NCBI GenBank assembly: GCA_947034885.2
Contig: OX344754.2
Coordinates: 7,881,001 to 7,945,000, forward strand
DNA from: Thuidium tamariscinum
Lineage: Eukaryota; Streptophyta; Bryopsida; Hypnales; Thuidiaceae
Reading direction: 5' to 3'
Length of the DNA: 64,000 bases
The position numbers and the translations under genes are program-made. Under the pieces are notes generated by a model that saw nothing but the letters and a program-made list of their open reading frames with translations, did not search any database and was not told the origin of the DNA. Below are positions 1 through 64,000 of the stretch, piece after piece (position 1 is the stretch's first letter; the number at the start of each line of letters is the position of its first letter).

Positions 1-632
1 AGGATGTGCATTCTTATCTTCTTCGGTGGGGCTTTATGTTATTTTACGGAAAGCCTTTATATTTCATAGGATGGCACTACATGTCTTATGACTAGGCAAT
101 TCACATTTTACGTATTTGTCGGCTGGCTGCCGACAGGGCTAGGCGGAGGACGTTACTCTCTCAGGCGATACTTTGTCCTCTTCGGTTGTTAGATCCTTGC
201 ATTTAGCACTTGCTGCGAGTTTATGTACTTTCTTTACATATTTATTTGAATCTCCTATGGGGACCATTTTGCAACTGTTTTATCTTCAGTGCACAAATGG
301 TGCAGGAAATTCTCTACATGTCATGCTCGTTGTCCTGTTTTACTCTTCTGGCGCACTGTACTTTGCTCTCTTATCGGCTGCCAGCCTATACATGTCATTG
401 GCCACGGGATGGGTGCACGGTTATAGGCACCGCTTCTGATACTCCACTAAAAAAGCTCCAACAGTCAACAATCCTCTCCTTTCTTATGCAACTGCTCGTT
501 CTCAACAAGGTGTGGGTGGGCTGCCGACACTTTTCCATCATTTCAAGCGTCTTTTCCACGTTCTCAGGTAGCTTGCGACTATGAATTTGTCCATAATTCA
601 TGCAATTGTCCATAATTAGTTAAATATAGGTT
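1..632. other. Left flank, no supported gene
   Basis: This is sequence outside the left arm of the inverted duplication. Several overlapping frames of 70-120 codons are open here, but they lack an ATG in a good context, recognisable domains and any counterpart elsewhere in the window. I see no transposon ends. Homology with the right arm begins at about 633. Confidence 0.4.
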
Positions 633-904
633 TTCTTCAAGAAACTCTAGGAATAAAAAAATTCACGGTCTATGGAGGCAATACTTTTTGGCAAAATGTC
701 CTTGACAACACTAAAAGAGAAGCACACAAAACTACCAATGTCCCCAACAATGAATGTTTTTAGATTCAAGGTAGCCATTCTAGAACATAAATCTAGGTAA
801 ACTATAGATAGCTTTATCTTTGTTGACCAAAATGATAAATCTATTTAATTATAGTCTATCTAGATTTACATCCTAGAATGACTCTACAATCTCTAGAAAT
901 AAAT

Positions 905-1617
905 GGATGATTGCAAGAAACACTCTTGTACTATTTTGCATCACACATTGCATGTTGATCTATTATTTGGGCCATAACTTTTCTGTTTTGGCTCCAATTG
1001 ACTCAAGATTTGTAAAAAAGGTAGTAAAACTATCATAAATCATCCCTAATTTTTTCATCATTTTCAAAAATAGTTTACTATCTAAAAATAGAATATTACA
1101 TTTACAAACTTGGAGGGTTTTCATTCTATTTAGTACCCCAAAAAACAAATTTTGAGCTAAAATCTAGATGAAATGGTCTTCTAGTAGACTTGGACCTTTG
1201 AAGAGAAGGAATTTTTTTTAAAGTTATTTTTATGTGGTGTGGAAGTCTACAAAGTGAGCTTCTTTCAACTTGCATTTTGAAACATATAAAATATTATTTT
1301 AGTGATTTTTTTATAAATGACCATTTCTATAAAGTTGTTACAAATGACCAATTTTGATTTTGTGAATTTACTTAATTTTTTAATTTTTCCCTAATTTAAA
1401 CATCAAAATATGTATTTTCTTGAGATTTGGCACTTTTTTAGTTTTCCTACTTAGGGAATGTTTCTATCCAATTCCTTCCTTGGGTACCTTTGTCTTAAAG
1501 GTGTATACATTAATCTTATTTTTTCTAAAATTCAAAATTGATTTTCTAATTTTTAAAGTACTCCCCAAAAAATCATGAAAATGCAACAAATAGTATGGGT
1601 GTTCATTGCAATCACCC
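905..1617. mobile_element. GGGTGATTGCA-family miniature element, copy 1
   Basis: This is a 713-bp non-coding element. The left end reads GGATGATTGCAAGAAACAC and the right end is its imperfect inverse, closing with GCAATCACCC. It is flanked by the direct repeat AAAT (901-904 and 1618-1621). The mirrored copy at 22360-23073 shows that it inserted before the arm duplication. A 4-bp target duplication that is not TTAA excludes mariner, hAT and Mutator types. Sola or Ginger-like elements are possible, but no transposase is present to decide. Confidence 0.85.
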
Positions 1618-1789
1618 AAATGCAATTGAGAAAATTCGGTGTTTCTTTTTTTTTGCACAAATTTAGGCCAATTGGCTACAACCAAAAAATGCTCACTATT
1701 TTTTGTAAACGAGATTTTAAATTGTTTGTTTCAATAGTAGCTAGCTAGATTATTGGTTTGTTTTGAGACCACTAGCCAAATTTGACCTA

Positions 1790-2061
1790 AGGTAGGTACA
1801 CCCAAAAGCGCCCTGTTCCTAAAAGCGCCATCTACAGTGCACATACATTTCCGAAATCAGTCATGTTCACAGATTGTAGATGGGGCTTCAGAAACAGACT
1901 TTGATTGTTAATAACTTTTGCATACGGTATCCAAATCCTACGTTCTTTGGTGCGTTGGAACATGCTTTCACTTGCCAACAAGACTACATAAAAATTTGAA
2001 CTAATTAATAGCTGGAACTAGGCTCAGTATGAATAAGTGGCGCTTTTGGGAGTACCTACCT
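1790..2061. mobile_element. AGGTAGGTACACC-family miniature element, copy 1
   Basis: This 272-bp element has long inverted ends: AGGTAGGTACACCCAAAAGC on the left and its near inverse on the right. TA dinucleotides flank it at 1788-1789 and 2062-2063. It is mirrored at 21911-22182, and a third diverged copy lies at 24194-24469. The first seven bases and the AAAAGCG core resemble the ends of the pogo-like element at 31877-36750, so it may be a distant non-autonomous relative. It lies about 240 bp upstream of the protease TATA box. Confidence 0.85.
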
Positions 2062-2302
2062 TAAGTATCACCTAGTTTCAAATAGGTATCTCCAAGTATC
2101 AGCAAAGTATCACATGACTATTGAAGAACCAATTGGCATGGCTCCTTCTCCAAAATGCAAAATAAGAAAAACCACTGGGGACACTTAACAGTACTGCTGG
2201 GCAGCTGGGCAGCTGGGGTGGGGTGCTTTTCCCTCGAGGTCTCCATCCCACGGACTTTATGTGTTCCGGACATGCCTCGGGCTTCAACTCATGTTTCCAC
2301 AG
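2062..2302 (+). promoter_or_regulatory. Upstream region of protease copy 1
   Basis: This short interval lies between the 272-bp element and the TATA box. It becomes GC-rich towards the gene and is almost identical to the matching part of the right arm. Copy 3 (39302 onward) resembles it only around the TATA box and the next ~50 bp. No individual binding site can be named with confidence. Confidence 0.4.
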
Positions 2303-2310
2303 TATAAAAG
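2303..2310 (+). promoter_or_regulatory. TATA box of protease copy 1
   Basis: TATAAAAG lies 132 bp before the ATG at 2442. The same box in the same setting occurs before copies 2 (21658-21665, minus) and 3 (39294-39301, minus), which supports function. Transcription would start near 2335, giving a leader of about 110 bases. Confidence 0.7.
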
Positions 2311-2441
2311 CGGCCCCCCGGCACACTCAAGGCAGTTCACAGCAGCAACAGCGTTCCTCGATCTAGCTCCCCATCTCCGTCGAATTCTCAGTCAGTGTCC
2401 CTCTCTCTCTCGATCTGCTATTCTCTCCCGGCCAGCCATTC

Positions 2442-5256
2442 ATGGCGTTTGCAAGACCGGCAGGGCTTCATCCTGCCACAACCGCACTCGGACTCCTCTT
2501 TCTGCTGCTGGCATGCTCGACTCTGCAGCAGCTCCACGCCTCCCCTGCAACTTGGCAACTCAAGGGGAGTCAGATCTCTGAAGACGACATCTTCCAGACC
2601 TTCCTCCAATGGATCATCGACTACCGGCGTGTCTACAGCTCCTTCCTGGAGCAGCAGCGCCGCTTCAACATCTTCCGGGACAATCTGCTCTACATCGTGG
2701 GCGTCAACGCGCAGGCGGAGCTGACGTACGAGCTGGGGCTGAACAACTTCACGGACGTGACGCTCGACGAGTTTCAGGTGCACTACCTGGGCCTCAATCC
2801 CGAACCGGAGCCCACGCGATCCGCCCCGGCCGCTGCGACCAAGTTTGTGTACGCGGATGTGGAGCCGAAGGAGTCGGTGGATTGGAGAGATGAGGGGGCT
2901 GTCACGGAGGTCAAGAATCAAGGCTCATGTTGTGAGTGATGATCGAGTTTGGATTGGGAGGTTTGGATTCGTGTTGTTGGGAATCTACATTGAAGTTTTG
3001 AGCTAGCTAGGATCGGAGGAGTTGAATGTCGGGGTCAGTGTTATCTTGATGGACGTGTAGTTGTTCGATTCATTTCGGGCTATCGGTGTGAATCTGTGCC
3101 TTGAAGTTGCGTTGAGGGGCTGACTGATTTGGAGACCTGCGTGTGTTTCTTGTGCTTGGGCCAAGATCGAGAGATGGCATGGGGAGGTACTTGGTTACGT
3201 TGAATATTTGATTTGGCATGGTGTTCTGGAGAGTTCGTGAGGCTCGGTTTTTGTGTGGGCGAGTGTTGGAGTGAGTGTCAAACATCTAGCTGTTGCGCCA
3301 CTCTCCCGTTCACTTAGCTTACTGCATGTGTGTTTGGGGAAGAAGGTGGCCAGGCAGTGGATCTACCTGCCTGGAAGTTAAGGACTGTGATCAAGTGAGA
3401 GCTAGCTAGCTACTAACATCAGTTTGTTAAATTGGTACGTATTTTTCCTGGAATACTTTGAGACATCGATCTCGAGACGCGCGGAGGCAACTTGAAACCG
3501 AAATCAGTACAGTAGAACCTCGCTAACCCAACCGATCTGGTACTAGTCGGACAGAGGTTTGTTGGCTTACAAAGGCTTGTTGGCTTCGTGAGGCGGACTT
3601 CGAGATCGAGGTTAGACTCCACCTGTCGTCCTAGTTAATTAGACCAACTTGATGGTTGACCAACTTGTCCATTGTCTTGTTGACAGCAAGCTGTTGGTCA
3701 TTTGCGGCCAGTGGTGCCATCGAAGGAGTGCACAAAATCAAAAGAGGCGAACTCCTCTCTCTGTCGCAGCAGCAGCTGCTGGACTGTTGTACCGGTGGTT
3801 CATATCCCTTATGTCGGGGATGCGCTGGTGGGTGGCCGGCTCAAGCATATACATACGTGAAGGCCAATGGTCTTCGCACCGCAGGGGACTATCCATACAA
3901 GCAGTCCACTTCATTCCAATGCGTAATGCTCCAAACTTTTCATTAATTATTCTCTTCATTTGAATGCATGCATTGCACATGAGGTAATTAGGCCAGGCTA
4001 ATTAGTGTAGGGAATGTAACTTCAAGCTCCCCCTACCACAACTTACCATGCATGCACTCATCAACAGCAGCCACAATAAATGAATTATGCCTCGCAATGC
4101 ATTGGTGGCACCAAAATGGTACAAATTCTGATATCCTAATCTCTAAAATCTTCCATGCATCTTTGATTTGTGGGGAATAACACCACCACACCACAAGAAA
4201 GCAAGAACTTGCGGCAGTTGAAGATCATCTAATGCCCATGAGAATTCGAACCCTCTAGTAACAGCTTTTGCTTACAATTAGCGGCTTTTGTTTGTACAAT
4301 ATGCATAGCATTCAGTAGCATCTGCCTTCTCTCAACAGTGGAGGGTGTGGAATATTCAACACCCCAACAACGCTTCACCAGTATTTCTTGATTGAAGTAA
4401 CTGAACAGGTGGAAGATGGAGAGGCTGTTAGGGTAGAACATGTCTCTTCTATAGAGGAGAGACAGTGTCATAACATGATACAAAATGTTATGTGTCTGTA
4501 ATTTGCTTGTGGTATCCAAGGACTGCATTCTTGGGTATGTTGAATCCTCTTTAATTTGCCCACAAGAAACACCATCAAATTAATGTTGTTCAAGTGATGA
4601 TTGTGGTTATCAGAAGAGAGCAAATGCTACACTGGTTCATATTGATGATTTTGTCAAGATACCATTTGACAACCAAGCTGGAGATAAAATTCTTAAAGCG
4701 GTCTCAGAGCAGCCAGTCACCGTTGGTATTGATGCTCAAAATAGAGACATGCAGCATTATAAAGGAGTAAGTCCAATACACGAATTTCATTTTTTTTATC
4801 ATATTTATTTTTTAGAAGAATGATTGGTTTAGAGTAATCTCTTTTTCTTTGGAATTGGATTGGAATGTTTTTGTACACTCAACCACTGCCAGTGACATGC
4901 TGTGACCCTTACATTTCTTTGATTCCTTTGATCATATTGGTAAGTTGACATATTTGCTCCACACTATTTTTTAAAATGAATGATCCTGAAGATGATTACT
5001 TGTTGAACTACAGGGCATTTTCAATGGGTATTGTCCCAACCCTTGTAATCATGCAGTTTTGATTGTTGGTTATGGAACGAGCAAGGATGGCAAGAAGTTC
5101 TGGATTATCAAAAATTCTTGGGGACCTAATTGGGGTGAAAAGGGCTATTTCCGTTTACCACGAGAAGGTGGAGGGCGATATGGGAAGTGCCAAATCAATA
5201 TATTTGCTAGTTTTCCCATCATAAAGGACTCAAACGTAACTCAATCTTCCATTTAA
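2442..5256 (+). CDS. Papain-like cysteine protease precursor, copy 1
   Basis: The protein is a secreted or vacuolar endopeptidase of family C1A (papain/cathepsin L type). I infer four exons: 2442-2931, 3687-3922, 4614-4766 and 5014-5256. All introns are GT-AG and phases match, giving 373 aa. Residues 1-33 look like a signal peptide. The inhibitory prodomain has a complete ERFNIN motif (E70, R74, F78, N81, I85, N89) and GxNxFxD (G99 to D105). The mature enzyme should start near 142-145. Catalytic residues are Q160, C166 (in QGSCSSCW, across the exon 1/2 junction), H306 ([10 protein letters not shown]) and N327 (KNSWG). There is no granulin domain or ER-retention tail. The usual GCNGG reads GCAGG (208-212). 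Exon 1 is GC-rich; exons 3-4 are AT-rich. The start is the first ATG after the TATA box and is shared by all three copies. The protein is confident; exact substrate is unknown. Confidence 0.93.
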
Positions 5257-5408
5257 GAGAAGTTGCATGGGATGAACTTCATGAGAAACAATGTTCTCCC
5301 ATCATTGCATGTCATTGGTGGTCTACATACTACAAGTGTTTTGTTTGTTTAGCTTATAGTCCATCATTCCTAATTCTTGGCACTTGCTATACAACAATCT
5401 TTATAGTT

Positions 5409-5620
5409 GTTGAGCTTTATAGCCAGAGTAAGGGAGTAATATTGTTTGTAGCTAAGTTCTTGTATTGAGCTTTTATTACAGCTAGAGTGAAGGAGTTAAT
5501 ATCCTTTTAGCTTATGTTTATATTGTTTCTAGCTTGATATATGTATTGAGCTTCATAGCTAGAGTAAAGATAGTGACATCCTTGGCATAGCCAATGTGAA
5601 GGGAGTAGTCTTTACTTCTC
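5409..5620 (+). repeat. Imperfect tandem repeat in the 3' flank of protease copy 1
   Basis: Three degenerate copies of a unit starting TTGAGCTTTATAGC begin near 5410, 5465 and 5547. Each contains CTAGAGTRAAGG and a GACATCC or ATATCC-like end. The mirrored copy is at about 18380-18595. Degenerate remnants also lie at 31761-31874, beside the pogo-like element, which identifies that stretch as the displaced 3' flank of copy 3. Confidence 0.6.
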
Positions 5621-5657
5621 ATATTTGTTATTTCAATAACTTGTTGACGTTCACTTA

Positions 5658-5663
5658 AATAAA
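5658..5663 (+). promoter_or_regulatory. Possible polyadenylation signal of protease copy 1
   Basis: AATAAA lies about 400 bp after the stop codon and is conserved in the right arm. In AT-rich DNA such hexamers are common, so this is only a candidate. Confidence 0.3.
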
Positions 5664-6019
5664 TTGTGGTTTGTTGTTGTATATGAGGATGTCAACCATA
5701 GAAAATCTGTAAACTTCATGTACAAAGCCTATGAGTTGTTTGTGGCTCATTGTACCATGTTGTCACACTTGGTATTGTACTTTTTGAAGAAGAATACACC
5801 GATCACAACTTTGAAGATTACAATTGAACAATGCTCTCTTATATTTGGTATGGTAGTTGTTTATGACAATCTATAGCAAATCATTTGTTGTCTACAGACC
5901 AATACCAATGTTGTTGTGAATTTCTTGAACTACACTGAACCAACAAAATTGAGGAAAAATCTAAAATGTTTTCATTCAAACAATCATACCATGAGCATCA
6001 ATGGACACAATCAAAAAGT

Positions 6020-6749
6020 GGGTCGTTGCAAAAGACACATACCGGTTTTGGCTCAAAATGGCTCAAAACCAATGAGTCCTATGAGTCCTATGACCCTTTG
6101 AAATAAAAAAGTTTTAAATTGAAAAAAAATATGGATAATTTGAAGAACAATGAGAATATTATGTCTCTAGAAATTCAGACCTAAGAAATTTTTTCTCTAA
6201 ATGTTATAGACAATGGAAAATACAATGAAAATAGCTCTTTTTTCACTAATTTGGTAAAAATAGTAAAAAAATTCAAAAAATGAAAATGAAAAATCCTTTT
6301 TTTCTTCAAGTAAAGGTCTTTCTTTTCAAACAAATTTCATCTTTGGAAAAAATTAATTCTATTCTCTACACTTGCGCAAAGTCAGCCACTTTGACGACAT
6401 GTGGAGGTTGAACAGTATAGTATTTTCAAAAAAACTCTTCGTGGTCTTGTGTAACTTTAGGTGAGGTCCTTGCATGCCAATTTTCAGCTCAAAAATTGCA
6501 TTTTTGGGTCAAAAATAGGACTAAAACCCCCCAAAATGGCCAAGGTAGACAACCAATCGGGGGCAGTTTAAAAATAGTAAAATAGTTTTTTTTAAATTGA
6601 AAAAATTACACAACATATTAAACTTTTGTGTTCACCTTCATTACAAATTTCAAATTGATAGGGCAAACTATGAAAAAGTTATGAGCAAAAAACTACCTCT
6701 TGGAGGTCAAAGGGACAAAAAATAGGACAAGTGTTTCTTGCAATCACCC
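6020..6749. mobile_element. GGGTGATTGCA-family element, copy 2 (arm-specific insertion)
   Basis: This 730-bp element begins GGGTCGTTGCAAAAGACAC and ends TGTTTCTTGCAATCACCC. The direct repeat AAGT flanks it at 6016-6019 and 6750-6753. At the matching point in the right arm (17960-17963) there is one uninterrupted ACTT with the flanks joined. The element therefore inserted after the duplication, and its boundaries and 4-bp target duplication are directly demonstrated. No coding capacity is visible. Confidence 0.95.
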
Positions 6750-7831
6750 AAGTAAATATACAAAATTTGTAGTATATAACATACTCCACATTAACATGGA
6801 AGTTTGAAGAAAAACAGTTGTGATTTGAAAGAAAAATAATTTCAAAGTTAGCCATGTCAAAAGCTTGGTTATAAATTGGAAATACTCAATCTTTTGTCAA
6901 TTTTTTCTTAGAACTCAAAAAAAAATTGTGCCTTGGCATGTTGGTATACATCATTTCAAATTGTTGTAGACAAAAATTCAAGGAAATTTACATTTTATAG
7001 TATTTAAAATATCAACAATTTGACAAACTTACAATTCTCACAATATTTGAGTTTTCTTTTGGATTGTATATAGAGTATAGGTTGCAATATGGACCATTGT
7101 TTCATCTTTATGCCCTTGCATTTGAAGTATTTGTTAAATGGGATGATGCATTCAATTTATATCTTATTGCCATATAATTCTATATAATTTTTTTAGAGGT
7201 TGCTGGGTACTCGAATTTGGTTTTAAAAATAAATTAATGTACAAATGTTACAACTTTTTGAAATGGAACACATTGCATGTTAAACTAATCCACACTACAA
7301 TCCGAATACATTATTAACACACTTGAATGCACTGTCACTTCTTCTCCAATCCATTTATGATCAATGACAATTTCCATTAAGAACTACATTATGTCCATTT
7401 TATCTTCAATTGTAGGGTCCATTTCAAGATAGTGGTCACTTTTAGAGCAAAATACTATAACTAAAATTATGCATTCCATACATTATAGAAAATGAAATTA
7501 TCAAGAAAGCCAAACCTCTTTATTATCATTTTGTTGAATATATTGGAATCACTACGGACCTTGATTTATTCTCACGGAGCACTACTTCTTCCTCTGTTGC
7601 CACCTGCCAATCCACCTGCGAATCCACTTGCTGGTTACACGACTCCTGTATTGAAATAGCTTAGAAAATGGATTTTGTAAAACATTCAGTTACATCAAAT
7701 TAAAAGACCAAAAAATTTAGGTGAAGATCAAATTTAAAGAAAATTAAATGTAGAAAATGTGTAGTTGCATATGTACTAGAAAAAAATCACAGTATATATG
7801 AAGAATTGAAACATATATACATGTTTTTTAA

Positions 7832-9163
7832 TCCTTGAAGCCCTGAGCTGCATTTTTTGGCAACATATTTTTTTGGGGTAGTTCACTACAAATGGAGTAT
7901 TTTTTTTTTCCTTTGAATTTTTACACAGGATGTGCCCAAGGAGTAGCTTTAAGGTCCAACAATTTTCATAACTTTTGACTTTGTGATTAAAAAGTTATGG
8001 CATGATATGTTGTTTTCTTTACTTGGTGGGCAGCCCGGGCAGCTGAAAAAACTTCTTTAAGAAGTTTGAAAACCATACCTACCCGCAAACTAAAATTCCT
8101 CATAACTTTTGACTTCTTAATCCAAATGGAATGATTCAAAGCTTCCCATTTCTGTATAAACCCAAAGAATCAATTTGAAATTTCACTTTTCAAAAAAAAG
8201 TTTTTTTAGAGAAGTTTTTTCAGCTGCCCAGGCTGCCCACTGAGTAAAGAAAACAACATATCATGCTATAACTTTTTAACCACCAAGTCAAAAGTTATGA
8301 AAATTGTTGGGCCTTAAAGCTACCCCTTAGGGGTGATTGCAAGAAACACCTGTCCTATTTTGTGTCACACGTCGCATTCTGATTTGTTTTTTGCCCATAA
8401 CTTTTGTATTTTATCTCCGATTGAATCAAGATTTGGAGGGAAGGTGCTCATAACTATCATAAACCTTCCATAATTTTTTCATAATTTTCAAAAATATTTT
8501 GCTATCCATAAATAGATCCTGATTGGATGTCACACTTAGCAATTTAGGGGTTTTCTATACCTGAGCTATACCTTTTTTTAATGATTTTAACATGAAATTT
8601 GGATGAGATGGTCTTCTAATAGACTTCTAGCTTTCTAGGAAAGGATTTAAAAAAAAAGTTAATTTTGTGAGGTGTGGAGGTCTACAAAGTGAGCTCCCTT
8701 CTGCTTGTATTTTGAAACATATAAAATAGTATTTTGGTAGGTTTTTTGGTGAATGACCATCTCTATAAAGTTTTCGCAAATGGCCACTTTTTATTTTTTG
8801 AAAATATCTATTTTTACTATTTTTCCCTAATTAAAATATGAAGGTATGTATTTTTTGGAGGTTTGGCACTTTTCAAGTTCTCCTACTTAGAGAATTTTTT
8901 TATCCATTTCCTTTGGTCAAAACCTTCATCTTAGAGGTATATACACAATTTATATTTTTCAAATATTTTTGAAATTAATTTTCTAATTTTAAAGTACTCC
9001 CAAAAAAATCAGCCAAACGCAATTAATAGGACAGGTGTTTCTTGCAATCACCCTTAGGCACATCTTGTGTAAAAATTTCAAAGAAAAAAAACAAAAACTC
9101 CATTTGTAGTAAGCTGCCCAAAAAACTTATGTTGCCAAAAAACATAGCTTAGGGCTTTAGGGG
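7832..9163. mobile_element. TTAA-flanked element, copy 1 (with nested insertion)
   Basis: TTAA lies at 7828-7831 and 9164-9167. The left end reads TCCTTGAAGCCCTGAGC and the right end GCTTAGGGCTTTAGGGG, imperfect inverses that extend through TTTTTTGGCAACAT. A 723-bp GGGTGATTGCA element (8331-9053) with its own TTAG duplication is inserted inside, so the host element is about 605 bp. TTAA targets are typical of piggyBac and Kolobok transposons. No transposase is present here, so the superfamily is inferred only from the target and the C-rich tips. Confidence 0.85.
8331..9053. mobile_element. GGGTGATTGCA-family element, copy 3 (nested)
   Basis: This 723-bp element begins GGGTGATTGCAAGAAACACC and ends CTTGCAATCACCC, flanked by TTAG at 8327-8330 and 9054-9057. 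It interrupts the TTAA-flanked element at 7832-9163, which fixes the order of the two insertions. It is non-coding. Confidence 0.92.
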
Positions 9164-9449
9164 TTAAATTCATACAAAAAGTTCCTCCAATAAATTTTTT
9201 ATTAAAAGCCTCCAAAGTTGGATAGCTTGTCCTATGATGCATGTATTTAAAATTCTCATATAATTAGGTTTTTAATGCTATATTGTCCTCAAAAGATATT
9301 CATTTCATGTATGCAATTACATATTTGGATTCCTTATTAAAAGGTCTACAAGAATTTCACACATTATAGAAAATTACATCCCTTGTGATTAGACAAAAAT
9401 GTATCATAAGTGAATATAAATAGGGCCATATAATATAGAAGTTGCATAC

Positions 9450-9765
9450 TAGGGTCCCCGGGGAGGACACTTCTTGTATATTTGGAGGACCCACGTGCGG
9501 CGGTGGGGTATTTTTAGGGGGGCTATCAATTACTTGTAATCATTACTTGGCAACATTAAAAGGGCCCCTATTTTACCATAAAGCAGAAAAATCAGCCATA
9601 TTATCATCCCTATTTTATTTTTAAAACATTTTGCCTTTTTAATGTCCCCTATTTTATATGTAAATTTCTTATAAATTTTATCTAAGATTATTTAAATGTA
9701 CCCTATATTCCGCCGCATGTAGGTTATTAAAAAACGGGAAGTGTCCTCCCCTAGCCGGGGTCTCT
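9450..9765. mobile_element. Miniature element with GGGGAGGACACTTC ends
   Basis: The left end contains GGGGAGGACACTTC after a GGTCCCC tip. The right end is the inverse, GAAGTGTCCTCCCC before a GGGGTCT tip. A second inverted pair, GTGCGGCGG and CCGCCGCAT, lies further in. The interior is AT-rich and non-coding. I could not identify a convincing target duplication, so the superfamily is open. Confidence 0.65.
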
Positions 9766-9767
9766 AT

Positions 9768-11929
9768 TCTTAAACCCTCTTTGCGATCCTCCTAGGGATC
9801 CATCTCTACTTCTTCCACCACTATCATCTACTATAGGAAGCAACTCATTCTTGAATCCTAATCCCATTCTAGCAATGTATGTTATCATGCAGTTGCTAAC
9901 AAAGTTGTAGCTCATTACAATTGGCTACTAATCTCTTGATATTGCAACCAACAATTAGTCAATTTTGCAACCAACCTCTAGTTGGAAATAAAAAGACTTG
10001 TATGACTAAAGTGAGATGAATTGAATCTTTAGCTAAAATATTTATAGTAATTTATTTTTGAGGTATAAAATTCTAAAAAAAATATGGAATCCTTGTCAAA
10101 TCTATTTTTGTATATGAGGAAATTTTCCCCTCAATATACTTGCACTCAAAGTATACTAAATTGCTTAAGTGGTTGGAAATGGGTTGCCTCCCTATTACCT
10201 TTAAACCTTCTTCTATTAAGGTAGACCAACCTATTACCACCTTGATTTGCAATCAAATCATCTTGGGCCCAATTCCAAGAGGGACACATATTTTTCAGAG
10301 ATGTACGCATGTTTCACAAATCAAACCCTAGTGGAATTATAATTTTTTGATCAAAATTGTAATTTCTGTGAATTTTTGAAGTGTTCAGCCCTAAATTACA
10401 AAAGCACTCATGACTAGGGTCATGAACACCTTAATAACAACCCATAACCACCTTCTTATGTCCCTACAAGCATCTTGGTATTCATCAATCAGCTATTGTT
10501 ACATTACCCTAAATGACATTTATGCATTGATTTTGTCAAATTTCTAGATAGAATTGGTTCATTTCTGGATAGATTTGGATGATGGAATGGGTGGATATGG
10601 GGCCAAGTATAGGATGATGGAAATAGGTTACAGAGAGAATTAGGCTCGTCTACCTTATCTCTAAGAGAATCACCTCTTCCACCTCTAGTGCTTTGTCTTC
10701 CATTCTTCACTTCTTTGGAGTTCTTAAGATACTTAATTTGCTTATGACAAGCAAAATGTCATCCAACCCATCACAAACGAATTTATACTAATATTAAACA
10801 TTTCAAATCTAAAATATGCACTACTGAAATATTTTTGCATATAATGGACTGGTTGGCATTTTGCTCATCAATGATACAGTTACCTTCCGTCTATTGAACT
10901 TGGTCTCCTTTTTGGCCACACAAAGAGTGAACCTAAAAGTATGAAGAGCGGCTAGCTGGTGAGTAGCCTGCTGCATCAAAGAAACTACGAACTTGAACAA
11001 GAGACTTGTGCCTAACTTATGGTCCGTGCACACTTGTAGTTAGTAAAAATTTAGGTGCATTTACAAGGGGCATGGTTAGATAGAATGTCCCTACTGAGCC
11101 TCTTTCGGGGGCAGGGATGGGATGCGGGCAGATCAAGGAGTGCTCTGCAGCCCTCTAAGGATCCATCAATCTACTTTCAATTTTGGTTTAAATTTGATTT
11201 TTTCAACAAAGAATATGAGAATGCTATAGAACCCAAGGTTTCAATAAGAAAACTAAGGCAGTGATGCAAGTCTTGTGCCACATCTTCATTTGAGCCTCAT
11301 AGCCAATCTTGTGTATAGGTGGGTGAGGAGAGAAACTCTTTATACTAGTGGAGTAGTGGTGGGTAAAACAAACCATGTGGGATATGATTTAGGAGAAAAA
11401 AGAGCTCCTCCATTCATGGTTGTGGAAATGCAGGAATTGTGATAAAAGTCAAATTTTAGACCTCATTTAAATATAGTAGACTATACTTTTTCAAAAGACC
11501 TCAAACTAATAAAAGTTGGGGAATCAAGTACGCTTTTACTTTCAAAAGTCCGTTTGAGATTTCAATACTCCACCTAAAAGTTATGGACAAATTTTAGAGG
11601 AGGTGTTCAAAAATTTCCCCAAAAAATGTCCTTTCCACACTCACCTCTAGAATTTGTCGAGAACTCTTACATGAGGCTTCAAAATCTCAAGTGGATTTTT
11701 AGAGATAAATGTTAGCTTGATTTTCCTACTTCTAGTTCAATTTTTTTTTAAAGAAACTATTATATGATGCCCAAATGAAGTCTAAAATTCAACTTCAAGC
11801 ACAATTCTTGTGTTTCTAGTTACATCTCAAATTCTTAAGAACTTTAAATCAATATTTCACCATTACTAAAACAACATGACAAATACAAAGTAGATACTTA
11901 AGGTTATTTCAGCAATGTCACAAGTTATG
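9768..11929. other. Spacer DNA, no supported gene
   Basis: This is AT-rich sequence with only short random frames. The stretch 10080-10200 resembles the right half of the fold-back at 26040-26710 (shared TCTATTTTTGTA, then a TTGCCTAAGTG-like motif), so a decayed relative of it may lie here. The segment 11450-11600 recurs in diverged form at 12500-12660. Confidence 0.4.
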
Positions 11930-12110
11930 TTGAATCATTATTGTCAATCAAAGGTGTTGTGTCAATAATTTGAATATGGGATGTAGGAATATTGAATTCA
12001 CTATTATTCAAAGGTATTGTTTCTACATTTTTTGTATGGTGTTGTAGAATATTGAATCAACTATTACTTAAAGGTATTGTTTTACATTTTCAATATAGTG
12101 GTGTAGAATA
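11930..12110. repeat. Three-copy tandem repeat of about 60 bp
   Basis: Three imperfect units begin TTGAATCA(A)CTATTA, include CAAAGGTATTGTTT and end GGTGTAGAATA. They start near 11930, 11992 and 12052. Nothing suggests coding function. Confidence 0.65.
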
Positions 12111-12374
12111 AAAAATTTCTCGATCTGCTTTTCATTGTTAGGCTAACAATTCAAAAATTCAAAAAATATATATTGGTCTTGAAATGCAAAAAAAAGTCCA
12201 AATTTTAAAAAATCAATGACATGGCACTTTCTCGACTACGTTGGATCTGAGTTCTTGTAGTAATTTTTGTGTTCCCATAATCTAGGAACTATAGTCTTCT
12301 AGAGCCCTCAAATTTCCTCTAATGTTCCAACTATTTGATACCAATAACTTAGATTGGCTCATTAACAAATCAAT

Positions 12375-12785
12375 GAAGATTTTCATATGGATATGGGGTG
12401 GTAGGTGGTAAAATAAAACAAAATAGGATTTGTAATGAAAATTAGAAGGAGCTCAATTGCTCAAAATTAAGTCAAGAACAAGAATCATGTTAAACTTAGA
12501 ATTTTAGACCTCATTTAGGCATAGTAAAATGCCTTTTTTCAAAAAAAATTGAACTAAAAAAATTTGGGAAATGAAGTTGTTTCATCTCCAAAAATACATT
12601 TGGAATTTGAAGTCTCCCTTCAAAAGTCATAGACAAATTTTAGAGAGGGTGCTTGAAAAAGGGACAATGCAATTCTTGTTCTTGACTAATCAATGAGCAA
12701 TTGAGCCCCTTCTAATTTTTTTACAAATCTCACATGTTTGTTTTACCTCCTATCATCCCATGTCTATATAAAGAGTTGTCTTCTC
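12375..12785. repeat. Fold-back repeat of about 410 bp
   Basis: The segment 12380-12490 (with GGAGCTCAATTGCTC and AGTCAAGAACAAGAAT) is followed in inverse at 12665-12780 (ATTCTTGTTCTTGACT, GAGCAATTGAGCCCC). The arms are about 110 bp and roughly 80-85% matching by eye. It is probably a miniature fold-back transposon, but target duplications are not clear. Confidence 0.6.
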
Positions 12786-12909
12786 AAGTGCAAATAGAAA
12801 CTATGGAGAGTTTTCATGTCAAAGTGATGTCAACATTTTTTAGCATCATAAATTTTGAAGAGTTACATGCTAATTGTTGAGAATTTTATTTCAAATAATG
12901 TACTTTGCT

Positions 12910-14002
12910 GGGTGAATGCACGAAACACCTGTACTATTTGTTGCGTTTTTGGGGGTTGACCGCTTTAAGATGGCTCTAACTTTTGAATAAAAAACTAAGT
13001 GCCCAAAATAAAAAAAACATTTACTAGATATCTTGACTCACATTATTATTCTTATTTTTTACAAATTTAAAAAAATCATTTGATATTTAAAATTCAATTT
13101 TATTAATATGTCACACTTTGACATTGTGGGGTTTTTAGTACTATTTAGAACCCAAAAAAACGAATTTTGAGCTGAATATTTGAGTGGATATTCTATTAGT
13201 AGACTTATAGCTTATCTCCAAAGGAATTTTAAAAATAGTCATTTTTTTGATGTGTAGAAGTCCACAAAGAGACCTTCTTTCTACTTGCTTTTTGAAACAT
13301 ATAAAACATTTTTTTTGGGGTTTTTCTTGGTCAAGCCTTATCACCAAAAAGTCTTCTCAAATGGCCAATTTTTAGATTTCATTAAATTTGTTTTTTCTAT
13401 TTTTTACAAATTAAAATGTTGAAGTTGTATTTTTCTTCACTAGAATTTTGGACATAGAACACATAGAATTCCGGTGAAGAAAATACATACTTCAATGTTT
13501 TAATTAATAAAAAATAAAAAACATTTTTTAAAATAAAAATAAAAATTGACCATTTGAGAAGACTTTTTGGTGATAAGGCTTGACCAAGAAAATCACCAAA
13601 AAAATGTTTTACACGTTTCAAAAAGCAAGCAGAAAAAAGGTCTCTTTGTAGACTTCTACACCACATGAAAATGACTATTTTTCAAATTCCTTTTGAGAGA
13701 AGCTATAATTCTACTAAGAAAACGTCCTCTCAAAATTTCAGCTCAAAATTCATTTTTTGGGGTTCTAAATAGTACTAAAAACCCCTAAATTGGAATATGT
13801 GACAAAAAATCGGGGGCTATTTAAAAATAGTAAAATATTTTTTTTAAATCCTCAAAAATTTTGAATGATGTATAATAGTTATGAGTACCCATTTTTTAAA
13901 ATTTGAATCATTTGGAGCTAAAAAACAAAAGTTATGGCTAAAAAACTAGTCACCACAAAACATGATGCAACACAACAGTACAAGTGTTTCATGCAATCAC
14001 CC
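12910..14002. mobile_element. GGGTGATTGCA-family element, copy 4, giant hairpin form
   Basis: This 1,093-bp element begins GGGTGAATGCACGAAACACC and ends GTTTCATGCAATCACCC. Flanking TGCT (12906-12909) and TCCT (14003-14006) form a 3-of-4 target duplication. Unlike the ~720-bp members, the inner part is a nearly self-complementary palindrome: about 13130-13440 pairs with about 13450-13790, turning near 13445-13470. A transcript would fold into one long stem, a plausible source of small RNAs. It is non-coding. Confidence 0.85.
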
Positions 14003-14229
14003 TCCTATTGAATGCAATGTACAAGTGCAACACAAACACCTAGCTTAATACACTTCATTTCTCTAACAAATATTGATGTGTGACAAGTATCAATTCATCA
14101 ATAATTTCTTTTAGTTATTGATGATGGGTGTGGAATATACCACTTTATTTCATCTTATGGATGAAAGGGTATGGTATATTCTACACCATTCTATTCACTA
14201 GAGGATAGTTCCACTCACTACTAGTAAAT

Positions 14230-14690
14230 ATTATGTTTGCATTTTGGAGAAGAAGCCAATTGTTTCTTCAATACTTCGGTGATGTTTAGGTAAGGTTTGG
14301 ATCTTTTGGTCTCAAAATGCATTAGTAATTTATCTATTTTTTAAATAAACAAATGAAAATCTCCTATACAAAAAATAGCTAGCATTTTTTGGATATAAAT
14401 GCTTGGCCAAAATTTGTGTATAAAAAAAGAAACTTTGAGTGTCTCCAATTGTAGCTATTTCTAAAGATTGTACAGTCTTCCTAAATTCCTAAAATGTAAG
14501 TCTAGGTAGACCATAAATAGTTGTATAATTTGGTCAATTGCTAGCAAGTTGTTTAAGTTAGTTTATCTAGACTTATATTCTTGAAAGACTACCATGTGTC
14601 TAGAGATATTCACACTTGAGGACATTGCTAGTTTTAAGTGCTTCTCCCTCAATGTTGTCAAAGGTGTTTTTCTAGAAATTATTAGATGAA
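14230..14690. repeat. Relic resembling protease upstream sequence
   Basis: This stretch follows the right arm at about 21810-23260 in the same orientation and order, though strongly diverged. Shared blocks include CATTTTGGAGAA then AGCCAATTG.TTCTTCAATA, GCCAAAATTTGTG, and TCTAGGTAGACCATAA against TCTAGATAGACCATAA. It lacks the two elements carried by the arms. No protease exons are recognisable next to it. I infer a leftover of an older, fourth copy of the protease upstream region. Confidence 0.55.
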
Positions 14691-15530
14691 TAGGTGCATT
14701 TTTTATCTTAGAGTTTTCTCAAGAAGCCATTTGTTTAGGCACTTTTTTCTCCCCAACATTGTAAAAGAATTGATCTTCTAGGAATGTGACCTTAACTACA
14801 AAGGTAATTTTCGTCAAAAATATTTGATTTTTGAATATTTAGGTGTATCCTTTGATTCGAGAAAAAGTCTTTGAAATTTATTTGTCAAATATATTCAGGT
14901 GCCTCCAAAATTGATGTTATCACTATAATGATTCTCCCCTATTGTAAAAGTAGTGTGCCAATAAGTATAAGATTCAAAGATGAATATTTGCATTTTTTTC
15001 TTTTTGGAGTTTCCTTAAAAGTCATTCTTGGGAATCATTTTTTCCTTGACATCCTTCATAGGGTTAATCTTAAAAAGACATAATTCTATCCTCTACTTAA
15101 TGTGTTCAAAAGGATTAGACTCTAAGATGAATAGGTGCCCTTATTAAAAGAGATTTGAGGGCATTAGAAGACCACAAGTTATCTTAAGTTCCTAAATTGT
15201 GGGTTGATAATGTAAAAGATACAACTCTATCACCAAAGCAATCTACCAAAAATGATAAGATTCCATTCAAGATTAATAGGTACATTGCTTTGTTTTGAGA
15301 GATTCCTTGAATGTCATTTGTCCAATAGGTCTTTACTTAATGTCCTTATGTAGTTAATCTTAGTATACAAGGACATGACTCTATTGCCAAAGTAGTTTTG
15401 CCAAAGCTAATCAAAATCCAAAATGAATTTAGGTATCTTCTTGTTTGAGAAACTTCTCAAAATTCCTTGAAAGTCATGAATTGAACATTTCCACTCCTTC
15501 ATGTCTTAACTAGGTTAATCTCATCTATAG
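14690..15530. repeat. Decayed tandem array of ~146-bp units
   Basis: A marker resembling GATGAATAGGTGCATTT recurs near 14692, 14841, 14980, 15127, 15271 and 15423, a spacing of 139-152 bp. Most units continue with TTTGAGA.ATTCCTTGAAAGTCATT and a later TAGGTTAATCTTA-like block. Units are heavily diverged. Related single units lie near 39520-39720 and 41560-41850, upstream of protease copy 3. Confidence 0.6.
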
Positions 15531-16039
15531 CAAGGTGTTTTTTTGGCCATTTGTCATTGTATAGCACCACAATGATGGGCTTTAATTTGCACAAAGCCCA
15601 TAGAAGATAAATAGTGAAATCTTCGACCAAAAAACCACCAAAAAACTTAAAATTTTAAAATTTTAAAATAGAAATAGAAATCGATTCAAATTGCCAAATC
15701 ATACTACTAAAATCATAACTCCCTCTCTAATGTCACAAATGCTACCACTAATACTAAGGGCTGGTGCTTGGTATGCTATGCATTCATTGTATTACATATT
15801 AATAAAATTTTGATATATTTGAATAGAATGCATGATATTGATTTCAATAAGTCCTTAAAGTAATTATTTTAAGTATTTTATAAGAATGTTTTCAATCATG
15901 AATACATGAAAATCTTATTGTCAAACAATGTGATATTACAGAAAAGGAGTAGCAATTTGCAATCACTTTTGTAATATCTCTTTTTACAAAGAGTGATATT
16001 ATAAAAATAATATAGTTGTTGTAATGAAGGTGATATTAA

Positions 16040-16979
16040 CTCCTAAAGCCCTGAACAACGTTTTTTGAGATTATGAATTTTTTGGGCAGCTCACTACAGA
16101 TGGAGTTTTTTTTTCTTTGAAATTTTGATACAATGTGTGCCCGAGGAGTAGCTTTAAGGCCCAACAATTTTCATAACTTTTGACTTCACGGTTAAAAAGT
16201 TATGGCAGGATATGTTGTTTTCTTTACTCGGTGGGCAGCACGGGAAGCTGAAAAAGCTTCTTCAAAAAAACTTTTTTCTTAAAAGTAAAATTTCAAATTG
16301 GTTCTTTAGGTTTAGACAGACATGTGAAGCTTTGAATCAATCCATTCCGATCAATGAGTCAAAAGTTATGAAGATTTTGAGTTTGGGGTAGTTTGCGGCC
16401 AGTTACATAATCTCTACAGTACAAAAAAAAGTTTGAAATTCTTCATTTAATTCTATTTTTCATATTTTTGGAAAAAATTTAAAATAGAAGGTGTAGATTG
16501 TTCATTACAACATTTTAAGTATTGGGATTGAAAATTTTCAATTCCATGAATAAAATGTTCACAATTTAGTATTTTGGCTCATTTTTTACTTCTTTCTACT
16601 TACTTATTTTTTCCTATATGTTGAACAATTCTAAATGGTTTGAAATTTTTTAAGAATGTAGCCAACTTGCATTGAAGTATGAATTCAAAGAGTAACCACC
16701 ATTTTGAATTTTTTCCACACAATGTGACCTTGTGAAGTGCAGCTTCCCGGATTTTTGCAAGCAGATAAAAAAACAATTTTTGTCAATTCAAATGCTTATA
16801 TCTTGCAATCTACATAGTGGAAATTTCAAAAAAAAATTCTTTGTGTTTACAACCCACCTTACTACAAGATCCTATGGTTACATGAATCAAAAATGTGTTT
16901 AAAAAAAGAATTGCACTGATATTAAAAATGGCAGTTTTGGAGCATTTGGGGAGAAAACATAGTCAAAAACCTTTCGGGG
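16040..16979. mobile_element. TTAA-flanked element, copy 2
   Basis: TTAA lies at 16036-16039 and 16980-16983. The left tip reads CTCCTAAAGCCCTGAAC and the right tip AACCTTTCGGGG. The 940-bp interior is non-coding. Its first 200 bp resemble copy 1 (7832 onward) and its right end matches the left end of copy 4 (40283 onward) in inverse. It is one family with swapped end types. Confidence 0.82.
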
Positions 16980-18379
16980 TTAAAGAGGGTCCACAAGAGG
17001 ATATAATAGAGGTAGCAAATCCATTGGTTTTCTTGGCTTAATGCTTCTTTGCGCTTCTATAATTTAGTGCTTTTGTCAGATTTTAGCTTTCACGATATCA
17101 ATTTTCTAGATTCTAATAATGATTGCACAGCATAGCAAGCACCTGCCACTAGTGTATTCAACAAAATGATAATAAAGAGGTTTGGCTTTCTGATAATTTC
17201 ATTTTCTATAATGTATGGAATGCATAATTTTAGTTATAGTATTTTGCTCTAAAAGTGACCACTATCTTGAAATGGACCCTACAATTGAAGATAAAATGGA
17301 AATAATGTAGTTCTTAATGGAAATTGTCATTGATCATAAATGGATTGGAGAAGAAGTGACAGTGCATTCAAGTGTGTTAATAATGTATTCGGATTGTAGT
17401 GTGGATTAGTTTAACATGCAATGTGTTCCATTTCAAAAAGTTGTAACATTTGTACATTAATTTATTTTTAAAATCAAATTCGAGTACCCAACAACCTCTA
17501 AAAAAAATTATATAGAATTATATGGCAATAAAATATAAATTGAATGCATCATCCCATTTAACAAATACTTCAAATGCAAGGGCATTAAGATGATACAATG
17601 GTCCATATTGCAACCTATACTCTATATACAATCCAAAAGAAAACTCAAATATTGTGAGAATTGTAAGTTTGTCAAATTGTTGATATTTTAAATACTATAA
17701 AATGTAAATTTCCTTGAATTTTTGTCTACAACAATTTGAAATGATGTATACCAAGTTACCAACATGCCAAGGTACAATTTTTTTTTTGAGTTCTAAGAAA
17801 AAATTGACAAAAGATTGAGTATTTCCAATTTATAGTCAACAAAACCAAGCTTTTGACATGGCTAACTTTGAAATTATTTTTCTTTCAAATCACAACTTCT
17901 TTTCTTCAAACTTCCATGTTAATGTGGAGTATGTTATATACTACAAATTTTGTATATTTACTTTTTGATTGTGTCCATTGATGCTCATGGTAAGATTGTT
18001 TGAATGAAAACATATTAGATTTTTCCTCAATTTTGTTGGTTCAGTGTAGTTCAAGAAATTCACAACAACATTGGTATTGGTCTGTAGACAACAAATGATT
18101 TGCTATAGATTGCCATAAACAACTACCATACCAAATATAAGAGAGCATTGTTCAATTGTAATCTTCAAAGTTGTGATCGGTGTATTCTTCTTCAAAAAGT
18201 ACAATACCAAGTGTGACAACATGGTACAATGAGCCACAAACAACTCATAGGCTTTGTACATGAAGTTTACAGATTTTCTATGGTTGACATCCTCATATAC
18301 AACAACAAACCACAATTTATTTAAGTGAACGTCAACAAGTTATTGAAATAACAAATATGAGAAGTAAAGACTACTCCCT

Positions 18380-18595
18380 TCACATTGGCTATGCCAAGGA
18401 TGTCACTATCTTTACTCTAGCTATGAAGCTCAATACATATATCAAGCTAGAAACAATATAAACATAAGCTAAAAGGATATTAACTCCTTCACTCTAGCTG
18501 TAATAAAAGCTCAATACAAGAACTTAGCTACAAACAATATTACTCCCTTACTCTGGCTATAAAGCTCAACAACTATAAAGATTGTTGTATAGCAA
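18380..18595 (-). repeat. Imperfect tandem repeat in the 3' flank of protease copy 2
   Basis: This is the mirror of the repeat at 5409-5620. It contains the intact TA dinucleotide (18574-18575) at the point where the pogo-like element interrupts the same flank of copy 3. Confidence 0.6.
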
Positions 18596-18722
18596 GTGCC
18601 AAGAATTAGGAATGATGGACTATAAGCTAAACAAACAAAACACTTGTAGTATGTAGACCACCAATGACATGCAATGATGGGAGAACATTGTTTCTCATGA
18701 AGTTCATCCCATGCAACTTCTC

Positions 18723-21531
18723 TTAAATGGAAGATTGAGTTACGTTTGAGTCCTTTATGATGGGAAAACTAGCAAATATATTGATTTGGCACTTCCCATA
18801 TCGCCCTCCACCTTCTCGTGGTAAACGGAAATAGCCCTTTTCACCCCAATTAGGTCCCCAAGAATTTTTGATAATCCAGAACTTCTTGCCATCCTTGCTC
18901 GTTCCATAACCAACAATCAAAACTGCATGATTACAAGGGTTGGGACAATACCCATTGAAAATGCCCTGTAGTTCAACAAGTAATCATCTTCAGGATCATT
19001 CATTTTAAAAAATAGTGTGGAGCAAATATGTCAACTTACCAATATGATCAAAGGAATCAAAGAAATGTAAGGGTCACAGCATGTCACTGGCAGTGGTTGA
19101 GTGTACAAAAACATTCCAATCCAATTCCAAAGAAAAAGAGATTACTCTAAACCAATCATTCTTCTAAAAAATAAATATGATAAAAAAAATGAAATTCGTG
19201 TATTGGACTTACTCCTTTATAATGCTGCATGTCTCTATTTTGAGCATCAATACCAACGGTGACTGGCTGCTCTGAGACCGCTTTAAGAATTTTATCTCCA
19301 GCTTGGTTGTCAAATGGTATCTTGACAAAATCATCAATATGAACCAGTGTAGCATTTGCTCTCTTCTGATAACCACAATCATCACTTGAACAACATTAAT
19401 TTGATGGTGTTTCTTGTGGGCAAATTAAAGAGGATTCAACATACCCAAGAATGCAGTCCTTGGATACCACAAGCAAATTACAGACACATAACATTTTGTA
19501 TCATGTTATGACACTGTCTCTCCTCTATAGAAGAGACATGTTCTACCCTAACAGCCTCTCCATCTTCCACCTGTTCAGTTACTTCAATCAAGAAATACTG
19601 GTGAAGCATTGTTGGGGTGTTGAATATTCCACACCCTCCACTGTTGAGAGAAGGCAGATGCTACTGAATGCTATGCATATTGTACAAACAAAAGCCGCTA
19701 ATTGTAAGCAAAAGCTGTTACTAGAGGGTTCGAATTCTCATGGGCATTAGATGATCTTCAACTGCCGCAAGTTCTTGCTTTCTTGTGGTGTGGTGGTGTT
19801 ATTCCCCACAAATCAAAGATGCATGGAAGATTTTAGAGATTAGGATATCAGAATTTGTACCATTTTGGTGCCACCAATGCATTGCGAGGCATAATTCATT
19901 TATTGTGGCTGCTGTTGATGAGTGCATGCATGGTAAGTTGTGGTAGGGGGAGCTTGAAGTTACATTCCCTACACTAATTAGCCTGGCCTAATTACCTCAT
20001 GTGCAATGCATGCATTCAAATGAAGAGAATAATTAATGAAAAGTTTGGAGCATTACGCATTGGAATGAAGTGGACTGCTTGTATGGATAGTCCCCTGCGG
20101 TGTGAAGACCATTGGCCTTCACGTATGTATATGCTTGAGCCGGCCACCCACCAGCGCATCCCCGACATAAGGGATATGAACCACCGGTACAACAGTCCAG
20201 CAGCTGCTGCTGCGACAGAGAGAGGAGTTCGCCTCTTTTGATTTTGTGCACTCCTTCGATGGCACCACTGGCCGCAAATGACCAACAGCTTGCTGTCAAC
20301 AAGACAATGGACAAGTTGGTCAGCCATCAAGTTGGTCTAATTAACTAGGACGACAGGTGGAGTCTAACCTCGATCTCGAAGTCCGCCTCACGAAGCCAAC
20401 AAGCCTCTGTAAGCCAACAAACCTCTGTCCGACTGGTACCAGATCGGTTGGGTTAGCGAGGTTCTACTGTACTGATTTCGGTTTCAAGTTGCCTCCGCGC
20501 GTCTCGAGATCGATGTCTCAAAGTATTCCAGGAAAAATACGTACCAATTTAACAAACTGACGTTAGTAGCTAGCTAGCTCTCACTTGATCACAGTCCTTA
20601 ACTTCCAGGCAGGTAGATCCACTGCCTGGCCACCTTCTTCCCCAAACACACATGCAGTAAGCTAAGTGAACGGGAGAGTGGCGCAACAGCTAGATGTTTG
20701 ACACTCACTCCAACACTCGCCCACACAAAAACCAAGCCTCACGAACTCTCCAGAACGCCGAATCAAATATTCAACGTTACCAAGTACCTCCCCATGCCAT
20801 CTCTCGATCTTGGCCCAAGCACAAGAAACACACACAGGTCCCAAATCAGTCAGCCCCTCAACACAACTTCAAAGCACGGATTCACACCAATAGCCCGAAA
20901 TGAATCGAACAACTACACGTCCATCAAGATAACACTGACCCCGAAATTCAACTCCTCCGATCCTAGCTAGCTCAAAACTTCAATGTAGATTCCCAAAAAC
21001 ACGAATCCAAACCTCCCAATCCAAACTCGATCATCACTCACAACATGTGCCTTGATTCTTGACCTCCGTGACAGCCCCCTCATCTCTCCAATCCACCGAC
21101 TCCTTCGGCTCCACATCCGCGTACACAAACTTGGTCGCAGCGGCCGGGGCGGATCGTGTGGGCTCCGGTTCGGGATTGAGGCCCAGGTAGTGCACCTGAA
21201 ACTCGTCGAGCGTCACGTCCGTGAAGTTGTTCAGCCCCAGCTCGTACGTCAGCTCCGCCTGCTCGTTGACGGCCACGATGTAGAGCAGATTGTCCCGGAA
21301 GATGTTGAAGCGGCGCTGCTGCTCCAGGAAGGAGCTGTAGACACGCCCGTAGTCGATGATCCATTGGAGGAAGGTCTGGAAGATATCGTCTTCAGAGAGC
21401 TGACTCCCCTTGAGTTGCCAAGTTGCAGGGGAGGCGTGGAGCTGCTGCAGAGTCGGGCATGCCAGCAGCAGAAGGAGGAGTCCGAGTGCGGTTGTGGCAG
21501 GATGAAGCCCTGCCGGTCTTGCAAACGCCAT
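18723..21531 (-). CDS. Papain-like cysteine protease precursor, copy 2
   Basis: This is the mirror-image paralogue of the gene at 2442-5256 in the right inverted arm. Exons, all minus strand: 21042-21531, 20057-20292, 19213-19365 and 18723-18965, giving 373 aa with the same intron positions and phases. Motifs are intact: ERFNIN and GNFD prodomain motifs, Cys166 in QGTCSSCW, His306, Asn327, and the same variant GCAGG in place of GCNGG. It differs from copy 1 at only about ten residues, such as N88E in the prodomain and S162T before the active site. An upstream in-frame ATG would add 14 residues, but the start at 21531 matches copies 1 and 3. The gene converges on copy 1 across the spacer. Protein family is certain; expression is unknown. 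Confidence 0.93.
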
Positions 21532-21657
21532 GAATTCTGGCTGGGAGAGAAGAGCAGAGAGAGAGAGGGACACTGACTGAGAATTCGACGGAGATGGGGA
21601 GCTAGATCGAGGAACGCTGTTGCTGCTGTGAACTGCCTTGAGTGTGCCGGGGGGCCG

Positions 21658-21665
21658 CTTTTATA
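21658..21665 (-). promoter_or_regulatory. TATA box of protease copy 2
   Basis: TATAAAAG on the minus strand lies 127 bp upstream of the ATG, with the same GGCC-rich downstream context as copy 1. Confidence 0.7.
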
Positions 21666-21910
21666 CTGTGGAAACATGAGTTGAAGCCCGAGGCACGTCC
21701 GGAACACATAAAGTCCGTGGGATGGAGACCTCGAGGGAAAAGCACCCCACCCCAGCTGCCCAGCTGCCCAGCAGCACTGTTAAGTGTCCCCAATGGTTTT
21801 TCTTATTTTGCATTTTGGAGAACTCAAGGAGCCAATTGGTTCTTCAATAGTCATGATTGTGATACTTGGCTGATACTCGGAGATACCTATTTGAAACTAG
21901 GTGATACTTA

Positions 21911-22182
21911 AGGTAGGTACACCCAAAAGCGCCACTTATTCACACTGAGCCTAGTTCCTGCTATTAATTAGTTCAAATTTTTATGCAGTCTTGTTGGCAA
22001 GTGAAAGCATGTTCCAACGCACCAAAGAACGTAGGATTTGGATACCGTATGCAAAAGTTATTAACACTCAAAGTCTGTTTCTGAAAGCGCCATCTACAGT
22101 CTGTGAACATGACTGATTTCGGAAATGTATGTGCACTATAGATGGCGCTTTTAGGAAAATGGCTTTTTGGGTGTACCTACCT
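21911..22182. mobile_element. AGGTAGGTACACC-family miniature element, copy 2
   Basis: This is the right-arm counterpart of the element at 1790-2061. It is 272 bp, with inverted ends starting AGGTAGGTACACCCAAAAGC and TA duplications at 21909-21910 and 22183-22184. Confidence 0.88.
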
Positions 22183-22359
22183 TAGGTCAAATTTGGCTAG
22201 TGGTCTCAAAACAAACCAATAATCTAGCTAGCTACTATTGAAACAAACAAATTAAAATCTTGTTTACAAAAAATAAAATAGTGAGTATTTTTTGGTTGTA
22301 GCCAATTGGCCAAAATTTGTGCAAAAAAAAAGAAACACCGAATTTTCTCAATTGCATTT

Positions 22360-23073
22360 GGGTGATTGCAATGAACACCTATACTATTTGTTGCATTTTC
22401 ATGATTTTTTGGGGAGTACTTTAAAAATTAGAAAATCAATTTTGAATTTTAGAAGAAATAAGATTAATGTATACACCTTTAAGACAAAGGTACCTAGGGA
22501 AGGAATTGGATAGAAACATTCCCTAAGTAGGAAAACTAAAAAAGTGCCAAATCTCAAGAAAATATATATTTTGATGTTTAAATTAGAGAAAAATAAAAAA
22601 AATTAAGTAAATTAACAAAATCAAAATTGGCCATTTGTAACAACTTTATAGAAATGGTCATTTATAAAAAAATCACTAAAATAATATTTTATATCTTTCA
22701 AAATGCAAGTTGAAAGAAGCTCACTTTGTAGACTTCCACACCACATAAAAATAACTTCAAAAAAAAATTCCCTCCCTTCAAAGGTCCAAGTCTAATAGAA
22801 GACCATTTCATCTAGATTTTAGCTCAAAATTTGTTTTTTGGGGTACTAAATAGAATGAAAACCCTCCAAGTTTGTAAATGTAATATTCTATTTTTAGATA
22901 GTAAATTATTTTTGAAAATAATGAAACAATTCAGGGATGATTTATGATAGTTTTACTACCTTTTCTACAAATCTTGAGTCAATTGGAGCCAAAACACAAA
23001 AGTTATAGCCCAAATAATAGATCAACATGCAATGTGTGATGCAAAATAGTACAAGTGTTTCTTGCAATCATCC
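22360..23073. mobile_element. GGGTGATTGCA-family element, copy 5
   Basis: This 714-bp counterpart of copy 1 in the other arm is flanked by ATTT (22356-22359 and 23074-23077). It begins GGGTGATTGCAATGAACACC and ends TTTCTTGCAATCATCC. It is non-coding. Confidence 0.88.
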
Positions 23074-23393
23074 ATTTATTTCTAGAGATTGTAGAGTCAT
23101 TCTAGGATGTAAATCTAGATAGACCATAATTAAATAGATTTATCATTTTGGTTAACAAAGATAAAGCTATCTATGGTTACCTAGATTTATGTTCTAGAAT
23201 GGCTACCTTGAATCTAAAAACATTCATTGTTGGGGACATTGGTAGTTTTGTGTGCTTCTCTTTTAGTGTTGTCAAGGACATTTTGCCAAAAAGTATTGCC
23301 TCCATAGACCGTGAATTTTTTGTATTCCTAGAGTTTCTTGAAGAAGTCATTTTCTTTGACAATTATTGATTCCTAGCATCTTCAATCCCTAAA

Positions 23394-23618
23394 CAACAAA
23401 CTAGTGGCTGAGGAAGTGATGAATGTTGATATCGTGGGAATCCTCGGTTCAAAACAAATTCAAAAGCTCTCATTGAAAGTCAAAGCACTATAAAAAATAT
23501 TTTCTTTCCACCCCTAATTGGGAGAATGAATAATTGCATTTCTATCCTATACAAAAGGATTCTCTCTTGTTCATCGATCCAAACATGGCCTAAGCATTGT
23601 TTATGAGTTAAGGGATTG
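23394..23618 (+). repeat. Dispersed direct repeat, first copy
   Basis: This stretch matches 24706-24929 at perhaps 75%. Shared blocks include GAATGAATAATTGCATTTCTAT, CTTGTTCATCGA and ATGGCCT. The copies end near a TTAA-like GGGGTTAA or GAGTTAAGG, so they may be decayed transposon ends. Confidence 0.55.
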
Positions 23619-23619
23619 A

Positions 23620-24190
23620 TTTTATAGGGACGTGGCCTCCTTTGCTCCATGTCCTTCCCTGATCATTCTCATCCATAGACTCGAGCTTTTTAGTCTGTTG
23701 ATTTTAAGTGTACAAATTTAACTACTTTCAACATTGTCGTTTAGTTTAGTACTAGACTGCAGTGGGAGACACTTGCAACCAAAAAACAAACAGCCTTTTG
23801 AATGAGCACCGCCCTTCTTATGTCCTCAAGTCCCACCAACTGATTATGCAGTGGACTCACTGGCACCTTGTTCAAGGGAAGCTTAGTCTCCACAAGATAA
23901 GAAAGCTGCACATATCTTAGTCATAAGATGCTCTCCATGATAACCAAAGGCTTTAGCATAGCATCAGGCAGGGTTTGTTTTTTCTGGCACTAAGGTGCTA
24001 CAGTCATAGTGTTTTGGCACAATCACAGTGGTTCAAATTTGGAGGGACCATTTTTCATTCCTGTATGGTGTATTGCTACAGTTGCCCTTGGTGCTAGAAA
24101 AAAAACACCCTGGCATCAGGTCGGTCATTGGCAAAAATGTGGCAATTTCAATGCTGAATATCAGGATAATCCTCTTGCACCGGCTTTATG
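23620..24190. other. No supported gene
   Basis: This is a slightly more GC-rich spacer. Two overlapping short frames (24009-24191 and 24028-24309) are open but are interrupted by the neighbouring element and resemble no protein I know. Confidence 0.35.
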
Positions 24191-24193
24191 ATA

Positions 24194-24469
24194 AGGTAGG
24201 TACACCCAAAAGCACCCTATTCCTAAAAGCGCCATCTATAGTACACATACATTTTCAAAATCAGTCATGTTCACAGGCTGTAGATGGGGCTTTCAGAAAC
24301 AGATTTTGACTGTTAATAACTTTTGCATACGGTATCCAAATCCTGCGTTCTTTGGTGCGTTGGAACATGCTTGCACTTGCCCACGAGAGTGCTTAAAAAT
24401 CTGAACTAGCTAATTAGGACAGGAACTAGGCACAGTATGAAAAAATGGTGCTTTTGGGTGTACCTACCT
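24194..24469. mobile_element. AGGTAGGTACACC-family miniature element, copy 3
   Basis: This 276-bp element lies outside the inverted duplication. Its ends are AGGTAGGTACACCCAAAAGC and the inverse, flanked by TA at 24192-24193 and 24470-24471. It is clearly diverged from the two arm copies, so the family is older than the arm duplication. Confidence 0.88.
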
Positions 24470-24554
24470 TAATCCATCCAACTTTCCAAAGTGGAGCACA
24501 AATTAATTGGAGCCTCTAAATGGATACTGACAAACGAGTACTGACAAAAGGAGT

Positions 24555-24692
24555 TGAGCTCGAATCAGAAACGTCCTTCTCTGCACTCTAGTTTGAATGA
24601 CATGCATCCATGTAGGTCCAGTTGTGCTCGAATCAGAAACGTCCTTCTCTGCAGTCTATTTTGCATGACATGCACCCATGTAGGTCCAACTT
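24555..24692. repeat. Two-copy tandem repeat, 68-bp unit
   Basis: GCTCGAATCAGAAACGTCC starts at 24558 and again at 24626. Both are followed by TTCTCTGCA, a TGACATGCA.CCATGTAGG block and GTCCA. The two units differ at only a few bases. Confidence 0.8.
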
Positions 24693-24705
24693 GCATTAGC
24701 CCCTA

Positions 24706-24929
24706 AATGACAAGCCGGTGGCCGTGGAAATCTTGAATTTTGATACCGTAGGAACCATTGGTTCCCAAAAATTCAAAAGTTCTTGTTGTAAGTCAAAGTA
24801 CTATAGGAGATACTCCTTTTCCTTCATCCTCCTTTTCCGAGGATGAATAATTGCATTTCTATTGTGTGCAAAAAGATTCCGTCTTGTTCATCGACCAGAA
24901 TATGGCCTGTGCATCATTTAGGGGTTAAT
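24706..24929 (+). repeat. Dispersed direct repeat, second copy
   Basis: This is the partner of 23394-23618. The pair lies on either side of the AGGTAGGTACACC element and the 68-bp tandem repeat. Confidence 0.55.
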
Positions 24930-24962
24930 AATAGACCTTCTCATTCTTTGCACATGAGCATA

Positions 24963-25273
24963 AGCAAGGTCTTAAAATGGAGCAAGCTCTAGAGTGGAAC
25001 AAGTTCTAGGGGTACATTTTGTACACTCCAATGTACAAATAGTCTACATTTTATGAGGTGGTCTTGATTTTAGAGCCCATTGAAACAACTTTTTTGCAAC
25101 TTCAAAAATTTGCAACTAAACCTTCAAAGGTCCAAAAAATTAGAAACAACTTGGATTGGATGTCAATTACATTTTTCTTTTGATGAAAATTTATTGAAAA
25201 ATACTTCAAGAAGTTTGAGATTCCCAAAAATGCAAATCAACTATTAAGTAGTCTATTGTAGGATCTCCTACCT
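24963..25273. mobile_element. Probable TA-flanked pogo-type miniature element, degraded
   Basis: The right end, TAGGATCTCCTACCT followed by TA (25274-25275), and the interior (TTGGATGTCAATT, TTTATTGAAAAATACTTCAA) match other members in inverse. The left end AGCAAGGTCTTAAAATGG after TA (24961-24962) is degraded. At 311 bp it has the usual family size. Confidence 0.5.
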
Positions 25274-25309
25274 TAGTTGTTATTAAATTATACCACTTAG
25301 TCACTATCA

Positions 25310-25935
25310 TACAGATTTATGGAGAAGGTACTCATAAGTATCATACACCTTCCCTAATTTTTTCATAATTTTCAAAAATATTTTACTATCGAAAAATAGA
25401 CCCCAATTGAATGTCACACTTGGTAGTTTAGAGTTTTTTAGTACTATGGAGTAACTTCTTTTAATGATTTTGAGATGAAATTTGAATGAAATGATCTTCT
25501 AATAGACTCACAACTCTCCATGTGAGGGATTTTGAAAAAAGTTATTTTTATGTCGTGTGGAAGTCTACAAAGTGAGCTTCTTTTTTGTTGCATTTTTAAA
25601 CATATAAAGTATTATTTTAGTGATTTTTTTGATGAATGACCATCTCCATAAAGTTGTTACAAATGACCAGTTTTGATTTTTTGAATTTACATAATTTTTC
25701 TATTTTTCCCTAATTAAAACATCAAATTATGTATTTTCTTGGGACTTGGCACTTTTCTTGTTCTCCTACTTAGACAAATTTTTTGTGCAATTCCTTCTAT
25801 GGGTACCTTCATCTTAAAGGTGCATACATAAGTCATATTTTCAATTTAAAAAAATAATAATTTTCTAATTTTAAAGTACTCCCAAAAAAATCAGCCAAAC
25901 GCAACAAATAGGACAAGTGTTTCTTGCAATCACCC
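25310..25935. mobile_element. GGGTGATTGCA-family element, left end missing
   Basis: The sequence follows copies 3 and 5 internally and ends TTTCTTGCAATCACCC, but the first ~100 bp, including the left terminus, are absent. The break lies next to the degraded TA element ending at 25273. Confidence 0.75.
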
Positions 25936-26039
25936 TGTGCTATAAAAGTGACCACTATCTTCAAATGAACCCTACAATTGAGGATAAAATAGAAATAATG
26001 TAGTTCTCAATGGGAATGTAATTGACAATATAGTATTTC

Positions 26040-26710
26040 ACCCATTTCCATCCACTTGAGCAATTATGCATATCTAGAGTGTAGATTTTTTGAATGCAAA
26101 TTTTTTTTCATGTATAGAAATAGAATTTGAAAGGATGCCATATTTTTTTAGAATTTTATTACACAAATTGTAATTACTATGAATTTTTTAGTAGAAGATT
26201 CTCTTCAACTTATAATGGTGATATAGACTGATTACAAAACCAACCAATGGCTATTTGCATTTATGAGAGCCTTGCAACTAATCCTAATGTGCCACAATTG
26301 CTCTAGGAACTACACTACAACTTCATGGAAAAAAAATTGCCTAAGGTAGCCAACCCATTTCCAATCACCTACCCATTTCCAATCTATAGGCTCTTTTCTT
26401 TCTGTGAAATTGTGGTGTAGTTCCTGGAGCAATTGTGGCACATTAGGATTGGTTGTAAGGCTCTCATTAATGCAATCATCCATTGGTAGATTTTGCAATC
26501 AGCCTATGGTCAAAAATAGTAAGGCCTATATTACCATTATAGGTTAAGAAGAATCTTCTACTAAAAAAATTCATAGTAATTACGCTTTGTGTAATAAAAT
26601 TGTAGAAAAATATGCTATCTTTCCAAACTCTATTTTTGTACATGGAAAAAATTTTGCAATAAAAAAAAATGCACTCTAACTGCATGTAATTGCCTAAGTG
26701 ATTCGAAATA
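26040..26710. repeat. Large fold-back of about 670 bp
   Basis: The left arm (about 26040-26335) and right arm (about 26405-26710) are inverse copies, with a central ~70-bp unpaired loop. Matching pairs include GTGCCACAATTGCTC with GAGCAATTGTGGCAC, and TAGTAGAAGATTCT with AGAATCTTCTACTA. The loop contains a direct doublet of ACCCATTTCCAATC. No target duplication is clear. Confidence 0.75.
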
Positions 26711-26917
26711 GGTCGGCTACCTTATTGATTGGAATGGAGATTAATTAATAATGGGTCACCATCTTCTAAATGGATTGGAAAAGAAGTTAGATGCATTAAG
26801 AACATTAGTAATGTATTTGGGTTGGGTGTAGAATGGATTGGCTTATTATACAATGTGGTCTATTTCAAAAAGCTATAACATGTATACATTAATGTATTTA
26901 AAATTAGATTTGTCTAG

Positions 26918-27110
26918 CAAAGTGAATTTTATTAAAATGACAGTATTCCATATGCCATTTTTTAGACTACATAAACTATTCAAACTAAAAGCTAACATCT
27001 AGGACTCATATAGATTTATGACAAATTAAGATTTTAGATTGCGTGGTCTAAACTATCAAAAGTGTCAAATTCAATGAAGTTTTTCCATTTTAATGAAATT
27101 TGACATTAGC
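26918..27110. mobile_element. Degraded TTAAAATGGC-type element
   Basis: Ends resembling GAATTTTATTAAAATGACAGTATTCC and the inverse TTCCATTTTAATGAAATTTGAC match the family seen at 27823, 49654 and 54976. The interior includes TTGCGTGGTCTAAACT, a motif shared with 28366-28652. Confidence 0.5.
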
Positions 27111-27138
27111 CAACAACCTCTAAAAAAATTATATAAAA

Positions 27139-28238
27139 GGGTGATTGCAAGAAACACTTGTTCTATTTTGTGTCACATGTTAGATACAAAAGTTGTTTTA
27201 TGTCATAAGTATTGCAAAAATGAATGAATGAATGTGAAATTTGAAATGAATCTTCCTCAAGCAAGAAATATTTTATTTGAATTTTCTCAAATTAAAAAAA
27301 AATGATAAAGTAGGGGGGGATTGAATTTTGAACATATGTCACACACGTAGTTTGGATGGTTTTTAGTACTATCAAGTACCTTTTTTGAAGAATAACATTG
27401 TGAAATTTCATAGGCTAGGTTTTTTAATCGAAATACATTTTCTTATATGAGGGATTTCCAAAATCATGTTCCAAATGTGTTTTATATTAGTCTAAAGTGA
27501 ACATTATTTAGGTTGAATTTATGTTGAATTAAAAAAAATTATTTTAGTTCTAGCTTTGATATTCTATCTTTGCCCTTAGTTGGAACTATGGCTGTTTCTA
27601 AAATGATTTTTTTAAATAAATTTTTTTAATAAATTTTTTAATTATATATATAGGAGTGTCATTTTCTAGTGTAAATTGTAGCATGTGGCTCAAAACAATA
27701 TTTCAAGGTACACAAAAAGACTCAATAGTATTACTAGAAATCTATAATGTCTTCAATTTTTTCATGAAAACTTTTTTATGGAAAAATTAAGTATTGTTAT
27801 TCATCCTTGCTATTTACTAATATGGTCAATTTTGTTAAAATGGTAGTATTCGGAGTGTCATTTTGACATATTTCATGTGCTACTTTGACAAATTTAAAGT
27901 GCCATTTTGACATATTTTGTGTACCATTTTGACTTATAGGCCTAGAGGTAGAGGAAGAAAATGTGCCATTTTAATGGAATGTTGTGCCATTTTAACAAAG
28001 TATCGTGCCATTTTAATAGAATGTCATGCCATTTTATTGAACTACCGCCATTTTAACGAAATTGACCATTAATGAACATTACAAGTTGTTTGAATAGTAG
28101 ATTTGAAATCCAATCGCCTATCGAGATGTCATATTTTATACCCCTAATAGTACTAAAGGTGACTTATAGTACAAAATCTACAAAAATGCTAATAATAAAA
28201 AATGCAACAAATAGTACAAGTGTTTCTTGCAATCACCC
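27139..28238. mobile_element. GGGTGATTGCA-family element, copy 7 (host of a nested element)
   Basis: This 1,100-bp element begins GGGTGATTGCAAGAAACACT and ends TGTTTCTTGCAATCACCC. Flanking AAAA and ATAA give an imperfect 4-bp duplication. A 246-bp TA-flanked element is nested at 27823-28068. It is non-coding. Confidence 0.85.
27823..28068. mobile_element. TTAAAATGGC-family miniature element with internal tandem units, copy 1
   Basis: The ends are TGGTCAATTTTGTTAAAATGG and the inverse CATTTTAACGAAATTGACCA, next to TA dinucleotides. The interior is a run of roughly 25-bp units, each with (T)GCCATTTTGACAT or GCCATTTTAATGGAATG. All units keep one orientation, and several are copies of the terminal sequence itself. 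Confidence 0.75.
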
Positions 28239-28365
28239 ATAATCTAGAACCTTAGAAACTACCATTGATCAATTTAATGTTAATCAACAAGTTTCCTCTA
28301 GATTTCTCCATCTCTCTTTACATTCCACATGTGTTTGGTTGTTTGCATTTTGTCTAACCTATAGT

Positions 28366-28652
28366 TACAGCAAATTTCGTTAAAACGGCAATATTCCATT
28401 AGTTTGACACTTTTAATAGTTCAGACCGTGCAGTTTGAAATGTAAAATTGCCATAGATTTTTGAAATCTATAATTGTCCAAGATATTGCAAACCACGTGG
28501 TCTGAAATATAAAACTATCATAGATTTTGAAAATCTATATGTGTCCTAAATTCTTGAAAATCTATACCTGTCCTAGATGTCAATTTTCAATTTCGACCAT
28601 GCGGTCTGAAAAATGACATTTGGAATATCGCCATTTTAACAAAATTCACCAT
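28366..28652. mobile_element. TTAAAATGGC-type element, longer variant
   Basis: The left part AAATTTCGTTAAAACGGCAAT and right part ATCGCCATTTTAACAAAATT are inverse. The interior has three copies of a GACC(G)TGCRGTTTGAAAT-like motif and repeated ATAGATTTTTGAAATCTATA palindromes. Exact ends and target duplication are unclear. Confidence 0.55.
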
Positions 28653-28659
28653 AGTTAGA

Positions 28660-28861
28660 AATAGGTACCTAAGATTGCCATCTAAAAAAAATCATAACTA
28701 AGTATCCCAAAATTACTCTGAAAATTATGAAACCACTTTTGCTACATACATCATCAATTTCTCCCTCCATGTGAAAAATAAGGAAAAGTATATTTCTGTG
28801 CACGTAAGCCCATGAAAAAAGCAACCAGCCTTTAAGTGGTCGCTTTTCAAGCAGACTACCT
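28660..28861. mobile_element. TA-type pogo-like miniature element, partial
   Basis: The right end, reverse-complemented, is AGGTAGTCTGCTTGAAAAGC followed by GACCACTTAAAGGCTGGTT. It matches the pogo-like terminus and the element at 44796-45205 through the interior. TA follows at 28862-28863. The left end is lost where it abuts the neighbouring element. Confidence 0.6.
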
Positions 28862-28869
28862 TACCAAGC

Positions 28870-29408
28870 ATATGGCTCCAATCAAAGAAATGAGTCTCCC
28901 AAAACAGCCAATGAAATATTCTTAAACTCTTACTGATCAAACTGTAGATATTCCACGAAAACTCCGACCGAAATTGTCAAACGAATGGCATGAAACAGGA
29001 TCCAAAAGAGACCACAAAACTCAAATCAATCCAAGATTCAATTAATTCCTGCAGACATTGGACACAACACTCACGAACTCATCATACATGAGACCTAAAA
29101 CTGCAATGCAAAAATAATGTCCTGCTTGCTCTGATTTGCAAGATCGAGGACTTCTGCATGGACGTACTTACAATTGCAGCGTGCACTGAGTTCAATACTT
29201 TTCCTGTTCATATTGTCGGCAAGATCGATGAGAATTAATTTCGGTGGGTTCAGTTGGTTGGTTGGTTGCCCTGCTAATTTTTGGGTCTTCAGGCAACCTC
29301 CTTTGCACAATGCACATATTCACCTCGCAAGGTGCGTGCCCGGACTGACATCTTCTCAGCCTAATGTCAATGCAGGAGAGTTCTCTTGTCGTGGCATGCT
29401 TCAATTGG
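28870..29408. other. No supported gene
   Basis: Overlapping frames on both strands (such as 29095-29310 minus and 29174-29419 plus) are open for 70-95 codons. None has a recognisable domain and none is repeated elsewhere. An isolated exon cannot be excluded. Confidence 0.3.
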
Positions 29409-29412
29409 TTAA

Positions 29413-30332
29413 CCCCTAAGTTCCCAAGGCATTTTCTGGCTAAGAAACCACTGAAAACTGCCATTTCTGCTGCAATCACTCAGGAAACCTAAATTTTTTT
29501 TTTCTTAGAATCTAACTATAGGATCTTGTACTTCACTTGTCTCAAATCATGTGGTAAGAATTTCATGAAGTTTGACCGTACGGATTGGAAGATATTAGAC
29601 TTTGAAGTTGAAAAAAAAAGTTTTTTTCAACTGCGGCCTGCAATTTCAGGTGACTTTGATGGCCATTTGTGGATTTTTTTTGCACCACACACCATAAGGT
29701 TAAAATTTTTTATCTTGAACATTTGAGTTGAGAGTTTGGGAAAAAAATTTCAGAATGTCAAAACTTGATTTTCACATATAAAAAAATTGCTAAGTAGAAG
29801 TAGGTCCAAAGTTGAACAAAATACTAAATTGTTAATAGCCCTTAGATGGAATAAAAAAATCATAATCCCAACGGTGGGATTGTTCTTGAAAACAAACTTA
29901 ACCTTGTCAAAAAAAGAAAATTGAAAAAAATTGAAAATTGCATTCAAAAATGAATTCTATAAGTTGTTTTTTGAAGAAGATGCTTAGATTGCCCGAAAAA
30001 CAAGATTGTCCATAACTTTTTCATTATTAGTCCAAATAGGATGAATCAAAGCTTCAAATGTAGACAAAAACATAATCTTTCAGAAAAAAAATTGAAAAAA
30101 AAAATTTCATTTTTTTGTGGTTTTTTTTTCTGCCCGCCGAACTGCTTTTTTGACTTCGGATGGCAAAACTTCTGCTCCCAAGCACCGATTGAAAAAAAAA
30201 TTATATTTCTAGAAAGCTGATGTGATTCCCTATCTTCAAAAAAAGTTTCAAAAAATCAGGTCAAAATTTCAAGTCACACAAGCCTGCCCGAAATCCCAAG
30301 TGTCCCCCGAGGGGACTTTGGGACTTTAGGGG
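29413..30332. mobile_element. TTAA-flanked element, copy 3
   Basis: This 920-bp element lies between TTAA at 29409-29412 and 30333-30336. The left end is CCCCTAAGTTCCCAAGGC and the right end, read inversely, is CCCCTAAAGTCCCAAAGTC, the best-preserved terminal inverted repeat of the family here. The interior shares the CATAACTTTTTCATTATTAGTCC-like block seen in copies 1 and 4. It is non-coding. Confidence 0.9.
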
Positions 30333-30688
30333 TTAAGGAGAGGCAGATCAAGACTGATAATGCTCAATGCTTGCCTTGTGTAAATCTTCAATGGTGGGTA
30401 TGCTATAGAAATTTCAAATGTTGGTTTAGGAATGAGAGAAATCTAGGATAAATCTCTCCCTCTACCAACCGAAATTAACTTAGTGAGTGCAGATCCACCT
30501 AACAAAATCTAAATATAGGAGACTGTTGCGGTTGTGACATGTTTTGATTGGTCCAACAATCAAAGAAGTCAAGTGGACATTGACATTATGTCTGGTAACT
30601 GCAAAGCAGTCCAAGTTACCAAAAATAATCGCCCAGTCAGTACCAACCTCGTCGCCCCACGGCTCAGTAGGTCCTAACCGGGGCATTA

Positions 30689-31039
30689 GAGAAAATTTGG
30701 ACTCTCTAGAGGGCCGCTAAGAAGTGGCAAAAGGAACCCCTCATTACATTTATTTAGCATGAGGTAGAATTTTTCTCCTATAGCTGTGATGTACAAGTGT
30801 CATATGCTCAACAATGCAGCCAAACGTTAGAGCTTTGAAATACGAGCTCTTCAGTTTCATTGGACAAAAGCTATAAAAAACTGACATATTCTTCTTGGCA
30901 ATGAAGATATGCACACAAGTTGAACCGCATCTTCTATCAGGAATCGGGCACTTTATACAGAAATTGGGCTTATACAAAAATCTTTATATAGACCGGCTTG
31001 TCAAAGTTAGGCGGCCCTTTGGATAGTCCAAATTTTCTC
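30689..31039. mobile_element. Miniature element with GAGAAAATTTGGACT ends
   Basis: The left end is GAGAAAATTTGGACT with a nearby GGGCCGC; the right end is AGTCCAAATTTTCTC with GGCGGCCC inside. TA flanks it at 30687-30688 and 31040-31041, within a larger palindromic TTAG...CTAA context. The element is 351 bp and non-coding. I see no other copy in the window. Confidence 0.75.
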
Positions 31040-31042
31040 TAA

Positions 31043-31760
31043 TAGATTATTTTCGATAACCTCCTTTGCAGATACCTAGTCCATAAGCTTAAAGTTAGAG
31101 GTAATGTTTGTACGTGTCCGATGGGTGTTGGTGCATTTGGCATTGGTGGCGCCCCTTGGAATGAACGTGTGCATTGGTGTCCGCTAGCTTCGTATGGTGA
31201 ATCAGATTGAGCATGACTTCACGGGCTGCAGCATTTCTACAACAAGCTACATGATTCATATGGGCAGCCCAACATCTTGTACAGCAACTCCAGAGGACAT
31301 TTTGTGCACTGTAGACCTCGTATTGCTTTTGGCACTTCCATTGCTAATTCACTCACAAACTTTGAAACTGGGACGGCGTAGCTAGCTGATCCGCACGCTC
31401 CACAAATTCTTCCAACTCTTAGAACCTGGACATGAAATTCGGTGGACTCAAACCACCTACGCTAGTTGCGACGAACGTCCTTTTCATGTCCTGTCGGATG
31501 TATGTGCACAAAAAATTGCTCCATTACTGGCCGCTACTAGCGCCCTTACCTCCGCGCCACCTTCGTGCCCATGTAGGCTTGGTGGACACAAAATTCTACA
31601 TGTGGGAACTCCCTCACAGTTAGAGTGAGGGCTCTGACTACTCAAACTCTGCCACCCTAACACCAAGTGGGAATTGGCCCTAAGTTTACAATAAACTAGC
31701 GATTTATTAAAATGAAGTCAACATTGAAAAGTTTTTAGAATAACACACTCAACAAGTATA
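31043..31760. other. No supported gene
   Basis: Mixed-composition DNA with several short frames (60-63 codons), none recognisable. The sequence from 31761 onward belongs to the displaced 3' flank of protease copy 3. Confidence 0.35.
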
Positions 31761-31874
31761 GACTGTTCGCTTTACTTTGGCTATTATGCTCAATGTTCAC
31801 ATATACTAGTATAACCCATCAAGGATAGACACGTAAGCTACAAAGGATATTACTCCCTGGGCTGTAAAGTTCAC
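31761..31874 (-). other. Displaced 3' flank of protease copy 3
   Basis: This stretch aligns, with gaps, to 18370-18573 in the same orientation. Shared order includes TTGGCTAT, a TAAGCTA(C)AAAGGATATTA block and GGCTRTAAAGYTCA. It is cut at a TA (31875-31876). The homology resumes on the far side of the 4.87 kb transposon, at 36751 onward, up to the stop codon at 36890. Confidence 0.75.
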
Positions 31875-32497
31875 TAAGGTAGAGGGCTCGAAAATGGTTC
31901 ACTTAAGGGAAATCAGCCCTCTGCAGAGGAATCAGTGAACCAGAACTAATTCGAGCTTGGATGGAGAAGAAGAGAAATGGCAGAGGGAAGCTTGCAGAGT
32001 GGAATTATATTTTTTGCAGTCTTTGAGAATTATTGGTGAATTTTCAAAGTGCCAGCCTCATAGGGCGCTATTTCTGCTCCTAGAGTATAGAAGCAATCCT
32101 CCAGAACATGACAGTGAAAAGCAACTCACAAGTCCAGAAATAGATGAATAATATGCTGAAATTGTATATAGCAGGTTTAAAACCGTGCATTACATAAGCA
32201 AAATTAGGGCACGAGAAGCTCACAAAACGGTCAGTACTCATAACTGCAGTTCCTGTACAACTACCAAAATAGACCGCACATGAGTCCAGCAATGCGTCGG
32301 AGAGGCTTCAAAATGGTGCACTGCTATCACTAAAATAAGTACACCTATACTGAAAAGGGACTGTGGCATGCCCGAAATGGAACAATGCTGACAGAAAATC
32401 GCCCGCAGTAGCCTGCCACATGCGCGACCTGCAAACCCTAGAAGCCACCAATGCGGTCCTCCAATTCCCTGCAACTGTGTCATCCGCGTGGCCCGTA

Positions 32498-32725
32498 TCA
32501 GCCACTAGGTTTCGCTTCATCGATGTACAGAGGAGCGGTCGTTCGAACTACGCCTTTCGATGAAGGAAGAAGCCGTTGTTTTTTGAAATCGTCGATGTCG
32601 TCGGAAGGCGCGGCACATTTGGCGGGGACGCTCCTCGATAGTTCAAAATTGAAACAGCCCGCATACAGAACTGTAAGTGCTTCGTCTCCAAAGATGAAGG
32701 TCCTATGTCGCTTCATTTTCTTCAT
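32498..32725 (-). CDS. Small open frame in the left part of the pogo-like element
   Basis: A 75-codon frame starts with ATG at 32725. The same frame is open without a stop back to about 32920. Local base composition is more GC-rich than the surroundings. It encodes a mixed basic and polar peptide with no domain I recognise. It lies downstream of, and on the same strand as, the transposase, so it could be a second element-encoded exon or a captured host fragment. It may also be chance. Confidence 0.2.
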   Translation of the reverse strand: MKKMKRHRTFIFGDEALTVLYAGCFNFELSRSVPAKCAAPSDDIDDFKKQRLLPSSKGVVRTTAPLYIDEAKPSG

Positions 32726-33355
32726 GCTTGGAGCTTGATTCCCCTTCTGCACCCTATCGCTCCGCCGCTTGCAGGAGAGGCTCGTCGTCAAAGGTTCACA
32801 GGTAAGCTCTGCCCTTCCTTGTATGCATACTTCTTTGTCCTGTACAGCATGTCCGTTTTCGCTAATGCCTATTATCTGTGGTCTTGGCAAGCCTCCCGAA
32901 TATGAGAGTGTTCCTTGCACGCCAACATCTGCAATGACAAGTAGAGGTAACCTGCTCTCCTATTTCCGTTTTCTTCACACAACATTCCTGTATGATATTT
33001 TAGTACAACCAAGCTATTGATGAAGTCTGTCATTAATCTCTGCTAATGCACTAGTGCTTGCTACATGAGGTCCTGTAAGCGGATACTGATAGCTTGGTTG
33101 TTGCAAACTTGTATTGTTGTAGAGGCTTGCGGGGAAGAAAGATGAAGCGTACATGAGCTATTGCTGCCCTGCTGAGCTATTCGTTGGAATGAACATGGAC
33201 GCATGTTGGGATTGATAATGTGCGCCAACATTGCTCATACCACTGAGATGAACTTGCTGTAACGGAGGAAACATGGGGAAGAAAGGTGGAGCATGCTGGA
33301 ACTGTTGCTGCCCTGTTGAGCTACTGCTGGAAATGAAAGCGGATGCATATTGGGA

Positions 33356-36082
33356 CTACTGATGTGGACCAGAGCTGCTCATTCCGTTGAAACAAACCTC
33401 CTGCAAGGGCGGAAATGAATTGGTATCTTTTCCCATACTTCTAGCTAGGTGTTTTTCCATAGCAATTCTTTGATTATCTCTGCAAACTTGTGGAATGATG
33501 CCACAGTAGGGTGCCTGATAGCCTGTCACAGGGGCATTTTGGCGAATAGCTGCGTGTAACCTATCTCCAGCCGCTTTGACATTCTTGATGCTCCAAGCTT
33601 CCTTGTGTATTTTTTTCCTCCTTGCCAAGTCCGCCCGAGCTGCTTTCGCTTCTAGTTTCTTTTTCTTCTCCTCTAGCCTCTGTTGTTTCTTGGCCTCCCT
33701 CTCCTGCTGCAACCTCTGCCTCTCTGCTGCAGTAGCTTCTCTTTTCTGTGCTAGTTGCTCTAAGTGTTGGACATGATCTTCTTGAGTGAGCATAAGGGAC
33801 TTCTGATAGTCTATGAGTGGTTCCGCCTACCTTGTAGTCTTCTGGGGCACCTGTATCCTTGGTAATTGAAGGAACTCCAAAAATCCATTCACATACATCC
33901 CTTCTTGACCTATAGATGTTGTTGTGGCCTCTGTAGCATTGTTATTGGAGTCATCATTGTCAGTAGATCTGTCTGTAGGATCGTTCTCTCCTTCTTGAGT
34001 ACCGTCAATGTCCACATAGTATTGGGTGCAGTTGGGTAAGTCTTCTGGAACTTCGTCAAATATTTCTTTGATCTCCCACTGCTGCAGTTCACCATCTGAT
34101 TCTGACTCTAAAGAGTTGTTAAAGCCAGTAGGACATGCTCCTTGTGTACTATCGCCATACACTTTACTAGGGCCCATTTTTGAATCCATCGCCCTTCTGT
34201 TAAATGGATAAATGCCTACTGCAGCAAAACCTTTAGTGATGTTTGCAGTTGTCAATGCTCTCCTCAGAGCAAAAGATACCCATTGAGCGAGGTCTTCTTT
34301 CATGGGTTTCTTTCCTACATGATCAGAAGTCCATTTGTCTCTGTAGGCCCTGAAGCAATGCTTGAATGGCTTAAAACAAGACACATCCAAAGGTTGCATA
34401 GCATGGGATGTGTGAGAGGGGAAAGTAAGCATGTCCAAGCCTTGAGACTTAGCTAGTTTGATTACATCTAAACTAACATGGGACTTGTGACCATTTAGAA
34501 TTAGCAAATGCCTGTTTACTGTAGATATACCATATGCTTTTGAAATTTTCAACAAGAAATGGGACATCCACTCTGCAAATAAAACATTATTCATCCATGC
34601 TTTTGATTGCATTGCCATTCCTGCTCCTTTCTCATGGGTTCTAATCAAGAAATTCCTCCTCATCTTCTTACCTTTCAAAATATAGAAATTTGGCAAGGAT
34701 TCACCTTTAGCATTGATGCAAACCAGCACTGACAACCACTCTCTGAAGTCAGGTGTAACCTTGTGGACATTTTTACATCCTCGTCTAGCAATGACATAGC
34801 CTCCACCATCCCTTCCTGCTTGTGCTCCACTCTCATCGCAGTTCCAAATTTGGTATGGTTGGTAGTTGTGTTTCTCATATAGAAATATGAGGTTGTTATA
34901 GAAAGAGGCTACAACTTCTGGACACAAATTTTTGGCTCTTTTTTGTTCCAATGCTTGTGCTCTCCTTATAGTCAATTCCTCATGTCTTCTTTTGAAGCAT
35001 TTTACCCATCCAGGACCTGGTACGCCTTCCTTAAAGGGAGTCATTCTGGGTTGAGTAAGAATCATGACCTTCTCCCTCAATTGTCCTATACTTAAAGGGT
35101 ATCCAAGCTCCTGCATATGCATCAAATACTCTGAGAGTTCTTTTTCTTCTTCATTTGTTAGGACACCTTGCTTTCCCCTTCTTCTATGCTTGGTTGTATC
35201 GTAAATATGGCCTCTTAACGTAGAAGCGGGGATGCCATTATTTCTGGCTGCAACCCTAATAGGGATGCCATCATCGAAATCAATCATGGCTGCTTTTAAT
35301 TGTGCATCAGACCAGTTCCCATTTTTCTTTCTCTTCCGGCTAGACTTTCGAGTACACGTAGGAACTGCAGGTTCAGGAGAGCATTTCGAATTTGATGGTC
35401 GGTTGCTAGGCATACCTTCTTTGTCTTTGTCGTCCGTGTGCTCTGTCTCGTTTGCAAGCTCAGCTACTGGATCATCTAGGCATGGCGATGCTAGCAGCTT
35501 CTCCAATTCCTCCACACTGTGCATGTCATGGAACCCTTGATCGCCTGTCACTACTGCACTGCAGCTGTTGTTGATATCAGGAAACTGTGGAAATTGAAGG
35601 TCTACCTGAGGCATTGGAGGGCACTCCGATTGTGGCAGCTCTGCTTCACCTATCTCTCGATCCTCGCGTTTCTCCACTGCTGCACATTCATCGTTGGGTT
35701 GTCCTTCGTAAAGTCTGTCTTCTTGTACTCCAACAGTGCTACTGTTCATGTTGAGAAGCGTCTTTATTGCTTGCGCTGTCTGCTCCTTGCGGCTACGAAG
35801 CACTCGGCGATTCTTTGGTATTGGTGATCTGATTGTGCGATAGTCTGCTGCTTCTTGACGCTGAGAAGCCTCCATGGTTTGAAACCATTCTCGATCTTCC
35901 TCACGCTTCGCCCATTGGAACAACTCTTTGTTCTGCTTGTCCTCAGATTCCTCTGTAGAGTCGACCTCACATTCCGCATCATTTTCGCAGTACTCAGAGT
36001 CACTACTTCCTGAGCTACTAGAGCGCTGCTAATTCCCTCCATCTTTGTCACTACTATTATCGGAATTGCTATCATCACTCAT
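33356..36082 (-). pseudogene. Pogo/Tigger-like transposase, disabled
   Basis: A single frame from ATG 36082 to the stop at 33356 spans 908 codons with no frameshift, broken only by TAG at codon 18 (36029-36031) and codon 752 (33827-33829). Order: acidic and serine-rich N-terminus; a psq-type helix-turn-helix at about 257-293; a CENP-B-like DNA-binding region at about 305-373; the DDE_1 catalytic domain at about 405-590; an acidic tail; and beyond the second TAG a lysine/glutamate-rich coiled coil (about 765-835). Known pogo transposases use DDD. Here D416 (WNCDESG) and D566 (MQPLDVSCF) are present, but the middle residue in LLILNGHKSH is N530 (codon 34493-34495). It normally binds terminal repeats and moves the element; this copy should be inactive. 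Confidence 0.88.
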
Positions 36083-36889
36083 TTTTGATCCAGTAATATT
36101 TACCAATCTACAACAATACTAAAGCAAACTATGTTGCAACAACAATCACATAGTTCTGTGCAAAATGATGTTTCCTTCTTACTCTCTATGGCAGCTTAGC
36201 ACTGTAGACACTTCCAGTTTCTCCAAACTCATCTAAGGAAGAAGAAGGCTCAACTACCATTTCTGAGGACATTAAGTTTAAATATTTGTTTCCTGACATT
36301 CCAATTATTAATGGAATTTTTCTCTTCATTTTGATAAACTGACAGCTGCTGTGTTCAATGGAATTGTTCACTTCATTATCTTAAATCGATAGCTGTTGCA
36401 CTCTAAAGAACACGTTTCCAATTGTAAACCGCTCAGTATTGGTGATTAAATGCACAGATTATATCCTCCAAATGAATCATTAGTTATAATTGAAATTAGG
36501 CACAATGCATGCCCATTTGTTTCATAGCACAGTCCCATAACGACTTCAATGCACCCCATACTGTCCTCTACTGTTGTACTTGCAATCAATAAATAGCTAA
36601 TTTTAGAGCAATACGCACCCTGACAACGCGCACATACAACCACCAATTCTTAATACACTGAACGCAGTCGATTTTTAAACCCCTCTGCACTGTTTTGGAC
36701 ACTTTTATAGGGGCGGTTCTTATTGCCCGAACGGTTTTCGAGCCTCCTACTATATATTGAAGGATATTGCATAGCAAGTGCCAAGAATTAGGGATGATGG
36801 ATCCATAGTGTCGAGAGCCACCAATGGCATGCAACGATGGGAGGAAATTACAGTTCCTCATCAAGTTTGTCCGGTGCAACTTCCCTTCC

Positions 36890-39172
36890 TTAGATGGAAG
36901 ATCGAGATTCCTTCGATTCTCTTACGATGGGAAAAGAAGCCATTCTATTGATACTGCACTTCCCAAGACACCCATCAGTTTCTTGTGGTAAACGGAAAAA
37001 GCCCTTCTCACCCCAAGAAGCTCCCCAAGAATTTTTGATAATCCAATACTTCTTGCCATCATCGCTTGTTCCATAACCAACAACCAAAACCCCATGATTA
37101 GGAAGGCTGCGACAATCACCATTGAAGATGCCCTGCAGTGAGTTCATTTGTCATAGGATCATTTTAAAAAGCATTAGTTACAGACCAAATATATGAAGTT
37201 ACCAACATGGTCAAAGGAATCAAAGAAATGTAAGAACCACACATTCCACTAGCACTGGATGAGTGCACGAAAATATTCCAATCAAATTCCAAGGACAAGG
37301 AGGAAGAGATTATTGCAAGCCAATCTTCTCAAAAACATAATAAAAAATGAAATTAGTGTACCGGACTTACTTTTTCATAATGCTGGAAGTCCTTACTGGA
37401 AGCATCGATACCAACGGTGACTGGCTGCTCTGAGACTGCCTTAAGAAGATTTTCTCCAGCTTGATTGTTGAATGGCACCCGGCCCACATCATCAATGTGA
37501 ACAACTGTACCGGATGGTTTCTTCTGATAACCCCAATCGTCATTTCAACAACATTAGTTCAAGCGTTTCTTGTTGTTGGCAAGTTGAAGAGGATTCCAAC
37601 ATAACAAAGAATGCAATAACTTACTGGGCTACCATAGAATGCAAAAAAGATACAAGCAAAGGATATAAGCAAAATATAGAGAGGTTTTATGGTTATCAGA
37701 TGGTCTTAAACCAACATGAGTTCTCCTGTTCATGTAGTGTGCTGGTGTTATTCCCCCAAATCAAGATGTATGCATCGATCCAAATGACAAAAACTAGCTT
37801 GTACATCATAATAAAAGTTTGGAGCATTACGCATTGGAATGAAGTGGATTGCTTGTACGGATAGTCCTCTGCAGTGCGAAGACCATTGGCCTTTACATAT
37901 GAAAATGCCTGATCCATCGAACCGCCGTTGCATCCCCTACATGTGGGATATGGACGACCGGTACAACAGTCCAGCAGCTGCTGCTACGACAGAGAGAGGA
38001 GTTCGCCTCTTTTGATTTTGTGCACTCCTTCGATGGCACCAACGGCCGCAAATGACCAGCAGCTTCCTGTCAATCGGTGGACAAGCTGGTCAGTTAGTTT
38101 TTTTCTGCTGGAACTTCATGCTCCAAAACATGCTTGGAACTAAAATTATCCCCAGTTCCATTCGGGGGCTGGCATGAAACAAAGAGTCTAATTATAGATG
38201 TTCAAGTCTGCAGAGAGTCTAACAGCTATTCAATCTCATTAGATCACTGTACTAGCTCCTTCCAGGCAGTTATCCATTGCCTGGCCACCTGATTTCCCAA
38301 ACACAAGAATTAAACAGGAGTGTGGCCACCACATTGAATTAACCAGATCTTTGCCACTCACTCTGGACAACACTCACCCACATGAAAACCCAGCCTCACG
38401 AATTCTCCATAACGCCAAATCCAATTTTCAACGCAACCAAATACCTCCCAACCTCTCGATCTTTGCCCAAGCACAAGAAACACACCCGCCTCCATATCAG
38501 GCAACCACTCAATGTAACTCCAAAGCACAGATTCAATCACACCGATAGCCCGAAATGAATCGAACAACTAGACGTCCATCAAGGTAACACTGATACCGAA
38601 ATTCAACTCCTCAAAAGTTCTATATACTTCCCAACAACACGAAACCATTCGATTCAGAATTTCAAACTCGATCATCACTCACTACATCTGCCTTGATCCT
38701 TGACCTCCGTGACAGCCCCCTCATCTCTCCAATCCACCGACTCCTTCGCCTCTACATCCGCGTACACAAACTCGGTCGCAGCGGCCGGGGCGGATTGCGC
38801 GAGCTCCCTCTCGGAATTGAGTTCCAGGAAGTTCACCTTAAACTCGTCGTGCGTCACATTCGTGAAGTTGTTCAGCCCCAGCTCGTACGTCAGCCCCTCC
38901 TGCTCGTTGATGCCCAAGATGTAGAGTAGATTGTCCCGGAAGATGTTGAAGCGGTGCTGCTGCTCCAGAAAGGAGCTGTAGACACGCCCGTAGTCGATGA
39001 TCCATTGGAGGAAGATCTGGAAGATGTTGTCTTCAGAAAGCAGACTCCCCTTCAGTTGCCAAGTTGAAGGGGAGGCGTGGAGCTGCTGCAGAGTCGGGCA
39101 TGCCAACAGAAGAAAGAGGAGTCCGAGTGCTGTTGTGGCAGGATGAAGCCCTGCCGCTCTTGAAAACGCCAT
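36890..39172 (-). pseudogene. Papain-like cysteine protease, copy 3 with premature TAG
   Basis: Exons on the minus strand are 38683-39172, 37831-38066, 37371-37523 and 36890-37132, with the same splice positions and phases as copies 1 and 2. The frame is intact except that codon 191 (37984-37986) is TAG where both other copies have CAG, truncating the protein just after the active-site helix. All other hallmarks persist: Cys166 (QGRCRSCW), His306 ([11 protein letters not shown]), Asn327 (KNSWG), the full ERFNIN motif, and GLNNFTN, with the final Asp of the GNFD motif replaced. It carries the canonical GCNGG (208-212) followed by SMDQAF, unlike [11 protein letters not shown] in the others. Intron 2 is 307 bp versus 691 bp. 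A sequencing error at one base is the alternative to a pseudogene. Confidence 0.85.
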
Positions 39173-39293
39173 GACTGAGTGGGAGTAAGCTTGAGTACGA
39201 GTGGCAGAGAGAGGGACACAGACTAAAGAAATGCAGGTGCAAGTGCTGGGGAGAGTGCGTTATGGCTGCTGCATTTCCCCTGAGGGATGGCCG

Positions 39294-39301
39294 CTTTTAT
39301 A
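39294..39301 (-). promoter_or_regulatory. TATA box of protease copy 3
   Basis: TATAAAAG on the minus strand lies 122 bp before the ATG, with GGCC just downstream as in the other two copies. The core promoter is preserved although the reading frame is broken. Confidence 0.65.
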
Positions 39302-39401
39302 TGGAAGAAACACTTGAAGTTTGAGGCTCGGGACCGCATGAAACTTGCGAGGATGAGGGCCTACCCAAGTAGATTGCAGAAAATACTGGATGTAAGGAGG
39401 G

Positions 39402-39510
39402 AACACCCATTCCCATCCATGTATCCATTCATGTCCATATGTAGCAGGGGTGCACATTTTTCTTTTGAAAAATGTGCACCCGTGCTACATATGGACGGGA
39501 ATGGGTGTTT
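39402..39510. repeat. Hairpin with 29-bp near-perfect stem
   Basis: 39433-39461 (GTCCATATGTAGCAGGGGTG then CACATTTTT) pairs with 39468-39496 with one mismatch and a 6-base loop. Outer arms AACACCCATTCCCATC (39402-39417) and its inverse (39494-39510) extend the stem across a 15-base bulge. It lies about 100 bp upstream of the copy 3 TATA box. A diverged piece of the outer arm recurs near 42650 (GCGGGAATGGGTATTTTGCCC), so this is probably a small fold-back transposon. Confidence 0.8.
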
Positions 39511-39511
39511 T

Positions 39512-40278
39512 GCCCTTATTGGTGCATTTTTTGTTTCTGGAGTTTCTTTGAGAAGTCATTCATTAAAACTCTTTTACTTCTTAGCATCCTTACTGGGGTG
39601 TGACCTTGTTAATTGCCTAGAGCATCTGCCCCCAAAATTTTAGGTTCTTCAATATATAGATGTATCCTTTGATTCTAGAATTTCCTTGATAGTCATTCCT
39701 CAACCATGTTTAGTCTTGGGTTAGGGTCATGTCAACTTGCTTAATCCATTAATGTCTGCAATCAATTTTGGGGGATGGGCAAGGCCTTTCAAAGTAATGG
39801 GCAAAATTGTAATAACTTTTGAAGTTCAATTGAGTTATTTGTAAAGTCCCCCACTTTGGACATGACTTTTTTTGAAGTTGAGAAGGCAACTATAGTTGAA
39901 GCATCAAACTTTTTTGCAAGATACTTATGTCACATGACTTCAAAAGTAGGGACCAAACTGTTTTAAGCACCATTTTGATGGAAAAATAAGTTTCATACCC
40001 ACTTTTATTCAACTTTTTAAACTCAACCGGCTTTTTCACCAAACTCATGGGTTTAAACCCTAGTTTAGTGTACTTTACAAATAACTCAAATGCCATTCAA
40101 AAACTTGACCATATTGATTGAAGTGTTTACAACAATTTGGTAAGTTGCACTAAAGTTTTTGATAGGAGATGGTGTCTGTACCACATTTAATAAGTCATCT
40201 TGGTGTTCATATCTTTGTTGGTGTATATGCAAGAACTAAGCTATGTTTTTTGAACATATTTCTTTTGGGGGAAATTCT
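39512..40278. other. Upstream DNA of protease copy 3, no gene
   Basis: The part from about 39520 to 39720 resembles units of the ~146-bp array at 14690-15530 (CCTTTGATTCTAGAATTTCCTTGATAGTCATT). The rest is unrecognised AT-rich sequence. Confidence 0.45.
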
Positions 40279-40282
40279 TTAA

Positions 40283-41195
40283 CCCCTAAAGGTTTTTTAC
40301 TATGTTTTCACCAAAACTGTTCCAAAACTGTCATTTCTAGGACAACTACCAAATTTTAGAAAAAAACAACATTTTTGGAATAATGTAACAGTATGATCTT
40401 TTAGTGAAATAGTTCAAGAAAATGTAGAAAAAATTTCAGAAAGTTTCATCATATAAATTGCAAGATATTAGTGTTTGAAGTTGCAAAAGTCCTTTTTTTA
40501 CCACTGCAAAAATCCGGGCAGCTACAATTCAAAAAGCCACATTTGTATGAATTTTTTTTCAAAATTATTTTAACTCTTTGGATTCATTCTTCAATTCAAG
40601 TTGGCTACATGCTTGAAAATTTTCAAATCATTTGGAATTGTACAACATGTACAAAAAAATAATAAGTAGAAAGAAGTAGAAAATGATTCAAAATACTAAA
40701 ATGTAAACAATTTATTTGTTGAATTGAAAAATGCCAATCCCAATGGTTCAAATGTTGTAATAAACAATCTACACCCAATTTTTTAAATTTTTTTCAAAAA
40801 TATTGAAAATTGAATAAAATAAAGGACTTCAAAGTTTATTTAAAGAAGAGAATCCATAACTACCTGAAAACTAAATTCTTTATAACTTTTGACTCATTAA
40901 TCCAAATGGAATGATTCAAAGCTTTCCACGTATATATAAATCTATAATACCAATTTCAAATTTTTATTTCCAAAAAAAGTGATTTTTTCTAATCTACCCA
41001 AACTACCCGAGTTGAGAAACAAACAACATATCATGTGATAACTTTTCAACCATGTAGTCAAAAGTCACAAAAATTGTTGGGCTTTGAAGATAATCCTTGT
41101 CTACACCTTCTAGAAAATTTTGGTTCCAAAATATGAAAATCTCTAGTCACACGTACCAACCCTAAATTGCTATGTTGCCAAAAACACACTTTGGT
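40283..41195. mobile_element. TTAA-flanked element, copy 4
   Basis: TTAA lies at 40279-40282 and 41196-41199. The left end CCCCTAAAGGTTTTTTACTA matches the inverse of the right end of copy 2 (16040-16979). The right end contains the TGTTGCCAAAAA block found at the ends of copy 1. It is 913 bp and non-coding. Confidence 0.78.
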
Positions 41196-41199
41196 TTAA

Positions 41200-43541
41200 A
41201 GTGCTAATGGGACCATGTCACAAATCTTCTAGCATCATGATGGATATGAAAAGTCTATAACTCTAGGGAATGCCAACTCATGAGCTGCAAGCATATATTA
41301 TATTGTTTCTTTTATATTTATGCCCATCTTTTTGCATTCATTGTTGTATTTTCAATTGGCATTTTGCCAAATTTTCTATTGCCAAATCTACATGAAAGGT
41401 CAAATTGGCATGTTCATTGTCCCAAATGCTCCCACTCCTAATTTTCTACATCCGTTCCTTTTGGTCCATCTCCTAATTCCCTATCAAACTGCCTACCATT
41501 GAAAAAGCTTCAAAATTGACCAAAAAGTAGTGACTAGTCCTTAATGGATTAACCTTAGAAAGATGTAAGCTTGTTGCAAAGGTAGTCTATACCAAAAATT
41601 GAAGATTTTAAGATGAATATGTGCATCCTTTGTTTTTATTACAAAAACTTGGCAATGCCCATCATTTATAATATATCTAAGTATCTACAAGGTAAAAGAA
41701 TTTAATTGCCTTCTATTGCTTGAGAACATGTGCAGAATTGCTTATGGAGTCCACAATAGGTGGTTCTACCATATGCTTCTTTTCTAGAAACTCATTGGAA
41801 GCCATTCATCAAACACTTCTTCTCCATAGTGTCCTTACCAGATTAATCTTGTCCATGGAATTAATATTTTAAACTTAGTTTTAATCCCTAAACGATGGGC
41901 GGGTTATTGTAAAGGAGCAGCGGGTGGTGAACATAGTCCACTTGAGCAAAGACCACAAGGGAAAGGCATTGTTTATGGACATAGAATTTAGCCCGCAATT
42001 CAAATTTTGAACTGGGCAGTGGAACCTTCACGACATGTTGAGAGTATGTGGTCTTCCCTATAAATATGAGTACAATAATGCAAGCTAATTTCTATACTAC
42101 ATCATCTGTGCTCAATCTTAGGTTTGGTACAAAAAGAAATTGGATGAAAAGTTTCTTTTTTCTATTCTGTAGCCTGTTTTGAAGTCAATCATTGACTAGA
42201 AAATGGTGCCCGCATTGTTTAAAGGTTAAATATCCTTACTTTTCAACATGTCAAGGTCTTTAGTCCTTTTGTCTTCAGTTGAGTAGATTGTACAGTGGAA
42301 ACACCCAAAACCATGCAAATAAGGAATTCAACATAGTTGGAGGTAGTGTTTTCTAAAAATGATATTTTTCTAGTATTAGCGAGTGAAAATCATAAATATT
42401 AAAAAAAAAGATGTTTTTCCGATACAATATGTAATTTCTACAAATTTTCAAAGTGTTGGCTCCCTAGACCTGTGAAACCGTCCAGTAGGTGCCCCCCAAA
42501 TTGAACCTTGCGAAAATTAGCACTTAGCCAACCAGATTCTCCTATGTGTCCTTCAACTGTGTTAGTTAATTATAATTACACATGTGGCAAACACATTAAG
42601 GAAAGTTTACTGACACAATTAGGTGAATTTTTAGTCCATTCCAAGGAACAGGTGCGGGAATGGGTATTTTGCCCTTAGTGTGAGACACTTGCAACAAAAA
42701 CAACAACCTTTGGCAATGCTCTGCCCATCTAAAGTGCTGGAGTCTTGCTATGCAGAAATTCCAATTCTCTTTAAAATATGGATGAAGTCACCAAACTTGG
42801 ATGAAAAAGTGTATGAATATGATGAAAAAGTATTTTTTAAGTCCAAAAGATGGATGAATGTAGTAATACAATGCTTCACCAAATTTGAAGTGAACACCAT
42901 CTTGGCACTTTCCCAAAAGTAAAAAAAAAGAGTTGGTTGCAGGTACCTAAGTGGCATAAGGTCCTCTCCATGAATGATAAGATAAACCACGGGAAGAAAA
43001 TGTCCCATTCAGTTTTGGGAGAGCTCCTGTGTTGCAATCTGGGTGTAATGTCCAATTATGCAATTTTGCTTGTGTTTTCGGGGCATCATGCATATTTCAT
43101 CCAAATTGTTTTGTTCATCTTAGATTTTATCCCAATATTATTCTTGTGGTTTACACCAAGCAAAGTTTCTCATTGTCAAACATTGTGCAAACTTCTCTCC
43201 TTTGAGTGGATAGTGTCAAAAGATAGTTTAAATTAAAATAATTTGAAATCACCCCATCCCACCCTCTTTGTACTTTTCAAGTGAGATGGATTTTGACATT
43301 TGATATGAAGTATATGTCAAAGTTTGTATCCATATCAAAATCCATATCATATCCATATTGTACAATATCCCATATCCATATCCCAAGTTGTTTTCCAAGA
43401 TCAACAACATTGGTGGGGGGTTCTCGCAGGGAGCCATCTTTTTAGGGATAGTGCAATGAAAGAGCCTCCTTGAGCTTGTTCATCCTCATCGACCCTTTCT
43501 ACCACACAATGCCCTCCTCTTTACACATTAAGGTAAATCAT
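41200..43541. other. Intergenic DNA, no supported gene
   Basis: The stretch 41560-41850 again resembles the ~146-bp array units. 42640-42680 carries an arm-like piece of the hairpin at 39402. Frames such as 42680-42922 and 42937-43236 are open but have no recognisable domain and no second copy. Otherwise I see nothing. Confidence 0.4.
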
Positions 43542-43675
43542 CCCATTATGGACCAAATGGGAGTAGACCCATTGTGGGTCAAATTGTATAGGTGGTGTAC
43601 ATTTAAGAACTTGAATGCACACCACTACTAAAATCTGACCCACAATGGGTCTACTCCCATTTATTCTGTAATGGG
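43542..43675. repeat. Near-perfect 130-bp hairpin
   Basis: 43555-43585 (AAATGGGAGTAGACCCATTG then TGGGTCAAATT) pairs with 43632-43662 with a single mismatch in 31. Inner segments GGTGGTGT and ACACCACT pair too, leaving a loop of roughly 10-15 bases. Outer CCCATTA (43542) and TAATGGG (43670) add to the stem. The fold has the size of a plant microRNA precursor, but near-perfect pairing is also what a recent fold-back transposon gives. Confidence 0.85.
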
Positions 43676-43678
43676 GTA

Positions 43679-44005
43679 AGGTAAGAGGTCCTATAATGGA
43701 CCATCTAAGGGCTGAAACAGAATTTTAGGGAGGTAAAACTTCTAGAAATATTTTTCAGTAAATTTTCCTTGAAAGACAAGTAGAATTGACATTTAACCCA
43801 AGTCGTTTCATATTTTTCTGAGTTTTTTTGAATTAGTTATCAAATTTTGAAGTTGAAAGGACATAGGGCTCTAAAATGGTGCCCTAGCTAAAATGTACAC
43901 TGTCAGTACACTGCTGAAGGCTATGAAAAAGCAACATGTACAAGTACTGTACATTTAAGATAAGGCAGCATTTTAGAACCCGCTCCATCTAAGAGCCTTC
44001 TACCT
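43679..44005. mobile_element. TA-flanked pogo-type miniature element
   Basis: TA lies at 43677-43678 and 44006-44007. Ends are AGGTAAGAGGTCCTATAATGG and the inverse of AGGTAGAAGGCTCTTAGATGG. The 327-bp interior shares GGAGGTAAAACTTCT, a GGCATCTAACCCAAGT-like block and the ATGTACA palindromes of other members. It begins directly after the hairpin. Confidence 0.8.
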
Positions 44006-44795
44006 TAGTTCACCCTAGTTGCCTTATACAAAACTGGTTTTATTAGCCAAAGTGGCATCTGGTCATTGGTGAAACGTTTATCATGTTGCACCTGCTCCAC
44101 AACAGTCCATTCAACTGCTGTCCAAACAAGCAATCCCATAAATTTGATGGTGCCTTTGAACAGATATCAACAAGAGGTCCGTCACACTCACATTCATGAG
44201 TGAGAATGCTAGCACTTCTGTGCAGTCGAAGGGCTTGCTTCACATCCATGTAATTAAGGTCCTTGGCTCCTTGCACCCTCAATCTTCCCATGCATAGCAT
44301 GTGAGCATTTTTTATTGGCTAAAAATTGCCAAAATTCACCCACCGTCCATGTACTTCGATTTTAATATAGGAATTGAAGGAGCAAAAATTGTATTTTTTT
44401 CGTCTAATTTCACTCTCTAGTAGTTGTATTTTAGCCATCTAGCTTCCTGCCAAAAGATAATATCGCCACTAAATTCAGTATGCACAAGTTTATAATCACC
44501 TATACTTCTGTCACTATGGTCATACATTCTAGACAAAGTGGCCAGATCTTAGTCATTAAATCACATTTTCAATTCTTGCTAGTATACATCTACTATAAAG
44601 ATGGATATGTTGCCACTTTTGCTTTATCATCAAAATCTATGTATAACAAAAATTCAGTAATGTGCATTTGTTTAGCAAAATTATTTTCTTCTTACAATGA
44701 ATAGAAATAGCCACTTCACTGAAAGTTCATTGAAAATTATCACCAGTACTTTGAAAAAGCTAAATCACTAAAAGAAACACTGGTGAGCATATTTA

Positions 44796-45205
44796 TGGTA
44801 GATGGCTCTAAAACCGCCCCTCTCCTTGCAACCACCCCATAGGTGGTTGTAAAATGGATGGGAGTTGATCTTTAAATGGACCACTATCACTATTGAATGA
44901 ATCGAGAAATTTTATTTTATTTTATTCTGAGAACCAATTATTTCCTCCATAGTTCAGAAATCGTTTTAGTAGTTGTAGGGGGACAGATTATAGGACACCT
45001 ATGGTCACAAATAGGTAACTACTATAGAAATCTTTGAAAATTCATAACTAATTCAAAAATGATTCAAAAAATATGAAACCACCTGTGTTACATTCAGCAT
45101 CCATTTTTCTTTCTCTGAAAAATGAGCTAAAAATATTCTTGTTCATGCAAACGTATGAAAAAGGCGGATCAGCCCTTAAAGTGTCGCTTTTAGAGCCATC
45201 TACCC
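44796..45205. mobile_element. TA-flanked pogo-type miniature element, unit 1 only
   Basis: Ends are TGGTAGATGGCTCTAAAACC and the inverse of GGGTAGATGGCTCTAAAAGC, flanked by TA at 44794-44795 and 45206-45207. The right end continues GACACTTTAAGGGCTGATC when reversed, matching the pogo-like terminus. At 410 bp it lies in a ~0.9 kb stretch missing from unit 2. Confidence 0.82.
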
Positions 45206-45215
45206 TACTAACGTA

Positions 45216-45535
45216 AGGGAGGAGGTCTAGAAAGTGCCCATCTAAGAGCTGAAACTGAATTTGGGGAGGTGAAACTTCTTGAATTATTTTTAAGGAAATT
45301 TTCCTTGAAGGACAAGTGAAATTGGCATCTAACGCAAGTTGTTTTTCCTAGTTTTTGGAGCTTTGTGGTATTACTTATGAAATTTTGAAGTCAAAATGAC
45401 ATAGGGCTCTAAAACCACCCCCCCCCTCAAATGTACATTATTTGTACATTCTTGTAAAGATTTAAAAAAATCAACAATGTACATTTGAAAAGGTGAGCGA
45501 TTTTCAAGCATGAGCAATTTTGGAGCCTCTTCTTT
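45216..45535. mobile_element. TA-flanked pogo-type miniature element, shared by both units
   Basis: TA lies at 45214-45215 and 45536-45537. The left end is AGGGAGGAGGTCTAGAAAGT. The same element occupies the matching place in unit 2 (56861-57195), so it predates the tandem duplication. Confidence 0.78.
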
Positions 45536-46076
45536 TATATCTAGCTCTCACAATCGTCCTTTACATAGCATGTGAGCATAGTTACTACCATACTCACCTA
45601 TCAAGGTCAACATTCATACTAAATTAGTTTAATTATATTGTTAACCCCTAAGTGTCCAAACTCATCTCCACAATTGAAGATTTTGGAAAGATCATCTAAA
45701 AGTACTATTTAGAAGAATATTTTTGAATTGAGATGCAAATAAGAGTTGTAGAGTTGGGGTTGGAGATTCTATTTATATAGTTAGATTCACCGACACAATC
45801 ATCAATATTTTTCAATGAATTTTGTTGGAAAGGATGTGAAATAAGGTTCTATTGACATGGAGATTTTTTGGAATTTTTGTGTTCTTTGATTCTATGACCT
45901 CATTTTTGCAATTTCAAGTTTGAACTAGAATAAACCCAAGTCAACCACTTGACATACTTCTACATTTGTAATTTAAAAAAAATACATGCTTTAGTAATAC
46001 CAAACCCAACCGTTGGATACAACCACAACTTCATAAAGTGTCTCTAAAAATTACAATGACTTTCATCCAAGCTATA

Positions 46077-46379
46077 AGGTAGACTGCTCTCAAAGCGACC
46101 ACTTAAGAGTTGATTGCCTTTTCAAGGAAGTTGAACTCCTTGAATCAATTTTTAGTAAATTTTCACATGAAGGAAAATGGAATTGGCATCTAACCCAAGT
46201 TGTTTCATCTTTTTGGGACCTGCGTAGAATTAGTTATGAATTTTCAAAGTTCAAACACAGTGTGCTCTAAAAGCAACCACCTATTGAAATATACAGCTGT
46301 AGTGCATTGCAGAAACCAAAATCTACCATTATGGCATGGTCACTTTTAGAAACATGGTCGCTTTTAGAGCAGTCTACCT
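46077..46379. mobile_element. TA-flanked pogo-type miniature element, unit 1 only
   Basis: This 303-bp element has ends AGGTAGACTGCTCTCAAAGC and the inverse of AGGTAGACTGCTCTAAAAGC, flanked by TA at 46075-46076 and 46380-46381. Unit 2 has the flanks joined at about 57738 (CTGTTATGAGAAAG), so this is a filled/empty pair. Confidence 0.9.
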
Positions 46380-46680
46380 TAATGACAAAGAAATTTGATT
46401 TTCAATCTATACATTGTCCAGAATATGGACGTCAAAGCATTCCAAGGTTAAACAATGAAGGAAGTTAGAATTGGCCTATGCTTTAGAATACGAAAAAATG
46501 TACATATAGCATGTCTGGACGTTGAAGATTGGGAAAGATGATTGTTATTAATTGAGTTCAATGATTGATTGGAATGGTAATGGGAGGAGCTAGCTCAAAT
46601 TCATCTCAAGGTGGAGCAACATGATTGGGACGCTAATGGCAATCCTCACAGGCAGATTTCATTGACATGGGAAGAGTTAA

Positions 46681-47345
46681 CCCCTGAATGCCCAAGGCTT
46701 TTTTTAGGTTTAGGGTTTAGGGTTTAGGATTTTTCTCTACATAGAACAAAAAGTCAACATTTTGATAAGTTTTATTTCTATTAAATTTGAAATGTTACTA
46801 TATAAATTCAAACTAGACATGTTAGAGATTATTTAGGAAAGAAAATACAACAATATTACTTATGAATTGAAAGATTATAATGTTTGACGATGACAATGTT
46901 AAAATTGTAAATAAGAGTTGACATCTTTTGATCTTCTTTTGACAAGCCAAATCTAAAATGTTGGGAACCATAAAAATATGAAGTTAAAGGACCTAACATG
47001 CATAACCCCAATCAATTATATTTAAAAAAAATTTACTCTACAATTTTCTTAAGTGAATTTCTAATGTGTGTTTTTTACCAAGATCTAGTATATTTGAAAC
47101 TCATTTCCAAGAGACCTCAACACTATTGAAAGTCAAGATACAATGTTGTGGCTGGCCAATTTGTAATGTGCTCTCTCTGGCAATAAAATCCCCTTTCATC
47201 TGTTTCAAAAAGAAAAAGAAAAAAAGCCAAGATAACAATGGATACCCTTGCACAAAATCTTGAACGGAAAAATCATAAAATAGCAACTTGGTTAGGCTTT
47301 ATTTAACTACAAACACTAGATTTTGATGCTTCAGGCATTTAGGAG
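46681..47345. mobile_element. TTAA-type element, old copy shared by both units
   Basis: The left end CCCCTGAATGCCCAAGGC follows TTAA (46677-46680). The right end, reversed, is CTCCTAAATGCCTGAAGC, followed by TCAA, a one-base decay of TTAA. The counterpart in unit 2 is about 57976-58592 with both ends degraded. The element contains a short TTTAGGG run at 46703-46728. Confidence 0.75.
46703..46728 (+). repeat. Interstitial telomere-like TTTAGGG run
   Basis: Between three and four units of TTTAGG(G), the plant telomere repeat, lie within a TTAA-type element. The matching place in unit 2 lacks it, so it appeared after the tandem duplication or was lost there. Confidence 0.7.
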
Positions 47346-49190
47346 TCAATTGATCCTTGACCACAAAAAGCTCCCTACATTGTAGCCGCTACTAATCTTC
47401 AATGATGATTCCTTGCAAAATCTTAGAGCATTGAAATTAACCATTAATCCTTTAACACCCCCATTAATACCCAAGCATTGAAAGAAAGAAGCTGGATGTA
47501 GTGACAAACAAAACTAGGTATAGATTCAAAACTTTTTAAATTCAATCCACTATACCATACATAAGCATCAATGGGCAAAGTCTAGAATTCAATATACAAA
47601 AGTTCTAATATGCGACATATAACACATTTCTATAAGCAATTTGAAGAAAAAATTAGTTGTGATTTGAAAGAAAATTAGTTCCATAGTTAGCCATATTTGC
47701 ATTGAGTTTTGTTTATCATAAATTGGAATTAATTTTTAATTTTTTTAATTCTTTTAGAACTCAAAAAAAATTATACCTTGACATCTTCATATACATCATT
47801 TCAAATTGTTGTGCACAAAATTGAAGGAAAAATCAATAAATTCAATATTTTAAAACAACATGAGATTTTGGCCTACAACCATGGTTTCATTCATTCATCT
47901 AGTTGCAAAATAATACCAAGCATAGTGATGGATAAGGAGGTTTGAAATCAATTGACATAGATCCATCCTTCTAGGGTTAGTTTGAGAATTTATTTGGGTA
48001 AACTTGGAATTATTATGAACTCTTGAAGAAAAAAATGATGGAAATTCATATCAAATACAAAATATACTAAAAAAATCATAGATTATTACCATAGATTTAT
48101 ATTATAGTATATAACATCATGTATATTATAAAATATAACATGAACTAAAGTTTTTGTATCACTCTAAAATTAAAAAATCAAGAAACCGTAGTTATAGACC
48201 AAAAGTTCATATTGCTATAAAACACTAAAATCTATGATATTTTCAAAGTTTTCAATTAGAGTAGAAACAACACTTGGTAAGCTTTATTTCAATAGTTAGA
48301 CTCAAATTCAAAAAAATATCATTTTCATGGCTAAATTCACATCAAGAGTAAATAGCAAGAAATGCCCAAAAATCCACTACAAGGATGATATTTGAATTAA
48401 GCATCTTCTTTGTTAGAGAAGTCAATGAAACTATGAGGGAATTTACAATAATATTGATTGAAAATGTACTCAAATAACTTTTAAAACTAATATTGGATGA
48501 AAAATCCATTTTTTTTCATTTTACAATTTGAAGTGAAATCATCCATCAAACAACATCCATCTAACTTTAATGCCATTGGAGTGAGCCATCAATTTTCCCA
48601 TATTTGGTAGTCTTGACAAAGTTTAGAACATATAGGTCTACTTGATAACCAACCTTAGTTTAATATTCTCAACTTCTATATGCATTGAATAGGAGTTTTA
48701 AGAGAACCCATTCTAATTAACCAACATTTCACACTATATAAATATCTACCTCAATTGTACATCAATAGCTATTGAAATGTGGGGGGGTTGTACATCATGT
48801 TTTGAAACATCTACAATTTCTAGAATAAGTCCTTTCAATTTTTTTAAAGCTTAAAACCCTAGTACATAGAGATCTAAGAATACACTACAAGGATCTTAGT
48901 TGAAATTTTTACTAGCATAAAAAGAGGCTCATATGCATCAATTGTTGATCTATAGATTTTACTAAGATCTCAAGAGTCCCCCTCAATTTAAATTATATCC
49001 AAAGCACCAAAATTGTTGAAACAGTCTACCTCTAATCAACAATTCCATAGCCTAGCTTTCAAGGCAAATTTGTCACCATTCCATAGGATAGTCAAAGAAG
49101 TATTATAACTCATAATGTCTTTTTATACCCTTATATTTGTAAAAAGTACAAATATAGACATATGTAATGAACTAATAGATTAATTTGGCA
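47346..49190. other. Intergenic DNA of unit 1, no gene
   Basis: AT-rich sequence that aligns with about 58593-60328 of unit 2 with many substitutions and small indels. No frame is conserved between the two copies. Confidence 0.5.
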
Positions 49191-49215
49191 TTAACCCTTG
49201 AGCACCCAATCTATA

Positions 49216-49524
49216 AGGTAGGAGGTTCAAAAACCGCTCATCTTCCAAAATGTACATTATTTGTACATGATGCTTTTTAATCTTTATAGGAATGTATAAA
49301 ACAATGTACATTTGAGGGGGTAGGTGGTTTTAGAGCCCTATGCCATATTGACTTCAACAATTCTTAACTAATTCCACAATGCTCCCAAAAAATGAAACAA
49401 ATTAGGTTAGATGCATATTCCACCTATCTTGCAAGGAAAATTCATTGAAAAATATTTCAAGATGTTTCACCTCCCCAAAATTCAATTCGAGCTCTTGGAT
49501 GGTCAATTTATAAACCTCCTACCT
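49216..49524. mobile_element. TA-flanked pogo-type miniature element (nested)
   Basis: This 309-bp element has ends AGGTAGGAGGTTCAAAAACC and the inverse of AGGTAGGAGGTTTATAAATT, with TA at 49214-49215 and 49525-49526. It inserted about 20 bp inside the TTAA-flanked element. The interior has the ATGTACATT palindromic pair and the GGTTAGATGC block of its family. Confidence 0.85.
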
Positions 49525-49653
49525 TAATCACCAAAATCGAGATCTTTTGGAAGTCATTGCAATCAAATTGTTATCCTAAACAAGATCTATGAAACTTCAC
49601 CATATTGATTGGTAGGAGAGACAAGATTAGAGTTGTAGGTGAAAGGATAAATA

Positions 49654-49878
49654 TGGTCAATTTCATTAAATTGGCGATACTCCAATAAAATGGCATGACA
49701 TTCCGTTAAAATGGCACAACATTCCATTAAAATGGCACATTTTCTTCCTCTACCACTAAGCCTCTATGTCAAAATGGTACACAAAATATGTCAAAATGAC
49801 ACTTGAAATTTGTCAAAGTGGCACATGGAATATGTCAAAATGGCACTCGGAATACCGCCATTTTAACGAAATTGACCA
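49654..49878. mobile_element. TTAAAATGGC-family miniature element with tandem units, copy 2 (nested)
   Basis: Ends TGGTCAATTTCATTAAATTGG and the inverse CCATTTTAACGAAATTGACCA are flanked by TA (49652-49653 and 49879-49880). The 225-bp interior consists of ~25-bp units around AAAATGGCAC, oriented opposite to those at 54976. It lies inside the TTAA-flanked element. Confidence 0.85.
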
Positions 49879-50787
49879 TAATTGATTTGACCACATCCTT
49901 GAAAAGATTTTAATAGTCAAATAGGCCAATTTTTCAATTTTGAGCAACAAGATCCTGTTACTAGGGCACTTATAGGTTAAGGTAGCAACACCTATAATTA
50001 CCAATTTAAGCAATTTAAGCATAGTTGGAGTCACCTTTTTCTAAAAAGAGTATTTTTGCAATATTAGCAATCAAAAATCATGAATTTTAAAAAAATAGAA
50101 TAATTGGATAAGGCATCTTATTTCTAAGAATTTTCAAAGTAGAATTCCCTAGGGCACCCAAATTTGTATTCTAATGTAAATCTGCTTTGATTCTCACAAT
50201 AAAATCTTAAAAAATCAAAGCCCACCAACTACAATTAAGCATGGGGATGGTTTTAAAATATTTTAGAAGACACTTTAAAGGAATTCTAGTGTCAAACAAT
50301 TGGTACATTAATTTAAATGGATGCTCCTACCTTATGTCCCATAATGCTCTCAAGCCTCTTATCTATCGAGCATTATCTAAAGTAAACTTACCTATGACAC
50401 ACGAAATGAGTGGTTTGTCTTTTTTCCATTAGCAAAAAGATAATTTTTAGAAAAATTCAAAGACAAATGTGACAAATGAAGGAAGGAGTTTAAGTTTTAT
50501 TTTTTAGACAAATTAAGAATTTTTTATGAATTTTTTGAACAATGTTACCCAATTGGACTCAAAGAGTCCCAAAAAATCTTTAGACTACTTCAAATCAATG
50601 AAAAGTGTTTCCATAATGGTCATCTTACCACTTCAAGCAAGTACAACATTTTTTAACATAGCAATGACATCAAGGATTAAAAAAATAACTCTTTATAACA
50701 AGTTTACACTAGAAAGGGATAAACTGTGTCCCATGACAATGACTAACAACTCTATGACCATCACTCGAGGCATTAGTTATGACCATA

Positions 50788-52069
50788 CACTATAAGAAAT
50801 TCGCATTTTCTGTGTCGTCAAAATAAAAACATGTCATGTTTTTAAAAATGTGTTAACACTAGTAGTTGTTAGTTTTAGTTACACAGGATTTTATTAGATG
50901 TCATTAGAAACATTGCATGTTTTTCGTGCAACGTGAATATGTCCATTGAGACAGGATGTTTTTTTGGACGTCACTTAGAACATGGTAAGATATTTTCAAA
51001 CATCCAAAAAAACATAGATGGTCACGTCAGCAAAGAGTTCATTCTAATTTTGAAAAAAATAATAAAAGAAATTTACGGTCTGTAGTAAAAAAATTGACCA
51101 CAAGTGAAAAATTTAGAGAAAGGGCAGCTACATGGTATATTTTGAAAAAAAAGGGAATGGATGGATGATTTAGATGCATAATATGGATGAAAACAAGTGG
51201 TCTTTATACTAATCTAGTGGTAGGAGGAGAGACAATCTATATGGGATATGCAAGAATAACGTTGAGATGTTTAAGAAAACATCTTGATGTTTGAAATGAC
51301 ATCAACATGTCTGAAATGACGTGACATGTCTCAAATGACATCAACATATTCAATTGTCAAGTTGCCATTTTCTCAAATCCCATATCTTTTGTCTCACTTA
51401 GGGTTGAGAAAGGATATAAGTATAATCTTTCCCTCCTTCATTTTCATTAACTTTAAATGAAGTGATCTTTTCATTTTGCCATCAAAAATTCTCAAGAAGA
51501 TAAATGGTGAGTTTTTAAATATTTTTAAATTTAATCATTTATTGTTTTGTTTTGTTTTATTTTTTAATTTAATATTATTTGTTTTCTAATTTGGCCTTGT
51601 AGATACACTATGTACTAACTGACGTTTAATTTGATGTTTCAAAAAAACGTCTAAATTGACATTTTAGAAAATACCATTAAAAATTTTAAGTGACCCAAAA
51701 GTGTGTTGACAAAGCATGCCACAACAGTATAATTTGGGGTCCACGTCAACATAATTTAGAAGCCTATGTCAACATAATTTAGGGATCCACGTCACAAAAA
51801 ACAAGGATGAGGCAATGGATGAAAAAAAATCATAGGTGGCATTGTCCACCAAAAGATTGCTGATGTGGACCTCCTTGCACTACCAAATGGCACAATTTGG
51901 GGCCCTAAAATTCACTTGTCTTAAAGGATGTCCAAAAAAAAGGACCATGTTCTCTACTTTTTCCACCATGTTTTTCACTTGTCCATTATGACGGATTTTA
52001 GGTGACATCGTGTTTGACACGAAATCGGGTTTTTTTGGACGTCCTAGAATTCGCTGTTTTCTTATAGTG
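50788..52069. mobile_element. Non-autonomous CACTA (En/Spm-type) element, unit 1 only
   Basis: The left terminus is CACTATAAGAAATTCGCATT and the right terminus, reversed, is CACTATAAGAAAACAGCGAA. CACTATAAGAAA ends are diagnostic of CACTA transposons. The 3-bp flanks ATA (50785-50787) and ACA (52070-52072) differ at one base. Unit 2 reads TTACAAATC without an insert near 61539. Subterminal DNA has repeated GGACGTC and GACGTCA-like motifs, as expected for transposase-binding sites. No transposase is encoded in the 1,282 bp. Confidence 0.88.
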
Positions 52070-52504
52070 ACAAAACAAATTGATGTAGTCCTAATCCCAT
52101 TAACTAAAAAAAAGGTCTATCATGACTTCATATAAGCCACACTCATGGGTAGTTCTCTAAAAGCCTATCAAGGAAAATTTGTCTATCATAAGCTGTTTAC
52201 CTTAGACCGTAGTGCTCAACTCACAATCTTCTTTGTCCACATAAAGAAGAAACTCATACATGAAGTGTGTCCTCATTAGAAACACAAGAAGTCTGAATAC
52301 TTGTAACTTAATCTCATCATGAATAATTATCATCCATTGAGTGAAACCTTAAACCCAAAATACTTCTCCAGCCAAAGACAATGGAGTTTCAAAACACTCT
52401 CAAAGATGGAAAAGAAAACCAAAAGGAGCTACAAATCATATCATCATCAAGACTCCCATCACCCCAAATGGTCAGAAGTAGAAATGGAACAAACAGTCCA
52501 TCCA

Positions 52505-52690
52505 TGGTAAAAATGTCAACTTCATTAAAATAGCAATATTCCACAAACCAAAAATTGTGATATATATCTTCACGCAGGTCTAATTTCACACTACAAACTA
52601 GGATAGAACAAGTATAGATTTTGGATTTAGGACGTGCAGCTTGAACTAAACCACAGTAATGAAATATTTTCAATTCAAGGAAATTGAAGT
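52505..52690. repeat. Degraded TTAAAATGGC-type element shared by both units
   Basis: CTTCATTAAAATAGCAATATTCC at the left, and a GGACGTGCAGCTTGAACT motif like those in 28366-28652, suggest an old member of that family. The same sequence is at about 62478-62650 in unit 2. Confidence 0.45.
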
Positions 52691-53379
52691 GCTATATGAT
52701 CATTCTATCATACAGCAAAGGCTTGAACTTTCGACTCCAGATTGACTTTCTAACTCCACATCACCTGGTTTTCAAACGTTGCATTGCAAGATAAATGGCT
52801 TTCTCTTCAAATAGAGATGCATCTGTAAAACAACACGGAACAGGCAAATGATTGAAGGTGAGTAGGAAGTACTCCGTGACCAGCTTTGTTCAAATCCTGC
52901 AAGAGATCATTTATAAGTGAAGCTCACAAATGCAGAAGTCTTTCAATTGCAACATGGGATAGAATGAGAACAGGGAATTTATTCTACTTTGATTGATTCA
53001 CGAGGAAGTTAAGATGATGAAAACCAAAGGAGCTGGGATCCCAGAATGCCAACTAGAAATGAAAAGGATGAAATCATTTTGTACTAAAACAAGACAGTAT
53101 AAATACGCAAAGTCATGAGTCACCTTCAATCGAGCTAGCTCAAAGATGGTGAAGATGTAAATGCACTTACTGAGCATGGCCTCCGAACAAGAGAAACCCA
53201 AGAACTTTTCTGTACTGGGGATTTCTGCTGAGCAAATCTTGTCACCAAGGCACGGAACTCCAACTCCGGAAATCCATATCGAAATCAGTCTTGAAGAACA
53301 CCCAAGGACAAGCAGAGGCCATTGTTTGTGGCATACTAGATTAGGGTGAAAATGCACTAAAAGACAGCAACATAGCCTC

Positions 53380-54264
53380 TCAACATATAAAATGTAAAGC
53401 TGGAGAATGAAGTTTAAGCATGACAAGTGGAAGTCCAGTATTGAAATGTTTGACTGCTTCTAAAATACTCAACGCTTCAAAGCGACCACTCACGAGAGTA
53501 CAAATCAACTCTGAACAATTTGTTTCAATAACTCGATCGAAATAACTGATGAGCCTCCCCAAATTATCGTTTTCCATTTTAATTGTACAACGATTCCATC
53601 CCCAAGGGGCTTCTACATAGAGATCTCTAATTGTGCTGCTACCGGAAATATTGTCTAGGGTTTCTATTTTTATTCTACAATTACCCACAATTTTGTCAAA
53701 GCTTTTGCTAAAGATCAAATGCTCCGAAACTGGGAAATCAAAAACCTCAATGCTACTTTTAGAAAGAATTTCTAAACCAATCGGAAAATAAACCACTTGA
53801 GAAGTAGTGAAACACCGATTGAACGGGTTGCTAAAGTGTACAGCAGTGAACTTCCTGAGGAAGACAGTGCTTGTCCCACACGAGATCCAAGATAAAACAC
53901 GAAGATAACGGTGTCGGCCACTGGAGTTGTATTTCAAAAACTGAAGTAAATTTATGGATGATACCACCGCCATGTAAATGTAAAACGCGGTCGGTGGCAC
54001 TTGATAAAACGTCAGAAATGTGGACGTAAGAGCAAACGCAACTCTATCAGCATGAGTCACAGCAAGTCTTATGCAGACGAGGAGTGGGTGAAGGATCAAG
54101 TAGAGCAACAGGGCTAAGAGGTGGAAGGGAAGAGAGATGAGGAAAACACACTTCCACCACCAACTCGAATCATCCGCTTTGTCAACACGTCTCTTTATCG
54201 AGCCGAAGAGGGAATCTCTCATGAATCTCTCAATTGTAACTCTGTGCTGCTCCGTGGCCTCCAT
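53380..54264 (-). CDS. Unrecognised two-helix membrane protein, complete copy
   Basis: This single-exon frame encodes 294 aa. The start is the first ATG (54264) of the frame, preceded by an A-rich leader. Residues 1-36 are charged and hydrophilic. About 38-69 form a long leucine-rich hydrophobic stretch and about 75-110 a second, so I expect two membrane passes or a hairpin, with a ~180-residue C-terminal part outside the membrane. That part has no motif I know. Tryptophans cluster at 35-37. I cannot assign a family. A second copy lies 10 kb away in the tandem duplication (63336-64000). Its C-terminal part is nearly identical while the membrane part is diverged, which argues that this is a real gene. 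Further 5' exons are possible; none is obvious. Confidence 0.7.
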   Translation of the reverse strand: MEATEQHRVTIERFMRDSLFGSIKRRVDKADDSSWWWKCVFLISLPFHLLALLLYLILHPLLVCIRLAVTHADRVAFALTSTFLTFYQVPPTAFYIYMAVVSSINLLQFLKYNSSGRHRYLRVLSWISCGTSTVFLRKFTAVHFSNPFNRCFTTSQVVYFPIGLEILSKSSIEVFDFPVSEHLIFSKSFDKIVGNCRIKIETLDNISGSSTIRDLYVEAPWGWNRCTIKMENDNLGRLISYFDRVIETNCSELICTLVSGRFEALSILEAVKHFNTGLPLVMLKLHSPALHFIC

Positions 54265-54975
54265 TGTGTAGGAAAAAAAACAAGCGCCGAGACAGCCGCC
54301 AAGAGTGCGAACGAACTTCAGAGATAATCCCTCCTCAAGTCCCGACTACCCCACTCCCTCCGTCTCCTGGAATTGCACAACTAGTCGTCCCTACCGAGCA
54401 AGAGAATTTTGAATTGGAGCAACCACCACATGTCACTCCTGAAACTCATTCGATTCGACCGGTACTTACACCAAATGCGAAAGGTCTGCAACTAAGCAGA
54501 ACTAAGGCACCTTCAGGAACAAAAACTACAAACCCTAGAGCGTGGAGAATTCCGTGGAATGAGAACAACAAGCCTCAGCGAACAACGACCACCAAATGAT
54601 TCAGAAGTCCCTTGCGAGTAACATGGCAGGTGGCCTGAAGAATGGAATCACTGAATTCTCAAACTGTAAAGCCAATCCGACCCAGAATCCGATGACGACA
54701 GATGAAGCCTCATAGCAATCGCAACTGAACTTCACTTCGAAGTTCGAACCGTGAGCATCCAATTTTACTGTCATGGTTCTTGCACGTGCATCATGGAATG
54801 CCGATTGTCGGATGGGAACTAAAAAATGGCTGCGATCACCCACAAATGTGTGCAAATTGCCTTTTGACCCCTGAATGCCCAAAGCACCAAATTCTTGTGT
54901 TTGGAAAACTTTGAAGTTAAATACTACCTACCAAGTCGCTGTTTTAGTGGTTTAGGTTATTGGAAACTTCTATTA
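54265..54975. other. Upstream region of the membrane-protein gene
   Basis: Two frames are open here. One is plus strand to 54599, proline- and threonine-rich, without an ATG start. The other is minus strand, 54601-54882, about 93 codons. Composition is less AT-rich than the surroundings, so one could be an exon or leader, but neither has a recognised domain and unit 2 is cut off before this point. A TTAA-type tip (GACCCCTGAATGCCCAAAGC) lies at about 54866. Confidence 0.35.
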
Positions 54976-55159
54976 TGGTCAATTTCATTAAAATGGCGGT
55001 ATTCCGAGTGCCATTTTGACATATTCCATGTGCCACTTTGACAAATTTCAAGTGCCATTTTGACATATTTTGTGTACCATTTTGACATAGAGGCCTAGAG
55101 GTAGAGAAGAAAATGTGCCATTTTAACATAATGTTGTGCCATTTTAACAAAATTGACCA
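54976..55159. mobile_element. TTAAAATGGC-family miniature element with tandem units, copy 3
   Basis: Ends TGGTCAATTTCATTAAAATGG and the inverse of TGGTCAATTTTGTTAAAATGG lie next to TTA on both sides (54973-54975 and 55160-55162). Inside, GTGCCATTTTGACATATT-type units repeat every 24-25 bp about four times, then GCCATTTTAACA units every ~21 bp. Confidence 0.85.
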
Positions 55160-55394
55160 TTATTTGAAGTCTAGTTTAAGCTTCAAAACTTGATCTTAAA
55201 AATGATTGATTATACTTTTTGTATTCAAGATTTTTGTGCAAGGGTGTCCATTGCAATCTTGACTGTCCATAATGTTGAGGGCTCTTGGAAATGAGCCTCA
55301 AATACACTAAAGCTTGGAGAAAAAATCAAATTAAAAATTCATTTAAAAAAATTAGAAGATAGATTTTGAGAAGCCATGAATTGATTGGAGTTAT

Positions 55395-55579
55395 GGGTGA
55401 TTGCTAGAAACACTCATCTTATTTTCCATCACAATTGGAGTGATATTGTTCTTTTCTGCTATAACTTTTGAATTAAAAGATCTAAGAATATAGAATAATT
55501 AGTGAACCTCTCTAACCTGATGGTTTTCACATCCCTTTTTTTTAGAAATTAAAAGAATCATTTTACACAAAATTGATTC
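55395..55579. mobile_element. GGGTGATTGCA-family element, right end missing
   Basis: The left terminus GGGTGATTGCTAGAAACAC is present, with the family's GCTATAACTTTTGAAT block after it, but the element stops where unit 2 of the tandem duplication begins (55580). The truncation may mark the duplication junction. Confidence 0.7.
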
Positions 55580-55663
55580 ATACAAAACTGGTTTTATTAG
55601 CCAAAGTGGCATCTAATCATTGCTGAACGTTTATCGTATTATACCTACTTCACAATAACAATA

Positions 55664-55957
55664 AGGTAGGGGGCTGTAAAAGCGACCCTTTACCAACTGA
55701 TTTGCATTTTGGGGAAGCTCAACTCCTTAAAACAATTTTTAGTAAATTTTCGTGGTAAGAAAAATGGAATTGGCATCTAACCCAAGTCATTTCATATTTT
55801 TTGGACCTTTGTGGAATTAGTTATGAATTTTTGGAGTTGAAAACACAATGGTTTCTAAAAGCGACCCTTTCCTCAAATGTACACTTTCAATACATGTTAG
55901 AGGCAAAATCTACCAGATTGCTTTTAGAAACAAGGTTGCAATTACAACCCTCTACCT
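55664..55957. mobile_element. TA-flanked pogo-type miniature element, unit 2 only
   Basis: This 294-bp element begins AGGTAGGGGGCTGTAAAAGC (then GACCCTTT) and ends with the inverse of AGGTAGAGGGTTGTAATTGC. TA flanks it at 55662-55663 and 55958-55959. Unit 1 has the flanks joined at about 44102-44108 (CACAACAGTCCATTC). Confidence 0.88.
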
Positions 55958-56086
55958 TAATCCATTCAACTGTTGTCCAAACAAGCAATCCCCTAAATTT
56001 GACATTTGGTGCATTTGAAGAGGTCTGTCTTGCTCAGGAGTGAGAATGGCCCTTCTGTGCAGTCTAAGGGACATCCATGTAATTAA

Positions 56087-56797
56087 CCCCTAAGCACCGG
56101 TAGAGCCATTTCATGGCTTTTGGATGATTTCTCTGAGCCACCAAAAGGCTTGAACAAGTAGTTTTTTCATCCATTTTTTTTTCAATGACCTTTCATGTTG
56201 AGTTACAAAGAGTGTCCAACTGAATTCTTAGTGTAATTGATGTTTTTTTTCATGTAGTTGAAAAGTAATTAAGAAAAACGGATAGCAAAATTTGTCATTT
56301 TAGTGTATTTTGAGAAATTGAGTAAATCTGAAAGTTATCCTTGAAAACGACATTTTTTGACTTTGAGCCCAACTAATGAAATGGAGGTCCTCTACTCTAG
56401 TTTCTTCTATAAAATTGAATATTTTATTGCAATTTGAACTTTGGCTGTATTTTTAATGTCCATTGCATTCTAATTATAGATGTACACGGCAAATTAGTTT
56501 ACATCATGATGATTTCCACTATATTGTTCACACATGGTGAAATTTTCAGATTTTTTGAGATTATTTTCTATTTTTTATGATGTTTTCTTTAGTTTTTCTT
56601 CAAAAAAATTTAGAAAATACAATTTTCCTCAAAAGAATCTGAAATTTATGTGAAGTACAGAGGACATGCAATTTCATCTCTGAAAAATAAAAATAAAAGT
56701 TTCCATACACATCTGGTTACAAAATGGTAACAAATTGAGTGACAGACAGTGCAGCAGCGCAGTTGAAACCAGTGGTCATAGGCCCTACGTTTCAGGG
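56087..56797. mobile_element. TTAA-flanked element, unit 2 only
   Basis: TTAA lies at 56083-56086 and 56798-56801, with tips CCCCTAAGCACCGG and the inverse of CCCTGAAACG. Unit 1 reads CATGTAATTAAGGTCCTTGG without interruption (TTAA at 44254-44257). The 711-bp insertion is therefore precise. It is non-coding. Confidence 0.93.
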
Positions 56798-56860
56798 TTA
56801 AGGTCTTTGGCTCCTTGCACCCTCAATCTTTCCATGCACAGCATGTGAGCATATTTACTA

Positions 56861-57195
56861 AGGTAAGTGAGGAGGTCCAGAAAGCGCCCATCTAAGAGTT
56901 GAAACTAAACTGAATTTTGGGGAGGTGAAACTTCTTGAATTATTTTTCCAGAAATTTTCCTTAAAAAACAAGTGAAATTGGCATCTAACCTAAGTTTTTT
57001 CTTAGTTTTTGGAGCTTTGTGGTATTAGTTAAGAAATTTTGAAGTCGAGATGACATAGGACTCTAAAAACCGCCCACCCCTCAAATGTGCATTATTTGTA
57101 CATTCATGTAAAGATGAAAAACAGCATGTACAAACAATGTACATTTGAGAAGGTGGGCGGTTTTCAAGCCTTAATGACTTTTGAGCCTCCATCCT
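56861..57195. mobile_element. TA-flanked pogo-type miniature element, shared copy in unit 2
   Basis: This is the counterpart of 45216-45535. The left end is AGGTAAGTGAGGAGGTCCAG and the right end the inverse of AGGATGGAGGCTC. TA lies at 56859-56860 and 57196-57197. It includes the paired ATGTACA blocks that flank a short loop. Confidence 0.8.
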
Positions 57196-57199
57196 TATA

Positions 57200-59920
57200 T
57201 TTGGCTATTACAATCATCCTCTACATACCATATGAACATAGTTACTACCATCTTCACCTATCAAGGTTGACATTCATGCTAAATTAGTTTAATTAAACCC
57301 TTAATCCCTAAGCGTCTAGACTCACCTCCAGAATTGAAGATTTGAGACAGATTATTTAAAAGTACTATTTGGAAGAATGTTTTGGAATGAAGATGCAAAT
57401 AAGTGTTGTAGAGTTGGAGTTGTAGATTCTATCTATATGGTTAGATTCACCAATACTATCACCAATATTTTTCAATAAATTTTGTTCGAAAGGATTTCAA
57501 ATAAGGTTATCTTGATATGGCAATTTTTGGAATTTTTGTGTTCTTTGATTCTATGATCTCTTTTTTGCAATTCCAAGTTTGAATGAGAGTCAACCGAAGT
57601 CAACCACTTGACATACTTCTACATTTGTCATTTTAAAAACACACATGTTCTAATAACACCAAATTCAACCCTTGGATACGACCACAACATCACAAAGTAT
57701 CTCTAAAAATTAGGATGACTTTCATCAAAACTGTTATGAGAAAGAAATCTGCTTTTCAATTTGTATATCGTTGAATGGATGTGAGAGCACTCCAAGGTTA
57801 AACAATGAAGGAAGTTAGAATTGGCCTATATGCTTTAGAATACAAAATTGTACATATATATAGCATGTCAGGGCATTAAAGACTATTACAAATGATTTTT
57901 ATTTGTTGAATTCAATGATTGATTGGAATGGTAATGGCAGGGGCTAGCTCAAATTCATCTTGAGGTGGAGCAATTTGCATGCCCAAGGCCTTTTTTTTTA
58001 GCTTGTACAAATTTTTTCTCAATAGAACAAAAAATCAACATTTTGATGAGCTTTATCAAAAAAAATTGAAATGTAACCATACAAATTCAAACTAGACATG
58101 TTAGAGAATACGCACAAAAAAGGAAACACAACAATGTCACTTTTGAATTGAAAGATTATAATGTTTGATCATCAAGGTGTTAAAACTACAAAAGTGAGTT
58201 GACATCTTTTGATCCCCTTTTGACAAGTCAAGTCTAAAAAGTTGGTCACCATAAAAATATGAGGTTAAAGAGCCTGCCAATCTGCCATGCATAACCCCAA
58301 TCAATTTATGGCTTCTCAAAATTTGCTCTACAATTTCCTTAAATGAATTTCTCACTATTGAAAGTCAAGATTGCAATGGACATCCTTGCACAAATTCTTG
58401 AATAGAAAATTTATAATCAATCATTCTGAAGATCGGATTTTTGATACTAAAGTAAGACTTCAAAAAAGAAGTTTTTGAAAAAGAAAGAAAGAAAGAATTA
58501 AGGTAAAAATTCTTAGGTAGCAACTTGGTGAGGCTTTATTTTACTGCAAAGTTTTGCAAACACCAAATTTTGGTGCCTCAAGCATTCTCGAGTTATTTGA
58601 TCCTTAACCACAAAAGGCTCCCTGCATTGTAGTTGCTACCAATCTTTAATGAAGAGTCCTTGCAAAGCCTTATAGCATTGAAGTTAACCTTTAATCCTCT
58701 AATACCCCATTAACACCCAAGCATTGAAAGAAAGAATTTTTATGTAATGACAAACAAAACTAGGTATAGATTCAAAACTTTTTAAATATATTCTACTATA
58801 CCATATGTAAGTATCAATGGGCAAAGTTCAAAATTCAATATACAAAAGTTCTAATATGCAACATACAACACATTCCTATGGCAATTTGAAGAAAAAATTA
58901 GTTGTGATTTGGAAAAAAATAGTTCTATAGATAGTCATGTTTAAATTGAGTATTTTGTGTGATAAATTGGAATCACTTTTAAGTTTTTAAATTTTTTTTA
59001 GAATTAAAAAAATTGTATCTTGACATGTTGATATGCATCATTTCAAATTGTTGTGCACAAAAATTGATGGAAAAATCACAAATTTCAATATTTTATAACA
59101 ACATGAGATTTTGGCCTACAATTATGATTTCATTCATATCTAATTGCAAAATAATACCAAGTTTAGTGATGGATGAGGAGCCTTGAAATTAGTGGGTACA
59201 GATCCATTCTTTAGGGGTTAATTTGGAAATTTATTTGGAAAATTAGATTTATTATGAAGTCTTGAAGAAAAAATGATGGAAATTCATATAAAATATAAAA
59301 TATACTAAAAAAATCATAGATTATCACCATAGATTTATATCAACACTTAGTAAGCTTCATTTCAATAATTGGCGTCAAATTCAAAAAAATGTCATTTTCA
59401 TGGCTAAATTTACATTGAGAATAAATAGCAAGAAATGCTGAAATATACACTTTAACAATCATCTTTGAATTAAGAATCTTCTTTGTTTGAAAAAATTCAA
59501 TGAAAGCATAATGAGGGAATTTACAATAAATAATATTGATTGAAAACATACTCAAATAACTTCCAAAATTGATATTAGATTAAAAAACAATTTTTTTCAT
59601 TTTACAATTTCTAGTGAAGTCATCCATCAAACAACATCCTTCTAGGTTTAATTCCTGAGAAGAGAGCCATAGGTTTTTTAATATTTGGTGGTCTTGACAA
59701 AATTTGGAAGAGATAGGTTTGCTTAATAACTAACCTCAATTTTAACATTCTTAGCTCCTATCTACACTAAATAGGAGTTTTAAGGGGACCCAGACTAATT
59801 AACTAACATTTGACACTATATAAATATCTACCCCAATTGTATATCAATAGTTCTTAAAAATTTGGGGGTTGTACATCATGTTTCAAACATCTACAAGTTC
59901 CATAATCGGTCCCTTTAAAT
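57200..59920. other. Intergenic DNA of unit 2, no gene
   Basis: It aligns with about 45538-48870 of unit 1 minus the unit-specific elements. A degraded TTAA-type element lies at about 57976-58592. Frames open here are not conserved with unit 1. Confidence 0.5.
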
Positions 59921-59944
59921 CCCCCCGCCCCCCCCCCCCCCCCC
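59921..59944 (+). repeat. Poly-C tract
   Basis: Six C, one G and then seventeen C in a row. Unit 1 has only GTCCCCCTCAATTT at the matching place. The minus strand could form a G-quadruplex. The exact length is likely unreliable in any assembly. Confidence 0.8.
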
Positions 59945-61580
59945 TCAATTTAAAATATAATCAAAGCACCAAAATTGTTGAACAGTCTACCTCTAATCAA
60001 CAATCAGCATCAATACAAGCAATCAGTGATCTCAAAAGAGGTTCAGAGTTTTTAGCCAAATGTTCATTTTTGGAAGATTTTTTTTTGAAATCACACCGAG
60101 GACATGAAGAAATTATGTAGCAATTGACCGAAATTTAACCAGTTTTGGGATCACTGTAGGCAATCGTAATCATCATAAGTGCCAGCTTAGCTTTCAAGGC
60201 AAATTTGTCACCATTTCATAGAATAGTCAAAAATGTATTATAACTTATAATGTAGTTTGTCTTTCTAAACCCTTAGATTTGTAAAAAGTACAAATATAGA
60301 CATATATAATGAACTATTAGATTTGGCATTAAGGTAGCAACTCTCATAACTACCAATTTAAGCAATTTCACCTAGAGTTGGAGGCACCTTTTCCTAAAAA
60401 GAATATTTTTGTAGTATTAGGAATTGAAAATCATGAATTTTCAACAAAAAAAGTAGAGTATTTGAATAAGGCATCTAATTTTTAAGAATTTTCAAAGTAG
60501 TACTCCCTAGGGCACCAAAATTTGTACCCTACTATAATTTGTTTAGATTTTCACACCAAAATCTATAAAAGTCAAAGCCCACCAACCACAATTAAGCATG
60601 GGGATGATTTCAAAATATTTTAGAGGATACTTTAAGGGAATTCTAGTGTCAAACAATGGGTGCATTAATTTAAATGGACACTCCTACCATATGTCCTATA
60701 ATGCTCTCAAGCCTCTTGTCTATCAAGCATTATCTAAAATAAACTTGCCTATGACAAGCAAAATGAGTGATTTGTCATGTTCCCATTAGCAAAAATATTC
60801 AAATTTTTTTAATACAAAGACAAATGTGTGAAAAGAAGGAAGGAATTGAAATTTTATTTTTTAGACAAAAAAAAGAAAAAAATTTGAATTTTTGAATTGT
60901 GATGTCCAACTGGCCCTGAAGAGTCTCGAAAAGTCTTAAAACTACTCCAAATCAATGAAAATTGTTTCTATAATGGTCATCTCACCACCTAATGCAAGCA
61001 CAACATTTCCTAAATATGAGGTGATGATATGAAAGAATACAAAAATAACTTTTTATGACAAGCTTACAGTAAAAAGGGGTAAGATAGAACCACCTGTAAC
61101 CAATCATTTAAGGTATTCGAGACATGATTTAGTGTAGTGCAAGGCAAAACAAATATTTTTAAAGGTGCAAAGATAAAAATGATGGGGACTACAAAAACTT
61201 TGGTAATTTTATCACATGAATTGAATTACTATGAATTTTAGAAGGCAAAAAGTGTACTAGACCCAATACCAATCTGTGGAGTCTTCTAATTTTGATCACA
61301 CAAAAAACTACTTTTTTACTCATTCCTTCCTACTTTCTTGCACACTACTTTGGAACATGTGCCATGGATTTTTAGTCCCAACTTTAAAAACAAGGAAAAA
61401 GCACATTCTAGCCTTGATTGGAAACACGTCCATCAAGAGGTTGGCTATAGGAGGCCAATTGGTTGTAGGTGTTTCTACCTTAAGTGTCCTATAGCAATTA
61501 CTAATAACTCCATGACCATCTTCTAAGGCGTTGATTATAGTTACAAATCAACTTGATAAAGTCCTAATCCCATTTATTAA

Positions 61581-62076
61581 CCTTGGAGCATGCAAACATC
61601 CAATTTCTAAACAATGAACAAATTCAAAATTACTTTTTTGTCTTGCAATTGCTTGGATGGAAGTCATCCTAATTTTGAGAAATTCTTCATAAAGTTTTTG
61701 TTCTATCCAAGGGTTGGATTTGGTATTTCTAGAGTACATAATTTTTTTAAATCATAAATGTGGAAGCATCTCAAGTGGTTGACTTGCTTTGACTATAGTT
61801 CAAAACCAAATTTGCAAAAATGAGGTCTTAGAATTACAGAACAAAAAAATTACAAAAAATCACCTTGTGAAGGAACCTCATTTCAAACCCACTCCAACAA
61901 GTTTTACTTGAAAAATGCCAGTATTCTGCTTGTGATTGAATTTTGAAGGAATTTTAAAATTTTCCTTTTAGAATTTATAGAAAAATATTGGAGAAAGCAT
62001 TGAGGAATCTAACCGTACGGATGGAATATAAAACTCAAAATTATCAATTCTGGACATGATTCAAGATGCTTTAGGC
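61581..62076. mobile_element. TTAA-flanked element, unit 2 only, short
   Basis: This 496-bp element lies between TTAA at 61577-61580 and 62077-62080, with tips CCTTGGAGCATGC and the inverse of GCCTAAAGCATC. Unit 1 reads CCCATTAACTAAAA at the matching point (TTAA at 52100-52103), beside its CACTA insertion. It is non-coding. Confidence 0.82.
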
Positions 62077-62080
62077 TTAA

Positions 62081-63335
62081 AGAAAACTATCATGACTTGA
62101 TATAAGCCTCTCATGGGTAGTTCTCTAAAAGCCTATCAAGGAAAATTAGTCTATCATAAGTTGTTTACCTTAGATTGTAGCGCTCAACTCTCCATCTTCT
62201 TTATTCACATAAACAAGAAACTCATACATAGAGTTGTCCTCATTAGAAACAGAAGAAGTCTGAATACTTGTAACTTAATCTCATTATGAATAATTATCAT
62301 CCATTGAGTGAAACCTTAAACCCAAAACACTTCTCCAGCCAAAGACAATGCAGTTTCAAAACACTCTCACAAATGGAAATGAAAATCAAAAGGAGCTACA
62401 AATCATATCGTCATCAAGACTCCCATCACCCCAAATGGTCAGAAGTAGAAACGGAACAAACAGTCCATCCATGGTAAAAACTTCGACTTCATTAAAATGG
62501 CAATATTCCACAAACTGTGATATATATCTTTCCGTAGGTCTAATTTCACTCTACAAACTAGGATAGGAAAAGTATAGATTTTGGATTTAGGACGTGCAGC
62601 TTGAACTAAACCACAGTAATGAAATATTGCCGCTCAATGAAATTGAACTGCTACATGATCATTCTATCATACAGCAAATGCTTGTTGATGAAATTTTGAC
62701 TCCAGATTGACTTTCTAACTCCGCATCACCTGGTTTTCAAACGTTGCATTGCAAGATAAATGGCTTTCTCTTCAAATCAAGATGCATCTGTAAAACAACA
62801 CGGAACAGGCAAATGATTGAAGGTGAGTAGGAAGTACTCCGTGATCAACTTCGTTCAAATCCTGCAAGAGATCATTTATAAGTGAAGATCACAAATGCAG
62901 AAGGCTTTCAATTGCAACATGGGATAGAATGAGAACAGGGAATTCTATTCAACTTTGATTGATTCACGAGGAAGTTAAGATGATGAAAACCAAAGGAGCT
63001 GGGATCCCAGAATGCCAACTAGAAATGAAACGATGAAATCATTTTGTACTAAAACAAGACACGCAAAGTCATGAATCAGCTTCAATCGAGCAAGCTCAAA
63101 GATGGTGAAGATGTAAATGCACTTACTGAGCATGGTCTCTTCAAACAAGAGAAACCCAAGAACTTTTTTGTACTGGGGATTTCTGCTGTGCAAGACCTGT
63201 TACCAAGGCATGGAACTCCAACTCCAGGAATGCCTATCGAAATCAGTCTTGGAGAACCCAAGGACAAGTAGTGGCCATTGTTTGTGGCATACTAGATTAG
63301 GGTGAAAATGCACTAAAAGACACCAACATAGCCTC
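62081..63335. other. 3' flank of the second membrane-protein gene
   Basis: It aligns with 52105-53379. A frame at 62286-62477 is also open in unit 1 (52319-52510), but the two peptides differ at about one residue in eight, with nearly every base change altering the protein. It therefore looks unconstrained. A degraded TTAAAATGGC-type repeat lies at 62478-62650. Confidence 0.5.
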
Positions 63336-64000
63336 TTAATATATAAAATGTAAAGCTGGAGAATGAAGTTTAAGCATGACAAGTGGAAGTCCAGTATTGA
63401 AATGTTTGACTGCTTCTAAAATACTCAACGCTTCAAAGCGACCACTCACGAGAGTACAAATCAACTCTGAACAATTTGTTTCAATAACTCGATCGAAATA
63501 ACTGATGAGCCTCCCCAAATTGTCGTCTTCCATTTTAATTGTACAACGATTCCATCCCCAAGGAGCTTCTACATAGAGATCTCTAATTGTGCTGCTACCG
63601 GAAATATTGTCTAGGGTTTCTATTTTTATTCTACAATTACCCACAATTTTGTCAAAGCTTTTGCTAAAGATCAAATGCTCTGAAACTGGGAAATCAAAAA
63701 CCTCAATGCTACTTTTAGAAAGAATTTCTAAACCAATCGGAAAATAAACCACTTGAGATGTAGTGAAACACCGATTGAACGGGTTGCTAAAGTGTACAGC
63801 AGTGAACTTCCTGAGGAAGACAGTGCTTGTCCCACACGAGATCCAAGATAAAACACGAAGATAACGGTGTCGTGCACTGGAGTTGTATTTCAAAGACTGA
63901 AGGAGACTTGTGGATGATACCACCGTTAGGTAAATGAAAAATGCGATCGGTGGCACTTGATAAAACGTCAGAAATGTGGACGTAAGAGCAAACGCAACTC
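63336..64000 (-). CDS. Unrecognised two-helix membrane protein, second copy, cut by window edge
   Basis: The frame is open from the window edge (within codon 74 relative to the complete copy) to the TAA at 63336, about 221 codons. The start lies outside the window; the GTG near 63956 is not a start but an internal valine. Relative to 53380-54264, residues 92-116 differ at eight positions in the second hydrophobic stretch. The following ~178 residues differ at only two (N to D, and the last residue C to Y). No frameshift or stop is seen. Function unknown. Confidence 0.7.
   Translation of the reverse strand, partial: VAFALTSTFLTFYQVPPIAFFIYLTVVSSTSLLQSLKYNSSARHRYLRVLSWISCGTSTVFLRKFTAVHFSNPFNRCFTTSQVVYFPIGLEILSKSSIEVFDFPVSEHLIFSKSFDKIVGNCRIKIETLDNISGSSTIRDLYVEAPWGWNRCTIKMEDDNLGRLISYFDRVIETNCSELICTLVSGRFEALSILEAVKHFNTGLPLVMLKLHSPALHFIY

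Follow-up and report, generated by a model that had tools for sequence, protein, structure and literature searches.

Lemi1, a pogo-like transposon, reportedly gave rise to the Emigrant MITEs of eudicots (the account is that of Feschotte and Mouches, 2000). The locus examined here resembles that system in combining a pogo-type coding element, TA targets and MITEs in a plant. However, the end sequence is different from that of Emigrant, the host is a moss, and there are several MITE families, whose first-look candidates run into thousands. The ends of Stowaway/mariner elements start CTCCCTCC, whereas those of the pogo element here start AGGTAG. The transposase here also differs from that of plant mariner in being of the DDE_1, DD35D kind with a Tc5-type DNA-binding domain. 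What is common to both, as far as the available text of PMC12595863 describes Stowaway and plant mariner, is a TA target, a short TIR and miniatures mobilised in trans (here presumably so). Physcomitrium, a moss, also has Tc1/mariner-group elements, PpTc1 and PpTc2; the available text of PMC4054914 describes them as Tc1-like, with DD34E and CAGT ends, whereas the element here is of the DD35D pogo type. In the available portions of two further sources, land-plant pogo elements are reported from 23 eudicot species (PMC7386202) and from Selaginella and dicots (PMC7325037). The latter places pogo-like sequences of Selaginella in clade 38; there too a non-flowering land plant carries a transposase of pogo type. 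Compared by description, there are two sequences there and 64 scored places with linked MITEs here. The expansion in this moss, diverse and in part recent, with several MITE families traceable to it past their ends, widens the known pogo range, and one genome offers a test of which transposase branch mobilises which MITE family.

The pogo-type element of the window

The window is a stretch of 64,000 nucleotides from Thuidium tamariscinum (contig OX344754.2); residues of LEAFY likewise point to a moss as host. The original prediction of a pogo-like element with TA targets was borne out by the features below, given in window positions.

31877..36752, minus strand (coding): decayed pogo-type DNA transposon, 4,876 bp (TA on both sides, inverted ends, Pfam domains DDE_1 and HTH_Tnp_Tc5, empty sites)
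31875..31876, no strand: left TA target duplication (TA flank and empty-site comparison)
36753..36754, no strand: right TA target duplication (TA flank and empty-site comparison)
31877..31900, plus strand: C-side terminal inverted repeat, adjoining the transposase C terminus (inverted ends, TA flank)
36729..36752, minus strand: N-side terminal inverted repeat (inverted ends, TA flank)
31877..32083, plus strand: C-side region of about 207 bp, colinear with MITEs (alignments to MITEs)
36705..36752, minus strand: N-side region of about 46 bp, common to the 410-bp MITE family at 91% (alignment)
33356..36082, minus strand: transposase frame, ATG at 36082-36080 and final stop at 33358-33356
36031-36029 and 33829-33827, minus strand: in-frame TAG codons within the transposase frame (reading of the frame)
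33827..35923, minus strand: longest stretch free of stops, 698 aa, which includes the DNA-binding and DDE domains (ORF list, Pfam)
34835..34837, minus strand: catalytic residue 1, Asp (paralogue alignment)
34493..34495, minus strand: second catalytic position, AAT (Asn), which is Asp in 27/30 loci (paralogue alignment)
34385..34387, minus strand: catalytic residue 3, Asp (paralogue alignment)
5402..5407, no strand: papain locus 1 (paralogous), empty target site, approximate (locus comparison)
18572..18577, no strand: papain locus 2 (paralogous), empty target site, approximate (locus comparison)

The inverted ends are about 24 bp long; AGGTAGAGGGCTCGAAAATGGTTC at the left end and its partner TAGTAGGAGGCTCGAAAACCGTTC, read from the opposite strand, agree at 82% over 22 nt. 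The flanking papain locus has two paralogous copies within the window, and neither carries the element at the corresponding position; these are natural empty sites and demonstrate insertion at TA. Erosion of the right-end tip was considered and rejected: the tip looks inherited, because TAG-AG tips recur at the N-side ends of six relatives (L006, L008, L012, L023, L024 and L029). Beside the terminal inverted repeat stand putative transposase-binding blocks, CACTTAAGGG and a second AAAACCG. Scans of the window with Rfam (gathering thresholds) and ARAGORN gave no match.

The window transposase matched DDE_1 (2.4e-21) and HTH_Tnp_Tc5 (5.9e-8) in Pfam, and both domains were found in all three relatives scanned, with HTH_psq in one of them. 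In the available text of PMC7386202, the pogo superfamily is characterised by TA duplication in most families, a TIR of ≤40 bp in most and a length of 1.2-5.2 kb, and DD35D is compatible with several pogo families. The window element fits this description in its TA, 24-bp ends, length of 4,876 bp and Tc5-type DNA-binding domain. The catalytic triad, located by aligning paralogues alone, is D-D-D with DD35D spacing (35 residues separate positions 2 and 3) in 27 of 30 loci, with Asn at position 2 in the window copy, L026 and L029; two of four further copies checked carried Asn at position 1. The DDD triad of the pogo superfamily is therefore a property of the family and not of the window copy. 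The paralogue L003 runs collinear across the second TAG of the window frame. The two TAG codons, and the Asn in place of the second catalytic Asp, disqualify the window copy as an autonomous transposon; it is a decayed member of its family. A search of PDB sequences with the transposase returned nothing up to E 1, and no relative was confirmed in viral contigs (searched with the 698 aa transposase) or in prokaryotic genome contigs (searched with a 182-aa transposase core).

Miniature elements and their homology to the element

Nine miniature elements were delimited in the window.

46075..46381, plus strand: MITE M46075, 303 bp plus TA (site empty in the duplicate at about 57735)
55662..55959, plus strand: MITE M55662, 294 bp plus TA (site empty in the duplicate at about 44104)
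43677..44007, plus strand: MITE M43677, 327 bp plus TA (TA-flanked ends)
45214..45537, plus strand: MITE M45214, 320 bp plus TA (segmental-duplicate copy at 56864-57197)
56864..57197, plus strand: MITE M56864, duplicate of M45214 (TA-flanked ends)
49214..49526, minus strand: MITE M49214, 309 bp plus TA (TA-flanked ends)
44794..45207, minus strand: MITE M44794, 410 bp plus TA (176 bp aligned with the element at 66.5%)
28647..28867, minus strand: half MITE (M28863), C-side half only (end at 28863)
24990..25275, minus strand: degenerate MITE (M25275), recognisable by its C-side end alone, lower border approximate (TA-flanked end)

When TA-flanked 24-mers outside the element were compared with its two ends, 9 of 8,572 matched at ≤8 mismatches (mean of 0.40 ends in 20 order-2 Markov replicates), and all nine belong to the MITEs listed. 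The MITE hallmarks were all present: a non-coding length of 294-410 bp, TIR, TA on both sides and high copy number. M46075 and M55662 are missing from segmental duplicates and so have empty sites of their own. The ends preserve their polarity. Genome-wide, two MITE families yielded 3,552 and 4,575 first-look candidates, of which the 40 scored per family span most or all of the miniature element.

Seven sites had originally been aligned with the pogo terminus. Six of these (46077, 44796, 43679, 45216, 49216 and 55664) are TA-flanked ends with a second end; 28660 itself is without an inverted repeat, its inverse end exists at 28863, and only about half an element remains. The alignable terminus of about 45 bp is real and had been understated, as the C-side alignment of MITEs with the element stays in register to about position 170-207. 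The case for a AATCAGCC-like block is weak: at that point the MITEs have GGCTGATT, in opposite orientation. For all nine window MITEs the alignment lies no more than 7 bp off register; that of M44794 over 176 bp has an E of 4e-14. Of 19 MITE copies from the genome, 15 scored above all 2,000 control stretches. The weak window MITEs are M49214, M56864 and M25275, whose scores were reached by 25, 25 and 37 of 2,000 controls, respectively.

The 410-bp MITE family, found genome-wide (12 copies average 98.4% identity), aligns with element positions 89-207 at 67.5% (E 1e-10) and, at its opposite end, with positions 4829-4874 at 91% over 46 bp. Its N-side alignment extends to 85-106 bp in some copies, the part past 44 bp being not significant (z 3.0 at best, 1.6 with the window copy). 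In the window MITEs, N-side homology past the first 30-45 bp gave no clear signal (z at most 2.6). Of the claim that the window holds progeny of the element, what stands is that the nine miniatures are non-autonomous relatives of its family. Progeny status was rejected for the AGGTAGGTACACCC miniatures (1788, 21909 and 24192), which are unlike the element past the first bases; the two of these three that were tested, M24192 and M1788, scored no better than controls in both orientations.

The pogo family across the genome

From 398 candidates, 64 related places were scored, the window element included; a second query gave 65 places among 478 candidates. In 10 of 29 other loci examined, an N-side end of the same kind lies 591-757 bp upstream of the start; in the retrieved DNA of the other 19, none was found at ≤7 mismatches. 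The far flank was retrieved for seven copies, and the five with both ends measure 4,495-5,458 bp between TAs; two of these five sister copies are longer than 5.2 kb (5,338 and 5,458). Two copies from different chromosomes differ in their flanks but share 99.28% identity across 4,420 aligned bp. The family is large and recently mobile. In FastTree trees the MITEs group together as one clade (support 0.976-0.994). The place of this clade among the coding copies is poorly supported (0.035-0.206), and therefore no direct parent emerges from the tree.

Origin of the miniatures

Very probably, a lineage-rich pogo family in this moss genome gave rise to the MITE families through internally deleted copies, with the window element on one branch. 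The transposase would bind the inverted ends of about 24 bp, and probably the adjoining subterminal block, excise the element and reinsert it at TA. Internal deletion would have left about 200 bp of the C-side end together with a shorter, less conserved N-side end, and the resulting MITEs would have been mobilised in trans, reaching high copy number and dividing into families. The window element is a decayed member of one branch, and other branches match other MITE groups and ends better.

The original prediction had gone further and made the window copy the probable parent. It is improbable that this copy, in an earlier and still intact state, directly gave rise to every TA-flanked miniature of the window, and the idea was rejected on end and subterminal comparisons; the copy is decayed, is one of 64 scored places, and is outmatched by other copies for some groups. 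Among 17 coding C-side regions, its own scored highest for M44794 (34, against 26.8 for the runner-up) and for the 410-bp family (39, z 17.1, against 26 for the window copy's sister L003), and for the C-side half of both its lineage is the best match available. Their N-side ends, however, fit other copies as well or better: L032 for M44794 (20/24 vs 18/24) and, by a slight margin, L012 for the 410-bp family (39/44 vs 38/44). For the M46075 family, the window copy ties for the best 34-nt C-side end (25, with L022 and L070), whereas the N-side end favours L022 (21/24 vs 17/24); the N-side end of M44007 fits L030 better. M46075 itself comes out as a tie. M28863 is mixed, its end matching the window copy best and its subterminal region slightly better L006 and L022. 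Subterminal regions of 7/9 window MITEs score higher with L006 or L072. For M43677, L006 fits better than the window copy (27 against 22), an outcome of the kind that had been named beforehand as refuting parentage. The C-side ends of M45214, M49214 and M56864 match L024 at 28-29/34 and the window copy at 18-20/34; in the M45214 family consensus the values are 31/34 and 19/34, and direct parentage is refuted for this group. The C-side end of L028, sought to test the L024 match, was not found in two stretches. The original interpretation is thus partly supported: it holds at the level of the family and not with the window copy as parent.

It is more improbable still that the MITEs have no shared ancestry and that only their ends converged on the same transposase. 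The M45214 family could be read in this way, since its ends match L024 and the M45214 subterminal region does not (score 12, z 0.3), and the AGGTAGGTACACCC family has only first bases in common. However, homology of about 200 bp in register is found in the nine window MITEs (weak in 3/9), both sampled genome families and the 410-bp family, and this subterminal homology refutes convergence for the main group. Hardly credible is a host-domesticated transposase gene with coincidental repeats, despite an open stretch of 698 codons that keeps the DNA-binding domain: there are inverted ends and a TA duplication, two in-frame stops, a lost catalytic Asp and dozens of dispersed copies, and the existence of empty sites refutes it.

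Within the family-level origin preferred here, the M45214 family may have survived by changing its ends, although we consider this doubtful. Its terminal 33 bp or so resemble L024, while the interior would come from the common MITE ancestor, nearer L006/L072. If true, MITEs exchange or readjust the recognition module at their termini, and pass from one diverging pogo transposase to the next within one genome.

Structure of the element and its empty sites

The window contains a decayed pogo-type transposon whose termini form an imperfect inverted repeat of ~24 bp. Its C-side end adjoins the transposase C terminus and its N-side end lies opposite. The features concerned are as follows:

31877-36752, coding on the - strand: pogo-type element, TA dinucleotides at both borders
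ATG 36082 to stop 33358-33356, - strand: transposase frame, with TAG at 36031-36029 and 33829-33827
633-6019 and 17960-23345: papain-like block, 5.4 kb, two inverted copies, 97.9% identity
about 36767-39224: papain-like block, third, more diverged copy
1788-2063, 21909-22184 and 24192-24471: separate MITE family with AGGTAGGTACACCC ends, ~272-276 bp, TA both sides

The longest open part of the transposase is 698 aa and matches Pfam DDE_1 (2.4e-21) and HTH_Tnp_Tc5 (5.9e-8). A related copy, L003, is alignable through the window copy's second TAG and has no stop at that point. Since L003 is collinear across it, this TAG (33829-33827) lies inside the gene; the L003 transposase contains stops at other places.

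The papain-like gene block adjoining the element occurs in three copies within the window, and both other copies lack the element and run on across the site where it inserted (about 5402-5407 and 18572-18577), in an alignment whose flanks are diverged and need small gaps. Empty sites were also found for two window MITEs, named here by end coordinate: M46075 (segmental duplicate 57614-57851, junction ungapped) and M55662 (segmental duplicate 43973-44250, six bases absent near the junction). A diverged tandem segmental duplication spans 45206-54044 and 56856-64000, its copies differing in MITE insertions; within it, 52105-54044 and 62078-64000 share 93% identity.

The coding family in the genome

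The genome searched, to which the window belongs, comprised 363.2 Mb in 19 contigs. Sixty-four places were scored out of 398 transposase candidates, with identities of 48-71%, the window itself excepted. The matched stretch was free of stops in 17/64, counting that of the window, and some of these places (L012, L021, L023) have stops beyond it. The second catalytic position is Asp in 27 of 30 loci and Asn in the window copy, L026 and L029. Four additional, distinct copies (L067, L069, L070 and L071) all have Asp at this position, and two of the four have Asn at position 1. Of the 29 other loci, 10 have ends like those of the window copy (<=7 mismatches), placed 591-757 bp upstream of the start; of the 19 lacking such an end, 14 constitute one branch of the transposase tree. 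Candidate ends with 10 mismatches were seen at comparable distance in L026, L033 and L034, and a C-side end of the same kind in L025, L027, L033 and L034, partly found with a wider reference-end set.

A C-side end was present in five of the seven far flanks examined, and these five copies measure 4,495-5,458 bp between TAs. Two copies, one on C2 and one on C7, share 99.28% identity across 4,420 aligned bp, and their flanks are unlike; the family has therefore moved recently. In L067, which is almost identical to its partner L066, there is an in-frame TAG and the first catalytic residue is Asn; decay therefore followed soon after a recent insertion. Pogo elements of mosses were not found as a topic in titles or abstract starts of the open-licence literature sampled.

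Relationship of the window MITEs to coding copies

Outside the element, 9 of 8,572 TA-flanked 24-mers matched its two ends with <=8 mismatches, against a mean of 0.40 ends in 20 Markov replicates, and all nine were MITE ends. The element's two ends differ in kind and are not interchangeable. On profiles built from MITE ends and oriented by MITE interiors, positions 17-40 of the left end ranked 39 of 9,108 on the left profile vs 373 on the right, and those of the right end 13 on the right vs 3,494 on the left. Positions 25-40 alone gave a weaker signal in the same direction (269 vs 3,275 for the left end, 169 vs 7,697 for the right).

Sensitive sequence comparison placed the MITEs in register with the first ~200 bp of the element, all nine window MITEs aligning <=7 bp off register. 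M44794 was 66.5% identical over 176 bp (E 4e-14); M46075, M55662, M43677 and M45214 gave E values of 3e-5 to 6e-4, and M49214 and M56864 only 0.08-0.09. Among 2,000 random window stretches (maximum score 23.2), none reached the score of M44794 (34). One control equalled or exceeded each of M46075, M43677, M45214 and the half MITE M28863, three did so for M55662, 25 each for M49214 and M56864, and 37 for the degenerate M25275. Of 19 genome MITE copies outside the window, 15 scored above all 2,000 controls and four were equalled or exceeded by 1-4. On the N-side, comparison of the window MITEs with the element gave no clear signal past the first 30 bp (z <=2.6).

The original prediction, that this element is the likely parent of the MITEs, stood in part: the C-side half of M44794 fits the window copy best, but the C-side end of the M45214 group fits L024 better. 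Ten coding copies were compared over 34 nt (C-side) and 24 nt (N-side). On the C-side the nine MITEs matched the window copy at 18-24 positions; M45214, M49214 and M56864 matched L024 at 28-29, and M43677 matched L006 at 27. The window copy led or shared the lead for M46075 (24, with L022), M44794 (23) and M28863 (24); L022 and L012 were ahead for M25275 and M55662. Against family consensus ends built from 9 and 10 genome copies, L024 scored 31 vs 19 for the window copy (M45214), and the window copy, L022 and L070 tied at 25 (M46075). N-side results, including those for the far ends of M43677, M46075 and M56864 (M44007, M46381 and M57197), were as follows.

N-side matches over 24 nt
M44007: L030 20, window 14
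M44794: L032 20, window 18
M49214: L028 20, window 19
M46381: L022 19, window 15
M57197: tie of window, L022 and L028
M45214 family consensus: L028 19, window 18
M46075 family consensus: L022 21, window 17

Over subterminal positions 41-210 (seventeen coding copies), L006 or L072 scored above the window copy for seven of nine MITEs; for M28863 the scores were L006 24.0, L022 23.5 and window 22.5, and for M44794 the window copy was best (34.0 vs 26.8 for L072).

MITE families genome-wide and other observations

A genome-wide count of the pattern TAAGGTAGNNGGCTCGAAAA gave 147 occurrences, and its reversed control gave 0. Twelve sites, sampled from plus-strand sites carrying the window's exact core, all belonged to one 410-bp MITE, bordered by TA at each end and set in differing flanks; pairwise identity was 97.6-100% (mean 98.4%, 66 pairs, 12 copies). 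The five copies listed in the comparison were 68-69% identical to M44794 over almost the full length, 67.5% to element 207-89, and, at the element's other end (46-106 bp), 91% over 46 bp and 71-72% over 106. The 410-bp family is a better fit to the window copy: its C-side half scored 39 (z 17.1) with that copy, 26 with the copy's sister L003 and 24 with L006. Over the C-side 34 nt, the window copy, L003, L006, L068 and L076 tied at 25. Over the N-side 44 nt, L012 had 39 matches and the window copy 38; past 44 bp, z was 1.6 with the window copy and 3.0 with L030. In the C-side tree the MITEs are one clade (0.994), which joins the window branch without support (0.206).

First-look candidates, which are not confirmed copies, numbered 3,552 for M46075 (40 scored, the other 39 at 86-92% identity), 4,575 for M45214 (39 others scored, 80-84%) and 3,734 for the AGGTAGGTACACCC family (39 others scored, 91-94%). 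Among the 40 scored of the latter, bit scores of 391 (21 copies) and 396 (10 copies) recur, as if the copies were nearly identical to one another. As relatives of the element, two AGGTAGGTACACCC members were equalled or exceeded by >1,000 of 2,000 controls in all four comparisons.

Six genome stretches, including L044 and L045, exceeded the Pfam cut-off for the LEAFY SAM domain: one clear LEAFY (103.6 bits) and five weaker matches (30-44 bits). A LEAFY DNA-binding motif was looked for in the DNA around the L045 SAM match and none was found. The DNA-binding exon of the LEAFY gene at C4:11159876 contains KMRDYVHCYALH and GAWCQACY, which we take to give residues of the moss type at positions 312 and 345. 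LEAFY types are reported to be set by sites 312, 345 and 387, type II being mainly that of mosses, plus one liverwort (PMC6588583). The host is thus probably a moss.

Long self-complementary repeats (74-83%) at 13109-13804, 26040-26713 and 7935-8331 are possibly other foldback or MITE-like elements.
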